DNA from: Gemmatimonadaceae bacterium
Lineage (GTDB): Bacteria > Gemmatimonadota > Gemmatimonadetes > Gemmatimonadales > Gemmatimonadaceae
Direction of reading: 5' to 3'
Length of the DNA stretch: 42,308 nt
Assembly (NCBI GenBank): GCA_035533015.1
Contig: DATLUQ010000055.1
Location: forward strand, 1 to 42,308
A program made the position numbers and the translations under genes. This document shows, in pieces, positions 1 to 42,308 of this stretch. Positions within the stretch are counted from its first letter, which is position 1, and every line of letters begins with the position of its first letter. The notes under the pieces are model-generated. The model searched no databases. It saw only the letters and a list, made by a program, of their open reading frames with translations, and was not told the DNA's origin.

Positions 1-98
1 TTCAGCCGCGCGGCGCCCGGCGGCGCCGCGGTCCGTCCGCAACCACCAAGTACGGCGGCCGCGCAGAGCGCGCCACCGATCGCGCGGTGATGTCTCAT
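1..98 (-). CDS. Lipoprotein, N-terminal part only (cut by window edge)
   Basis: Reading the minus strand from the ATG at 98 gives MRHHRAIGGALCAAAVLGGC and then G-R-T-A-A-P-P. This is a short basic n-region, a hydrophobic stretch and a lipobox (V-L-G-G-C), so the product is predicted to be lipidated at Cys20 and anchored in a membrane. Only about 32 codons lie in the window, so the function cannot be seen. The start is 8 bases downstream of the stop of the TonB-dependent receptor, on the same strand, so the two are probably co-transcribed. No clear Shine-Dalgarno sequence precedes it; translation may depend on the upstream gene. Confidence 0.55.
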   Translation of the reverse strand, partial: MRHHRAIGGALCAAAVLGGCGRTAAPPGAARL

Positions 99-106
99 GC
101 CGAAAG

Positions 107-2950
107 CTAGAACGTGTACCGCGCCGACAGCTGCACGCGCCTCGGCTGTGCTGCCGTGGTGTACACAATCGGATCCCCGGGGCGCCCCACCTGCACCCGC
201 GGGCCGCCGCCCGCGATGCCGTTGGCGAACCCGGACTCCTGCACCGAGTTCAGCGCGTTGAACACGTCCAGCCGGAGTTCCAGCCCCCGGGACCGGCCCA
301 TGGGCACGATGTAGCCGGCCCCGAGGTCCAGGTTGAACACGCTGGGCAGCCGTCCGCTATTGCGGCCCAACCCCGGAAACCGATCGAGGTTGCCCAAGTA
401 GACGTCGCCGAAGCCGGGGGTGCTCCCGTTCAGATCGTAGTAGGTGGCCGTGCCCGTGGCCGGGTCGTACTTCCCAGCCACCCAGTTGATCGGCTGGCCG
501 GTCTGGAAATCCGCGATGCCGCTCAACTGCACCCGCGGCACGGGCGTGTACACGGAGCGCAGGCGGACCACGTGGCGGCGATCGTTCACCGCGTCCGCCC
601 ACTCGTTCTTGAAGTTGTTCCCCTGCGTGGCGGCAAAGTTCACGTCTTCGGTGTTGTTCCGCGCGTGCGACCAGATCCAGTTGAGATCCGCCGTCCAGGT
701 ATCACTGAAGCGGTGCTGGACTTCCGTATAGAGGCCGGCGTACTCGCTCCGCCCGCCCGCGTCGGTGGTCGTGAGTTGGCGGAAGCTCCCGGGCCGCGGA
801 GTGACGGGCCGGTGGGCATCGCCGAACGATGGCGGCCGATTGATCGTATCGCCGGCGGTGAGCGTGTAATTCACCGCGTTGAGGTCCCACAGCCGGGGCA
901 GGTGTTCCGTGGCCGCGTACACGACATCGAACGACACGCCCCAACTCGGACCGAATTGCTGGCTGTAGCCGAGCGTTGCCTGGTAGCTGCGCGGATTCTT
1001 CAGGCCCCGCGCGAACGTCTGCCGGATCTCGCGCGGCGGGAGCTGCCCGCGAGCGGCCAGCAGTTGCTGCTCGCTCGGCGCCTGACCGAACGCTGGCGCG
1101 CCCGCGCCGTCGAAGGTCACGGCGGCGCTTCCGTTCGAGCCGAACTGCGTGGCGTCCGAATAGACCGTATACGGGAACTTCCCGATGTAGACGCCAGCCC
1201 CACCGCGGAAGACGCGATCGGGGGCAAAGGTCCAGTTGAAAGATGCCCGTGGTTGGAAGTTGGTGAGATCGGGCGAACTGGCGCCCCGGGACGTGATATC
1301 ATCGTAGTCCCACCGGAGCCCGTAGGTGACGTTGAGCAGCGGCGTGGCCCGCCACGCATCCTCGACATAGAGCCCGTACACGGCCTGCGACTGGTCCACG
1401 TGCTGCAGGATCGCGTCCACGGTATAGCTCTTGACCTGAACGTTGGCCGGGATGTCCCGAATCGAAATGAACCCGCCCGACCGGGTGATATTGCCCGTGT
1501 TGGCCACTTCGTACAGGCCGTGCGGATTCGTGCCCGCGCCGTCGAGCCGGAACCCGGCGGCGATGACATCCGTTCCAGCCTTCAATGTGTGCGTCCCCGC
1601 CTGGCGGACGAGCTCATCGCGCAGACTCACCTGGGTCTCGCGTTCGTCGAACTGAAAGCCCGAAGAGCCAACGATGGCCTGCAGCGCACCCTGCGGCGAC
1701 TCGATGTACACCTGCGGCGTGTTGAGAGAACTCGCCGTGGGCGGGTAGTACCAGTGGTAGGTGGCCACCTGCACTGACACCATGTTGGACGTGTGAGCCG
1801 TGACGTCGCTGCGGTGGGTAACGCTTCCGATGATTCCCAGCCGGTACTGGCCCACATCCGCCTCGGGCACCACCAGCCCCCCGCCCTCGCCACGCAACTG
1901 CAGGTTGCTGGCCGCAACCTTGAACGTCGTTGTCTGCGTACCGCTCCACACCTCATCCAGTCGGCCGAACAGCTTGAGCTGCCGCCGCTCCTGCGCCCCC
2001 GCTCCGTTTCCGAACGCCGTGGTCACGGCCTGGGGAGTCTTCTCGTCCAGGTACTCCGCCGCGCCGAAGACGAACGTCCGGTCGCGGTCCAGCGCTCCTC
2101 CGCCGGATCCGCCCAGTTGGTATCGATGAAATCGCTGCGGATCAGTGTTGGATGGCGTGAATGTCGGTCGGGCATCGAATCCACGGCCGGGGCGCCCGTA
2201 CGCGAAGAGATCGCCGTGCCAGTCGTTGGTGCCGCTGCGGGTGACGTAATTGACAATTCCATTGGAACTCCGCCCGAATTCCACGCCGTATGTGTTCGTC
2301 TTCACGTCCACGCGGCGCAGGGCGGACAGCGGCAGGTCCACCCGCGTTCCGCCCAGGAACCCCTCGTTGTTGTCCAACCCGTCAATGAAGTACTGGGTAT
2401 ACAGGGAATTGGAGCCGTTGATGCTGAGCACGGGGGCCGTATCGAAGAACCCCGTGGCCTGCGTGACGCCCGGCACGTAGAACGCGAGCTTCAGGGGATC
2501 GCGTCCGTCCGAGGGGAGCGCCTCGAGATCCCGCGCCGTGAGCGTGCCACCGGTGGCGGCATCGGTGTGATTCACCAGGGGCGGCTCCACGGACGCGCGC
2601 ACGGCGAACACCCCGAGCTGCGTCATGCGCGTCAACACCACGTCGACCCGGTGCACGTCGCCAGGCTGCAGCGCGGGAATCGCGATGGTGAACTCCGCGA
2701 ACCCGGCACGTTCCACGTGCAGGGCGAATGGCTCGCCCGACGGAACGCGCAGGGAGAACGCACCGGCCGAGTCCGCGCGTACCGCGTGAGCGCTGTCTAT
2801 CCGCACACGAGCGCTCGGGACGGGCGCACCGCGCGGGGTATGAACCGCGCCCGCCACGATCGAGGAGTCGGCGCGCTGGGCGTGTGCAGGCGCAGGAAAC
2901 GCAGGCACCGCGGCAAGAAGCAGCAAAACGAAGGACCGGCGAATAAGCAT
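107..2950 (-). CDS. TonB-dependent receptor with carboxypeptidase-regulatory-like N-terminal domain
   Basis: This is a 947-residue outer-membrane receptor of the large TonB-dependent class. The chosen start at 2950 places a clean signal peptide at the N-terminus (MLIRRSFVLLLLAAVPAFPA, cleavage after A-H-A); a longer reading from 3046 would put a non-signal extension in front of it. After the signal comes a carboxypeptidase-regulatory-like beta domain (about residues 25-110, 'AGAVHTPRGAPVPSARVRID'). A plug domain follows (about 130-240, with 'INGSNSLYTQYFIDGLDNNEG' and 'GIVNYVTRSGTN'), then a long barrel ending in an aromatic residue (L-S-A-R-Y-T-F), as outer-membrane barrels do. The substrate is not evident. 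The following gene is a truncated lipoprotein, but it shows no SusD signature. The preceding leader holds a strong GC hairpin. Confidence 0.9.
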   Translation of the reverse strand: MLIRRSFVLLLLAAVPAFPAPAHAQRADSSIVAGAVHTPRGAPVPSARVRIDSAHAVRADSAGAFSLRVPSGEPFALHVERAGFAEFTIAIPALQPGDVHRVDVVLTRMTQLGVFAVRASVEPPLVNHTDAATGGTLTARDLEALPSDGRDPLKLAFYVPGVTQATGFFDTAPVLSINGSNSLYTQYFIDGLDNNEGFLGGTRVDLPLSALRRVDVKTNTYGVEFGRSSNGIVNYVTRSGTNDWHGDLFAYGRPGRGFDARPTFTPSNTDPQRFHRYQLGGSGGGALDRDRTFVFGAAEYLDEKTPQAVTTAFGNGAGAQERRQLKLFGRLDEVWSGTQTTTFKVAASNLQLRGEGGGLVVPEADVGQYRLGIIGSVTHRSDVTAHTSNMVSVQVATYHWYYPPTASSLNTPQVYIESPQGALQAIVGSSGFQFDERETQVSLRDELVRQAGTHTLKAGTDVIAAGFRLDGAGTNPHGLYEVANTGNITRSGGFISIRDIPANVQVKSYTVDAILQHVDQSQAVYGLYVEDAWRATPLLNVTYGLRWDYDDITSRGASSPDLTNFQPRASFNWTFAPDRVFRGGAGVYIGKFPYTVYSDATQFGSNGSAAVTFDGAGAPAFGQAPSEQQLLAARGQLPPREIRQTFARGLKNPRSYQATLGYSQQFGPSWGVSFDVVYAATEHLPRLWDLNAVNYTLTAGDTINRPPSFGDAHRPVTPRPGSFRQLTTTDAGGRSEYAGLYTEVQHRFSDTWTADLNWIWSHARNNTEDVNFAATQGNNFKNEWADAVNDRRHVVRLRSVYTPVPRVQLSGIADFQTGQPINWVAGKYDPATGTATYYDLNGSTPGFGDVYLGNLDRFPGLGRNSGRLPSVFNLDLGAGYIVPMGRSRGLELRLDVFNALNSVQESGFANGIAGGGPRVQVGRPGDPIVYTTAAQPRRVQLSARYTF

Positions 2951-3000
2951 GGAATGGATCTGCGTGGTGTCCACGGGGGAAATGGCCGCCGACATCCCGT

Positions 3001-3024
3001 GCCGCCGCCCGCAGAGGCGGCGGC
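3001..3024. repeat. GC-rich perfect hairpin upstream of the TonB-dependent receptor gene
   Basis: GCCGCCGCC (3001-3009) and GGCGGCGGC (3016-3024) form a perfect 9-bp stem with a 6-base loop, about 50 bases before the receptor start and 77 bases after the end of the CDP-alcohol transferase gene. It has no T-tract. It could be a terminator for the upstream gene or a leader structure that limits receptor expression; the sequence does not decide between these. Confidence 0.4.
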
Positions 3025-3100
3025 CCGGCGGGCGGTCATGTCGCACCCGGGCAACACACAGGGGGCCCCGATGGTTCCGTGATGCTGGCCTGCGGCCTGT

Positions 3101-3712
3101 TCAGCGCAGAATCCGCCACGCCCATACGAGGCGCTGGGCCACGGTTGCCGCGACGAGCACGGCCATGGCCCCAAATAGCAGGACGATGTGCCCAGGCCAG
3201 ATGAAGAACAGCGTGTACGCGACCGCGGTCTCGGTTCCGGCAACCAGCCCAGGCGGCATCGTGACGCTGGTCAACTCGCCGTTCGCCGCGGCGCCGAGCG
3301 CGCGCCGCTCGAGGAGGGCGGCAAGGTACATCCACGACGCGGCGTTCACGTAGAACACGCCGACGAGCACCACCGCCGCCAGAATGGTCGTGCGGCTGGC
3401 CGCCGCGATGGCGAACCCTATGGGAATCGCGGCGTAGACGGCGAAATCCAATACGATATCCAGGTAGCCGCCAAAGTCGGACTGGCGGCCCGACGCGCGG
3501 GCCACGGTGCCGTCGAATCCATCGAGGAAGCGATTGACCAGCCAGAGCATCAACCCCAGCGTGTACGCCCCGCGCGCGCCGGCCCCGGCACTCCCCATTC
3601 CGACAACGAACCCGATCACGGTGACCGCGTTCGGATGCACCATCCCGCCCAGCCGCCGCGCCAGCGGGGCCAGCAGCCGGTCTTTCAGCGCACGCAGATA
3701 GTCGTCGAACAT
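3101..3712 (-). CDS. CDP-alcohol phosphatidyltransferase family membrane protein
   Basis: This 203-residue integral membrane enzyme has the full signature of CDP-alcohol phosphotransferases, D-G-x2-A-R-x8-G-x3-D-x3-D: D67-G-T-V-A-R72, G81, D85 and D89. The aspartates bind the divalent metal and the CDP-linked donor, and the enzyme transfers a phosphatidyl or similar group to an alcohol acceptor during phospholipid synthesis at the cytoplasmic membrane. About six hydrophobic segments are visible (for example 27-45, 50-62, 87-104, 107-130, 155-175 and 180-197). Which alcohol is used (inositol phosphate, glycerol phosphate or other) cannot be told from the sequence. It is transcribed toward the TonB-dependent receptor and divergently from the nrtS-like gene. 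Confidence 0.85.
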   Translation of the reverse strand: MFDDYLRALKDRLLAPLARRLGGMVHPNAVTVIGFVVGMGSAGAGARGAYTLGLMLWLVNRFLDGFDGTVARASGRQSDFGGYLDIVLDFAVYAAIPIGFAIAAASRTTILAAVVLVGVFYVNAASWMYLAALLERRALGAAANGELTSVTMPPGLVAGTETAVAYTLFFIWPGHIVLLFGAMAVLVAATVAQRLVWAWRILR

Positions 3713-3835
3713 GGGAGGTGAATGGCCGGGGACTGGGTTGGTTGGGAAATATACGGTCGGTGGAACGATTCCGACCCATCGACGGTTGCCCCGTCTGAAA
3801 CGATCTCGGCGCGTGCGCCATCAGACGAGGACCCC

Positions 3836-4099
3836 ATGGCTCGACCCGATCCAGAAATTCCCGCGTGCTGCCGGGGGCGCCAGGTGCTCTCGGCCTCGGT
3901 GCGCACATCGGTCATCGTGGGCACGGCACTCACCGCGATCAACCAGTGGCCGGCGTTGATCGGTGGCGGAATCGCGGCCGGCGTCCTGGTGCGGGTGGCC
4001 TTCAATTACCTGGTGCCGTTTCTGGTGGCGTACTATTCGCGCGCCGCGTTGGCCCGTGAACTGATGACGACATTCGTCCGCGGGCCGGTGGACGCATGA
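3836..4099 (+). CDS. nrtS: NrtS-like small membrane protein (putative nitrate/nitrite transporter)
   Basis: The 87-residue protein has two hydrophobic segments and the pattern 'VGTALTAINQWPAL' followed by 'AFNYLVPFLVAYYS'. This matches the NrtS family of small two-helix proteins annotated as nitrate/nitrite transporters (V-G-T-x-L-x-x-I-N-Q, then N-Y-x-V-P-F/Y). The ATG at 3836 is preferred over an upstream one at 3722 because CGAGG lies 5 bases ahead of it and the extra 38 residues are low-complexity and unlike the family. Its stop overlaps the next start (ATGA at 4096-4099), so it is translationally coupled to the DUF2911 gene. No other nitrogen gene is nearby, so the transport role rests on family similarity alone. 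Confidence 0.65.
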   Translation: MARPDPEIPACCRGRQVLSASVRTSVIVGTALTAINQWPALIGGGIAAGVLVRVAFNYLVPFLVAYYSRAALARELMTTFVRGPVDA

Positions 4100-4635
4100 A
4101 GCGTTGGAAGGCAGCCGCCACCATCGCCGGCGTGGTGGCCGTTGCGGCCGGGGGAGTCGCGTACTGGCGATATTCCACCCGCGCGCCGCGGAAGAGCCAG
4201 CCGGCGAGCGTCATGCAGATGCTGGGGGCCACCCGGATCAGTGTTCACTACAACCGCCCGTCCGCCCGCGGCCGCACCCTCTTCGGCGGCATCGTGCCAT
4301 ACGGCCAGGTGTGGGATCCCGGGGCCGACGAGGCAACGACCTTCGAGACCGACAGGCCGATAATCTTTGCCGGCCAGGCACTCGCGTCGGGCAGCTACAG
4401 CGTGTGGGCCATTCCAGATTCGGCCGAGTGGACGGTGATCCTCAGTCGCGCGGCCCACGTGTACCACATCCCGTATCCCGAAGGTCACGACGCCCTCCGG
4501 GTGCGAATTCGGCCGGCGATCGGGCCATACGTCGAAACGTTGGCGTTCGAACTCCCGCAGGCGGATGCGACGCACGCGCTCTTGGTGCTGCATTGGGGCA
4601 CTACGATGATCGACATTCCCATCGCGACGCGGTGA
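4096..4635 (+). CDS. DUF2911 family protein, membrane-anchored
   Basis: The 179-residue product matches DUF2911. The conserved stretches are 'ISVHYNRPSARGRTLFGGIVPYGQVWDPGADEATTF', 'ASGSYSVWAIPDSAEWTVIL' and a C-terminal 'LHWGTTMIDIPI'. A single hydrophobic N-terminal segment (about residues 7-24) would anchor it or act as a signal, leaving the domain outside the cytoplasm. DUF2911 proteins are common in Bacteroidota, Gemmatimonadota and Acidobacteriota and have no established biochemical role. The gene overlaps the nrtS-like gene by four bases. Confidence 0.85.
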   Translation: MKRWKAAATIAGVVAVAAGGVAYWRYSTRAPRKSQPASVMQMLGATRISVHYNRPSARGRTLFGGIVPYGQVWDPGADEATTFETDRPIIFAGQALASGSYSVWAIPDSAEWTVILSRAAHVYHIPYPEGHDALRVRIRPAIGPYVETLAFELPQADATHALLVLHWGTTMIDIPIATR

Positions 4636-4685
4636 TGCCGCCCGTCGGGAACAGAACGACTCTCGCACCCACCGGAGGATAGGCC

Positions 4686-5129
4686 GTGGAACGTACGTCC
4701 CGTTGGACCATGCCCCTGCTGCGGATCAGCATGGGAGTATTCCTGTTGCTGTGGGGAGTGGACAAACTGCTCGCCGCGCAGGGCGCGGGGCGGATCTTCA
4801 GCCACTTCTATCACGTGCCGGCGGGGCCCGTCCTGGTTCGCGCCGCCGCGGTGTTGGAAATTCTCGTGGCGATCTGCGTGGCCATCGGCCTATTTCGCCG
4901 CGCGTCGGCGTGGGCGGCGCTGGTCATGTCCGCCGCGTCCACGATCGGCAGCTGGAAGGAGATCCTGGACCCCTGGGGGCTGCTCGGCCTCACGACGGGG
5001 GGCACGCATCTCTTCCTGGCCTCCATCCCCCTCACGGCGGTCGCCGTGGTGCTGGTGCTGAATGCGTCCGACGACACGCTGGCACTCGATGCGCGCCTGC
5101 ACAGACCGTCCAGGCCCGTATCGCCATGA
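4686..5129 (+). CDS. DoxX family membrane protein
   Basis: The 147-residue protein has four hydrophobic segments (about 9-27, 50-72, 75-92 and 100-125) and the N-terminal 'LLRISMGVFLLLWGVDKL' typical of DoxX/DoxD-like proteins. Members are small inner-membrane proteins linked in various bacteria to thiol and oxidative stress or to quinone chemistry, but the family as a whole lacks one defined activity. The start is a GTG at 4686, chosen because GGAGGA lies 8 bases upstream. A predicted selenoprotein follows 24 bases later, so the two may share a transcript. Confidence 0.8.
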   Translation: MERTSRWTMPLLRISMGVFLLLWGVDKLLAAQGAGRIFSHFYHVPAGPVLVRAAAVLEILVAICVAIGLFRRASAWAALVMSAASTIGSWKEILDPWGLLGLTTGGTHLFLASIPLTAVAVVLVLNASDDTLALDARLHRPSRPVSP

Positions 5130-5153
5130 CCCCGCACGGTAGGAGCACCGCGA

Positions 5154-5894
5154 ATGGCTGATTTTTCGGAGCTACCGCTCGGCATGCGCATGCAGCTCGC
5201 GCTGTATCCGTGGCGGCGCATCGATCCGGTTCCGTGGACGCCGATGCGGGTGCCGCTCGCCTCCGCGCGGGTGGCCCTCGTCACGAGCGCCGGCATGTAT
5301 CGCGTCGGGATAGACGCGCCGTTCGCCCCCGTGCGGGGCGGCGACTCGAGCTATCGCCTGATCCCCGACGACACGGCGACGCAGGACCTAGTGGTCGGCC
5401 AGGTCAGCCACGCGTTCGACCGCGGGCCGGCCGAGCGTGACCCGAACATCGCGTTCCCGCTCGACCGCCTCCACGAAATGGTGGCCGATGGCACCATCGG
5501 CCACGCCGCGCCGCGGCACGTCAGCATCAACGGGTCGATCACCGCCCCTGGGCGTCTCGTGCGCGACACGGCGCCTCGCATTGCCGCGGAGCTGCGCGAC
5601 GACGGGGTAGACGTCGCGCTGCTCGTGCCCATATGACCGATGTGCACGCAGTCCGTGGGACTGCTCGCGGGTGTGTTGGAAGGTGCCGGCATCAGTACCG
5701 TATGCGTCGCATTGGTCCGGTCGGTAGCGGAACGGGTGCGGCCTCCACGGGCGCTGGCCGTGCCGTTCCCGTTCGGCTCGGCACTCGACCGCGCCGGGGA
5801 CCCGCCGCGCCAGCGTGCCGTCATGAGAAGGGCATTCGACCTGTTGCAGTGTGACGGGCCGGGGCCGATCCTCAAGGATCTACCAACCGACTGA
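5154..5894 (+). CDS. Predicted selenoprotein, GrdB/PrdB-like (glycine/sarcosine/betaine/D-proline reductase selenoprotein B family); UGA at 5634-5636 read as Sec
   Basis: The frame opens at ATG 5154 (AGGAG 8 bases upstream) and meets TGA at 5634-5636. The same frame then continues to 5894 with sequence that belongs to the same protein family. Read through, the product has 246 residues. The N-terminal part carries 'VPWTPMRVPLASARVALVTSAGMYR', 'SSYRLIPDD' and 'DPNIAFPLDRLHEMVADGTIGHAAPRHVSINGSI'. The centre reads 'DVALLVPI-U161-P-M-C164-TQSVGLLAGVLEGAGISTVCV'. In the GrdB-like family the equivalent position is the U of a U-x-x-C redox motif (LLxPxUPVCHQxVGLxAxxLE). The C-terminal part ('RPPRALAVPFPFG', then 'ILKDLPTD') is also family-like. 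A hairpin suited to be a SECIS starts 11 bases after the UGA. Substrate and partner are unknown, since the short GrdB-like members are not part of a visible glycine reductase complex. An automated caller would split the gene in two. Confidence 0.85.
5648..5664 (+). promoter_or_regulatory. Bacterial SECIS-like hairpin after the GrdB-like UGA
   Basis: GCAGTCC (5648-5654) pairs perfectly with GGACTGC (5658-5664), leaving a GTG loop. If the top C-G pair opens, the loop is CGTGG. Eighteen bases separate the UGA from the loop G at 5655. That lies within the roughly 16-37 base window described for bacterial SECIS elements, which also want a G (ideally GU) at the start of a small apical loop. A lower helix of 3 bp (5643-5645 with 5667-5669, one G-U pair) can extend it across a 2x2 internal loop. 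Its use by SelB is inferred from geometry. Confidence 0.6.
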
Positions 5895-5928
5895 CCACAC
5901 GGTCCGCTCGGGGCCCCGATACGGCGTT

Positions 5929-6789
5929 CTACATCACGTGTTCGTGTGGGCCCAACGCCACCGGGATCTTCGACGATTCAAGCCCTCCGTCTCTGATCCA
6001 CGCTCCCGTCGCCTCGGCGGCCCGGTCTTCCAGCAGGGCTGCCTGCGAGAAGTCGTAGGCGCTCACGGGAAGCGGACACAGCGGCGGAACGATCGCGATC
6101 GGCGCACGCGCGCCGAGCCGCTCGACATCGTACACGAGCTGGCGCGCGACCAGCAGCGTCATCGTATGCAGCACCATCGCGATGGCGTTGCTCGGGGGTT
6201 GCGACGTGGCGCAGGTGAATCCGGTGGGCAGCACAATCACCCGCGAAGCGCCCATGGCGAGCGCCGTCGAGATCGGCGCGTTGTTGGCGATCGCCCCATC
6301 CACGAGATCGCGCCCACCGACGCGCACGGCCGGCAGGAGCACGGGAATGGACGCGCTGGCCATCAGCGCATCGCTCGCCGGCCCGCTCGTCAATACCACT
6401 TCCGCGCCGTTGCGCACGTCCGAGGCGACGATGGCGCACGGGAGCACGAGGCTCTCCAGCCGGGCATTCCCGAAGTGTGTGGTCAACAGGCGTCGCAGCC
6501 CCGATGGCTCGAGCAGGTGCTCCCGATGGCCGAACACGCCCCGCATGGCGCCTAGCGGATTGAGCGGAAACACGTCGCGTCTCGTGATCGATGCCCAGAT
6601 CTGCCCGAGGCGCGCCACGCCGGCAAGCGTCGGATCGGCCGCGAAGTACGCGCCGTTGATGGCGCCCACCGACGTTCCAACCACGAAGTCAGGCCGCACG
6701 TCGGCCATCAGGAGCGCGCGCAGCATCCCGACCTGGATGGCGCCGAGGCTTCCGCCACCGGCCAGGACGAAGGCCGTGCGCTCGTTCAT
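5929..6789 (-). CDS. Patatin-like phospholipase family protein
   Basis: The 286-residue protein has all patatin landmarks: the oxyanion-hole glycine run 'LAGGGSLGAIQVG' (9-21), the nucleophile elbow G-T-S40-V-G, and the catalytic aspartate in D164-G-A-I-A-N-N. It is a predicted serine lipid acyl hydrolase with a Ser-Asp dyad, acting on membrane lipids or lysolipids. The start at 6789 overlaps the stop of the upstream TVP38 gene (ATGA), so translation is coupled; a longer reading to 6873 would lie inside that gene. It is the last gene of a three-gene minus-strand set with the MerA-like oxidoreductase. It is convergent with the GrdB-like selenoprotein gene, with 34 bases between their ends. Confidence 0.9.
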   Translation of the reverse strand: MNERTAFVLAGGGSLGAIQVGMLRALLMADVRPDFVVGTSVGAINGAYFAADPTLAGVARLGQIWASITRRDVFPLNPLGAMRGVFGHREHLLEPSGLRRLLTTHFGNARLESLVLPCAIVASDVRNGAEVVLTSGPASDALMASASIPVLLPAVRVGGRDLVDGAIANNAPISTALAMGASRVIVLPTGFTCATSQPPSNAIAMVLHTMTLLVARQLVYDVERLGARAPIAIVPPLCPLPVSAYDFSQAALLEDRAAEATGAWIRDGGLESSKIPVALGPHEHVM

Positions 6790-7466
6790 GACTGGCGCCT
6801 TGTCCGGCGGACCAACGACGGCAGAAACGACAGCGCCAGCAGCAGGAAACTGGCGGCTACTACCTGGAGCCATGCGGTCCGCGACGTGCCCGAGATGCCC
6901 AGCGCCAGACTCTGCGCGAACCAGGTGTACACGAGTGTGCCGGGGATGATGCCCAGCGCCGTGCCCACGACGAACGCGCGCGTCGGCACACGCGCCAGTC
7001 CGGACGCGACACTCAATCCGTCGAACGGAATGAGCGGAATCAAGCGAAGGCGCCCGATGGCCATCGCACCCGTCCGCGACGACAACGTGTCGAGCCGCGC
7101 GGCGTGGCGGCCCAGCAGGAGCCGGATCGCGTCGGCGCCGAGCGCACGCGCCAGAATAAACGATCCGGTGGCGCCAATCGTCGCGGCCATCCAGTTGAGC
7201 GCCGACCCCTTGGCGAATCCAAACACGATGCCTCCGGCGAGCGTGAACGGCGTGGCCGGCAGCGCCAGCGTGGCCGCCACGGCGTACACCAGCACGAACA
7301 GTGCCGACGCTCCCGGGGCACTGCGGAGGCGCGCAGCCAGTCCCAGCGGATCGCCGAGCATTCCGGCCGCCGTCCCCCGGAGGGCCAACCCGGCGGCCGC
7401 GATCAGGGCGACGAAGATGCCCAGCCGAATGAGGGCCGCACGGCGCGAGATGGACGGCGTACTCAT
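6786..7466 (-). CDS. TVP38/TMEM64 (DedA-like, VTT domain) membrane protein
   Basis: The 226-residue protein has a hydrophobic N-terminal helix, a central VTT domain ('TLALPATPFTLAGGIVFGFAKGSALNWMAATIGATGSFILAR', then 'RLRLIPLIPFDGLSVASGLARVPTRAFVVGTALGIIPGTLVYTWF') and a terminal helix with a basic tail (RRTRRQS). TVP38/DedA-related proteins act in lipid scrambling or ion-coupled membrane transport; the substrate of this one is unknown. The start at 7466 overlaps the stop of the upstream MerA-like gene (ATGA). Genes for TVP38 proteins and MerA-like flavoproteins often sit together or are fused in other bacteria, which supports a shared membrane-linked redox function. Confidence 0.85.
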   Translation of the reverse strand: MSTPSISRRAALIRLGIFVALIAAAGLALRGTAAGMLGDPLGLAARLRSAPGASALFVLVYAVAATLALPATPFTLAGGIVFGFAKGSALNWMAATIGATGSFILARALGADAIRLLLGRHAARLDTLSSRTGAMAIGRLRLIPLIPFDGLSVASGLARVPTRAFVVGTALGIIPGTLVYTWFAQSLALGISGTSRTAWLQVVAASFLLLALSFLPSLVRRTRRQS

Positions 7467-9019
7467 CGAAACAGCGAGAACCACGCGCCGAACAGCCGGC
7501 GCGCCAGCGGCGTCAACCGCGTGCGTCGCCAGGCGTCCGCGGCTCGACGATACACTTCGGCCTGGGTCGGATACGCGTGGATGGTACCGCCCAGCGCACC
7601 CAAGCCCAAACGGTTGGTGATGGCCACCGCCAGCTCGCCGATCATCTCCCCCGCGTGATCCGCAACGAGCGTTCCGCCGAGAATACGATCGCTGCCGGCC
7701 CGCAGATGGACCTTGAGAAATCCACCGTCGGCCCCGTCGAGCACGGCGCGGTCCACGTGCGACAACTCCACGGTGACGGTCTCCACCTTGCGCCCGGCGG
7801 CCTCCGCCTCGGCCGGCGTGAGCCCCACGTGCGCCACTTCGGGCGACGTGTAGGTCACGCGAGGCACGACAAGTTTGCTGTTACGTCCCCCACCGATGCC
7901 GAAGAAGAGCGCGTTGGGGACGGCCAGCCGGGCCTGGGCATCAGCGACGTGCGTGAACTGGAGCGGCGACGAGACGTCGCCGATAGCGTACACGCGACGA
8001 TTGCTGGTGCGCAGCCGGTCGTTGACGGTGATTCCGGTCGGCGAATACGCAATGCCGGCCGCGTCGAGCCCGAGGTTGTCCACGTTCGGCGCCCGCCCGG
8101 TCGCGATGAGCAGCCGGTCGCCCCGAATCGTCACGCTCCCCTGCGCGCCCGTCGCCGTCACGGTGAATTCCGCTCCGGCATACGACACGGACGTCAGGCG
8201 GTGATCGTGGTGCTGCGCGACGCCGTCGGCCCGGAGCGACGCCGAGACCAACTCGGCCGCGTCGGCGTCTTCGCGCGGCAGCAGGCGCGGACCGGCATTC
8301 ACCAGGGTGACGGCCGTGCCCAATCGCGCGAACGCCTGCGCCAACTCCGCGCCGATCGGTCCGCCACCCACCACGATCAGATGTCGCGGGCGTTCGGTCA
8401 CGGTGAAGATGGTCTCGTTGGTGTCGAACGGCGTGTCGGCAAGGCCGGGAACGAGCGGCACGGCGGCGCGCGCGCCGGTCGCGACGATGGCGCGACGGAA
8501 TCGCACCGTGCGGTCTCCGATGCGCACCGCATCCGGCGCCACGAATGCCGCGTCGCTCAGAAAGACGTCGACGCCCAGGCCGCGGAACCGCGCGGCCGAA
8601 TCGACGTCGCTCAACCCCGCTCGCAGGCCGCGGAGCCGGGCCATCGCCGCGGCGAAATCGCCGTCGCCCGATGCGCGCGGCCCCCCGAAAGCGGCGGCCG
8701 AGCCGCGCGCGTCATGCCACCCGCGGGCGGCACGGATGACCGCTTTGGACGGCACGCATCCCACGTTGAGGCAGTCGCCGCCGAGCATGGCGCGTTCAAC
8801 CAGGGCAACGCGCGCGCCCAACCCCGCGCCGATGGCGGCGCTCACGAGACCGGCGGTGCCGCCACCGATCACGACCAGGTGATAGCGATCGCGTTTCGGC
8901 GGCAGCGGCCAGCCGCGAGGACTCACATTGCCCGCCCAGTGCGCGTTCGGCGCATCGAACGGCGGCGCCGCGAAGCGCCCGGGCCAGTCAGCCGGCGGGT
9001 CAGGGAATGTTCGTGTCAC
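7463..9019 (-). CDS. MerA-like pyridine nucleotide-disulfide oxidoreductase (mercuric reductase family, no C-terminal Cys pair)
   Basis: The 518-residue flavoprotein has an FAD-binding 'LVVIGGGTAGLVSAAIGAGLGARVALVER', the redox disulfide G-G-D-C83-L-N-V-G-C88-V-P-S-K, an NAD(P)H-binding 'LIVVGGGPIGAELAQAFARLG', the 'YAIGDV' motif and a C-terminal dimerisation domain with 'HAYPTQAEV'. It differs from true MerA in ending 'RRLFGAWFSLFR', without the vicinal Cys pair that delivers Hg(II). Its physiological substrate is therefore probably something other than mercuric ion. I place the start at a GTG at 9019, since the open frame to 9190 runs through the mer promoter and into merR on the other strand. 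The GTG lacks a strong Shine-Dalgarno, so the start is less certain than the gene. Confidence 0.88.
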   Translation of the reverse strand: MTRTFPDPPADWPGRFAAPPFDAPNAHWAGNVSPRGWPLPPKRDRYHLVVIGGGTAGLVSAAIGAGLGARVALVERAMLGGDCLNVGCVPSKAVIRAARGWHDARGSAAAFGGPRASGDGDFAAAMARLRGLRAGLSDVDSAARFRGLGVDVFLSDAAFVAPDAVRIGDRTVRFRRAIVATGARAAVPLVPGLADTPFDTNETIFTVTERPRHLIVVGGGPIGAELAQAFARLGTAVTLVNAGPRLLPREDADAAELVSASLRADGVAQHHDHRLTSVSYAGAEFTVTATGAQGSVTIRGDRLLIATGRAPNVDNLGLDAAGIAYSPTGITVNDRLRTSNRRVYAIGDVSSPLQFTHVADAQARLAVPNALFFGIGGGRNSKLVVPRVTYTSPEVAHVGLTPAEAEAAGRKVETVTVELSHVDRAVLDGADGGFLKVHLRAGSDRILGGTLVADHAGEMIGELAVAITNRLGLGALGGTIHAYPTQAEVYRRAADAWRRTRLTPLARRLFGAWFSLFR

Positions 9020-9117
9020 GTCGGCGACGGTCCTTGAAGAGTTGCGTGCGGTGCGTCGTGTAGCGGGGCAACCGGCAGCTGCCCGGAAAAGTTCAATGCA
9101 CGACGCGGCGATGCCTC

Positions 9118-9149
9118 TTGACCCTATACCAAGGTATAGGGTGTAGGAT
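9118..9149 (+). promoter_or_regulatory. MerR-type promoter and operator of the mer operon
   Basis: The -35 TTGACC (9118-9123) and -10 TAGGAT (9144-9149) are separated by 20 bp, the over-long spacer typical of MerR-activated promoters. The spacer holds a perfect dyad: CCTATACC-AA-GGTATAGG extended by one A-T and one more C-G pair, giving 10-bp arms at 9121-9130 and 9133-9142. It lies 29 bases ahead of the merR start on the same strand, so merR is autoregulated and co-transcribed with merC-like and merA rather than divergent from them as in Tn501 or Tn21. Confidence 0.88.
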
Positions 9150-9177
9150 TCAGGATCACGCGATGAGGAGGGGGGCG

Positions 9178-9591
9178 ATGGCGCTGTCAATCGGTCAGGT
9201 CGCCGCAGCGGCCGATGTCAACATCCAAACCATTCGGTACTACGAGCGCCGCGGCATTCTTGTCCCCGCGAGTCGGACACCCGCGGGGTACCGCAAATAC
9301 GGGGACGACGCGGTGTCCCGGCTGCAATTCATTCGCCACGCCCAGGCGCTCGGGTTCACGCTCGGCGAGATCGACGAACTGCTGGCCCTCCGCGTCCGCG
9401 ATGCCGGCGCTTGCCGTCACGTCGAGAAACGGACGCGCGAGAAGATCGATGACGTGGACCTCCGCATTCGCGAGCTCCGGAAGATCAAACGGACTCTGGA
9501 GCGCCTCGCGGCGACCTGCGAGAGTCGACGGACCACGAACGCGTGTCCCATTCTGGAGGCACTGGAAGACAATGCCGATTTTGGAAGATAA
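9178..9591 (+). CDS. merR: Mercury-type MerR transcriptional regulator
   Basis: The 137-residue regulator has an N-terminal winged helix-turn-helix ('SIGQVAAAADVNIQTIRYYERRGIL', then 'PAGYRKYGDDAVSRLQFI'), a long dimerisation helix and a C-terminal metal site. The three cysteines C79, C114 and C123 are spaced 35 and 9 residues apart. This is the same spacing as the Hg(II) ligands C82, C117 and C126 of Tn501 MerR, so mercury sensing is well supported. The ATG at 9178 has GAGGAGGGG just upstream; an upstream reading from 9118 would include the promoter. The end overlaps the start of the MerC-like gene by 20 bases, and merA follows. Confidence 0.92.
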   Translation: MALSIGQVAAAADVNIQTIRYYERRGILVPASRTPAGYRKYGDDAVSRLQFIRHAQALGFTLGEIDELLALRVRDAGACRHVEKRTREKIDDVDLRIRELRKIKRTLERLAATCESRRTTNACPILEALEDNADFGR

Positions 9592-9967
9592 GGGAACGAC
9601 CTCGGCCGTTGGCGGACTCGCCGGGGCCGCCGCAAGTTCCGTCGCGTTGCTCTGTTGCGCAGGCGCAGGCCCGGCGCTCGCATTAGCCACTGCCCTGGGT
9701 CTCGGCTTTCTGATCCACGATGCAGTGCTGATCCCGCTGCTCGTCATCGCGCTGGGCGTCACCATGTGGGGGCTGAGCGATGGGCGAGGCCGCCATGGCA
9801 AGCCGTGGCCCCAGCATCTCGGAACCGTGGGTGCGGTGTGTACCCTGGGCGGGATGTTCGTCTGGCTGCCGCTTGCGTACGCCGGACTCGGCATGATCAT
9901 CGCGGCCAGCGCGTGGAATCTCTGGCTGACGCATCGGTGCGCGGCCCCCGACCGGCAGACCATTTGA
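9572..9967 (+). CDS. merC: MerC-like mercuric ion transport protein
   Basis: The 131-residue membrane protein has four hydrophobic segments (about 12-30, 34-60, 70-92 and 95-118). A vicinal pair C28-C29 sits in the first segment, followed by 'ALATALGLGFLIHDAVLIPLL' and a last helix 'AYAGLGMIIAASAWNLWL'. This matches MerC in length and helix pattern; MerC helices 1 and 4 carry similar sequence, although MerC has C-x-x-C in helix 1 where this protein has C-C. The role is uptake of Hg(II) across the inner membrane to MerA. The ATG at 9572 lies inside the end of merR, so translation is coupled. No merP or merT gene is present between merR and merA. Confidence 0.72.
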   Translation: MPILEDKGTTSAVGGLAGAAASSVALLCCAGAGPALALATALGLGFLIHDAVLIPLLVIALGVTMWGLSDGRGRHGKPWPQHLGTVGAVCTLGGMFVWLPLAYAGLGMIIAASAWNLWLTHRCAAPDRQTI

Positions 9968-9997
9968 CGGATTGTCTCCCACGACGTGAGGTGCATG

Positions 9998-11443
9998 ATG
10001 GCTAAGGGCAGCGGCACAAAGCACGTCCACGCCGGTCGCGGTATGGAATACGACGTAGCCGTGATCGGCGGGGGCTCGGCCGGCTTCGCGGCCGCGATCC
10101 GTGCCGCGGAACTGGGCGCCCGGGTGGCCATGCTCGAGGGCGGCACGCTCGGCGGTACGTGCGTCAACGTGGGGTGTGTACCATCCAAGACGCTGATTCG
10201 CGCCGCCGAAGCGCAGCACCATCGCCAGCACCACGGGTTCCACGGTATTGCGACATCTGATGGCGTGCCCGACTGGGCCGCGGTGCGCGCGCAGAAGGAC
10301 GAACTCGTCGCGACGCTGCGACAGGCCAAGTACCGCGACGTGATCCAGGGGTACGAGTCGGTGACTCTGTTCGAGCAACGGGCGGCCATCACCTCGGACC
10401 ACGGCATCGACGTCGCCGACGGACGCCGGATCCGCGCTGGCAAGATCATCATCGCGACCGGCGCCTCGGCGTGGGCCGCACCGATTCCGGGGCTCGCTGA
10501 AGCCGGGTATCTGGATAACGATTCAGCCATGGCGCTCGACGAGTTGCCAGCGTCTCTGATTGTGATCGGGGCGAGCGCGGTGGGACTCGAACTGGCCCAG
10601 ATGTTCTCGCGTTTGGGGGTACATGTCACCGTGCTCGAGGCGCTGCCGACCGTCGTGCCCATGGAAGACGCCGACGTGGGACGCGCGCTCGGCGACTATC
10701 TGCGCGCGGAAGGCCTGGACGTACGCGTCGGCGTCCGGATTGCGCATGTGGCGCGCACGGATGGGGCGTACCACGTATCGCTCACCGACGACGGCCGGCC
10801 GGAGACCGTGCACGCCGCCCAACTGCTCGTCGCAACTGGGCGGCGGCCGAACACTCACGGGTTCGGTCTCGAGGCGACTGGCGTGATGTTGGGGAAGAAG
10901 GGAGAAGTCGTCGTGGACGAGTTCTTGCAGACCGCCAACCCCGACATCTATGCGGCGGGCGACGTGATCGGCGATCCGGCGTTCGTGTACGTGGCGGCGT
11001 ATGGCGGGTCGCTGGCCGCGGAGAACGCGCTGACCGGAAACGCGCGGCGCTTCGACCTGACCGCCCTACCCAAGGTCACGTTCACGGACCCCGGCGTGGC
11101 GTCGGTGGGCCTCACCGAGGTCGAGGCGCGAGCCAACGGGGGGACGGTCGTCGTGTCCATCCTCTCGATGGAACACGTGCCGCGCGCGCTGGCCGCCCGC
11201 GACACCCGCGGGTTCGTGAAGCTCGTGGCGGACGCGGCCACACGAAAGATCGTCGGCGCGCACATCCTCTCGACCGAAGCGGGCGAGATGATCACCGAGC
11301 CCGCGCTGGCCATCAAGTTCGGACTGACGATCGAGGATCTGAAGGCCACCTTCCACCCCTATCTGACGCTGGCCGAAGCGATCAAGCTCGCGGCGCAGAC
11401 CTTCGACAAGGACGTGGCCAAGTTGTCGTGCTGCGCCGCGTGA
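9998..11443 (+). CDS. merA: Mercuric reductase MerA (without N-terminal HMA domain)
   Basis: The 481-residue flavoenzyme reduces Hg(II) to volatile Hg(0) with NADPH in the cytoplasm. It has an FAD motif ('VAVIGGGSAGFAAAIRAAELGARVAMLEG'), the active-site disulfide G-G-T-C55-V-N-V-G-C60-V-P-S-K, an NADPH motif ('LIVIGASAVGLELAQMFSRLG') and the 'IYAAGDVIG' motif. The diagnostic vicinal cysteines C478-C479 lie two residues from the C-terminus (K-L-S-C-C-A-A), where they hand Hg(II) to the active site. There is no N-terminal metallochaperone-like domain. Of the possible starts GTG 9986, ATG 9995 and ATG 9998, the last has the best spacing from GAGG at 9988. It completes the mer operon. Confidence 0.93.
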   Translation: MAKGSGTKHVHAGRGMEYDVAVIGGGSAGFAAAIRAAELGARVAMLEGGTLGGTCVNVGCVPSKTLIRAAEAQHHRQHHGFHGIATSDGVPDWAAVRAQKDELVATLRQAKYRDVIQGYESVTLFEQRAAITSDHGIDVADGRRIRAGKIIIATGASAWAAPIPGLAEAGYLDNDSAMALDELPASLIVIGASAVGLELAQMFSRLGVHVTVLEALPTVVPMEDADVGRALGDYLRAEGLDVRVGVRIAHVARTDGAYHVSLTDDGRPETVHAAQLLVATGRRPNTHGFGLEATGVMLGKKGEVVVDEFLQTANPDIYAAGDVIGDPAFVYVAAYGGSLAAENALTGNARRFDLTALPKVTFTDPGVASVGLTEVEARANGGTVVVSILSMEHVPRALAARDTRGFVKLVADAATRKIVGAHILSTEAGEMITEPALAIKFGLTIEDLKATFHPYLTLAEAIKLAAQTFDKDVAKLSCCAA

Positions 11444-11471
11444 GTTCCGGTTCCACCGGATGGGAAATGGC

Positions 11472-11500
11472 ACGGGTCGGCGCGTGATGCGCCGACCCGT
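11472..11500. terminator. Strong bidirectional hairpin between merA and the DUF6789 gene
   Basis: ACGGGTCGGCGC (11472-11483) and GCGCCGACCCGT (11489-11500) form a perfect 12-bp stem with a 5-base GTGAT loop between two convergent genes (merA ends at 11443, DUF6789 at 11521). There is no long T-run, as is common in high-GC genomes, but position and stability make it the likely shared terminator. Confidence 0.75.
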
Positions 11501-11520
11501 TCACCGTACCGTCCGCGCGT

Positions 11521-11937
11521 CTATGCGCCGGTTGGCACCGGCCCGTAGATCGCGCCGACGGTCGCACCGTACAGGAGGTGGCCGATCAGGGCGCCCATGG
11601 CGCTCATCATCGATCCCGAGAACAGCGGCATGCCCATCATGGGCAGCATGACGATCTCAAACACCAGCCAGGGTGCAATGCCGTAGATTGCGCCCCGCAG
11701 CCAGGGGGCGCCCGGAAGCCGCGAGGCCACGGCTGCGTAGATCAGCGCCAGAACCACGCCAACCATGAAGTGCGCTACCCACCCCGCGGCCATGTTGCCG
11801 CCCATCTTGCCGGCCAGCATCGCCGCCGGATTCATCTGAGGGATTCCCATCATCGGCGCCGCATACAGGCCGACGACCGTCAGCACCACTGTTCCGACCA
11901 GCCCGCCGACCACCGCCTTGCCGTAATTGATCTTCAT
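11521..11937 (-). CDS. DUF6789-like four-helix membrane protein
   Basis: The 138-residue protein is almost entirely membrane: hydrophobic segments at about 8-28, 50-70, 76-96 and 108-130. Recognisable family stretches are 'GGLVGTVVLTVVGLYAAPMMG', 'MNPAAMLAGKMGGNMAAGWVAHFMVGVVLALIYAAV', 'GAPWLRGAIYGIAPWLVFEIVMLPMMGMPLFSG' and 'GALIGHLLYGATVGAIYG'. Methionine-rich loops (P-M-M-G) are frequent. The role is unknown. The start could also be the in-frame ATG at 11943; I chose 11937 because GGGGTG lies 6 bases before it. It is divergent from the AhpD-like selenoprotein gene and convergent with merA. Confidence 0.7.
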   Translation of the reverse strand: MKINYGKAVVGGLVGTVVLTVVGLYAAPMMGIPQMNPAAMLAGKMGGNMAAGWVAHFMVGVVLALIYAAVASRLPGAPWLRGAIYGIAPWLVFEIVMLPMMGMPLFSGSMMSAMGALIGHLLYGATVGAIYGPVPTGA

Positions 11938-12063
11938 GACCATCACCCCACGGTTGGAGAGAACGCGCATGGTAGATCTGCGCTGCAGGGGCAAGCATCG
12001 ACGGGGCTGAATCGTCCCCCAAAGCGCTACGTTATGATGTAACCGTCTACGAGGTGGTACGCC

Positions 12064-12597
12064 ATGACCAGTTGGATCGAGCTGCCAGATGAAGATCGGG
12101 TGGAGGGACCCCTTGCCGAGGCGTATGCGCGCGTGGCCGCCGCCCGCGGCGCGGTCGGGAACATCCTCAAGGCGCACGCGACGCGTCCGGCGGCGCTCGT
12201 CGCGCATCTCGACCTGTATCGCGAACTCATGTTCAGCCGCTCCGAATTGAGCCGCGCCGAGCGGGAATTGATCGCGTCCGTGGTCTCTTCCGTGAACGGG
12301 TGCCGGTATTGAATGCACCATCACGGAGGGTCGCTCCGTCAGCTCACGAAGGATCCGGCGCTGGTCGATGCCGTGCTCGCCGACCCGCGGGGAGCATCGT
12401 TGCCACCGCGCTGGCGCGTGCTCGCCGACTTCGCGATCGCGTTGACGGTGCAGCCCAGCGCGGTCTCCGGAGCCGACGCGGCTGCCTTGCGGGCCGTCGG
12501 CCTGTCCGACGCGGGGCTGCACGACGTCGTGGCGGTGACCGCGTATTTCAACTTCGTCAACCGGATGGCGGAGGGGTTGAACATCCCGCTGGAGTAA
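12064..12597 (+). CDS. Predicted selenoprotein, AhpD-like / peroxidase-related carboxymuconolactone decarboxylase fold; UGA at 12310-12312 read as Sec
   Basis: The frame starts at ATG 12064 (GAGGTGG upstream), reaches TGA at 12310-12312 and continues in frame to 12597. Read through, the 177-residue product aligns along its whole length with peroxidase-related AhpD-like enzymes. Conserved stretches are 'NILKAHATRPAALVAHLDLYRELMF', 'LSRAERELIASVVSSVNGC80-R-Y-U83-M-H-H-H-G' and 'VVAVTAYFNFVNRMAEGLNI'. The family motif here is N-x-C-x-Y-C-x-x-H-H-G, so the UGA falls exactly on the second redox cysteine and the active site would be Cys-x-x-Sec. Such enzymes act as thiol-dependent peroxidases or reductases on small substrates; the true substrate is unknown. 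A SECIS-like hairpin follows. Ordinary gene callers will report two fragments or a pseudogene. Confidence 0.87.
12323..12339 (+). promoter_or_regulatory. Bacterial SECIS-like hairpin after the AhpD-like UGA
   Basis: ACGGAG (12323-12328) pairs perfectly with CTCCGT (12334-12339) around the loop GGTCG (12329-12333). Sixteen bases separate the UGA from the loop. The loop begins GGUC, as does the apical loop of the well-studied E. coli fdhF SECIS (GGUCU), which is bound by SelB. Distance, stem length and loop sequence all fit the bacterial SECIS pattern; binding itself is inferred. Confidence 0.68.
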
Positions 12598-12600
12598 CGC

Positions 12601-12626
12601 GAACCAGCGCGACGGCGCGCCGGTTC
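12601..12626. terminator. Hairpin between the convergent AhpD-like and YtxJ genes
   Basis: GAACC-A-GCGCG (12601-12611) pairs with CGCGC-C-GGTTC (12616-12626) around an ACGG loop, with one A-C mismatch. It occupies almost all of the 33 bases between two converging stop codons, so it probably terminates both transcripts. Confidence 0.65.
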
Positions 12627-12630
12627 CGTC

Positions 12631-12996
12631 TCACGGCCCGTGCACGGCTGCCACGTCCTCGCGGCCGGCCAGGGCGGTCTCCATCGCACCCACTGAGATC
12701 GCGAAGTGGGAAGCGCTCCAGAGCGCGGTGCCGTCGCGCAGCAGGATCACCTGCGGCGATGCGTGGCCGATGCCCAGCGTGTCGGCGACGCGCTGCGACG
12801 TCTCGCGCTGCGTGAGCACGTCGATCAGGACCACCGGCACGTCGTCGTGACGCTGCGCATACCTCGACACTTCTCCGAGCGCACGCAGCGATGTCGGGCA
12901 CGCCGGGCTGTGCTTGAATACCCAGCGGACCCCCGGCGAGTGGAGTTCGGCTGGAATGGTCGATCCGGGCTGACGGGCAAGGCGATGTATGCTCAT
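12631..12996 (-). CDS. YtxJ/BrxC-type monothiol bacilliredoxin-like protein
   Basis: The 121-residue thioredoxin-fold protein contains 'WVFKHSPAC33PTSLRAL', 'VPVVLIDVLTQRETSQRVADTLGIGHASPQVILLRDGTALWSASHFAISVGAMETAL'. This is the YtxJ/BrxC pattern, with a single active-site cysteine in H-S-x-x-C-P and a cis-proline loop in H-x-S-P-Q. In Firmicutes these proteins remove bacillithiol from mixed disulfides; related low-molecular-weight thiols are known or predicted in other phyla. The start at 12996 is preceded by AGGAA at suitable spacing; the reading from 13116 adds a non-conserved N-terminus. It converges on the AhpD-like selenoprotein gene and is divergent from the ECF sigma gene, suggesting a thiol-redox theme. 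Confidence 0.8.
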   Translation of the reverse strand: MSIHRLARQPGSTIPAELHSPGVRWVFKHSPACPTSLRALGEVSRYAQRHDDVPVVLIDVLTQRETSQRVADTLGIGHASPQVILLRDGTALWSASHFAISVGAMETALAGREDVAAVHGP

Positions 12997-13194
12997 GGGG
13001 TTCCTGATCCTGGCAGAAGGGACGACCGACGCGGGGGGCGGTCGTATTGCTCCGCGACTCCGTGTGGCAACTGGACAAGTGTTCACCCCGTCGTTCAGTT
13101 CCATGGCACGCCACAACGCCCGAGCGCCAACCCCGGGAAGTCGGGCCGCTCAACCGAATAGAGTCGCGATGGAACCATTCCAACGGAGGTCCGG

Positions 13195-13809
13195 TTGACA
13201 CCGTCAATGCCGGACCATGACGACGCCAAACGGGAACGCGACAAGCAGTTTCGCGAGGAAGCGCTCCGCTGGCTTCCGCAAGTCGCACGATTCGCGTTGT
13301 CGCTTGCCCGGGACCAGTCCGATGCCGATGATCTCGTGCAGGAGACCTACCTGCGCGCGTATCGCTCGTGGCACCTCTACGAGCCAGGCACGGAGTGTCG
13401 TGGGTGGCTGTTTACCATCTGTCGGAATGAGTTCCTGCGTACGCGCGCGCGGCAGCAACGCGAGGTGGATCTCGATCCACCGGAACTCGAAGCTCGTCAG
13501 GCCGCGGCGGTGCACGAATCCGTCCGCAATACGATGCTCGAGGACATCTGGCTCCGGGTGGACCTCGCGCCTGCCATTCGCCACGCGCTTGCCGCCCTGC
13601 CGGAAGTCCTGCGGACCGCCGTGATTCTGGTCGATCTGCAGGATCTCAAGTACGAAGAAGCTGCCGTGGTCCTGGGCGTACCGGTTGGCACGGTGCGTTC
13701 CAGACTGTTCCGGGGCAGGCGACAGCTGCAGGAACCGCTGCTCATTCACGCGCAAGATGCGGGCTATGCCCCGCGACGACCGACCTCGGACGGGGGGGAC
13801 ATACCATGA
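13195..13809 (+). CDS. ECF-type RNA polymerase sigma factor
   Basis: The 204-residue protein has sigma-2 (about 27-95: 'ARFALSLARDQSDADDLVQETYLRAYRSW' and 'GWLFTICRNEFLR') and sigma-4 (about 125-182: 'AALPEVLRTAVILVDLQDLKYEEAAVVLGVPVGTVRSRLFRGRRQL'), with no sigma-3, so it is an extracytoplasmic-function type. The start is taken as TTG at 13195 because GGAGGT ends 4 bases before it; an ATG at 13207 is possible. Its stop overlaps the start of a zinc-type anti-sigma gene, the usual regulator-antagonist pairing. By neighbourhood it may answer thiol or oxidative stress, as SigR-RsrA does, but no promoter motif was identified with confidence. Confidence 0.9.
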   Translation: MTPSMPDHDDAKRERDKQFREEALRWLPQVARFALSLARDQSDADDLVQETYLRAYRSWHLYEPGTECRGWLFTICRNEFLRTRARQQREVDLDPPELEARQAAAVHESVRNTMLEDIWLRVDLAPAIRHALAALPEVLRTAVILVDLQDLKYEEAAVVLGVPVGTVRSRLFRGRRQLQEPLLIHAQDAGYAPRRPTSDGGDIP

Positions 13810-14078
13810 CGGAAGAACATTCGCACGACCACGAGATGCTTGACTGCGAGACCGTCATGCAGCAACTGTGGGATTACCTGGACGAGGAGCTGACGCCGGA
13901 TCGCATGGCCGCGATCCGGACCCATCTGTCCATGTGCGCCCGGTGTTATCCCCAGTACGAGTTCGAGCGGGCGTTCCTCGCGGCGCTCAATGGCGCTCAG
14001 GCAGAGCATTCGGACCCGGAGGCGCTACGGGAGCGCGTGGCCGACGCGCTGCGCGCCGATGGCATGCTCGAGGTCTAG
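13806..14078 (+). CDS. Zinc-type anti-sigma factor (RsrA-like, zf-HC2)
   Basis: The 90-residue protein has the ZAS pattern C14...H40-x3-C44-x2-C47 ('LDCETVMQQLWDYLDEELTPDRMAAIRTHLSMCARCYPQYEFERAFLAAL'). In RsrA-type proteins these residues bind zinc, and disulfide formation releases the sigma factor. It overlaps the sigma gene by four bases (ATGA), so the two are made together. There is no membrane segment, so it is a cytoplasmic sensor. The histidine-rich N-terminus (E-H-S-H-D-H-E) may add metal affinity. The redox-switch role is inferred from the family and from the adjacent bacilliredoxin and AhpD-like genes. Confidence 0.85.
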   Translation: MTEEHSHDHEMLDCETVMQQLWDYLDEELTPDRMAAIRTHLSMCARCYPQYEFERAFLAALNGAQAEHSDPEALRERVADALRADGMLEV

Positions 14079-14093
14079 CCCCCGCGCGGGGCT
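14077..14093. terminator. Hairpin after the anti-sigma gene
   Basis: AGCCCC (14077-14082) and GGGGCT (14088-14093) form a 6-bp stem with loop CGCGC, starting at the anti-sigma stop codon and lying before the converging GH57 gene. There is no T-tract; it is a candidate terminator on position and stability only. Confidence 0.45.
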
Positions 14094-14113
14094 CGACCGC
14101 GAGGCGTCTGGAC

Positions 14114-15367
14114 TCACGCACGCACGAGCCGGGAGTGCCTGTCGGGCACGACCGGCTTTCGCGTCTCCGGCGGTGATGCGCGGACGGCGCGGCCGCCCAT
14201 AGCGCGGGCGGTCTGCTCGAGATCTTGCAGGACGTTCATGAACGTGATGAACGCATCGTACGGCGTGTCGTACGGGCTGAAGTACTTGTGGACGTCCCCG
14301 TCGTTCGACCATTTGGTGCAGATGTAGTAGAGGTGGTCACTCGTGGTCAAACGGCGCCAGACCGACAATAGATGCGCATCCCCCGCGGCGGCGACTGCGG
14401 CTCCGACCTGGAACAGGCGGTCGCGCGCCGCCTCCTGCAGTGGGTTTCCCAGCCACGCCGTCACCCCGCGATCCTCGTCCGCCCACGACGTGGGTCGGGG
14501 GAACGACAGCGTGCCGACCGGCGCGCGTTCGGCGAGCGTGGACGGATGCACGAACCGGAGCCCCCGGCGCCGGCAGGCGTCGGGCAGGTGCCGCAGAAAC
14601 TCGAAGATTCCGGTGTCGGCCCATTGGTGTTCGCCGAATGTCTCGTAATCCAGAAAGAGATGGATGCTGTCGCCGGGCGAGGCGGCCAACCAGTCGGCGT
14701 AGGTTTCAGCGGTCAGTGGCCAGCGGGCCCAGTCCCGGTTGGAGAACCGGAAGCCGACATCGTCGCTCAGGCGATGGTTCCGCGGCAGCAGCCGCAAGCC
14801 CGGGGCGGACGCGGCCGCGTATACATGGTTCGCCGAACGCCACCCAAGCACCTGGTCCGCCCCCTCCACCATCATGCCCGTATACCCGAGGCCCTCGATG
14901 GTCGGGGCCAACTCGTCGAAGTAGATGAGTTCGGTATTCCGGAACACACGCGGGCGCTGATGAAAGTGGCGCGCGATTGTGCGGCGATGGAGAAGGACCT
15001 GTTCGCGAAACTCCGCCGGCTGCCCGAGGCTGGCCAGACTGTGGTAGGACGTCTCCGACAGGAGTTCCACGCCGCCGGTGCCGACGACCCGTTGGAAGCT
15101 CTCCAGGACGTCGGGAGCCGTATCGGACATCTGCTCGAGGACCGTGCCGCTCAGGCTCAACGCAAAGCGGAATTCCCCTTCGCTCTGCCGGATCAGCTCG
15201 CCGAGCAGGCCGTTGGTGGGCAGATAGCACTTGTCGGCGACCCGCCGCAGCAACTCGCGATTGCGCTGGTCGTCGAAATAAGCCTGCCCGGTGCCGATGT
15301 CGAAGAACCGGTAGCGGCGCAGCCGGAACGGCTGGTGCACCTGCGCATAGATGCAGATGTCACGCAT
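14114..15367 (-). CDS. Glycoside hydrolase family 57 protein (alpha-amylase-like)
   Basis: The 417-residue protein begins 'MRDICIYAQVHQPFRLRRY', where the H-Q-P of region 1 of GH57 is visible. Region 3 'RNTE146LIYF' supplies the likely nucleophile, and region 4 'FLD240YETFGEHQ' the likely acid/base. GH57 enzymes cleave or transfer alpha-1,4-glucans with retention. This subgroup resembles archaeal alpha-amylase-like members that are paired with a GT4 synthase gene, as here. The ATG at 15367 starts exactly at the conserved N-terminus and overlaps the GT4 stop by 8 bases. The tail after about residue 395 is not conserved-looking. Confidence 0.9.
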   Translation of the reverse strand: MRDICIYAQVHQPFRLRRYRFFDIGTGQAYFDDQRNRELLRRVADKCYLPTNGLLGELIRQSEGEFRFALSLSGTVLEQMSDTAPDVLESFQRVVGTGGVELLSETSYHSLASLGQPAEFREQVLLHRRTIARHFHQRPRVFRNTELIYFDELAPTIEGLGYTGMMVEGADQVLGWRSANHVYAAASAPGLRLLPRNHRLSDDVGFRFSNRDWARWPLTAETYADWLAASPGDSIHLFLDYETFGEHQWADTGIFEFLRHLPDACRRRGLRFVHPSTLAERAPVGTLSFPRPTSWADEDRGVTAWLGNPLQEAARDRLFQVGAAVAAAGDAHLLSVWRRLTTSDHLYYICTKWSNDGDVHKYFSPYDTPYDAFITFMNVLQDLEQTARAMGGRAVRASPPETRKPVVPDRHSRLVRA

Positions 15368-16607
15368 TGGCCGCTCCGGCGTGCGCCGCGATAGCCCGTT
15401 GATACACCGCTTCGACCCGCCGCGCCGGTTCGCCAAGGGAGAACCGCGGGCCCGCCACCTCGTCGCGCCCGCGCACGGCGAGTTGGTCGCGCAAGTCGCG
15501 GTGGCCCAGGAGGCCGACCACGGTGCGCGTCATCTCGTCGAGATCCCAGAAGTCGATCTTGATGGCATGCGTCAGCACCTCGGCGACGCCGGCGGTCGGC
15601 GGCACGATACACGGCGTGCCGGCCCGGAGACTCTCGAGCGCGACCAGTCCGAACGGTTCGCTCACCGACGGCATGACGCACACGGTGGCCATCTGGAACG
15701 CCCGATCCACCTCGACACCAGCCACGGCGCCCGCGAAGTGGACCCGATGCGCGATGCCCATTTCGGCCGCGCGCGTGACCATCCGCGGCACCAGATCACC
15801 GGTGCCGGCGACCACGAAGTGGGCCTCCGGGACGAGGGCGGCGACCCGGCCGGCGACATCGAGAAAGTACTCCGGACCCTTCTGCCGCGTGACGCGCCCG
15901 AGAAAGAGCACGATCGGCGCGTCCGGCGGCAGCGGACTGGCCGGTCCCGCGTCCCAGCGTTCGTATTCGTCGTCGATGCCCCAGTGGACCGCCGTGACGT
16001 GATCCGCGGGAACGCCATAGCGGCCGACGGCCTGCTGCTTGAGGGCCCGGCTGTTGGTGATGACGTGATCCGCAGCCTGGAGGCCGTCCCGCTCACGGGC
16101 CACGATCCACTCGTTCGCGCCGTCGCCCGCGCGATCGAACTCAGTGGCATGCAGATGGGCGACGAGCGGCTTGCCCGACACCGCGCGGGCGGCGACTCCA
16201 GCGGCGTAGGTGATCCAGTCATGCGTGTGGATGACGTCGTGCGGTTCGTCCTGCGCGATCGCTCCCGCAATGCCCGTCAGGCGGTCGACTTCCGCGAACA
16301 GGTTCGCGCCGTAGACCGCGGTGCCTTCCGTTCCCGCCAGGTGGGCACGCGACGTCAGGTAGAAGTCGCTCCCGCCGTACGGCTGCGCCGGCGACGGGAT
16401 CCGGATGTGCCGGACCCGATGGCGCCCCCAAGTGGCGCTGACCAGTCGCAGACCGGCGATCTGCGGCTCGCCTACCGGGAACGGCACCACCAGCGTCACG
16501 GCGACGCCGCGGTGCACCAGGCCCTTCACCAGACCGACGGTCGCCGTCGCCAAGCCGCCGCTCAGGTGCGGAGGAAACTCCCAGCCAAACATGAGAACTC
16601 GTATCAC
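15360..16607 (-). CDS. GT4-family glycosyltransferase (glycogen/alpha-glucan synthase-like)
   Basis: The 415-residue protein has the N-terminal 'VLMFGWEFPPHLSGGLATATVGLV' and 'HTHDWITYAAG' of starch/glycogen synthase-like GT4 enzymes. It also has the nucleotide-sugar domain 'VLFLGRVTRQKGPEYFLDVAGRVAAL' and the E-x7-E motif in 'EPFGLVALESLRAGTP'. It would extend alpha-glucans from a nucleotide sugar in the cytoplasm. The start is a GTG at 16607 giving (M)IRVLMFGWEF; a longer reading to 16724 would run into the divergent promoter region. Coupling with the GH57 gene points to a joint role in making or remodelling a storage alpha-glucan. Confidence 0.88.
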   Translation of the reverse strand: MIRVLMFGWEFPPHLSGGLATATVGLVKGLVHRGVAVTLVVPFPVGEPQIAGLRLVSATWGRHRVRHIRIPSPAQPYGGSDFYLTSRAHLAGTEGTAVYGANLFAEVDRLTGIAGAIAQDEPHDVIHTHDWITYAAGVAARAVSGKPLVAHLHATEFDRAGDGANEWIVARERDGLQAADHVITNSRALKQQAVGRYGVPADHVTAVHWGIDDEYERWDAGPASPLPPDAPIVLFLGRVTRQKGPEYFLDVAGRVAALVPEAHFVVAGTGDLVPRMVTRAAEMGIAHRVHFAGAVAGVEVDRAFQMATVCVMPSVSEPFGLVALESLRAGTPCIVPPTAGVAEVLTHAIKIDFWDLDEMTRTVVGLLGHRDLRDQLAVRGRDEVAGPRFSLGEPARRVEAVYQRAIAAHAGAANA

Positions 16608-16696
16608 AGGGCCGCTGCCTTTCAGAGCGAGAAGAGCGGGACGCCGCGTCGCCGCTGCACCCCAACGTGGCTTCACAACCGCCGATAGTGCCGGTT

Positions 16697-16722
16697 GGTT
16701 CCGTTTGTTTCCGAGCGGAACC
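16697..16722. promoter_or_regulatory. Inverted repeat in the divergent GT4 / glucosidase control region
   Basis: GGTTCCG (16697-16703) and CGGAACC (16716-16722) form 7-bp arms with 12 bases between, 30 bases before the glucosidase start and 90 bases before the GT4 start. It sits in the only control region for both the minus-strand glucan genes and the long plus-strand sugar array, so it is a candidate operator for a sugar-responsive repressor. No regulator gene is adjacent. Confidence 0.4.
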
Positions 16723-16751
16723 ATTCATCGGTGTCGTTGGTTGCCGACCAC

Positions 16752-19423
<2,672 letters not shown>

Positions 19424-19427
<4 letters not shown>

Positions 19428-20434
19428 TTCTCGCCTGCGATGTCGGGGGCACCAAGACCAACGTGGCGCTCTTCGAGCGCAACGATCGCGCGTGGCGCAT
19501 GGTGCGGATGGATTCGTACCCCAGCCACGACCAGGGTTCGTTGCACGAGATCATCGCCGCCTTCGTCGGCGATGCGTCGCTCCAACTCGAGGCCGCCGGA
19601 TTCGGCGTCGCGGGGTCCGTGTCGGGAGACCGGGCGGACACCACGAACCTGCCATGGGCGGTGGACGGGCGCCGCCTCGCCCGCGTGCTGGGGATCAACC
19701 GCGTTTCCCTGCTCAACGACGTCGAGATCCAGGCATGGTCGCTGCTCGCGCTCGAACCGACCGACCAGGTGACGCTGCAAGCCGGCCCGCGTGGCGCCGG
19801 CAATCTCGCCGTGATCGCGGCGGGCACCGGGCTCGGCATGTCGGCCCTCGTGCGCGGCACCGGCGCCACCCGCTCGCTCGCCAGCGAGGGCGGCCACGCC
19901 GACTTCGCACCGAGCGACGAGACTGACCTCGCCCTCCTACGGTATTTACGAAAGCGGTTCGGCCACGTGAGCGCCGAGCGCGTGCTCTCGGGCCCGGGAC
20001 TCCACAACGTCTACGAGTTCTTTCGTGATCGGGACGGCGGCACGGAGCCGTCCTGGCTGGCCGCTGCGATCGCGGCGGGCGACCCCGCTGCGACGGTGGC
20101 CCACGCGGCCATGGACGGCAGCAGTGCCCTCGCGGAGCAGGCGGTCCTCCACTTCCTCGGTGCGTATGGCGCCGAGGCCGGCAACTGGGCATTGCGGACC
20201 ATGGCGACCGGCGGCGTGTGGTTGGGCGGCGGCGTGGCGCGCAAGCTGCTCGTGGGGCCGGCGGGAACGCCCGACGCCTGGCAGGCGCGGGCCCGCGACG
20301 CCTTTCTGGCCCGGTTTCGCGACAAGGGACGGCTCAGCGGGATTCTCGACGCGATGGCCGTCCACGTGATCGTCTGCGATGAGGCGCCGCTGTTGGGGGC
20401 GGCCCACTTCGCGCTCTCGGAGATCGGCCGTTGA
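19424..20434 (+). CDS. glk: Glucokinase
   Basis: The 336-residue enzyme phosphorylates glucose with ATP to glucose 6-phosphate. The ATP-binding 'LACDVGGTKTNVALFE' is at the N-terminus. The sugar-binding 'TNLPW' and 'LLNDVEIQAWSLLAL', the second phosphate motif 'VIAAGTGLGMSAL' and the family block 'SEGGHADFAPSDETDLALLRYLRKRFG' follow. The ATG at 19424 is preceded by GGGAGGA and overlaps the glucosidase stop. It takes glucose released by the upstream glucosidase and feeds zwf downstream. Confidence 0.93.
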
Positions 20435-20469
20435 GGCCGTCACGGTCAACACCAGAGGAAGACAGGTAT

Positions 20470-21480
20470 ATGCAAATTGGAATGATCGGCCTCGGACGCA
20501 TGGGTGCGAACATGGTACGCCGGTTGCGCCGGCGCGGACATGACGCGGTCGTGTTCGACCGCGCCCAACCGTCGGTGGAGGCCCTCGTCCGGGAAGGCGC
20601 CGAGGGCGCGACCTCCCTCGCCGACCTTGCGCGGCGGCTCGACGCGCCCCGGGTAGTGTGGCTGATGGTGCCGGCGGCGGTGGTTGACGCGACGATCGCC
20701 GAGTTGGCCCCGTTGCTGGCGCCCGGCGACATCATCGTGGACGGCGGGAACTCTTACTACGTCGACGACCTACGACGCGCGCACGACCTGGCCGCCCACG
20801 GCATTCACTATGTCGACGTTGGCACGAGCGGCGGCGTCTTCGGGTTGGAGCGCGGCTACTGCCAGATGATCGGCGGCGAAACCGACATTGTGCGGCACCT
20901 GGATCCCATCTTCGCCGCCCTGGCGCCACCGAAGGAATCGGCGCCGCCCACGCCGGGCCGCGAGGGAAGATCCGGCACCGCCGAATTGGGCTACCTGCAC
21001 TGCGGGCCGTCCGGCGCCGGGCACTTCGTCAAGATGGTGCACAACGGCATCGAGTACGGCATCATGGCAGCGTATGCCGAGGGGCTGAGCATTCTGCGCC
21101 ACGCCAACGTGGGACGCGCGCCACAGGAACACGACGCCGAGACGACGCCTCTCCGCAATCCGGAGCACTACCAGTACGACCTCGACGTCGGTGAGGTCGC
21201 CGAGGTGTGGCGGCGTGGCAGTGTCGTGTCATCCTGGCTTCTCGATCTGACGGCCGAAGCGCTGCTCGGCGCCCCCGATCTATCGAGTTACGCGGGCCGC
21301 GTCTCCGATTCGGGCGAAGGACGCTGGACAGTCAAGGCCGCCATCGATGAGGCGGTGCCAGCCCCCGTGCTCACCACCGCACTCTACCAACGGTTCTCCT
21401 CGCGCGGCGAAGCCGACTATGCCGACAAGATCCTGTCCGCCATGCGGGCCGCCTTCGGCGGCCACCGGGAGAAGCCATGA
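20470..21480 (+). CDS. gnd: 6-phosphogluconate dehydrogenase, decarboxylating (short GntZ/YqeC type)
   Basis: The 336-residue protein has a Rossmann start '[30 protein letters not shown]', then '[47 protein letters not shown]' and the catalytic block '[22 protein letters not shown]' (Lys and His-Asn-Gly). It oxidises and decarboxylates 6-phosphogluconate to ribulose 5-phosphate. The short length (about 300-340 rather than 470) marks the YqeC-like form, often NAD-preferring, but the cofactor is not proven here. A small insertion ('[19 protein letters not shown]') precedes the catalytic block. Its stop overlaps zwf by four bases. Confidence 0.92.
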
Positions 21481-22847
21481 CGCCGCCGCGGTCCGGAGCG
21501 CTGGTCTTCTACGGAGCGACCGGCGACCTCGCGTACAAGAAGATCTTCCCTGCCCTCCAGCGCATGGTGAAGGCCGGCGTCCTGGACGTGCCGGTGATCG
21601 GCGTGGCACGTCAGGGCTGGTCGCTCGACCAGCTCCAGGCCCGGGCCCGCGAGAGCGTCGTCCAACATGGCGGCGGCGTCGATCCGGTGGCGTTCCCCAC
21701 GCTTATGCGCCTGCTCCGCTATGTGGAGGGCGACTACGCGGCGCCAGGGACCTTCGACCAACTGCGGCGTGAACTGGGCGACGCCACACACGCCCTGCAC
21801 TACCTGGCCATCCCCCAGTCGCTGTTCGAGGTGGTGATCAGCCAGCTCAACCGCACCGGCTGCGACCAGAGCGCGCGCCTCGTCCTCGAAAAGCCGTTCG
21901 GCACCGACCTGGCCTCGGCCCGGCAACTCAATGGCATCCTGCACCGATGCTTCGACGAGTCCGCGATCTTCCGCATCGATCACTACCTGGGCAAGGAAGC
22001 CGTGCAGAATCTGGTCTTCTTCCGCTTCGCCAACACGTTTCTCGAGCCGATCTGGAACCGGCGTTACGTCGAGAACGTGCAGATCACCATGGCCGAGCCG
22101 TTCGGCATCAAGGGGCGCGGCGCGTTCTACGATCAGACGGGAGCGATCCGCGACGTCGTTCAGAATCATCTGCTCCAAGTGCTCTCCAACATCGCTATGG
22201 AACCGCCGCCGCGGAGCCACGACACCGAGACCCTGCGCGACGAGAAGGTCAAGGTGCTCAAAGCCATCGCGCCACTCGACCCCCGCCACGTGGTGCGCGG
22301 CCAGGTCCGCGGCTATCTCGACGAACCGGGCGTGGCGCCGGGGTCTCGCACCGAAACGTTCGCCGCGCTCCAACTCCGCATCGAGTCGTGGCGTTGGGAC
22401 GGCGTGCCGTTCTTCATCCGCACGGGCAAGAGCCTGCCCGCGGCCTGCACCGAAGTCGTGGTCAAGCTGCGCCGCCCCCCGCCGGTCGCGGGCGTGCCCC
22501 TGGTCTCGAATCACGTGCGCTTTCAACTCGGTCCGGCGTTCCAGATCGGGCTCGGCGCGACCGTCCGCGAACCCGGGCTTCCGCAGGGCCACCCACTCGA
22601 ACTGCTGGCCACGCACGACCACAAGGGCGCGGAGACCGATCCCTACGCCGAGTTGCTGGGCGACGCGATGCGTGGCGAGACGTTCCGCTTCGCGCGCCAG
22701 GACTATGTGGAGGAGGCGTGGCGCATCGTCGATCCGATTCTCGACGTCGCGACATCACCCATCATCTACGAACCCGGGTCGTGGGGCCCCGCCGAAGCGC
22801 TGAAGCTGGTGCCGGGCGGATGGGCGGAACTCCCGAGGAGATCATAG
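21477..22847 (+). CDS. zwf: Glucose-6-phosphate 1-dehydrogenase
   Basis: The 456-residue enzyme oxidises glucose 6-phosphate to 6-phosphogluconolactone, the first step of the oxidative pentose phosphate pathway. Visible landmarks are '[22 protein letters not shown]' (coenzyme site), '[14 protein letters not shown]' and the active-site '[21 protein letters not shown]'. Further on are '[29 protein letters not shown]' and '[12 protein letters not shown]'. It is slightly shorter than the usual 480-500 residues but all core blocks are present. It overlaps gnd (ATGA), and the histidine phosphatase follows 3 bases later. Confidence 0.95.
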
Positions 22848-22850
22848 ACC

Positions 22851-23444
22851 ATGTCTGACGCGCACCCGACACTCTGGCTGTGCCGCCACGGCGAAACGCC
22901 CTGGACGGTGCTCGGCCGCCACACCGGCCGCACTGACGTCGCGCTCACCCCACGAGGCGAGCGGCAGGCGGTGGCGCTCGGCCGACGCCTCGCGTGTCGG
23001 CCATTCGCCCTCGTACTCACCAGTCCCCTCGTGCGCGCGCGCGACACCTGCCGGCTCGCGGGCTACGGCGACACGGCGGTGATCGAACCCGACCTGCAGG
23101 AGTGGGACTACGGCGCGTATGAGGGGCTGACCACCCAGGAGATTCGGGTCGAACAGCCGGCGTGGACCAACTGGAAGGACGGCGCTCCGCTCGGCGAGAG
23201 CCCCACCGACGTGGGGCGCCGGGCGGACCGCGTGATCGCGCGGGTGCGCGGCATCGACGGCGACGGGGCGGTGTTCGCCCACGGCCACCTGCTGCGCGTG
23301 CTCGCCGCCCGCTGGCTCGGCCTCCCGCCGAGCGCGGGCGCCCTGTACGCGCTCGACACGGCGTCGGTCAGCGTCATGGGTTTCGAGCGGGAGCAACGCG
23401 TGATCCACCACTGGAACGAGATCTGCCATCTGGAGGAGGCGTGA
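22851..23444 (+). CDS. Histidine phosphatase family protein
   Basis: The 197-residue protein has the phosphohistidine motif L-C-R-H-G-E-T ('LWLCRHGETPWTVLGRHTGRTDVALTPRGERQAVALGRRL'), 'VLTSPLVRARDTCRLAG', 'LQEWDYGAYEGLT' and the second catalytic histidine in 'GAVFAHGHLLRVLAARWLG'. It is a phosphatase or mutase of the phosphoglycerate-mutase superfamily acting on small phosphate esters. Placed between zwf and pgl, it may dephosphorylate a sugar phosphate of this pathway; that link is inference from position. The stop overlaps pgl by one base (TGATG). Confidence 0.9.
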   Translation: MSDAHPTLWLCRHGETPWTVLGRHTGRTDVALTPRGERQAVALGRRLACRPFALVLTSPLVRARDTCRLAGYGDTAVIEPDLQEWDYGAYEGLTTQEIRVEQPAWTNWKDGAPLGESPTDVGRRADRVIARVRGIDGDGAVFAHGHLLRVLAARWLGLPPSAGALYALDTASVSVMGFEREQRVIHHWNEICHLEEA

Positions 23445-24142
23445 TGCGCGAGGAAACCCTGCCGGACGCGGAATCCGTGGCGCACCGGGCCGCCCAGGTC
23501 ATCGCGGAGGACGCGCGACGTGCCGTAGCGGCGCGTGGCCGGTTCCTGCTGGCCACGAGCGGCGGCACGACACCCTGGCGCATGCTGCGCCTGCTCGTCG
23601 ACGAGGACGTGCCCTGGTCGCAGGTGCACCTGTTCCAGGTGGATGAGCGCGTCGCGCCGGAGGGCCACCCCGATCGCAACCTGACGCACCTGCGGGAGTC
23701 CCTGTTAGCGCACCTCCCGGTGCCGCCCGCCGGCATATATGCGATGCCGGTGAACGCGCCCGACCTCGAGCGTGCCGCGGCGGAGTACGCCGCAACGCTA
23801 CACAATGAAGCGGGAAATCCACCGGTGCTGGACCTCGTGCACCTCGGCCTCGGCGAGGACGGTCACACCGCCTCCATCGTGCCGGGCGATGCCAGGCTCA
23901 CCGCCGCGACCGCCGATGTCGCGGCCACAGCGACGTACGCGGGCTACCGGCGGTTGACACTCACCGTGCCGGCGATCAATCGCGCGCGAGCAATTCTGTG
24001 GGTCGTGACCGGCGCCGCGAAGGGGCCGGCACTCGCGCGCCTGCGCCACGCCGACCGGCTCGTCCCGGCCGGGCGCATCCGCCGCGACGGCGCCACCATT
24101 CTCAATGACGCGGCCGCCGATCTGGCGTCGCTCTCACGCTGA
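23444..24142 (+). CDS. pgl: 6-phosphogluconolactonase
   Basis: The 232-residue enzyme hydrolyses 6-phosphogluconolactone to 6-phosphogluconate, linking zwf to gnd. Family landmarks are '[18 protein letters not shown]', '[33 protein letters not shown]', '[21 protein letters not shown]' and '[14 protein letters not shown]'. The ATG at 23444 has GGAGGAGG upstream and overlaps the preceding stop by one base; the open frame to 23162 is inside the histidine phosphatase gene. Confidence 0.93.
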
Positions 24143-24152
24143 CCGAGGCCCC

Positions 24153-26204
24153 ATGCCGCTCCAGACCGATATCGACCAACTCTCCATCGCGACGATCCGC
24201 ACACTCTGCATCGACGCCGTGCAGCAGGCGAACTCTGGCCATCCGGGCACCCCAATGGCCATGGCGCCGGTGGTCTATGCGCTCTGGCAGCGGGTGCTGC
24301 GATTCGACCCCGACGATCCGATCTGGCCCAATCGCGACCGCTTCGTGCTGTCCATGGGCCACGCGTCAACGCTGCTCTATAGCCTGCTCCATCTGACCGG
24401 CACCAGGGCGGTGGACAGCGACTACGAGCGACTCGGTCACGTCGCCGTGTCGCTCGACGACCTCCGGCGGTTCCGTCAACTCGAGAGCCGCTGTCCCGGG
24501 CATCCCGAGTATCACTGGACCTCTGGCGTGGAGACGACGACGGGGCCGCTCGGCCAGGGCGTGGCCACCAGCGTGGGCATGGCCATCGCCGAGCGCTGGA
24601 TAGCCGCCAAGTTCAACCGCCCGGGGTTCGACCTCATCGACTACGACGTGTACGCGCTGGCCGGTGACGGCTGCATGATGGAAGGCGTATCCGGCGAGGC
24701 GGCGTCCCTCGCCGGTCATCTCGGGCTCGGCAACCTTTGCTGGATCTACGACAACAACCGGATCACCATCGAAGGGAGCACGTCGCTCGCCTTCTCCGAG
24801 GACGTCGCCACGCGATTCATCGCGTACGGGTGGAACGTCACGCGCGTCGGCGACGCGAACGATCTGGAGATGCTGTCGCGGGCCCTGGCCACGTTCAAAC
24901 GCACCACGGGGCGGCCCACGCTCATCATCGTCGATAGCCACATCGGCTATGGTTCGCCCAACAAGCAGGATTCGCACTCGGCCCACGGCGAGCCGTTGGG
25001 CCAGGAGGAGGTGCGCCTCACCAAGCGCGCGTATGGATGGCCGGAAGACGCCCAGTTCATGGTGCCCGACGAGGTGCGCGCGCACTTCGCGCGCACCATC
25101 GGGGCCCGCGGAGCCGGCCTGCGCGCGGAATGGACCAAAGGGTTCGCACAGTACCGCGCGCAACACCCCGATCTCGCCGATGAGTTCGATCGCATGCAAC
25201 ACCGCCTGTTGCCGGACGGGTGGGATCGGAACGTACCCGAGTTCCCGGCCGACCCCAAAGGGGTCTCGGGGCGCGACGCGTCGGCGCAGGTGCTGAACGC
25301 CATCGCCGCGAATCTTCCGTGGCTGGTGGGCGGATCGTCGGACCTCGCACCCTCCACCAAGACGCGGTTGACGTTCGACGGCGCCGGTGACCTCTCGGCC
25401 GCGAATCCAGCCGGCCGGAACTTCCATTTCGGGGTGCGCGAGCACGCCATGGGCTCCATTCTCAACGGACTCGCGCTCTCCAAACTGCGGGCGTTTGGGT
25501 CGCAGTTCCTGATCTTCAGCGACTACTCGCGCCCCACGCTCCGGCTGTCGGCGCTCATGGAACTGCCGGTCATCTACATCTACACGCACGACTCCATCGG
25601 TGTCGGCGAGGACGGCCCCACCCACCAGCCCGTGGAGCAGATCGCGTCGCTCCGTGCCATTCCGGGCCTGCGCGTGTTCCGTCCAGGCGACGCCAATGAG
25701 GTGGTCGCCGCGTGGCGCGCCATCGTCCCGCTCCGGCATGAACCGGTGGCGCTCGTGCTCTCCCGGCAGGCATTGCCCACGCTCGATCGGTCGCGCTACG
25801 CGTCGGCCGACGGCGTGGCCCGCGGGGCGTACGTCCTCGCCACGGCGCCGGACGGCCCACCCCAGGTGCTGCTCCTCGGAACCGGCAGCGAGGTGTCCCT
25901 CTGTGTGGCCGCGCACGAGCGCCTCATCGCCGAGGGCATTCGCAGCCGCGTCGTCAGCATGCCGTGCTGGGAGCTGTTTGAGGAGCAGGACCAGGCGTAC
26001 CGCGACGCCGTGCTCCCGCCCGGCGTCACGGCGCGCGTCGCCGTCGAACAGGCCTCGACCTTCGGCTGGGAACGCTACACCGGCCTCTCGGGGCGCGTCA
26101 TCGGCATGCGATCGTTCGGGGCTTCGGCCCCCCTCAAGGAATTGCTCACGAAATTCGGATTCACGGTGGACGCCGTCGTGGCCGCCGCCAAGGAGATGCT
26201 GTGA
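24153..26204 (+). CDS. tkt: Transketolase
   Basis: The 683-residue thiamine-diphosphate enzyme interconverts pentose and hexose/triose phosphates. It has the N-terminal '[20 protein letters not shown]', the ThDP/Mg motif '[41 protein letters not shown]' (G-D-G ... N-N), '[19 protein letters not shown]' with the catalytic Glu, and '[37 protein letters not shown]'. The ATG at 24153 has GAGG at good spacing. It is translationally coupled to pgi (GTGA overlap). Confidence 0.95.
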
Positions 26205-27790
26205 ACACCACGCAGTTATGGGATCGGTACCGGGAACGGCTGTGCATCGTGGACGCCCTTGGGCTGTCGCTGGACATCTCGCGCATGCGCTTCGACGACG
26301 GATTCCTGGAGCGGATGGCGGCGCCGATGGCGCGGGCGTTCCAGGCCATGGAGGCGCTCGAACAGGGCGCCGTGGCCAACCTCGACGAGCAGCGCCGCGT
26401 GGGACACTACTGGCTGCGCGCGCCCGAACTCGCGCCCGAGGCCGCCATCACCGACGCGATCGTCGCGGTCCAGCAGCAGGTGCGTGCGTTCGCCGCGGAC
26501 GTGCACGCAGGCCGCGTGGCACCCGTCCGCGCGGAGCGTTTCCGCCACGTGCTCGTGATCGGCATCGGCGGCTCGGCCCTCGGGCCGCAGCTCGTGGGCG
26601 ACGCGCTCGGCACCGCCAGCGATCCGCTGGCCGTACACTTCTTCGACAACACGGACGCTGACGGCATGGCGCGCACGCTGGCGCGCCTGGGCGACGGGCT
26701 GGCCAGCACGCTCACCCTGGTCATCTCCAAGTCCGGCGGCACCAAGGAAACCCGCAACGGCATGCTGATCGCCGCCAAGGCGTACGAGGGTCTGGGCCTC
26801 CCGTTCCCGCGCCACGCGGTGGTGGTTACGGGCGCCGACAGCGCCCTCGACCGTACGGCGCGGGCCGACGGGTGGCTGGCGCGGTTCCCGATGTGGGACT
26901 GGGTGGGCGGTCGCACGTCCGTGCTCTCGGCCGTGGGGCTGCTTCCCGCCGCGTTGCAGGGGTTCGACATCGACGCCATGCTGGGCGGCGCGCGCGACAT
27001 GGACGTGGCCACGCGCCACCCCGCCGTGGCCCGCAATCCCGCCGCGTTGCTCGCGCTCATGTGGCACCACGCGGGCGGCGGCACCGGCGCCAAGGACATG
27101 GTGGTCCTGCCCTATCGGGATCGCCTGCTCCTGTTCTCGCGCTATCTCCAGCAGTTGGTCATGGAATCGCTCGGCAAGGAACGCAATCTCGCCGGCGAGA
27201 TCGTACACCAGGGGATCGCGGTGTACGGGAACAAGGGCTCCACCGATCAACACGCGTATGTGCAGCAGCTGCGCGACGGCGTGGACAACTTCTTCGTCAC
27301 GTTCATCCAGGTGCTGCACGACCAGGCCGGGACCCCGCAGGAAGTCGAGCCCGATACCACGTCGGGCGACTATCTGCTCGGATTCCTGCTCGGCACCCGC
27401 GAAGCCCTGTTCCAGAACGGCCGTGAGTCCGTCTCCATCACCGTCCCCGACGTCAGCGCCCGGACCCTCGGGGCGCTGATCGCGCTCTATGAACGGGCCG
27501 TCGGTCTCTATGCCTCGCTGGTCGGTATCAACGCCTACCATCAGCCAGGCGTGGAGGCCGGGAAGACGGCGGCGACCGCGGTGATCGCGCTGCAGCACGC
27601 TGTGCTCGGCGCGCTCCGCCGCACGCCGGGCACGTCGCGCACCGCCGCCCAGTGGGCAGCGGCGGCGGACGCGGCCGATCAGTCCGAGACGGTCCACAAA
27701 GTGCTCGAACACCTGGCGGCGAATGGTCGCGTCGTGCGCACGCCCGGCGGCCCCACCGATTCACGGTATGCACTGCCGCAGGTGCGCTGA
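26201..27790 (+). CDS. pgi: Glucose-6-phosphate isomerase
   Basis: The 529-residue enzyme interconverts glucose 6-phosphate and fructose 6-phosphate. Landmarks are '[18 protein letters not shown]', '[20 protein letters not shown]', '[18 protein letters not shown]', the active-site region '[31 protein letters not shown]' and '[10 protein letters not shown]'. The start is GTG at 26201 overlapping the tkt stop. It returns fructose 6-phosphate made by transketolase and transaldolase to glucose 6-phosphate, so the array can run as a cycle. It is followed by tal, with which pgi is fused in some bacteria. Confidence 0.95.
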
Positions 27791-27841
27791 CCCACACCCC
27801 GCATACACGCCCAATCGGCCTCCTCACACACCGGATGTCCC

Positions 27842-28993
27842 ATGTCGAATCCTCTCGTCACCTTGCAGCAACTCGGCCAGTCGCCGTGGCACGACAACAT
27901 CCGCCGCGATCTCATCACGAGCGGGCAACTCGCGCGGATGATCGTCGACGGCGACATCACCGGCCTCACGTCGAACCCGACCATCTTCGAACAGGCCATC
28001 GCCAACACCGACGCCTACGACCACACCATCCGCACCCTGGCGGCGGAGGGCAGGAGCGCCGAACAGATCTTTGACGCCCTGGCCATCGCCGACATCCGCG
28101 ACGCGGCGGACCTGTTCCTGCCGGTGTTCGAGCGCACCGAGGGGAGCGACGGCTATGTCAGCATCGAGGTGGCGCCCACGCTCGCCGACGACACGGCGGG
28201 CACGCTCGCCGAGGCCCGCCGCCTCTGGCGCGCCGTGGACCGCCCGAACCTGCTAGTCAAGATCCCGGCGACGCTGGCCGGACTCGGCGCCATTGAGGGC
28301 GCGATCGCCGAGGGCATCAGCGTCAACGTCACACTCATCTTCTCGCTCGAGCGATACGCGGCCGTGATGGCGGCGTACATCGCCGGCCTGCGAACGCGCA
28401 CCAATGCCGGCAAGGGTCTCGGCACCATCTTCTCGGTCGCGAGCTTCTTCGTCAGCCGCGTCGACACGGCGGTGGACCGGCTGCTCGACGAGCGGATCGC
28501 GGCAGCCCCCGGCAACGCCGCGGGGCTTGCCGAACTGTGGGGCAAGGCCGGCATCGCCAACGCGAAGCTGGCGTACGCCGCCTGCCAACGGGTGTTCGGC
28601 GGCCCAGGATTTACGCACTTGGCCGCGCGCGGCGCCCGGCGTCAACGTCCGCTCTGGGCGAGCACGTCGTCCAAGAATCCGGCGTACCCCGACACCTACT
28701 ATGTGGAGGCACTCATCGGCGCCGACACCGTCGACACCATGCCGCCCGCCACGATCGCCGCGTATCGCAACCACGGGGCGCCCGCGCTTCGAATCGGCGA
28801 CGGCCTGGATGCCGCGGGCGAGACAATCGCCGCGCTCGGCGCCGCTGGCATCGACCTCACGGGTGTGCTCGGGCGCCTCGAAATCGAGGGGGTCGCGTCA
28901 TTTGGCAAATCATATGATTCACTCCTCGCGGTGATCGCCGAGCGCGCGGCCGCGACGGGCCGCCTCGCCCGTACAATCGGGCGGGCGGGATGA
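27842..28993 (+). CDS. tal: Transaldolase (long, TalB/actinobacterial type)
   Basis: The 383-residue enzyme transfers a dihydroxyacetone unit between sugar phosphates. It begins 'NPLVTLQQLGQSPWHDNIRRDLITSGQLARMIVDGDITGLTSNPTIFEQAI'. The Schiff-base lysine is in 'NLLVKIPAT', followed by 'ISVNVTLIFSLERYAAVMAAYIAGL', 'SVASFFVSRVDTAVDRLL' and 'QRPLWASTSSKNPAYPDTYYVEALIGADTVDTMPP'. Length and motifs match the longer transaldolases of Actinobacteria and Cyanobacteria rather than the 320-residue E. coli form. The ATG at 27842 lies 51 bases after pgi, the largest gap in the array before the final HAD gene, and no strong Shine-Dalgarno is visible. Confidence 0.94.
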   Translation: MSNPLVTLQQLGQSPWHDNIRRDLITSGQLARMIVDGDITGLTSNPTIFEQAIANTDAYDHTIRTLAAEGRSAEQIFDALAIADIRDAADLFLPVFERTEGSDGYVSIEVAPTLADDTAGTLAEARRLWRAVDRPNLLVKIPATLAGLGAIEGAIAEGISVNVTLIFSLERYAAVMAAYIAGLRTRTNAGKGLGTIFSVASFFVSRVDTAVDRLLDERIAAAPGNAAGLAELWGKAGIANAKLAYAACQRVFGGPGFTHLAARGARRQRPLWASTSSKNPAYPDTYYVEALIGADTVDTMPPATIAAYRNHGAPALRIGDGLDAAGETIAALGAAGIDLTGVLGRLEIEGVASFGKSYDSLLAVIAERAAATGRLARTIGRAG

Positions 28994-29742
28994 CCGCCAT
29001 TCCCAGAATGTCCGACCAGGCCGCCGCCGAGCTGCCATGGCTCACCGTGACGCAGATGATCGAGGTGGATCGCGCCATGGTCGAGGACTATGGGATCGTC
29101 CTGCTGCAGATGATGGAGCTGGCGGGGCGGCACCTGGCGCACCTGGCCCGCGCGCGTTTCCTCGGCGATACGCCGGGCAGACGCCGGGTGGTCGTGCTCG
29201 CGGGGCCCGGCGGAAACGGCGGCGGCGCGCTGGTCTGCGCCCGGCGACTGGCCGGATGGGGCATGGATGTGTCGGTATTCGTGACCGCAGCGGCAGATCG
29301 TTTCTCCGAAGTGCCACGCCACCAGCTCGACATCGTCGCCCGACTGGGACTCGACGTGCACGACACCGACGATCCCTTGCCCGAACCACCTGACCTGGTC
29401 ATCGATGGCATCATCGGCTACAGCCTGCGGGGTGCGCCTCGCGGACGCACCGCAGAGTTGATTCGCTGGGCCAACCGCGGCACCGCCCCCGTGCTGGCAC
29501 TCGACGTCCCCTCTGGGCTGGATGCCACGACTGGCGCACCGACGGACCCATGCGTGCGCGCCACGGCGACGATGACCCTGGCCCTGCCCAAACAGGGGCT
29601 GGGCGCCGAACGCGCCACCGGGCCCGTAGGCCAACTGTATCTCGCCGATATCGGCGTCCCACCCGAGCTGTACGCGCGGCCACCACTCGGCGTACGGATT
29701 CCCGACGTCTTCGCGGGCAGCGACGTCGTGCGGTTGCGGTGA
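28990..29742 (+). CDS. nnrE: NAD(P)H-hydrate epimerase (YjeF N-terminal domain)
   Basis: The 250-residue protein matches the YjeF_N domain: 'QMIEVDRAMVEDYGI', 'VVVLAGPGGNGGGALVCARRLAGWGMDVSVF', 'DLVIDGIIGYSLRGAPRG' and 'VLALDVPSGLDATTGAP...CVRATATMTLALPKQGL'. It epimerises damaged, hydrated NAD(P)H so that a partner dehydratase can repair it. The dehydratase (NnrD) domain that is often fused C-terminally is absent. Its place among NADPH-producing enzymes (zwf, gnd) fits a cofactor-repair role. It overlaps tal by four bases and the debranching gene by one base. Confidence 0.88.
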   Translation: MTAIPRMSDQAAAELPWLTVTQMIEVDRAMVEDYGIVLLQMMELAGRHLAHLARARFLGDTPGRRRVVVLAGPGGNGGGALVCARRLAGWGMDVSVFVTAAADRFSEVPRHQLDIVARLGLDVHDTDDPLPEPPDLVIDGIIGYSLRGAPRGRTAELIRWANRGTAPVLALDVPSGLDATTGAPTDPCVRATATMTLALPKQGLGAERATGPVGQLYLADIGVPPELYARPPLGVRIPDVFAGSDVVRLR

Positions 29743-31736
29743 TGGCGCCGACGCCGCTGAGCATCCGGTTCGGCCGCGACGCGTGCGGCACGCTCGAGCG
29801 CGCCGAGCGCCTCGAATGGCTGGTCACCAATGGCATCGGCGGCTACGCGTCGGGATCGGTCGCGGGCGTTCGCACACGCCGCTACCACGGGCTGCTGGTG
29901 GCTGCGCTCGACCCGCCCGGGGAGCGCACGGCTCTCGCGGCCGAGGTCCATGAGACCGTGGGTGCGGGCGAGGACGAGACGCCGCTGCACGCATCGCGCT
30001 GGCGGGACGGAACCGTGAACCCGCGCGGCTTCGAGCATACCGAGGCGTTCTGGCTCGAGGGTGGCGTCCCGGTGTGGCGCTTCTGCGTCGGCGACGTGTG
30101 TCTGGAGAAGCGCGTGGCGATGGCACGGGGAAGGAACGCGACGGTGGTGGCCTATCGCCTCGTGCGCGGCTCGGGCCCCGTGCGACTGGCCGTCAAGGTG
30201 CTGGCGCTCCATCGGAACTTTCACGGCAACACGCGGGCCGGCGCATTGCCAATGGACGTGACGGACGCCGGCGACGGCATCACGGTCACGCCATACCCCG
30301 GCGGCCGGCCGCTGTACGTGCGGAGTGCCTCCATGGCGCTCGCGCCGGACCACGGGTGGTACGACGGCTTCCTGTTCGACCGCGAACGCGAGCGCGGACT
30401 GGACGCCCTCGACGATGCACTGCACGTCGCGACCGCGACCGTTGAGCTGCAGCCCGGGGCGGAGGCCGCACTCGTCCTCGCCGCCGAGCCCGGCGACATC
30501 GATCCAGCCGGCGTGTTCGCCGAGGTCGAGCGCCACGAAGCGGACGTGGTAGCGCAGTATGACGCACGGCAGGGAACACGCGCCGACGCGGTAGGTGCCC
30601 GGCTCGCCCTCGCAGCCGATCAATTCATCGTGCAACGGGGCGTCGATGGTCACCAGGGGTGGGGCGTCATCGCGGGATACCATTGGTTCGGCGAGTGGGG
30701 CCGCGACACGATGATCGCGCTCCCCGGTCTCGCGCTCGTCACCGGCCGGTCCGACGTGGCACGGCATGTCCTGCTCACGTATGCGGCCTTCGTGGATCGT
30801 GGCATGCTCCCCAACCGGTTTCCCGACGCCGGGGGGCCGCCCGAGTACAACACCGTGGACGCCACGCTCTGGTACCTTGAAGCGATCCGCGCCTATACGG
30901 AAGCCACGGGCGACCTGGACGTCGCGCGCGAACTGTGGCCTGTCCTGGAGGGGATCATCGCCGCGCACGAGCAGGGCACGCGCTACGGGATCGGCGTGGA
31001 TGTGCGGGACGGCCTGCTCCGATCCGGGGAAGACGGTGTGCAGCTGACGTGGATGGACGCCAAGCTCGGCGATTGGGTCGTCACGCCGCGACAGGGCAAA
31101 TGCGTCGAGATCAATGCGCTCTGGTACAACGGGCTGGCCGCGATGTCCGAACTGGCCGGCCGGTTGGGTGGCGATGTCGCCCCCTGGCGTGCGCGCGCCG
31201 AACGCGCACGGGCGGGCATGCGGCGATTCTGGAATGCGGAACTGGGACATCTGGTCGATGTGCTCGATGGCCCGTCGGGAGACGACGGGAGCCTGCGGCC
31301 GAACCAGATCTTCGCCGTCTCCCTGCCCTTCAGCGCCTTCGATGCCGGGCAGCAGCGCGCGGTGGTCGATGCGTGCGCCCGGAATCTCGTGACGTCGCAC
31401 GGCCTCCGCAGTCTGGCGCCGAGCCACGCGGACTACCGGCCGCAGTATGACGGCGATGTCGCGTCGCGCGACGGCGCGTACCACCAGGGCACCGTGTGGG
31501 CATGGCTGCTCGGGCCTTTCGCCCTCGCGCACTACCGCGTGTACCACGAGGCCGAGACGGCCCGCGCATTTCTCGATCCGCTCGTGGATCACCTGCACGC
31601 CGACGGGCTCGGCTCGATCGCGGAGATCTTCGACGGCGCCCCGCCCCACCGTCCGCGCGGGTGCATTGCGCAGGCGTGGTCGGTGGCAGAAACCCTGCGC
31701 GCGTGGACGGCGCTCCGCGATGACGCGCCCCGCTGA
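29742..31736 (+). CDS. Glycogen debranching enzyme / amylo-alpha-1,6-glucosidase (GH133-like)
   Basis: The 664-residue protein has the bacterial debranching N-terminal domain ('LEWLVTNGIGGYASGSVAGVRTRRYHGLLVAAL...RTALAAEVHETV') and the (alpha/alpha)6 catalytic domain. The latter contains 'GYHWFGEWGRDTMIALPGLALVTGR', 'NTVDATLWYLEAIRAYTEATG', 'WMDAKLGDWVVTPRQGKCVEINALWYNGL', 'LRPNQIFAVSLPF' and 'YHQGTVWAWLLGPFALAHYRV'. It removes alpha-1,6 branches from glycogen in the cytoplasm, giving linear glucan and glucose to the upstream glucosidase and glk. The ATG at 29742 overlaps the nnrE stop by one base. Confidence 0.92.
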   Translation: MAPTPLSIRFGRDACGTLERAERLEWLVTNGIGGYASGSVAGVRTRRYHGLLVAALDPPGERTALAAEVHETVGAGEDETPLHASRWRDGTVNPRGFEHTEAFWLEGGVPVWRFCVGDVCLEKRVAMARGRNATVVAYRLVRGSGPVRLAVKVLALHRNFHGNTRAGALPMDVTDAGDGITVTPYPGGRPLYVRSASMALAPDHGWYDGFLFDRERERGLDALDDALHVATATVELQPGAEAALVLAAEPGDIDPAGVFAEVERHEADVVAQYDARQGTRADAVGARLALAADQFIVQRGVDGHQGWGVIAGYHWFGEWGRDTMIALPGLALVTGRSDVARHVLLTYAAFVDRGMLPNRFPDAGGPPEYNTVDATLWYLEAIRAYTEATGDLDVARELWPVLEGIIAAHEQGTRYGIGVDVRDGLLRSGEDGVQLTWMDAKLGDWVVTPRQGKCVEINALWYNGLAAMSELAGRLGGDVAPWRARAERARAGMRRFWNAELGHLVDVLDGPSGDDGSLRPNQIFAVSLPFSAFDAGQQRAVVDACARNLVTSHGLRSLAPSHADYRPQYDGDVASRDGAYHQGTVWAWLLGPFALAHYRVYHEAETARAFLDPLVDHLHADGLGSIAEIFDGAPPHRPRGCIAQAWSVAETLRAWTALRDDAPR

Positions 31737-31794
31737 TGGTCGTCGCCGGTCGCGAGACCGGCATCAACCGCACCCCCACTCGAGACTCCCATCC

Positions 31795-32481
31795 ATGACC
31801 CAACTCACTGGCATCCGCGCCTGCGTATTCGACGCCTACGGCACCGTGTTCGACTTCGCGTCGGCCGCCGCGCACTGCCCGGATATCCCCGACGACCGGC
31901 GCGCCGCATTGAACGCGCTCTGGCGCGACAAGCAGCTCCAATACACCTGGCTCCGCGCGCTCCAGGGGCGTTACGTGGATTTCTGGCAGGTGACCGGCGA
32001 CGCCCTGGACTACACCCTGGACAGCCTCGGGTTGAACACGCCGAATCTGCACGACCGGTTGATGGATCTCTATCGTACGCTGCCCGCCTTTCCCGAAGTG
32101 GCCGGCGTGCTTCGCGCACTGCACCAGGCCGGGTTCACCACCGCCATTCTCTCCAATGGATCGCCGGCGATGTTGGCGGCTGCTGTGGCCGGTGCGGGTC
32201 TCACCGGCCTGTTCGACGCGGTGCTCTCCGCCGATGCCGTCCGCGTCTACAAGACACATCCGAAAGTCTATCGGTACGCCGTTGGCACGCTCGGGGTGCC
32301 GGCCGGGTCAATCGCGTTCCAGTCGTCCAACGCCTGGGACGCGCACGCGGCCTCGGATTTCGGCATGCGGGTCGTGTGGTGCAATTGTTACGGCCAGCGT
32401 CCTGAGCGGTTGCCGGGGTCGCCGGACCGCGAGATCCGAACGCTTGCCGAGTTGCCGGGGCTGCTCGCGCCGATTGCGTGA
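31795..32481 (+). CDS. Haloacid dehalogenase type II-like HAD hydrolase
   Basis: The 228-residue protein has HAD motif I 'CVFDAYGTVFDF' (nucleophile Asp; the F-D-A-Y-G-T form is typical of L-2-haloacid dehalogenases), motif II 'AILSNGSP', motif III Lys in 'VRVYKTHPKVYRYAV' and motif IV 'QSSNAWDAHAASDFGM'. These match (S)-2-haloacid dehalogenases, but the subfamily also contains sugar-phosphate phosphatases, and the neighbours are sugar genes. It starts 58 bases after the debranching gene without a clear Shine-Dalgarno, and a hairpin follows it. Confidence 0.85.
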   Translation: MTQLTGIRACVFDAYGTVFDFASAAAHCPDIPDDRRAALNALWRDKQLQYTWLRALQGRYVDFWQVTGDALDYTLDSLGLNTPNLHDRLMDLYRTLPAFPEVAGVLRALHQAGFTTAILSNGSPAMLAAAVAGAGLTGLFDAVLSADAVRVYKTHPKVYRYAVGTLGVPAGSIAFQSSNAWDAHAASDFGMRVVWCNCYGQRPERLPGSPDREIRTLAELPGLLAPIA

Positions 32482-32495
32482 GATGACGAGCAGAG

Positions 32496-32512
32496 CGCCC
32501 CGTGCTGGGGCG
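32496..32512. terminator. Hairpin ending the sugar-metabolism array
   Basis: CGCCCC (32496-32501) and GGGGCG (32507-32512) form a 6-bp stem around GTGCT, 15 bases after the HAD stop and before the MerR-type promoter of the efflux operon. There is no T-tract; it is a candidate terminator. Confidence 0.5.
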
Positions 32513-32560
32513 TACGTCAAGCTGGTATATAGCAGGATCAGGTGGCCCCGATTCCACCCC

Positions 32561-32592
32561 TTGACTCCGTACCATAGTACGGACCCTATACT
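32561..32592 (+). promoter_or_regulatory. MerR-type promoter and operator of the tripartite efflux operon
   Basis: The -35 TTGACT (32561-32566) and -10 TATACT (32587-32592) are 20 bp apart. The spacer holds the dyad TCCGTACCATAGTACGGA (32566-32583; 7-bp arms, CATA centre), centred 2 bp toward -35 from mid-spacer, the same offset as in the mer promoter at 9118. The operator core CCGTACCA..GTAC and the TATACTGCA around -10 recur at the promoter of the MerR gene at 37562. This points to control by that regulator. Confidence 0.85.
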
Positions 32593-32610
32593 GCAGTGAG
32601 AGGTGGGGCC

Positions 32611-34197
32611 GTGCAACCAATCGCGATCAGCGAAATGAGGACGCGTTCAATCCAATTCCGACGTCGTGGCAATCGCAATGTCGTCGCCCGAGGGGTGCTC
32701 GCGACTCTCCTGGCCGGGTGCGCGGCCGGGCCGAATTTCGTTCCGCCGGCACAACCGGTGGGTGCCGCGTACACTCCGAGGACAACGGCGCGGCAGTTGG
32801 CGGCCGGCGACAGCGAACCCTCCCAGCGTCTCGTCGTCAATCAAGCGATTCCGGCTACGTGGTGGACCCTATTCCGATCGCCGGCGTTGGACAGTCTGGT
32901 GCAGAGCGCCATTGCGAGCAGTCCGACCACCGAGGCAGCCAGAGCACGGCTCGCCGAAGCGCAAGAGGGGGTGATCGAAGAGCGAGGCGCCTTGTACCCT
33001 CAAATCGACGCCGGCGCCCTGGCCGAGCGACAAAAGGGACCTCCATTCGCCCTCGGGCTCCTGCGGCCACGGCCGGTTCCCACCTTCAATCTCTACGCCG
33101 TGGGCCCGACCGCGAGCTACGCGCCCGATGTGTTCGGCCTCACGGCACGCCGCGTGGAAGAGAAGCGCGCGTTGGCTGAGACGCAGGCCTACCAGTTCGT
33201 CGCGGCGCAACTTGCCGTCACCGGCAATGCGGTGACGGCGGCGCTGACGATCGCGTCGATTCGCCTTCAGATCGATGCGCTCGAGGACCTGACGGCCGAC
33301 GACGAACGGAACCGCGCGCTTGTGCGGCAACGCCTATCGGCCGGCCGCGCCGCTCGCACCGACGAACTGATGGCCGCGGCCCAGTTGGCGAACGACCGCT
33401 TGCCATTGCCGCCGTTCCGGCAGCAGGTGGCTGTTGCCGAGAACGCCCTCGCCGTTCTGGTCGGCAGGTCCCCTGGGGAATGGACGCCGCCCGCCTTCAC
33501 GCTGGCCGATTTCACTTTGCCGGCCGAGCTGCCGGTAAGTCTGCCGTCAGCCCTCGTCCACCAGCGGCCCGACATCCTGGCGGCGGAGGCAGAGCTTCAC
33601 GCGAGCAGTGCCGCGATAGGCATCGCCACCGGACGGTTGTACCCCACGATCACCCTGTCCGGATCGCTCGAGCCCGCGGCGCTGGCCACAGGGGCGCTGT
33701 TCGACGGGTCGAGCGTGCTGTGGAATCTGGCCGCAGGCATCACGACGCCGATCTTCCACGGGGGCGTACTGGCGGCGCAGAAACGGGCCGCGATCGACGG
33801 ATTTCACGCGTCGCTGGCCACGTATCAGCAGACCGTATTGGAGGCCTTCGGCCAGGTCGCGAACATTCTGCGCGCCCTCAGCCACGATGCCGACCTGCTA
33901 GCGGCCGAGCGACAGGCACTCGACGCCTCGCGCGCCGCGCTCGCGCTGCAACGCCTCCGCTACGCGGCGGGCAAGATCAACATGCTCGAGCTACTCGCTG
34001 CCGATCGCAGCTATCAGCAAGCACGTCTTGGGTACGCTCGGGCGGAGGGTCAACGCTTTCTGGACAGCGCGCAACTGGTCGTGGCCCTCGGGGGCGGATG
34101 GTGGGATGATCCGTCCCTGTGTGGGGATTGCCGCGCACGGTCCGACTCTGCGGGCAAAGGCGCCTCCGCGAGTCCGTTCCCTTCCCTGCACCCGTAG
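32611..34197 (+). CDS. NodT-family outer-membrane efflux lipoprotein (TolC-like)
   Basis: The 528-residue protein has a signal with lipobox L-L-A-G-C37 followed by 'AAGPNFVPP', the usual opening of NodT/OprM-type lipoproteins ('GCAxGPxYxxP'). Two repeated TolC-like alpha-hairpin halves follow, with 'WWTLFRSPALDSLVQSAIASSPTTEAARARLAEAQ' and 'SLPSALVHQRPDILAAEAELHASSAAIGIATGRLYPTITLSGSL'. It forms the outer-membrane channel of a tripartite pump. I favour GTG at 32611 because GAGAGGTGG lies just before it and the promoter's transcription start falls near 32599; ATG at 32635 is an alternative. It is the first gene of a four-gene operon. Confidence 0.88.
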   Translation: MQPIAISEMRTRSIQFRRRGNRNVVARGVLATLLAGCAAGPNFVPPAQPVGAAYTPRTTARQLAAGDSEPSQRLVVNQAIPATWWTLFRSPALDSLVQSAIASSPTTEAARARLAEAQEGVIEERGALYPQIDAGALAERQKGPPFALGLLRPRPVPTFNLYAVGPTASYAPDVFGLTARRVEEKRALAETQAYQFVAAQLAVTGNAVTAALTIASIRLQIDALEDLTADDERNRALVRQRLSAGRAARTDELMAAAQLANDRLPLPPFRQQVAVAENALAVLVGRSPGEWTPPAFTLADFTLPAELPVSLPSALVHQRPDILAAEAELHASSAAIGIATGRLYPTITLSGSLEPAALATGALFDGSSVLWNLAAGITTPIFHGGVLAAQKRAAIDGFHASLATYQQTVLEAFGQVANILRALSHDADLLAAERQALDASRAALALQRLRYAAGKINMLELLAADRSYQQARLGYARAEGQRFLDSAQLVVALGGGWWDDPSLCGDCRARSDSAGKGASASPFPSLHP

Positions 34198-34206
34198 CCC
34201 ATACTC

Positions 34207-35406
34207 ATGAGATCGATCGTGAAGTATTTCCGTTCCGCGCCGCGCCCGACGGCGGCGACACCAGATGGGTCACCGCACGCGGGCCGCACCAGGCCGCCGT
34301 CAGACGCATGGCACCGTGTACGGCAGGGTGCCGGTGTCCTGTTCGTCGTGGCCGCGCTGGTCGTGGCCCTGCGATCGACGGTGATGCGGCCGCCGGTGGT
34401 TACCGTGGCGACCGTGACACGCGGGGACGTCGTGGCCGAGATCGAGGGGACTGGCACGGTAACGGCGGACGTTCTGGCGGATGTCAGTTCAAAGATCACC
34501 GGTCGGGTCGAGCAGGTCTTCGTCAACGAGGGCGATCGCGTACGGCGAGGCCAGGTCATCGCCGCCCTCGATCAGGCGGATCTCCGGTGGCAGGTCCAGG
34601 CCGCGCGCGCGACGCTGGCCGGAGCCCGGGAAGCGGCCGAGGAGCGCCAACGGGAATGGGCCCGCGAACAGACCTTGGTCGCCTCCGGGGCCGTGAGCAC
34701 GGAAGATTGGCAACAATACCGCGAACGCAACGCCGTGGCGCAGAGCGCGCTGCACGCGGCCGAAGCGGACCTCGGATCTGCGGCGTACCGGCTGACTCTC
34801 ACGCGAATCCCCTCGCTGGTCAGCGGGGTTGTGACCCAGCGATGGGTCGTGCCGGGCGCTTCGGTGGTGCCCGGCCAGCCGCTGTTTACCGTGGCCGACA
34901 CCAGTGTGATCTACGTGAGCGCCTACATCGATCAGGACTTCACGGGGAAGATTCGCAAAGGCGAATCGGCGTCGGTCCTGCTTCGCGGCCGGGAGCGGGC
35001 CCCGTTGTCGGGATACGTCCTGCGCATGCGTCCGCGCGCGGACGCGGCCACGGAGGAGACCGTGGCGGAAGTCGCAGTTTCGCTTCCGCTCGAAGAATTC
35101 CAACTCGGGCAGTGGGCCAACGTCTACCTCCAGGTCGGGAAGGCGACCAATGCGCTGGTCATTCCCAGGGCCGCGCTCATGGCGATGGGCGACCGCGTCC
35201 TCGTGTTCGCGCTCGACGGACGAAACACGGTTCATCAGGTGCCGGTGACGGTCATCGCGAGCAGTCCGCGCGCCTCGGGGGTCGCGGTCACGGGGAATCT
35301 CCGCACGGGCGAGCGCGTCGTGCTGATGCCCATGGGCTTGCGCGACGGTCAGACGGTTCGTGCCGCCCGCGCGGACACGGGTCACGCGGCGATGACCGTG
35401 CGATGA
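34207..35406 (+). CDS. Periplasmic adaptor (HlyD/MFP family) of ABC efflux pump
   Basis: The 399-residue protein has a membrane anchor (about 41-60, 'AGVLFVVAALVVALRSTVM'), a barrel-sandwich/lipoyl half 'GDVVAEIEGTGTVTADVLADVSSKITGRVEQVFVNEGDRVRRGQVIAALD', a coiled-coil hairpin (about 130-205) and the second lipoyl half 'LTRIPSLVSGVVTQRWVVPGASVVPGQPLFTVAD'. A beta-barrel and membrane-proximal domain follow. It joins the inner-membrane transporter to the outer-membrane factor. It starts 9 bases after the channel gene and overlaps the permease gene (ATGA). Confidence 0.9.
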   Translation: MRSIVKYFRSAPRPTAATPDGSPHAGRTRPPSDAWHRVRQGAGVLFVVAALVVALRSTVMRPPVVTVATVTRGDVVAEIEGTGTVTADVLADVSSKITGRVEQVFVNEGDRVRRGQVIAALDQADLRWQVQAARATLAGAREAAEERQREWAREQTLVASGAVSTEDWQQYRERNAVAQSALHAAEADLGSAAYRLTLTRIPSLVSGVVTQRWVVPGASVVPGQPLFTVADTSVIYVSAYIDQDFTGKIRKGESASVLLRGRERAPLSGYVLRMRPRADAATEETVAEVAVSLPLEEFQLGQWANVYLQVGKATNALVIPRAALMAMGDRVLVFALDGRNTVHQVPVTVIASSPRASGVAVTGNLRTGERVVLMPMGLRDGQTVRAARADTGHAAMTVR

Positions 35407-36716
35407 ATCTCGCCATCAGGGACGTCAGGCACTCCAGCTTCAAGTTCTTCAGCTCGACAATCGGCGTCTCGTTGCTGATCATGGTGGTCGTGGCGATCGG
35501 CGGGATCGTCCGAGGGGTGATCCTCGACTCGGCGACGATCGTCGACGAGACCGGCGCCGACCTCTGGGTGGTTCAGGCTCGCGGCACACGCCCCCACGAC
35601 GGCACGCTGGGTCCGTTTGTGGAGATTTCCCGACTTCCAGAAAGCATCTACCACGCCATCGAGGCGATCCCCGGCGTGGCGCAGGCGAGTCCGCTAGCGA
35701 CGGCTTGGGAACACGTGCAGACCATGCCCCACCCGACGCGGCTCATGAAATTCATGTACCTGAACACGTTGCTCAACACGGCGACGATGGTGAAGCCTGG
35801 ATGGATGGCGATGCCTCAGACGCAGCGGTTCATCATCATCGGGTATCAGCGCGGAAAGATCGGCGGCCCGCCCACCCTCGTCGCCGGCCGCACCATCGAC
35901 GCTAGCCATTACGAGGTCGTCGCCGACATCACGACCGGGTTCCAGGTCGGGCAACGCCTGCGGTTGGGCAACTTCGACTACACCGTGGTGGGCCTCACGA
36001 GGCACATGGTGGCCTTCACCGCCGATCCCGTGGTCTACACCACCCTGCAGGACGCCGAGCGCATCATCTTCCAGGCGGACCCCAATATGCTCCGCCGTGA
36101 ACGACCACTCGTCGCGCAAGGCGTTGCGAACCTGGCCGCCGCGCAGCCCGGCCTGGTCGCGCCGTTGACAGGCCAGGTGCTGACATCGTTTCAGAATACG
36201 CTCTTCATCAACGCGGTGGCGGTCAAGGTGCGGCCGGGCGCGTCGGCGACGGCCATCGCGGCGCATATCGGTCAATGGCAACATCTCCAGGTCTATACCG
36301 CACCGGAAGCGATCAACATCCAACTGATGGGATCGAATCGGCTCATCCTGTTCCAGCTTGCCCTGTTTCGCGACATCCTCATTGTGATCGTCGGCGTCGT
36401 GATCGCGCTCATCATCTATACCTCCACCCTGGACAAGCTGCACGAGATCGCGATGCTCAAACTGCTCGGCGCGCCTGGCCGAGTCATCTACCAGATGATC
36501 CTGCAGGAAGCACTGTTCATGGGAATCGTCGGCACCTTGTTTGGGAGTGCGCTTGAGCTGCTGATCGAACCGTACTTTCCGAGAAGGGTCGTGGCGACCT
36601 ATGGCGACATCGCGCAGATGCTCGTGGTGATGGTTGGCGTCGCCGCGCTGGCGAGCGCGCTCGCAGTGCGACGGGCCATGCGCGTCGATCCGCGCAGCGT
36701 TCTCGGAGCGGGGTAA
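35403..36716 (+). CDS. ABC transporter permease (FtsX/MacB-DevC type)
   Basis: The 437-residue protein has an N-terminal helix ('FFSSTIGVSLLIMVVVAIGGIVRGVI'), a large extracytoplasmic domain (about 45-320) and three C-terminal helices with the FtsX domain ('LALFRDILIVIVGVVIALIIYTSTLDKLHEIAMLKLLGAPGRVIYQMILQEALFMGIVGTLFGSALELLI...RRAMRVDPRSVLGAG'). In this class the pump couples ATP hydrolysis to pushing a substrate from the periplasm through the adaptor and channel, rather than across the inner membrane. The ATG at 35403 overlaps the adaptor stop. The closest architecture is DevC of DevBCA exporters. Confidence 0.9.
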   Translation: MNLAIRDVRHSSFKFFSSTIGVSLLIMVVVAIGGIVRGVILDSATIVDETGADLWVVQARGTRPHDGTLGPFVEISRLPESIYHAIEAIPGVAQASPLATAWEHVQTMPHPTRLMKFMYLNTLLNTATMVKPGWMAMPQTQRFIIIGYQRGKIGGPPTLVAGRTIDASHYEVVADITTGFQVGQRLRLGNFDYTVVGLTRHMVAFTADPVVYTTLQDAERIIFQADPNMLRRERPLVAQGVANLAAAQPGLVAPLTGQVLTSFQNTLFINAVAVKVRPGASATAIAAHIGQWQHLQVYTAPEAINIQLMGSNRLILFQLALFRDILIVIVGVVIALIIYTSTLDKLHEIAMLKLLGAPGRVIYQMILQEALFMGIVGTLFGSALELLIEPYFPRRVVATYGDIAQMLVVMVGVAALASALAVRRAMRVDPRSVLGAG

Positions 36717-36718
36717 GC

Positions 36719-37447
36719 ATGGAGCGAGTGAACGACCCCCGATACGCCATCCTGGCCGAGCGACTCGTCAAGGTGTACGGCCAGGGCCGGACCCGCGTGG
36801 AAGCGCTCAGAGGAGTTGACCTCGCGGTGCGCCCTGGGGACTTGTGGGCCATCATGGGTCCGAGCGGGGGTGGCAAGACCACTCTTCTCACGATTCTCGG
36901 CCTGGTGACCGAACCAACCGAAGGACGCGTGCTGCTCGACGGGGAAGACATTTATGGAGGAGGGCGGGCCCCCGATGTGGCGCGTATCCGACGCGAGAGC
37001 ATCGGCTTTGTCTTTCAGTCCCCCAACCTGATTCCGTTCCTGACCGCGAGAGAGAACGTACTGCTGCCGCTCAGCTTGGCCGGTGTCCGCGGCACGCCGG
37101 CCGAAGCCCGGACGGCGGAACTGCTCGAGTATCTGGAAATCGCGGACCGCGCGGCTCAGTACCCGAACCAACTCTCCGGCGGCGAGCAGCAGCGCGTCGC
37201 CATCGCGCGCGCGCTGGCCAACAATCCGAAGATCCTGCTCGCGGACGAGCCGACGGCGAGCCTCGATACCGACCGCGCACTCGCCGTGATGCGGCTGCTG
37301 CGCCAGGTCTCAACCACGTACCGCACGGCGGTGCTGGTGGTCACGCACGATCACCGTTTGATCGGGAAGGTCGACCGCGTGATTGAGATGCGGGATGGCC
37401 GGTTTGTCGAGGACGTCGCCAGCGGCGCGATGTCCGGACCTCCGTGA
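36719..37447 (+). CDS. ABC transporter ATP-binding protein (LolD/MacB-DevA type)
   Basis: The 242-residue ATPase has Walker [10 protein letters not shown] (47-55), the Q-loop '[23 protein letters not shown]', the signature L-S-G-G-E-Q (152-157), Walker B 'ILLADEP' (172-178) and the H-loop '[10 protein letters not shown]'. It energises the FtsX-type permease whose gene ends 2 bases upstream. It is the last structural gene of the efflux operon; the MerR gene begins 114 bases later from its own promoter. Confidence 0.93.
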
Positions 37448-37510
37448 GGGAGCCGCCCGGCCAGTAACGGCGGCCGGGGCTGGGCCCGCCGCGCCCCGCC
37501 ACGGCCGCGA

Positions 37511-37542
37511 TTGCCACCGTACCACGGTACCGTGCTTATACT
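37511..37542 (+). promoter_or_regulatory. MerR-type promoter and operator of the second merR-like gene
   Basis: The -35 TTGCCA (37511-37516) and -10 TATACT (37537-37542) are separated by 20 bp. The spacer carries GTACC-AC-GGTAC (37519-37530) within ACCGTACCACGGTACCGT, which matches the efflux-operon operator at 12 of the 14 central positions and sits in the same register. Both promoters also share TATACTGCA at -10. It lies 19 bases before the regulator's start. Confidence 0.85.
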
Positions 37543-37561
37543 GCATCACCGAGGAGCCACC

Positions 37562-38068
37562 ATGGGAGACCGTACAATTGGAAGGGCCGCCCGCGACGCG
37601 GGCGTCAGTGTCGAAACAATTCGCTTCTATGAACGCCGTGGGCTGATCGAACAGCCCTCGAGACCTTCGCCCGCCGGATTCCGATCATACGCGCCCGATC
37701 AGATCGAGCAGGTCAAATTCATTCGTCGCGCACAGCATATCGGGTTCTCACTGCGCGAGATCCAGGAGCTGTTGGCGCTCCGCGTCGACCCGTCTGCCGA
37801 CTGTTCGACGGTCCGGGCACGGGCGACGGCGAAGCTCGTGGAGGTACAGCACAAAAGCGAGCAGCTATGTGAGATCGCGGCGGCACTGGAATCCCTCATC
37901 GCAGCCTGCCCTGGGCGCGGCGCACTCCGCTCGTGCACGATCCTCAACGCACTCGCCGCGCCCGGGCATGAGGCGTCGTCCCAGTCCGGGGCCGATCGCG
38001 CCTTCTCCAGCCCGCGATCCGAACACGGGCGGACTGAATCGCCCCGGATCTTCCGGAGACTGGTTTAG
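37562..38068 (+). CDS. Mercury-type MerR regulator (second copy), C-terminus altered by an IS3 end
   Basis: The 168-residue protein has the MerR winged helix ('TIGRAARDAGVSVETIRFYERRGLI', then 'PAGFRSYAPDQIEQVKFIRRAQHIGFSLREIQELL') and a metal site C81, C116, C125. The spacings of 35 and 9 are identical to Tn501 MerR (C82, C117, C126), and an extra C103 lies in the dimer helix. It probably senses Hg(II) or a similar soft metal. The ATG at 37562 has GAGGAG at good spacing. The protein is longer than usual (about 140): the last 11 residues (T-E-S-P-R-I-F-R-R-L-V) are read from what looks like the terminal repeat of an IS3-type element starting near 38035. The metal-binding part is intact, so it is probably functional. 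Confidence 0.9.
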   Translation: MGDRTIGRAARDAGVSVETIRFYERRGLIEQPSRPSPAGFRSYAPDQIEQVKFIRRAQHIGFSLREIQELLALRVDPSADCSTVRARATAKLVEVQHKSEQLCEIAAALESLIAACPGRGALRSCTILNALAAPGHEASSQSGADRAFSSPRSEHGRTESPRIFRRLV

Positions 38069-38190
38069 TTGGGTGCCCCGGCCGTTTTGGTGGCCCGGGC
38101 TTGGTGATACTGTGCTTCGTGCTCCGCGGGGGGCAAGTAGCCCAGCGGTTCCATCAGGCGCTGGCTGTTGTACCACGCCACCCATTCGCT
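38035..38190 (-). pseudogene. IS3-family transposase remnant (C-terminal end plus terminal repeat)
   Basis: On the minus strand, bases down to the TAA at 38065-38067 encode 'EWVAWYNSQRLMEPLGYLPPAEHE' followed by A-Q-Y-H-Q-A-R-A-T-K-T-A-G-A-P-N. This is the typical last segment of an IS3-family OrfB integrase (W-Y-N-x-x-R-L...L-G-Y-L-P-P-A-E-x-E). Just beyond the stop, TGAATCGCCCCGG followed by TCCGGAGAC at 38035-38060 resembles the terminal inverted repeat of many IS3-group elements. Everything upstream of the C-terminal tail is missing, so it is a dead fragment. The upstream boundary near 38190 is approximate. Confidence 0.75.
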
Positions 38191-38254
38191 TCGAGAAGTA
38201 GCGCTTCAGCTACGGGCGGAAGTGGCATGCGGAGCGCGTGCGGAGGTCGGCGAT

Positions 38255-39634
38255 GAGCTCTTGTCAAGAAGTGTGTAAATGGCGTCAGGCGGCGCGCAGC
38301 TTTCGGGTGGGGGTGATGGTGCGGATGCCGTCGGGAAAGGCGACGCCATCCGACACGGCGGTACAGAGGTGCGGGGCATTCAGTTTCCGGAAGTGGTGCT
38401 CGACGACCAACAGCGTTTTCCAAACCAGTGCCGTGGCATTCTCGACGATCTTGAACCGCTTGGCCGCGGACGTGCGCAGGCGCACCGCCGCGAACGGAGA
38501 CTCGATGACATTCGTCGTACGGAGATGCGTCCAGTGCTCCTGGGGAAACGCGTAGTAGGCGATCATCCGCTCCCAGTCGTGGGCCAGCCGCTCGACCGCC
38601 TTGGGGTGCGGCCGGCGATAGGTGCGGGTGAAGCGCTCGCGGAGCACGGTGGCCGCGTGGGCCGTGTCGGCACTCGCGATAGCCTGCAGCGCGGCCTTGA
38701 CCTCGGCCTGGTGCTTCTTCGGCACCGTATCGAGCACGTTCCGGAGTTTGTGGTTCCAGCAGCGTTGCTCCGCACTCTCGGGATAGACCGCGGCGAGCCC
38801 GCTCCAGATTCCCAGATGCCCATCGGCGATCGTGAGCTTCGGCGCGCGCAATCCGCGCCGCTTGAGATCGCGCAGCACCGCCGCCCAACTCTCGGTGGAC
38901 TCGCGCTGCCCGCTCGTGACCGCGAGCACCCGCTTCTGCCCCTCGGCATCCGCGCCGATCAGCACGAGCAGCGCGGCCTTGCTGGTCTCGAGCCCGGCCT
39001 TCACGTACACACCGTCGGCCCAGAGATAGATCAGGCGGCAGTCGGAGAGATCGCGCTGCTGCCAGGCGCTGTACTGCGCCTGCCACGTCGCTTTGAGGCG
39101 CAGGAGGGAGCTCGCACTCAGCGGCGCGGCATCGCCCAGCAGGCCCCGCAGCGCCAACTCGAAATCGCCGAGTGCGAGGCCGTGGAGGTAGAGCGCCGGC
39201 AACAGCGCCGCCACTTCCGGCGTCCGGCGTTGGAAGAGCGGGAGCAGCCGGCTCGCGAACCGCGCCTCCAGGTCGCGCACGCGCGGCCGCCGCACGGTGA
39301 TCGTGCCATTCATCAACGCGAGCTGCCGCGGCTTCCCGTGCCCGTTGCGGGCCCCGGGCGGCGCATCGACCGCCCCGCGGCGCGCCGACTTCGTGCGGCC
39401 CAGCAACTCGGTCACTTCGTCCTCCAAGAGCTGCTGGAGGAAGCCCTGGATGTGCAGGCGGGCAAACGTCTCGAGGGTGTCCCAGGTCGGCCTTGACGCG
39501 GCGGCTTCTCGGTTCATCTTCTGCATCGGGCGGTGGCTCCTTTTCGTGGCCGGGCATTCGGCCCGGGGTGATTGATCTCACCCGAGAAGGTGTCACCGCC
39601 TTTCGCCTATTTCCACACTTTTAGAGAATAGCTC
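38255..39634 (-). mobile_element. IS256-family insertion sequence (complete, with terminal inverted repeats)
   Basis: The left end (GAGCTCTTGTCAAGAAGTGTG from 38255, then TAAAT) and the reverse complement of the right end (GAGCTATTCTCTAAAAGTGTG up to 39634, then GAAAT) match at most positions over about 26 bases. This gives imperfect terminal inverted repeats in the form usual for IS256-family elements. The 1380-bp unit encloses a single transposase gene. The flanking 8-mers TCGGCGAT and GGCTCGTT are not duplicates, so the expected 8-9 bp target duplication is absent. Confidence 0.85.
38285..39526 (-). CDS. IS256-family transposase
   Basis: The 413-residue DDE transposase is full length. It has the N-terminal 'HIQGFLQQLLEDEVTELLGRTKSARRG' and 'GHGKPRQLALMNGTITVRRPRVRDLE', the first catalytic Asp in 'IYLWADGVYVKAG', the second in 'KLTIADGHLGIWSGL', the 'QRCWNHKLRNVLD' C/H motif and the catalytic Glu in 'TTNVIESPFAAVRLRT'. 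No frameshift or internal stop is seen, so it is probably active. AAGGAG lies upstream of the ATG at 39526. A second minus-strand frame over the same DNA (38154-39596) has no transposase or other family sequence and is not a gene. Confidence 0.93.
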   Translation of the reverse strand: MQKMNREAAASRPTWDTLETFARLHIQGFLQQLLEDEVTELLGRTKSARRGAVDAPPGARNGHGKPRQLALMNGTITVRRPRVRDLEARFASRLLPLFQRRTPEVAALLPALYLHGLALGDFELALRGLLGDAAPLSASSLLRLKATWQAQYSAWQQRDLSDCRLIYLWADGVYVKAGLETSKAALLVLIGADAEGQKRVLAVTSGQRESTESWAAVLRDLKRRGLRAPKLTIADGHLGIWSGLAAVYPESAEQRCWNHKLRNVLDTVPKKHQAEVKAALQAIASADTAHAATVLRERFTRTYRRPHPKAVERLAHDWERMIAYYAFPQEHWTHLRTTNVIESPFAAVRLRTSAAKRFKIVENATALVWKTLLVVEHHFRKLNAPHLCTAVSDGVAFPDGIRTITPTRKLRAA

Positions 39635-40032
39635 GGCTCGTTCTGCTTCATGTACTGTCAGAGAGAGTACAGCAAGAACCGGACGTTCATCCTCCGCAAG
39701 CAGTGAGGCGGTGGGCCGGGCTACCGGCCGGTGCGGGCTTCGCGTTCATCAGGACGGCCGGATGGAGCGGCGGTGGCCTCGGCCATCCTCGCCGCGAATC
39801 TCCTCATGCTGGCGCGCGCCCAACTCCCCTGACGCCCGCCCGCGATCATTTCCCTGCGCGCGACTCCGGCGCGCGGCCTTGCCGTCCCCACGATCGTCGT
39901 GCCTGATGCCGCCGGGGGCCCGTCATCCCTCATCGGCGCGGCCCCTCGCCAATTCCGCGCCCCTCAACCACATTCGAGGGCAGACATCGCCTCCTGACGC
40001 GTCTGATATGCCAGTTTCAGGATGGACCCCAG
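39635..40032. other. Non-coding or decayed stretch between the IS256 element and the hypothetical cassette
   Basis: No intact gene is visible. Two short tails look like the ends of lost genes on the plus strand: 39641-39706 reads 'FCFMYCQREYSKNRTFILRKQ' then stop, and about 39770-39833 reads 'VASAILAANLLMLARAQLP' then stop. I could not assign either to a family with confidence; the second could be the C-terminus of another transposase. A longer plus-strand open frame here (39711-40250) is arginine/serine/proline-rich without family features and overlaps a better gene on the other strand. Confidence 0.4.
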
Positions 40033-40914
40033 CTAGCGCGAACTGTCTGCGCCCGTCGTTCCGGCTCCCACTCGCGTCACAACCTCGTTCATCGTGTAGT
40101 GGACAAACTGGCGGCCCAGTTCTGTCAACAGGTATGGCTTCGACCCCTCGAAGGCAGATTCCATGGTCGTGGCTGCCGGCCGACCGCTCTTTTGTGGACG
40201 GCGACGTACGAACTGTCCCATGGCGTTCGTATCCCGTTCCTGGCGAATGACGCCGCCGGTGCTCAGATCCCGAATCATCAACTTGAAGAGATCGGCCTCG
40301 GCAGAATCTTCACGCGGAAGTACTTCTCCATACAGCGACGTCCAAATCTCGTAACGTGATGAACCCGGATTTTCGAAGATCTCTCGGACGACTGCGAAAT
40401 GCACCTCGTGGTAGAGTTCGAGCCAGTCGATGAAGAGGCGAACAACATCGTCGGAACAGATACGCGTACCCGCGGCGTTGACTACGAGATTCGCGGCGTA
40501 GCGGCGCTTCTCTTTGGTATCTGCTTCGTCCCAGGTGCGGAACGCACGCCTGACGATGCCAAGATACTCCTCACTCTGGATGCGGTCCTCGACTGTAGCC
40601 CCCAGCTTGTCAAAGCGCTGCTCAACGTCGCTCAGCGTTTCTCGGAGGTCGTCGATCTTTTGCTGGTGTTCGCCAAGCCACTGCGTCTGCAGATCGTCCC
40701 GATGAGCGGCGCGCTCGTCGTCTCGGATGGTCGCGGCGGCCGCAAGAAAGCCGCCAACCCAGGGTATCGCGCCGAGCGCGGCGACGACAAACTTCTCCGC
40801 CACACGACGCTTTCGAGACGGCGGCGCGGTCGTGAGCTCGGACGTGATGTGGGCGACATCCTGGGCGCTAGAACGAGGGTCAGGCAGGTCAGGCACTTCT
40901 TCCCGTGTCGGCAT
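40033..40914 (-). CDS. Hypothetical protein with hydrophobic segment and coiled coil
   Basis: The 293-residue protein has a hydrophobic glycine/alanine segment at about 42-62 ('VVAALGAIPWVGGFLAAAATI'). A charged helical stretch follows (about 75-110, 'LGEHQQKIDDLRETLSDVEQRFDKLGATVEDRIQSEEY') that looks coiled coil. The C-terminal helical domain contains 'RRAFRTWDEADTKEKRRYAANLVVNAAGTRICSDDVVRLFIDWLELYHEVHFAVVREIFENPG' and 'LIRDLSTGGVIRQERDT'. It resembles conserved hypothetical proteins scattered on mobile DNA of many phyla, with no known function. The ATG at 40914 has GGAG 9 bases upstream; an upstream extension to 41031 is not conserved-looking. It lies downstream of another hypothetical gene on the same strand. 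Confidence 0.65.
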   Translation of the reverse strand: MPTREEVPDLPDPRSSAQDVAHITSELTTAPPSRKRRVAEKFVVAALGAIPWVGGFLAAAATIRDDERAAHRDDLQTQWLGEHQQKIDDLRETLSDVEQRFDKLGATVEDRIQSEEYLGIVRRAFRTWDEADTKEKRRYAANLVVNAAGTRICSDDVVRLFIDWLELYHEVHFAVVREIFENPGSSRYEIWTSLYGEVLPREDSAEADLFKLMIRDLSTGGVIRQERDTNAMGQFVRRRPQKSGRPAATTMESAFEGSKPYLLTELGRQFVHYTMNEVVTRVGAGTTGADSSR

Positions 40915-41178
40915 TCGGACCGCTCCAACAAACAGGCACAAGGGGCCATGGGCTTCTGCGGCCCGACGGCAGGGTCGTGTGGCGTTCGCGTATCGCGCGC
41001 GCCGCGGGCATCGGGTGCCAGCGGGAGACAAGACCAGCGGCGGATCCGGTGAAATTGAAGTTCAGCCGACCAATGGAACAGTCCGGAAGTGATGCGATGC
41101 AGCTCCCCGCCATCTTTGCCGGCGCAACCGTGCCATGCCTGGCCCCCTCCTTGAGAGGTGGACCAGGTTGCTCGTCGG

Positions 41179-41820
41179 TCAGATGCTGGGCCAAATGCTT
41201 TCGATGTTCGTGCATGCCGCCTCGATGTCCCGAAGCGTTCGTGCTCCCGCTCGAGCGGCTTTGAATTCGCGGCCCCGGGTGACATCGAGGTACCTGATGG
41301 ACGAGCTCCTGATGTCCGGGACGCGTCCTCTGGCGGCTTCGAGCATCACCTGCGACACAATCTTGACCGTTTCTTCTTTGGGCGCCTCCACGGCGAAGTC
41401 CAGCTTGATGAGCTCCGGCTTGTCGCGTTCGACGGCGTGAAGGTCTGGGGTCACGGTGATCACGACGTCTCCCACTGCCAATCGCAAGCGCAACTGGCGC
41501 TGGATTTCGAAATGCCGGTCAGCAAAGTGTCTCTCGTACGCGGCAAGGGCACGCGCGTTATGGCGGAGTCGGGTGCCGGCCCTACCCGGTGTCAAGCGCG
41601 CCAGATCTGTCAGGTCTGAGACCTTCGCGCGAAGCCACTCTCGGCCGTGAGACGATCCGTGATACGCACTGATTCGGTCCGTGGCGTCCTTGTAGTAGAG
41701 CCGCATTGCCGATGGCTCGTCTTCGTCCGGATACTTGTAGTCACGGAGGACCTTGCGCTGAGCCGCCGGCGATGAGGTCATGTATTTGGCCAATCCCCGG
41801 ACACTGATCTTGATCATCAT
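41179..41820 (-). CDS. Hypothetical protein, possibly nuclease-like
   Basis: The 213-residue soluble protein is not assigned to a family. The N-terminus reads 'MMIKISVRGLAKYMTSSPAAQRKVLRDYKYPDEDEPSAMRLYYKDATDRISAYH', and the second half has alternating strands and helices: 'EIQRQLRLRLAVGDVVITVTPDLHAVERDKPELIKLDFAVEAPKEETVKIVSQVMLEAA'. The 'TPDLHA...ELIKLDF' stretch recalls the strand order of PD-(D/E)xK nuclease-like proteins, but the second acidic residue is not in a clear (D/E)-x-K, so this is only a suggestion. The ATG at 41820 (or 41817) has GGAG about 6 bases upstream. It lies 264 bases ahead of the other hypothetical gene, probably in one transcript. Confidence 0.6.
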   Translation of the reverse strand: MMIKISVRGLAKYMTSSPAAQRKVLRDYKYPDEDEPSAMRLYYKDATDRISAYHGSSHGREWLRAKVSDLTDLARLTPGRAGTRLRHNARALAAYERHFADRHFEIQRQLRLRLAVGDVVITVTPDLHAVERDKPELIKLDFAVEAPKEETVKIVSQVMLEAARGRVPDIRSSSIRYLDVTRGREFKAARAGARTLRDIEAACTNIESIWPSI

Positions 41821-42308
41821 TTGCTCCCGCGCAGGAGTGGCATGCCGGCCACGACCCAACTATCGGCGCGCTAGCCAAACCGTGAGCCGGCCTGGGGTCG
41901 GCAATCTGCAGTGCGTCGCTCCGTATTCTGTGCTGCGTGCACCCAGACGAGCAAGGGATATCGGAAATCCACACTGCATTAGAAAAATTAGAACGAAGAC
42001 AACACGCGTCCCCGGTGATGGATTGCTGCGCCCGTTGATGGTCATCGCCTGCGCCGTGACGCGTGCTACCGAGGGTAGATCCGGTGCTCGATCGGTGGCA
42101 GCCTTCAACGGGGAAAGAAGCGTCTGCTACGATAGGGATGCCCGGCAGGCGCCGACGGGGAACATGAAGAGACCGGCGATAACTCCAATCCCTCCGTCAA
42201 TCCCGGCCTTGCGGCGGCCCCGCTCACGAGCATTGGCCCGGGTGCCGGCGGGGGGATCCCTCGCCGGCGCGGGTCGTGGATCGGGTAGGCTGAGCCCGAG
42301 AATGGAAG
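41821..42308. other. No gene recognised; AT-richer patch and a hairpin
   Basis: No open frame in this stretch has family-like sequence. An AT-rich patch at about 41960-42000 stands out from the GC-rich surroundings and could hold the promoter of the minus-strand gene ending at 41820, but no clear -35/-10 pair was found. GCCGGCG (42244-42250) and CGCCGGC (42262-42268) form a 7-bp hairpin of unknown role near the window edge. Confidence 0.4.

Follow-up and report, generated by a model that had tools for sequence, protein, structure and literature searches.

A PrdB-like selenoprotein without PrdA in a Gemmatimonadaceae genome, with a flavoprotein as its candidate electron donor

A gene in the window (the whole stretch of 42,308 nucleotides analysed here, contig C55 of the 66 contigs of a 3.03-Mb, 95.2% complete Gemmatimonadaceae genome) almost certainly encodes, to judge from sequence comparison, a genuine selenoprotein of the PrdB/GrdB superfamily (Table 1). 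This protein is a member of an orphan PrdB-like subfamily for which genome searches indicate no pyruvoyl partner PrdA, and it probably carries out a reduction different from that of D-proline reductase. Its likely role is that of a stand-alone Sec/Cys reductase fed by a flavoenzyme. The Gemmatimonadota, to which the source organism belongs, are a phylum of soil and water.

Table 1. Features of the selenoprotein locus (positions in the window)
Feature	Position	Strand	Details
DoxX-like membrane protein gene	4686..5129	+	PF07681, E 5.5e-8; stop 24 bp 5' of selenoprotein gene
Likely ribosome binding site GGTAGGAG	5139..5153	+	5' of ATG 5154; inferred from reading of the sequence
PrdB-like selenoprotein gene	5154..5894	+	246 aa; Sec161; UxxC = U161-P-M-C164
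In-frame UGA (Sec codon)	5634..5636	+	aligned with UGA in true PrdB, with Cys in relatives
Bacterial SECIS hairpin	5648..5664	+	stem 5648-5653 with 5659-5664; covariation over 37 distinct sequences
VTT-domain (TVP38/TMEM64-type) membrane protein	6786..7484	-	PF09335
FAD-containing pyridine nucleotide-disulphide oxidoreductase (NF004991), CxxxxC	7463..9190	-	647 bits, above cut-off of 620; candidate electron donor

Translation bore out an initial annotation in which the frame 5154-5894 was broken solely by TGA at 5634-5636; the terminal TGA is at 5892-5894. With the internal UGA read as U, the product has 246 residues and the local sequence is ...DVALLVPI-U-PMCTQSVGLL... (in the read-through protein, ...VDVALLVPI-U-PMCTQSVGLLAGV...). 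The read-through protein matched the PrdB model TIGR04483 over residues 27-230 (E 5.4e-35, 120.9 bits). That both flanks of the UGA are family-like, as had been proposed, is confirmed by separate and collinear matches of the two halves to TIGR04483: residues 1-160 alone gave E 7.5e-24 (residues 27-157 on profile positions 19-144) and residues 162-246 alone gave E 1.2e-4 (from residue 164, on profile positions 151-217). The GRDB superfamily model PF07355 was matched with 33.7 bits, above its gathering cut-off of 22 bits, and the GrdB models TIGR01917 and TIGR01918 gave weak matches (38.1 and 43.9 bits) below their cut-offs (602.2 and 65.45). Alignment also places the U-x-x-C motif at the selenocysteine position of the family, since U161 falls on the UGA codons of annotated PrdB from Peptoclostridium, Terrisporobacter and Enterococcus, and on Cys in Roseomonas, Haematobacter and one gemmatimonad copy (L059). 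Highly conserved family features (GDxSxR, DxNxxFP, U/C-P-x-C and PPR) occur both before and after the UGA.

The hairpin downstream of the UGA (GCAGUCC-GUG-GGACUGC, -10.1 kcal/mol) has a stem that starts 11 nt and a loop that starts 18 nt after that codon. The 7-bp hairpin with a GU-containing loop described in the initial annotation stands, but the 18 nt given there as the start of the hairpin is the distance to its loop. A published bSECIS model specifies an apical loop of 3-9 nt, a stem of 4-16 bp, a G within the first two loop positions, a distance of 16-37 nt from the UGA and an energy of ≤ -7.5 kcal/mol (PMC13188914). With its 7-bp stem, 3-nt GUG loop, distance of 18 nt and energy of -10.1 kcal/mol, the window hairpin falls within all these limits. 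In the loop pattern of the same source, N1 also pairs with N2 across G[G/U] (PMC13188914); in the window, C5654-G5657 closes a GU loop at 5655-5656 and leaves 5658 bulged.

Covariation was assessed over 37 distinct post-UGA sequences, after exclusion of three PrdB of firmicutes and of three divergent copies whose hairpin is in a different register. Pair cells were paired in 98.5% of cases versus 78.7% after shuffling, a figure that holds for the main type only because the three other-register copies were left out, by a choice made after viewing them. When the partner was slid by one to three columns, pairing fell to 14-45%; shared ancestry is not removed by the shuffles but is retained in this slid control. 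Cells with a change on both sides numbered 46; shuffles gave 15.7, and none of the 500 reached 46. Complete six-pair stems occurred in 35 of the 37 sequences, whereas 500 randomisations of synonymous codons, made with the codon usage of the window, left 1.9 on average and never more than 7. Three pairs covary (numbered as codon.position, with codons counted after the UGA): 4.3-10.1 (CG, GC, UA), 6.1-8.3 (UA, AU, GC and wobbles) and 6.3-7.3 (CG, GC). Both members of the 6.3-7.3 pair are third, synonymous, positions; 4.3 and 8.3 are likewise third in their codons. The GU dinucleotide is closed by 6.3-7.3, with the variable base 8.1 left as a bulge. A GUG-loop reading in which 6.3 pairs with 8.1 was rejected, as these bases pair in 19 of the 37 sequences, no better than shuffled, compared with 36 of 37 for 6.3 with 7.3.

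As a single sequence, the window hairpin has an unexceptional folding energy against its G+C-rich background (z -0.81), and Rfam scans of it, at gathering and at permissive thresholds, gave no match to a SECIS family. Single-sequence folding energy being uninformative here, it is the family-wide covariation that marks the hairpin as a real SECIS element. In the alignment, a covarying pair can be seen to close the SECIS loop, which can help annotation tools that would otherwise split such a gene in two.

The genome carries the machinery for selenocysteine insertion. SelA (E 2.4e-137), SelB and SelD (E 4.8e-113) were all found, and a tRNA-Sec gene with a UCA anticodon adjoins selD on the same strand (L002 and L018; G000:C58, 7779-8886), so that the selA, selB, selC and selD genes named for a search in the initial annotation are all present. 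SelA was found in 30 of the 32 genomes of the phylum that carry a relative of the protein versus 287 of 395 overall (p about 0.003, a binomial estimate made by hand). SelB bound to the SECIS hairpin would bring Sec-tRNA(UCA) to the UGA at 5634.

AlphaFold2, run on the read-through sequence with C in place of U and with 23 family sequences, gave a mean pLDDT of 95 and a pTM of 0.93, and placed residue 161 in the turn that links beta strand 154-158 to helix 164-177. Foldseek gave no PDB match with E below 0.001, and a sequence profile search of the PDB found nothing related. The best VIA-align match (Z 7.7) was to generic Rossmann-type folds; because these structural matches are generic and of low significance, no function is drawn from them. 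Sequence comparison and the confident model together indicate that Sec161 and Cys164 form a U-x-x-C redox pair where a beta strand ends, within a Rossmann-like alpha/beta fold. Sec161 would most likely attack or reduce the substrate, and Cys164 would resolve the resulting selenenylsulphide. An FAD enzyme resembling glutathione reductase and MerA may then restore the pair with NAD(P)H and so fill the position of PrdC in the PrdB system, as operons in relatives suggest. Leading guesses for the substrate are peroxides, electrophiles and metal(loid) compounds.

The candidate for this FAD enzyme is encoded 1.6 kb from the PrdB-like gene, on the opposite strand rather than in the same operon. It is the sole NF004991 copy above the cut-off in the genome; by estimate, chance would put a single-copy gene no more than 6 kb from a given gene in about 0.4% of cases for a 3 Mb genome. 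A pyridine nucleotide-disulphide oxidoreductase is encoded nearby in only 6 of 24 loci (several contigs are short), and these six come from two named phyla. An NCBIfam scan covered five of the six (the other, L065, is a sister of L063); NF004991 was the best model in all five and above its cut-off in four. The flavoprotein and PrdB-like genes form tight operons in L057, L063, L065 and L076. The stop of the flavoprotein gene overlaps the start of the PrdB-like gene (TGATG) in L063 and L065; the order in L057 and L076 is flavoprotein, TIGR04283 glycosyltransferase and PrdB-like protein, the genes touching or overlapping. The CxxxxC redox motif is kept in all flavoproteins of the operon loci. Relatives of the VTT-domain protein occur, by neighbour clustering, with the flavoprotein gene beside related PrdB-like genes. 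A TGA flagged in a disulphide-oxidoreductase match on contig C40 was set aside, as it lies outside the conserved coding part and 5' of the likely start.

Based on the operons in relatives, there is about an even chance that the NF004991 flavoprotein regenerates the Sec161-Cys164 pair, and the link supplies a named donor candidate for testing. A broader proposal can be put forward only tentatively: orphan PrdB-like proteins may supply the Sec-bearing catalytic subunit to a reductase module of a new kind, dependent on NAD(P)H and made up with the flavoprotein disulphide reductase and sometimes a TIGR04283 glycosyltransferase. Chemically, such a module would derive from the Stickland reductases but work independently of PrdA; it would be widespread among free-living bacteria and would so far have been mislabelled 'proline reductase'.

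The protein could instead be a stand-alone selenoperoxidase or thiol peroxidase for oxidative-stress defence, with thioredoxin or glutathione rather than the neighbouring flavoprotein as reductant. This is somewhat unlikely, since the tight operons with one disulphide reductase family in two named phyla point to a dedicated donor. However, GrdB has been reported to have peroxidase activity, according to a title cited in PMC3091704, which makes a peroxidase the main rival reading and a metal(loid) role a weaker one. The variable gene neighbours outside the Gemmatimonadota fit a general redox enzyme, and UxxC is widespread as a redox motif.

The window also holds a small mer locus about 3-4 kb from the selenoprotein gene, in which a frame with a MerC domain (about 9600-9967, plus strand) is followed by a mercuric reductase gene (merA, 9986-11443, plus strand; TIGR02053, 563.7 bits, above the cut-off of 454.45). 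It is improbable that the PrdB-like protein, the flavoprotein, the VTT protein and glycosyltransferases of TIGR04282/TIGR04283 form a metal(loid) pathway acting on organo-arsenic or mercury compounds. The operons of FAD enzyme, TIGR04283 protein and PrdB-like protein in L057 and L076 would suit such a pathway, as would the nearby above-threshold merA and MerC domain. However, merA and the flavoprotein gene are on opposite strands, no merA was seen next to the relatives, and 'arsenosugar' is merely the annotation name of a family. Neither TIGR04283 nor ArsS (TIGR04167) has a match above the cut-off in the source genome, and because the matches there are sub-threshold the arsenic reading is kept as a rival only. 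An orphan PrdB-like selenoprotein acting as a Sec/Cys reductase that a flavoenzyme would feed is, with good confidence, the best explanation of the locus as a whole.

The GrdB/PrdB-like identity proposed in the initial annotation is supported, and the present analysis adds that the protein belongs to an orphan subfamily without PrdA. PF09338 (PrdA/GrdE) was found nowhere in the source genome, in 1 of the 395 genomes of the phylum and in 0 of 12 further subfamily-carrying genomes of other phyla; the same search found it in three of three true-PrdB records, used as a positive control. A maximum-likelihood tree separates the window protein from firmicute PrdB and groups it in a clade of 24 rows (support 100/99). 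The mechanism proposed for clostridia has the PrdB Sec attacking D-proline that is bound to the pyruvoyl group of PrdA, with PrdC passing electrons back from NADH (PMC3091704). As PrdA is absent, this PrdA-pyruvoyl chemistry is not available, and the protein is very likely not a D-proline reductase. That it is nevertheless a true PrdB, with an unrecognised PrdA encoded elsewhere in the genome, is most improbable. PrdB is the best family model and the UxxC position is identical, but the score of 120.9 bits is far under the equivalog cut-off of 300 bits, PF09338 is missing from a 95%-complete genome and 12 others, and the clade is separate. The sole PF09338-positive gemmatimonad locus among the 395 genomes (L054; genome G145, contig C75) adjoins a GrdB-like frame that also contains a UGA.

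PrdB of Clostridium sticklandii has Sec152 in 242 residues (PMC3091704). The window protein resembles PrdB in length, in collinearity over residues 27-230 and in having Sec in U-x-x-C at the aligned position. It differs in having about 32-35% identity and 121 of 300 bits, in falling in its own clade without PrdA, and in the sequence of its downstream hairpin. GrdB (PF07355; selenoprotein B of glycine/betaine/sarcosine reductase) shares the C-terminal family part and the UxxC position, but has about 430 residues compared with 246, and the window protein matches profile positions 204-421 only. The 'glycine/sarcosine/betaine reductase selenoprotein B family protein' of Roseomonas and Haematobacter has an aligned CxxC and no adjacent annotated PrdA; it differs in having Cys for Sec, about 300 residues and a very long branch.

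The excerpted text of two ocean metagenome surveys names PrdB as proline reductase and ranks it among the most abundant selenoprotein families, with 42 PrdB selenoprotein genes in the Sargasso Sea (PMC1088965) and 235 Sec and 110 Cys sequences in GOS (PMC2398784). These marine sets resemble the present one in family, UxxC motif, occurrence of Sec and Cys forms, and origin in free-living microbes, and they probably include the orphan type. As such surveys have reported PrdB with UxxC from 2005 onwards, the family itself was already known; the variant is the orphan subfamily with its operon partner. The surveys use the 'proline reductase' label, and the same excerpts contain no discussion of PrdA absence, an operon partner or SECIS covariation (PMC1088965, PMC2398784). 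As the subfamily keeps Sec and an intact SECIS without the proline-reductase subunit, at least these members would catalyse another reaction, and for an orphan subfamily without PrdA the family name is no guide to function, whether D-proline or glycine reduction.

A relative of the protein was found in 32 of the 395 genomes of the phylum. Exactly one in-frame stop, TGA in the same column, is present in 28 Gemmatimonadota copies (that of the window included), and one Gemmatimonadota copy has TGC there. In a second collection, drawn partly from the same genomes, 22 of the 23 full or near-full loci have this UGA as well. Relatives in records titled Acidobacteria, Verrucomicrobia, Nitrospirae, Deltaproteobacteria and Proteobacteria all have TGA; most relatives are from metagenome-assembled genomes, and the taxon names outside the phylum are those of such records. 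For pairs with the window gene, pN/pS was 0.36-0.53 before and 0.43-0.48 after the UGA, rough values because synonymous change is near saturation, but indicating similar constraint. The sequence after the UGA is thus kept under selection in relatives, where the initial annotation had named degradation as the sign of a pseudogene. A chance stop in a decaying Cys-type gene, or a sequencing error, as a draft-genome contig and the TGC version in one relative might suggest, is refuted in practice by the shared UGA in 28 Gemmatimonadota copies and relatives of other phyla, the downstream constraint, the covarying hairpin and the full Sec machinery.

The gemmatimonad TGC copy (L032/L059) comes from a genome in which SelA is still present and has a half-lost hairpin, with three of the six pairs kept; it is a recent-looking Sec-to-Cys replacement. 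A copy in a Verrucomicrobia record (L075, 6001-6696) reads U-P-M-S, with Ser for the resolving Cys, and keeps the UGA and the hairpin. A second, more distant set of UGA-containing PrdB-like genes (L041-L052) is present in the same phylum, with 34-41% identity to the window protein; some of these branch closer to firmicute PrdB, and the hairpin register is seemingly shifted in L047, L049 and L050. A DNA search of plasmids gave no close match. Near the PrdB-like gene, the window also encodes an outer-membrane beta-barrel protein with a TonB plug (107-3046, minus strand) and a CDP-alcohol phosphatidyltransferase (3101-3712, minus strand), and relatives of these frames are found close to the PrdB-like gene in five other gemmatimonad loci (L056, L060, L063, L065 and L077).

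Follow-up and report, generated by a model that had tools for sequence, protein, structure and literature searches.

A TGA-interrupted gene for an AhpD-like protein

The window, by which we mean the whole 42,308-nucleotide stretch of Gemmatimonadaceae DNA analysed here, carries on its forward strand a reading frame that starts with ATG at position 12064, ends with a TAA stop at 12597 and contains a single in-frame TGA, at codon 83 (12310-12312). A ribosome-binding-like site, GAGGTGG, can be read from the sequence at 12051-12057 on the same strand. An earlier note on this DNA had described a frame broken only by this TGA, and the start, stop and UGA coordinates it gave are exact. An ordinary list of open reading frames shows the gene as two separate ORFs, 82 and 94 amino acids long. 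With UGA read as selenocysteine (Sec), the predicted product has 177 residues and matches the NCBIfam family TIGR01926, 'peroxidase-related enzyme', over nearly its full length (residues 3-175; 173.4 bits, cut-off 81.8), with an additional match to Pfam CMD at 47.4 bits. The translated context of the UGA is NGC-R-Y-U-M-H-H-H-G, in which the first active-site cysteine, Cys80, is encoded by TGC at 12301-12303 (+).

The gene lies between a divergent gene for a DUF6789 membrane protein (11521-11943, minus strand; Pfam 66.2 bits) and a convergent gene for a YtxJ/BrxC-type monothiol bacilliredoxin (12631-13116, minus strand; TIGR04019 79.5 bits, cut-off 77.25; Pfam BrxC). The true start of the latter is probably further in, since the domain spans only residues 65-145 of the ORF. 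Its ACPTS motif, found here in Gemmatimonadota, points to a possible bacillithiol system. A flavoprotein disulfide reductase of the PRK06370/MerA/Lpd kind is encoded at 7463-9190 on the minus strand (NF004991 646.9 bits, cut-off 620; assignment also from synteny), and its start codon may likewise lie further in. Positions 9151-11443 (+) hold a mercury-resistance cluster comprising a MerR-type regulator, a MerC-like membrane protein and a MerA that scores 563.7 bits against TIGR02053 and has a C-terminal CC. Elsewhere, at 20431-31736 (+), a series of genes of central sugar metabolism encodes 6-phosphogluconate dehydrogenase, glucose-6-phosphate dehydrogenase, transketolase, phosphoglucose isomerase, transaldolase and a glycogen debranching enzyme.

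The locus from the same genus (L017, a Gemmatimonadota MAG) shows the order reductase, DUF6789, selenoprotein, bacilliredoxin-type gene and sigma factor, its DUF6789 protein being 73% identical to that of the window. The genes that flank the mer cluster in the window directly adjoin there, and about 2.5 kb with the mer genes has apparently been inserted in the window or lost in L017.

Codon pattern, selection and host machinery at the UGA

Four agreeing lines of evidence underlie the reading of the UGA as Sec: the codons found in homologues, selection, the Sec genes of the host and a downstream hairpin. Homologues were collected from GTDB genomes and relatives of the host, with a tblastn confirmation that would have retained TAA or TAG equally. 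At the aligned site, 53 of the 113 homologous hits have TGA, 36 have TGC and 24 have TGT (two pairs of duplicates and some distant paralogues are counted here), and none has TAA, TAG, Trp or any other residue. Removal of duplicates and weak hits left 43 Sec and 50 Cys homologues. Cys80 is a cysteine in all Sec homologues, and the codons at position 83 bear out the earlier proposal that the UGA sits on the second cysteine of the family motif.

We considered whether the UGA might be a true stop in a recent pseudogene or a sequencing error, as the two ORFs of 82 and 94 amino acids that assemblers and gene callers would give might suggest. The same TGA is nevertheless present in dozens of genomes, which belong to Gemmatimonadota, Acidobacteriota, Myxococcota, Krumholzibacteriota and Bacillota. 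Homologous TGA sites fall on the functional Cys column only. Comparison with the 76% identical same-genus homologue (L098, identical to L017) gave a dN of 0.125 against a dS of 1.14 before the UGA and a dN of 0.245 against a dS of 0.83 after it. Purifying selection acts on both sides of the codon, and in the homologue the frame stays open to either side of it, with no downstream frameshift. On the codon pattern and dN/dS we reject both the pseudogene and the sequencing-error readings as very improbable.

The host genome (3.03 Mb, 95% complete) contains selA (536 bits), selD (377.4 bits), tRNA-Sec (74.4 bits) and selB (286.5 bits for its best stretch, 320.6 together with its neighbours in frame), all above cut-off; selD lies next to tRNA-Sec. 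That the UGA is instead decoded as Trp through a code change, or as Cys by a special tRNA, would suit the Cys found in homologues but is scarcely credible beside a whole Sec pathway in the host, a homologous codon that is never TGG and a window in which UGA is not generally a sense codon. The last point follows from a search across the window for frames that a TGA joins and whose two halves both have coding composition. It gave just the codon 83 site and one other, the space that separates the MerC-like gene from merA; with the homologue codons, this result leads us to reject a general reassignment of UGA.

We put at about 95% the probability that the frame at 12064-12597 encodes a functional member of the known AhpD-like (TIGR01926, CxxU) selenoprotein family, the incorporation of Sec itself being what we infer from the genomic data. 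The earlier note had read the gene as a Cys-x-x-Sec AhpD-like selenoenzyme and had proposed looking for other stop codons at the site, for frameshifts and for the host Sec machinery; its reading is supported by the homologues, the selection, the machinery and the SECIS comparison below.

A SECIS-type hairpin follows the UGA

Downstream of the UGA, a candidate bacterial SECIS hairpin occupies 12323-12339 (+), with a 6-bp stem formed by ACGGAG (12323-12328) and CTCCGT (12334-12339) enclosing the loop GGTCG (12329-12333). The stem and GGUCG loop had been recognised in the earlier note, which placed the hairpin 16 bases after the UGA; this distance holds for the loop and not for the stem, which starts 10 bases after the UGA. 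In the bacterial SECIS model, the first two loop positions contain G, often followed by G or U, and the loop lies 16-37 nt from the UGA (PMC13188914). The small apical GGTCG loop at 16 nt agrees with this description, its folding energy not being individually significant. By itself, the hairpin does not exceed dinucleotide shuffles in stability (z = 0.06, 41 nt) and stands out only marginally from synonymous-codon shuffles (p = 0.043). It is displaced in the minimum-energy fold of a 91-nt stretch, and no Rfam match to it was found, whether the gathering score or an E-value limit of 10 was applied.

The hairpin is significant only by comparison with other Sec genes. With 300 synonymous-codon shuffles per gene that kept protein and codon usage, the mean hairpin z was 1.75 in the 43 Sec genes and 0.30 in the 50 Cys genes (Mann-Whitney p = 6.4e-8, a value that is not exact because the Sec set comes from genomes richer in G+C and is more interrelated than random genes would be). 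A hairpin at p < 0.1 is present in 81% of Sec homologues compared with 14% of Cys homologues, folding energy also differs between the two sets (p = 2e-4), and the Sec-gene hairpins place their loop 16-17 nt after the UGA. In a gapless alignment of 32 Sec sequences, 83.9% of cells pair in the hairpin, a figure favoured by the choice of the helix from the same 32 sequences. The compensatory changes are less affected by that choice: pairs 15-29, 17-27 and 20-24 show both-sided changes, the covariation score is 0.311 against 0.166 +/- 0.022 in shuffles, with 0 of 500 shuffles reaching it, and every slid control scores lower than the hairpin. SECIS modelling, as the earlier note had suggested, thus finds a hairpin that is weak by itself and kept in place, with compensatory changes, across the Sec homologues. 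SelB carrying Sec-tRNA-Sec would read UGA 83 as selenocysteine, with the hairpin at 12323-12339 assisting.

Active site and proposed chemistry

The proton relay of Mycobacterium tuberculosis AhpD consists of Glu118, Cys130, Cys133 and His137 (PMC3141380). By spacing, the E-x11-C-x2-C-x3-H pattern recurs in the window protein, the counterparts being Glu68 (codon 12265-12267, +), Cys80, Sec83 and His87 (codon 12322-12324, +). We picture an all-helical protein of 177 residues, whose active site would be Cys80-Arg-Tyr-Sec83, Glu68 and His87 supplying the remainder of the AhpD proton-relay motif. M. tuberculosis AhpD cross-links AhpC via Cys133 and not Cys130 (PMC6626918), and with Sec83 at the Cys133 position, Sec would be placed where the outgoing redox chemistry occurs. 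By analogy with the family, the most likely target of attack by Sec83 is a peroxide or a partner disulfide, and Cys80 would then resolve the selenenylsulfide (Se-S). Re-reduction would probably proceed through a low-molecular-weight thiol, a bacilliredoxin or a lipoamide route, and the flavoprotein disulfide reductase encoded next door may perhaps belong to this path.

A Cys-x-x-Sec peroxidase or thiol-transfer protein is on this analogy the likely function. We are less sure of the peroxidase role than of the Sec reading, because the window protein has Tyr82 at the AhpD His132 position, like Tyr50 of PA0269, a Tyr form with weak peroxidase activity only. Conceivably, the selenoprotein serves as a thiol-disulfide adaptor, for instance in bacilliredoxin or mercury-linked redox, and does not reduce peroxide. 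The convergent bacilliredoxin-type gene, a flavoprotein disulfide reductase that adjoins the gene in several lineages and the merR, MerC-like and merA genes beside it in the host genome all point in this direction, as does mycobacterial AhpD, itself an adaptor between Lpd/SucB and AhpC that receives electrons from Lpd through SucB (PMC6626918). We regard such a role as possible, if somewhat improbable. Its mercury version is countered by the same-genus locus, where the mer genes are absent at this position; their proximity in the window appears to be of recent date, any link to mercury is probably fortuitous and we rejected a mercury-resistance role on these grounds.

Neighbouring genes and a candidate electron donor

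For the selenoprotein with its Cys-x-x-Sec site, the neighbouring genes, the convergent bacilliredoxin-type gene among them, support a thiol-redox role. In a raw count among homologous loci, 14 have a gene for a flavoprotein disulfide reductase (PRK06370/Lpd/MerA-like) as the immediate neighbour of the Sec or Cys TIGR01926 gene, no more than about 110 bp away. Four of these loci are from Acidobacteriota (L018, L019, L025 and L031), one is from Bacillaceae (L046) and nine, with the Cys form, are from Bacteroidota (L048, L050, L054, L055, L064, L066, L067, L086 and L091). The orientation of the reductase varies by group, being upstream co-directional, divergent or downstream co-directional, which suggests that the pairing arose more than once.

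The reductase may be the electron donor of the selenoprotein, and the repeated adjacency makes this a testable idea for the family. A stronger version holds that the two are a dedicated pair for Sec peroxidase or thiol-transfer chemistry, driven by NAD(P)H and retained across Acidobacteriota, Gemmatimonadota and Bacillaceae and, in its Cys form, Bacteroidota; it is speculative and in our estimate unlikely. If it were true, an orphan selenoprotein family would gain its electron donor.

Phylogeny and distribution

In a tree of 93 proteins, sampled by nearness to the window protein and not as a census, the Sec and Cys forms are split by one branch (support 96/88). The Sec/Cys history on this tree requires one change, in 96% of bootstrap trees, and the tree is unrooted with respect to the direction of that change. 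The Sec side comprises Gemmatimonadota-type relatives together with Acidobacteriota, Myxococcota, Krumholzibacteriota and Bacillota; the Cys side is mostly Bacteroidota. Within the genus of the host, one genome (G002) has the gene, a second (G003) has selA but lacks the gene, and a third (G001) lacks both a full selA and the gene, a mixed presence that suggests frequent gain or loss.

Relatives of the host, from its own family and order, also encode many further AhpD-superfamily paralogues with one in-frame TGA each (L102-L113, L115, L116, L118, L121, L122, L125 and L126), several per genome, with motifs such as CRYU-IESHAEFLR and CxFU-xxSHAAVAA. Judged by these sequences, the host lineage seems rich in AhpD-type selenoproteins.

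Comparison with known AhpD-like selenoproteins

Selenoproteins of this kind have appeared in catalogues since 2005. The 2005 Sargasso Sea selenoproteome listed 27 AhpD-like proteins with CXXU (PMC1088965), and in the Global Ocean Sampling data AhpD-like 1 (CxxU, 299 sequences) ranked fourth among the families by number of sequences, with AhpD-like 2 (CxxU, 70 sequences) also listed (PMC2398784). Table 1 of a 2026 prokaryotic selenoprotein inventory gives 'AhpD-like protein, TIGR01926, CxxU', taken from the 2005 Sargasso Sea study, and ranks it among high-confidence predictions and not among verified selenoproteins (PMC13188914); in the literature searched, we found no experimental characterisation of the TIGR01926 CxxU family. 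In view of these catalogues, the high interest that the earlier note attached to the gene was overrated. What the window adds is a clear Gemmatimonadota member of a large selenoprotein family known from predictions, and an illustration that genuine recoded genes can be recognised in raw sequence where gene callers split them, here into pieces of 82 and 94 amino acids.

The boundaries of the assignment are set by related families. AhpD proper (TIGR00777, the M. tuberculosis type) is rejected at 18.7 bits against a cut-off of 191.95; the window protein shares E-x11-C-x2-C-x3-H with M. tuberculosis AhpD and differs in having Sec for Cys133 and Tyr82 for His132. NF041238, the AhpD_rel_CFYUT alkylhydroperoxidase-related (seleno)protein, is also CxxU and belongs to the same superfamily, but its model is twice as long (357 positions) and the window protein reaches 58 bits, below the cut-off of 175, which places it outside that family. 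The closest solved relative is 3c1l (E = 7e-35), a Cys-containing protein of TIGR01926 type; like 2pfx, 2oyo and 6k40, it belongs by sequence to the same family and has Cys at both active-site positions. With the catalogued TIGR01926 CxxU selenoproteins, the window gene shares the NCBIfam family, the Sec position and a SECIS hairpin right after the UGA. It differs from them in its host genus, which is new for the family (Gemmatimonadota, from a soil or similar MAG), and in a stem loop of five bases where three are commoner, which is no difference in principle. The gene is a new example and not a new kind, its family, Sec position and SECIS type all being already known.

Follow-up and report, generated by a model that had tools for sequence, protein, structure and literature searches.

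We describe here an operon of a Gemmatimonadaceae bacterium that encodes, in four genes, a tripartite ABC exporter reaching across both membranes, preceded by an exact mer operator and followed by the gene of a mercury-type MerR regulator (MerR2), in a window (the whole stretch of DNA analysed) of 42,308 nucleotides. Control of this pump by metal is well supported, and the system is probably a soft-metal-induced, ATP-driven Type VII tripartite pump that rids the periplasm of metal, metal-thiol complexes or metal-damaged molecules. Metal binding by the regulator, its activation and the identities of inducer and substrate are what we infer from the features described below, with Hg(II) as the best candidate inducer in this genome. 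The initial annotation had placed a mercury-type MerR with its own operator ahead of a MacB/DevC-type tripartite pump, and this arrangement is borne out by the cysteine triad of the regulator, by the exact mer consensus dyad and by the metal-locus kin of MerR2. The coordinates of all features are collected in Table 1.

Table 1. Features of the mer operon and of the MerR2-associated pump region in the window.
Feature	Position	Strand	Evidence
Operator-promoter of the mer operon	9118..9149	+	TTGACC-N20-TAGGAT; dyad CCTATACC..GGTATAGG, half-site unlike that of the pump
MerR1, mer operon regulator	9178..9591	+	C79, C114, C123
MerC-like mercury transport protein	9572..9967	+	PF03203, 35.6 bits (cut-off 27.6)
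Mercuric reductase MerA	10001..11443	+	TIGR02053, 563.7 bits (cut-off 454.45)
Pump promoter, MerR-type	32561..32592	+	TTGACT-N20-TATACT; dyad TCCGTACCATAGTACGGA at 32566-32583
Outer-membrane factor (OMF), NodT-type lipoprotein	32611 (GTG) or 32635 (ATG)..34197	+	TIGR01845, 358 bits (cut-off 210); PF02321
Periplasmic adaptor (membrane fusion protein, MFP)	34207..35406	+	TIGR01730, 192.5 bits (cut-off 94.9)
MacB/DevC-like (Type VII) ABC permease, periplasmic core domain	35403..36716	+	PF12704 and PF02687, above cut-off
ABC ATPase, LolD/DevA/MacB type	36719..37447	+	PF00005
Promoter of the MerR2 gene, MerR-type	37511..37542	+	TTGCCA-N20-TATACT; dyad ACCGTACCACGGTACCGT at 37516-37533
MerR2, mercury-type MerR regulator	37562..38068	+	Cys81/Cys116/Cys125
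IS256-family transposase, adjoining the MerR2 gene	38285..39526	-	NF033543, 289 bits (cut-off 150)

The four pump genes look like one operon, as the adaptor and permease genes overlap in an ATGA and only 2 nt separate the permease gene from that of the ATPase. The models for the adaptor and the outer-membrane factor of a tripartite complex (TIGR01730 and TIGR01845) were both matched above their cut-offs. The outer-membrane factor has an LLAGC lipobox and a C-terminal CGDC motif, and neither the adaptor nor the permease contains any cysteine. The best NCBIfam matches of the ATPase were LolD (210.5 bits), DevA (201.0 bits) and MacB (188.6 bits), each under its own cut-off. An AlphaFold2 model of the permease (pLDDT 77.9), built from an alignment in which two rows from plasmid records had been left out, was compared with solved structures by VIA-align; the best matches were HrtBA, LolCDE and MacB, with Z values of 24.5 for HrtB and 15.2 for MacB (5lj6/5lil/5lj7), and the modelled fold is that of a Type VII ABC permease. 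The system thus shares its fold and its set of components (MFP, FtsX/MacB_PCD permease, ATPase and outer-membrane factor) with MacAB-TolC and the other Type VII tripartite exporters DevBCA and PvdRT-OpmQ, from which it differs in having its own NodT channel, a metal-type regulator and a Met-rich insert. Unlike in MacB, the ATPase is separate from the permease, as in DevCA; however, the permease scored only 35.4 bits against TIGR01185 (devC), far under the cut-off of 290.35, and an identity as a DevBCA glycolipid exporter was rejected.

The evidence for metal control starts from the promoters of the pump operon and of the MerR2 gene, claimed from the outset to be a matched pair with 20-bp spacers. 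Both are present as claimed: 27 of their 38 aligned bases agree, with CCGTACCA..GTAC and TATACTGCA common to the two in equal register. The pump dyad, set within the 20-bp spacer, is an exact TCCGTAC-N4-GTACGGA, which is the consensus of the proteobacterial mer operator (PMC1526738). A 'mixed' operator type, combining the proteobacterial 7-4-7 dyad with a spacer of firmicute length, has been defined (PMC1526738), and both promoters are of this type, as their spacers measure 20 bp versus 19 bp in Tn501 and Tn21. Such sites are rarely expected by chance, since a composite pattern (TTGxxx, a 19- or 20-bp spacer, TAxxxT and a dyad centred as in merO) found three sites in the 42 kb (9118, 32561 and 37511) against 0.02 expected from Markov shuffles, and 200 second-order Markov shuffles of the window produced the exact 7-4-7 consensus a single time. 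When the 3.03-Mb genome was scanned with the full promoter-operator pattern at zero mismatch, exactly two sites were recovered, those of the pump and the MerR2 gene, and the composite pattern gave none in the reversed control of the genome. A generic search for the 16-bp dyad with up to two mismatches was not significant (five matches against 2.1 expected), and further sites in the genome that nearly match the dyad alone were rejected as regulon members because they lie inside coding ORFs.

The regulator itself points in the same direction. As first noted, its cysteines have the spacing of Tn501 MerR: in the alignment to chain 5crl_A, C81, C116 and C125 pair with Cys82, Cys117 and Cys126, and MerR2 has a fourth cysteine, C103. 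Tn501 MerR (5crl) and Bacillus MerR (4ua1) are its best solved relatives, ahead of CueR, CadR and ZntR, and among the NCBIfam models it scores best with TIGR02051 (MerR), at 117.7 bits, which is below the equivalog cut-off of 150.85. The recognition-helix residues VETIRFY are common to Tn501 MerR and most regulators of CCGTAC operators. The closest plasmid-encoded MerRs (56-59% identity) adjoin merTPA or genes for a heavy-metal P-type ATPase, an HMA protein or an MFS transporter, and five of the eight plasmid MerRs examined have a CCGTAC- or CTGTAC-type dyad in a 20-bp promoter spacer beside the gene. The likeness to the Tn501/Tn21 mer systems extends over the positions and spacing of the cysteine triad, the TTGACT and the TCCGTAC-N4-GTACGGA dyad; apart from the spacer length, the differences are that MerR2 is co-directional with its targets instead of divergent and that its site precedes an ABC pump and not merTPA.

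These features of MerR2 bear on the possibility of a general drug or toxin efflux pump in which the mer-like operator was simply inherited and MerR2 answers a non-metal ligand. Plasmid relatives at about 40% identity, which is the identity of the permease to its relatives in general beyond the homologous operon described below, are indeed TetR-linked pumps. However, MerR2 keeps the three mercury-type cysteines, its closest relatives sit in metal loci, and the drug-sensing MerRs BmrR and TipA have other C-terminal domains, so that we regard this explanation as most improbable. The TetR-linked plasmid pumps of Citrobacter, Klebsiella and Shinella (e.g. L011 and L012) have the same MFP-FtsX-ATPase(-NodT) order and permeases 36-38% identical to the one described here, but they differ in their TetR regulator and in lacking the Met-rich insert, and no MerR was found near them.

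The window also contains a mer operon, MerR1-MerC-like-MerA (9178-11443), overlooked in the initial annotation. As the MerR1 operator differs from that of MerR2, the two regulators look insulated from each other, and the presence of a genuine mer operon implies that the pump is not the sole mercury response of the cell. Control of merA, merT or merP by MerR2 was rejected, since MerR2-type sites are found in the genome only before the pump and the MerR2 gene; the merA of the window stands under MerR1 with another operator. With respect to a recent horizontal transfer, the GC content of the pump is 0.665 against 0.683 upstream and its dinucleotide composition shows no strong anomaly; the adjoining IS256 element and the absence of the pump from two genomes of the same genus are suggestive only.

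Among the matches listed, one homologous operon (L022) was found, in a gammaproteobacterial MAG, with identities of 58% for the OMF, 61% for the MFP, 76% for the permease and 73% for the ATPase; its OMF lacks the CGDC motif. The gene order OMF-MFP-FtsX-ATPase-MerR, which had been proposed as something to look for together with a three-cysteine regulator, recurs there with an additional gene for a glutaredoxin-like CPAC protein before merR, but the cysteines do not, because the L022 MerR (36% identical to MerR2) is without the first one of the mercury triad. Mercury thus cannot be assumed for the family, whose inducer is not constant. The L022 regulator has its own dyad, CTGGAGTCGACTCCAG, unlike that of MerR2 and present in three copies within 19-bp-spacer promoters located ahead of the pump genes, of a beta-barrel gene (PF13557) and of an HMA(CPFC)-NHL gene pair; it is unique to this island save for a fourth match in a ubi operon, set aside as probably due to chance. 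As L022 too has a MerR of its own, with three matching promoters, the pump is probably part of a soft-metal defence, although with two members among the matches listed this recurrence counts as a single independent case. The searches of sampled genomes (295 from the class, 395 from the phylum, 369 gammaproteobacterial and 385 alphaproteobacterial) gave no other close permease, but part of them used a strict cut-off and recovered no positive control, so that further members may exist; no relative came from plasmids searched with the adaptor at a threshold of 1e-40, nor from viral contigs scanned with the alignment of the two permeases. Both surroundings also make it very unlikely that the pump exports a secreted soft-metal chelator or thiol that would capture metal outside the cell like a metallophore. 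The MacB-type pump PvdRT-OpmQ does export siderophores (PMC8277102), but no biosynthetic cluster is evident beside the pump, whose neighbours are a HAD hydrolase, a glycogen debranching enzyme and the IS256 element, and those of L022 are the HMA, NHL, beta-barrel and glutaredoxin-like genes.

According to our preferred reading, MerR2 would sit on the over-long 20-bp spacers of the pump operon and its own gene, and a thiophilic metal bound at its three cysteines would let it untwist both promoters and switch transcription on. Permease and ATPase would then work by MacB-like mechanotransmission, in which ATP hydrolysed on the cytoplasmic side powers a stroke in the periplasm, and this stroke forces the substrate through the adaptor and the NodT channel out of the cell. 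The substrate would most likely be a soft metal or a metal-thiol or other metal-ligand complex in the periplasm, and it may be handled by a Met-rich periplasmic insert of 29 residues (about residues 113-141 of the permease) that is also present in the L022 permease and absent from 36 other permease relatives. The insert carries the pattern RLMKFMYxNxLLNTAxMVxPGWMAMP. Most of it has a pLDDT below 50, too low for the model to reveal a metal site. A metal-damaged envelope molecule would be the main alternative substrate: MerR2 would still sense metal, but the pump would serve envelope repair by extruding a hydrophobic or damaged molecule (a lipid, porphyrin/heme or lipopeptide) built up under metal stress. 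This is consistent with HrtBA, the closest structural match, with LolCDE and MacB also among the best, being an exporter of heme and not of metal ions, with the macrolides, glycolipids, lipopeptides, protoporphyrin and siderophores transported by the MacB family (PMC8277102), and with a more recent report (PMC12646458) in which YbbAP, earlier proposed to act on heavy metals, is a lipid hydrolase complex. As the L022 regulon extends to a metal-binding HMA protein of the periplasm and to a glutaredoxin-like protein, and the Met-rich insert is confined to the two MerR-linked permeases, we consider envelope repair rather unlikely.

Returning to the export of metal or its complexes, the tripartite systems known to export metal from the periplasm are proton-driven RND pumps. 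The proposed job, taking a soft metal out of the periplasm through an outer-membrane channel, is that of CusCBA and CzcCBA (HME-RND), but with an ATP-driven ABC permease in place of a proton-driven RND. More specifically, we tentatively raise the possibility that the pump is the Type VII ABC counterpart of these systems, with a soft metal (Hg(II) or Cu(I)/Ag(I)) bound by the Met-rich insert, expelled via the NodT channel, and with the pump re-recruited by different MerRs across phyla. ABC export of Hg- and Cd-thiol complexes has an established precedent in the Atm1-type exporters NaAtm1 and ABCB6 (PMC11143254). These belong to another ABC type and are confined to the inner membrane, without adaptor or channel. 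To our knowledge, no linkage of Atm1-type exporters to MerR is known. The claim that such a system had not been described before agrees with the literature searched, in which we found no MerR-controlled tripartite ABC pump.

In the classical mer system Hg(II) is taken into the cytoplasm and then reduced. The pump would complement the MerA of the window, which reduces mercury in the cytoplasm, and, if our reading is true, a Type VII pump powered by ATP within a mer-type regulon would add a way out of the cell for soft metals, or the clearance of metal-damaged envelope molecules. Orphan DevC-like pumps would then gain a testable class of substrates.

The pump locus lies on C55, the window contig of a 3.03-Mb genome in 66 contigs, and reads in a single direction: a MerR-type promoter, four overlapping or near-touching pump genes, then another promoter of this type ahead of the gene for the regulator MerR2. 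Domain searches identified the pump proteins as a NodT-type outer-membrane factor (OMF), a periplasmic adaptor (MFP), an ABC ATPase, and a permease that combines MacB_PCD with FtsX domains. Two ORFs (332 and 226 aa) beyond an IS256 transposase gave no match in Pfam.

According to the initial annotation, the two promoters of this locus form a matched pair with 20-bp spacers, and in fact they share this spacer and agree at 27 of 38 positions. The proteobacterial mer signal is TCCGTAC-(4)-GTACGGA with a 19-bp spacer, the firmicute spacer is 20 bp, and mixed sites exist but are rare (Permina et al., PMC1526738). The pump promoter contains a perfect consensus dyad and is a mixed site in this sense. 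The complete promoter-operator architecture occurs three times in the window (0.02 expected), the third site being the promoter of a separate mer operon. Because the composite pattern at zero mismatch matches only the pump and MerR2 gene promoters genome-wide, the MerR2 regulon in this genome is probably limited to the pump and MerR2 itself.

Alignment with Tn501 MerR confirmed the cysteine triad previously attributed to the regulator, C81, C116 and C125 matching C82, C117 and C126. The best solved relatives of MerR2 are two mercury MerRs, with CueR, CadR and ZntR ranking behind, and its score against the mercury MerR equivalog model (117.7) is under the cut-off of 150.85, so that the label of mercury regulator goes one step past the family model. 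The closest plasmid MerRs are 56-59% identical. Those of L018 and L019 adjoin mer genes, those of L015-L017 heavy-metal P-type ATPases together with CcdA or HMA proteins, and those of L014 and L020 MFS transporters; that of L021, more distant, adjoins two P-type ATPases. In five of the eight plasmid loci examined, the merR gene has beside it a dyad of the CCGTAC/CTGTAC type in a 20-bp spacer, and seven of the eight MerRs keep all three cysteines; the L019 protein lacks the first, yet flanks merTPA. By eye, the MerRs of L015, L017 and L019 carry a C-terminally fused HMA-type domain near P-type ATPases, CcdA or merTPA, and are possibly sensor-chaperone fusions.

Features of the window and of related loci
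Locus	Feature	Position	Strand
Window	MerA-paralogue oxidoreductase and following protein	6786-8887	-
Window	mer operon	9118-11443	
Window	MerR1	9178-9591	
Window	Pump promoter	32561-32592	+
Window	Consensus dyad	32566-32583	
Window	OMF	32611-34197	+
Window	CGDC motif of OMF (residues 504-507, numbered from GTG 32611)	34120-34131	+
Window	MFP	34207-35406	+
Window	Permease	35403-36716	+
Window	ATPase	36719-37447	+
Window	MerR2 gene promoter	37511-37542	+
Window	MerR2	37562-38068	+
Window	Two ORFs	40036-41859	-
L022	MerR island: HMA-NHL, beta-barrel, pump and glutaredoxin-like genes; three matched 19-bp-spacer promoters	535-3070 and 8110-8816	
L015	HMA-fused MerR	4986-5669	
L017	HMA-fused MerR	5001-5675	
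L019	HMA-fused MerR	5001-5675	

A genome scan with a permease alignment revealed, among the matches listed, one close relative, 76% identical over its full length, in L022, a locus of the gammaproteobacterial MAG REEB218; the next-best relatives listed are at ~40%. The gene order sought in other genomes recurs there as OMF-MFP-permease-ATPase, followed by a gene for a glutaredoxin-like CPAC protein and then by merR, whose start overlaps the stop codon of the CPAC gene, but the expected three cysteines do not, as this MerR lacks the first and is only 36% identical to MerR2. The C-terminal CGDC motif of the window OMF is absent from its L022 homologue. The L022 pump promoter is TTGACT-N19-TAGCCT with the dyad CTGGAGTCGACTCCGG offset as in merO. 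Two more copies of this dyad lie within 1.1 kb, one in a beta-barrel gene promoter and the other in that of a divergently read periplasmic HMA(CPFC)-NHL gene pair, and the rest of the 2.7-Mb genome holds one further match, at a ubi gene boundary. We infer that the neighbouring MerR binds these dyads, in which case its regulon would include a metal-binding (HMA) protein; a second, CueR-like MerR lies ~3.2 kb downstream of the first. As MerR and dyad differ while the pump is close, regulator and operator appear to have changed together, the pump being kept.

Both permeases contain a 29-residue periplasmic insert (RLMKFMYLNTLLNTATMVKPGWMAMPQTQ in the window, RLMKFMYMNALLNTAAMVEPGWMAMPKLQ in L022) with five methionines in common, and this Met-rich insert is absent from the 36 other relatives compared. 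Known proteins bind Cu(I), Ag(I) and Hg(II) through methionine thioethers. Because the insert region is modelled at low confidence, a metal site there is only a suggestion. The permease model as a whole (pLDDT 77.9, built on a 27-sequence alignment) has the Type VII ABC fold, with Z scores of 24.5 to HrtB, ~16-18 to LolC/E and ~15 to MacB.

Beside the observed gene content and order, promoter architecture, cysteines and recurrence, family knowledge suggests that MerR2 would first repress and, on binding metal, distort the DNA and activate, and that the permease-ATPase pair would act on periplasmic substrates by mechanotransmission (PMC8277102). With lower certainty than these steps, the substrate may be a soft metal, either by itself or as a thiol complex. 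The leading alternative is a product of metal damage, such as a lipid or porphyrin, since HrtB is the structure nearest to the permease. Each component belongs to a known kind. The open-access journal literature searched contains no description of their combination, in which a tripartite Type VII pump with a Met-rich insert of its own is all that a mer-type regulator targets.

The window also holds a compact, unidirectional mer operon encoding MerR1, a MerC-like protein and MerA, the last scoring above its equivalog cut-off (563.7 against 454.45). Its promoter half-site is CTATACC where MerR2-type sites have CCGTAC, and its unusual operator, CCTATACC-N2-GGTATAGG, is set in a 20-bp spacer. Adjoining and opposite to it are a MerA-paralogue FAD oxidoreductase (NF004991, 626 bits, cut-off 620) and, after this, a protein that matches the undecaprenyl-phosphate transporter (UptA) only weakly. 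As the mer operon has its own MerR1 and its own half-site, the cell has two metal regulators with differing operators on a single contig. The presence of this operon beside a second metal regulator argues against MerR2 being a mere leftover of a lost mer operon, and makes it plausible that the pump acts under exposure to mercury.
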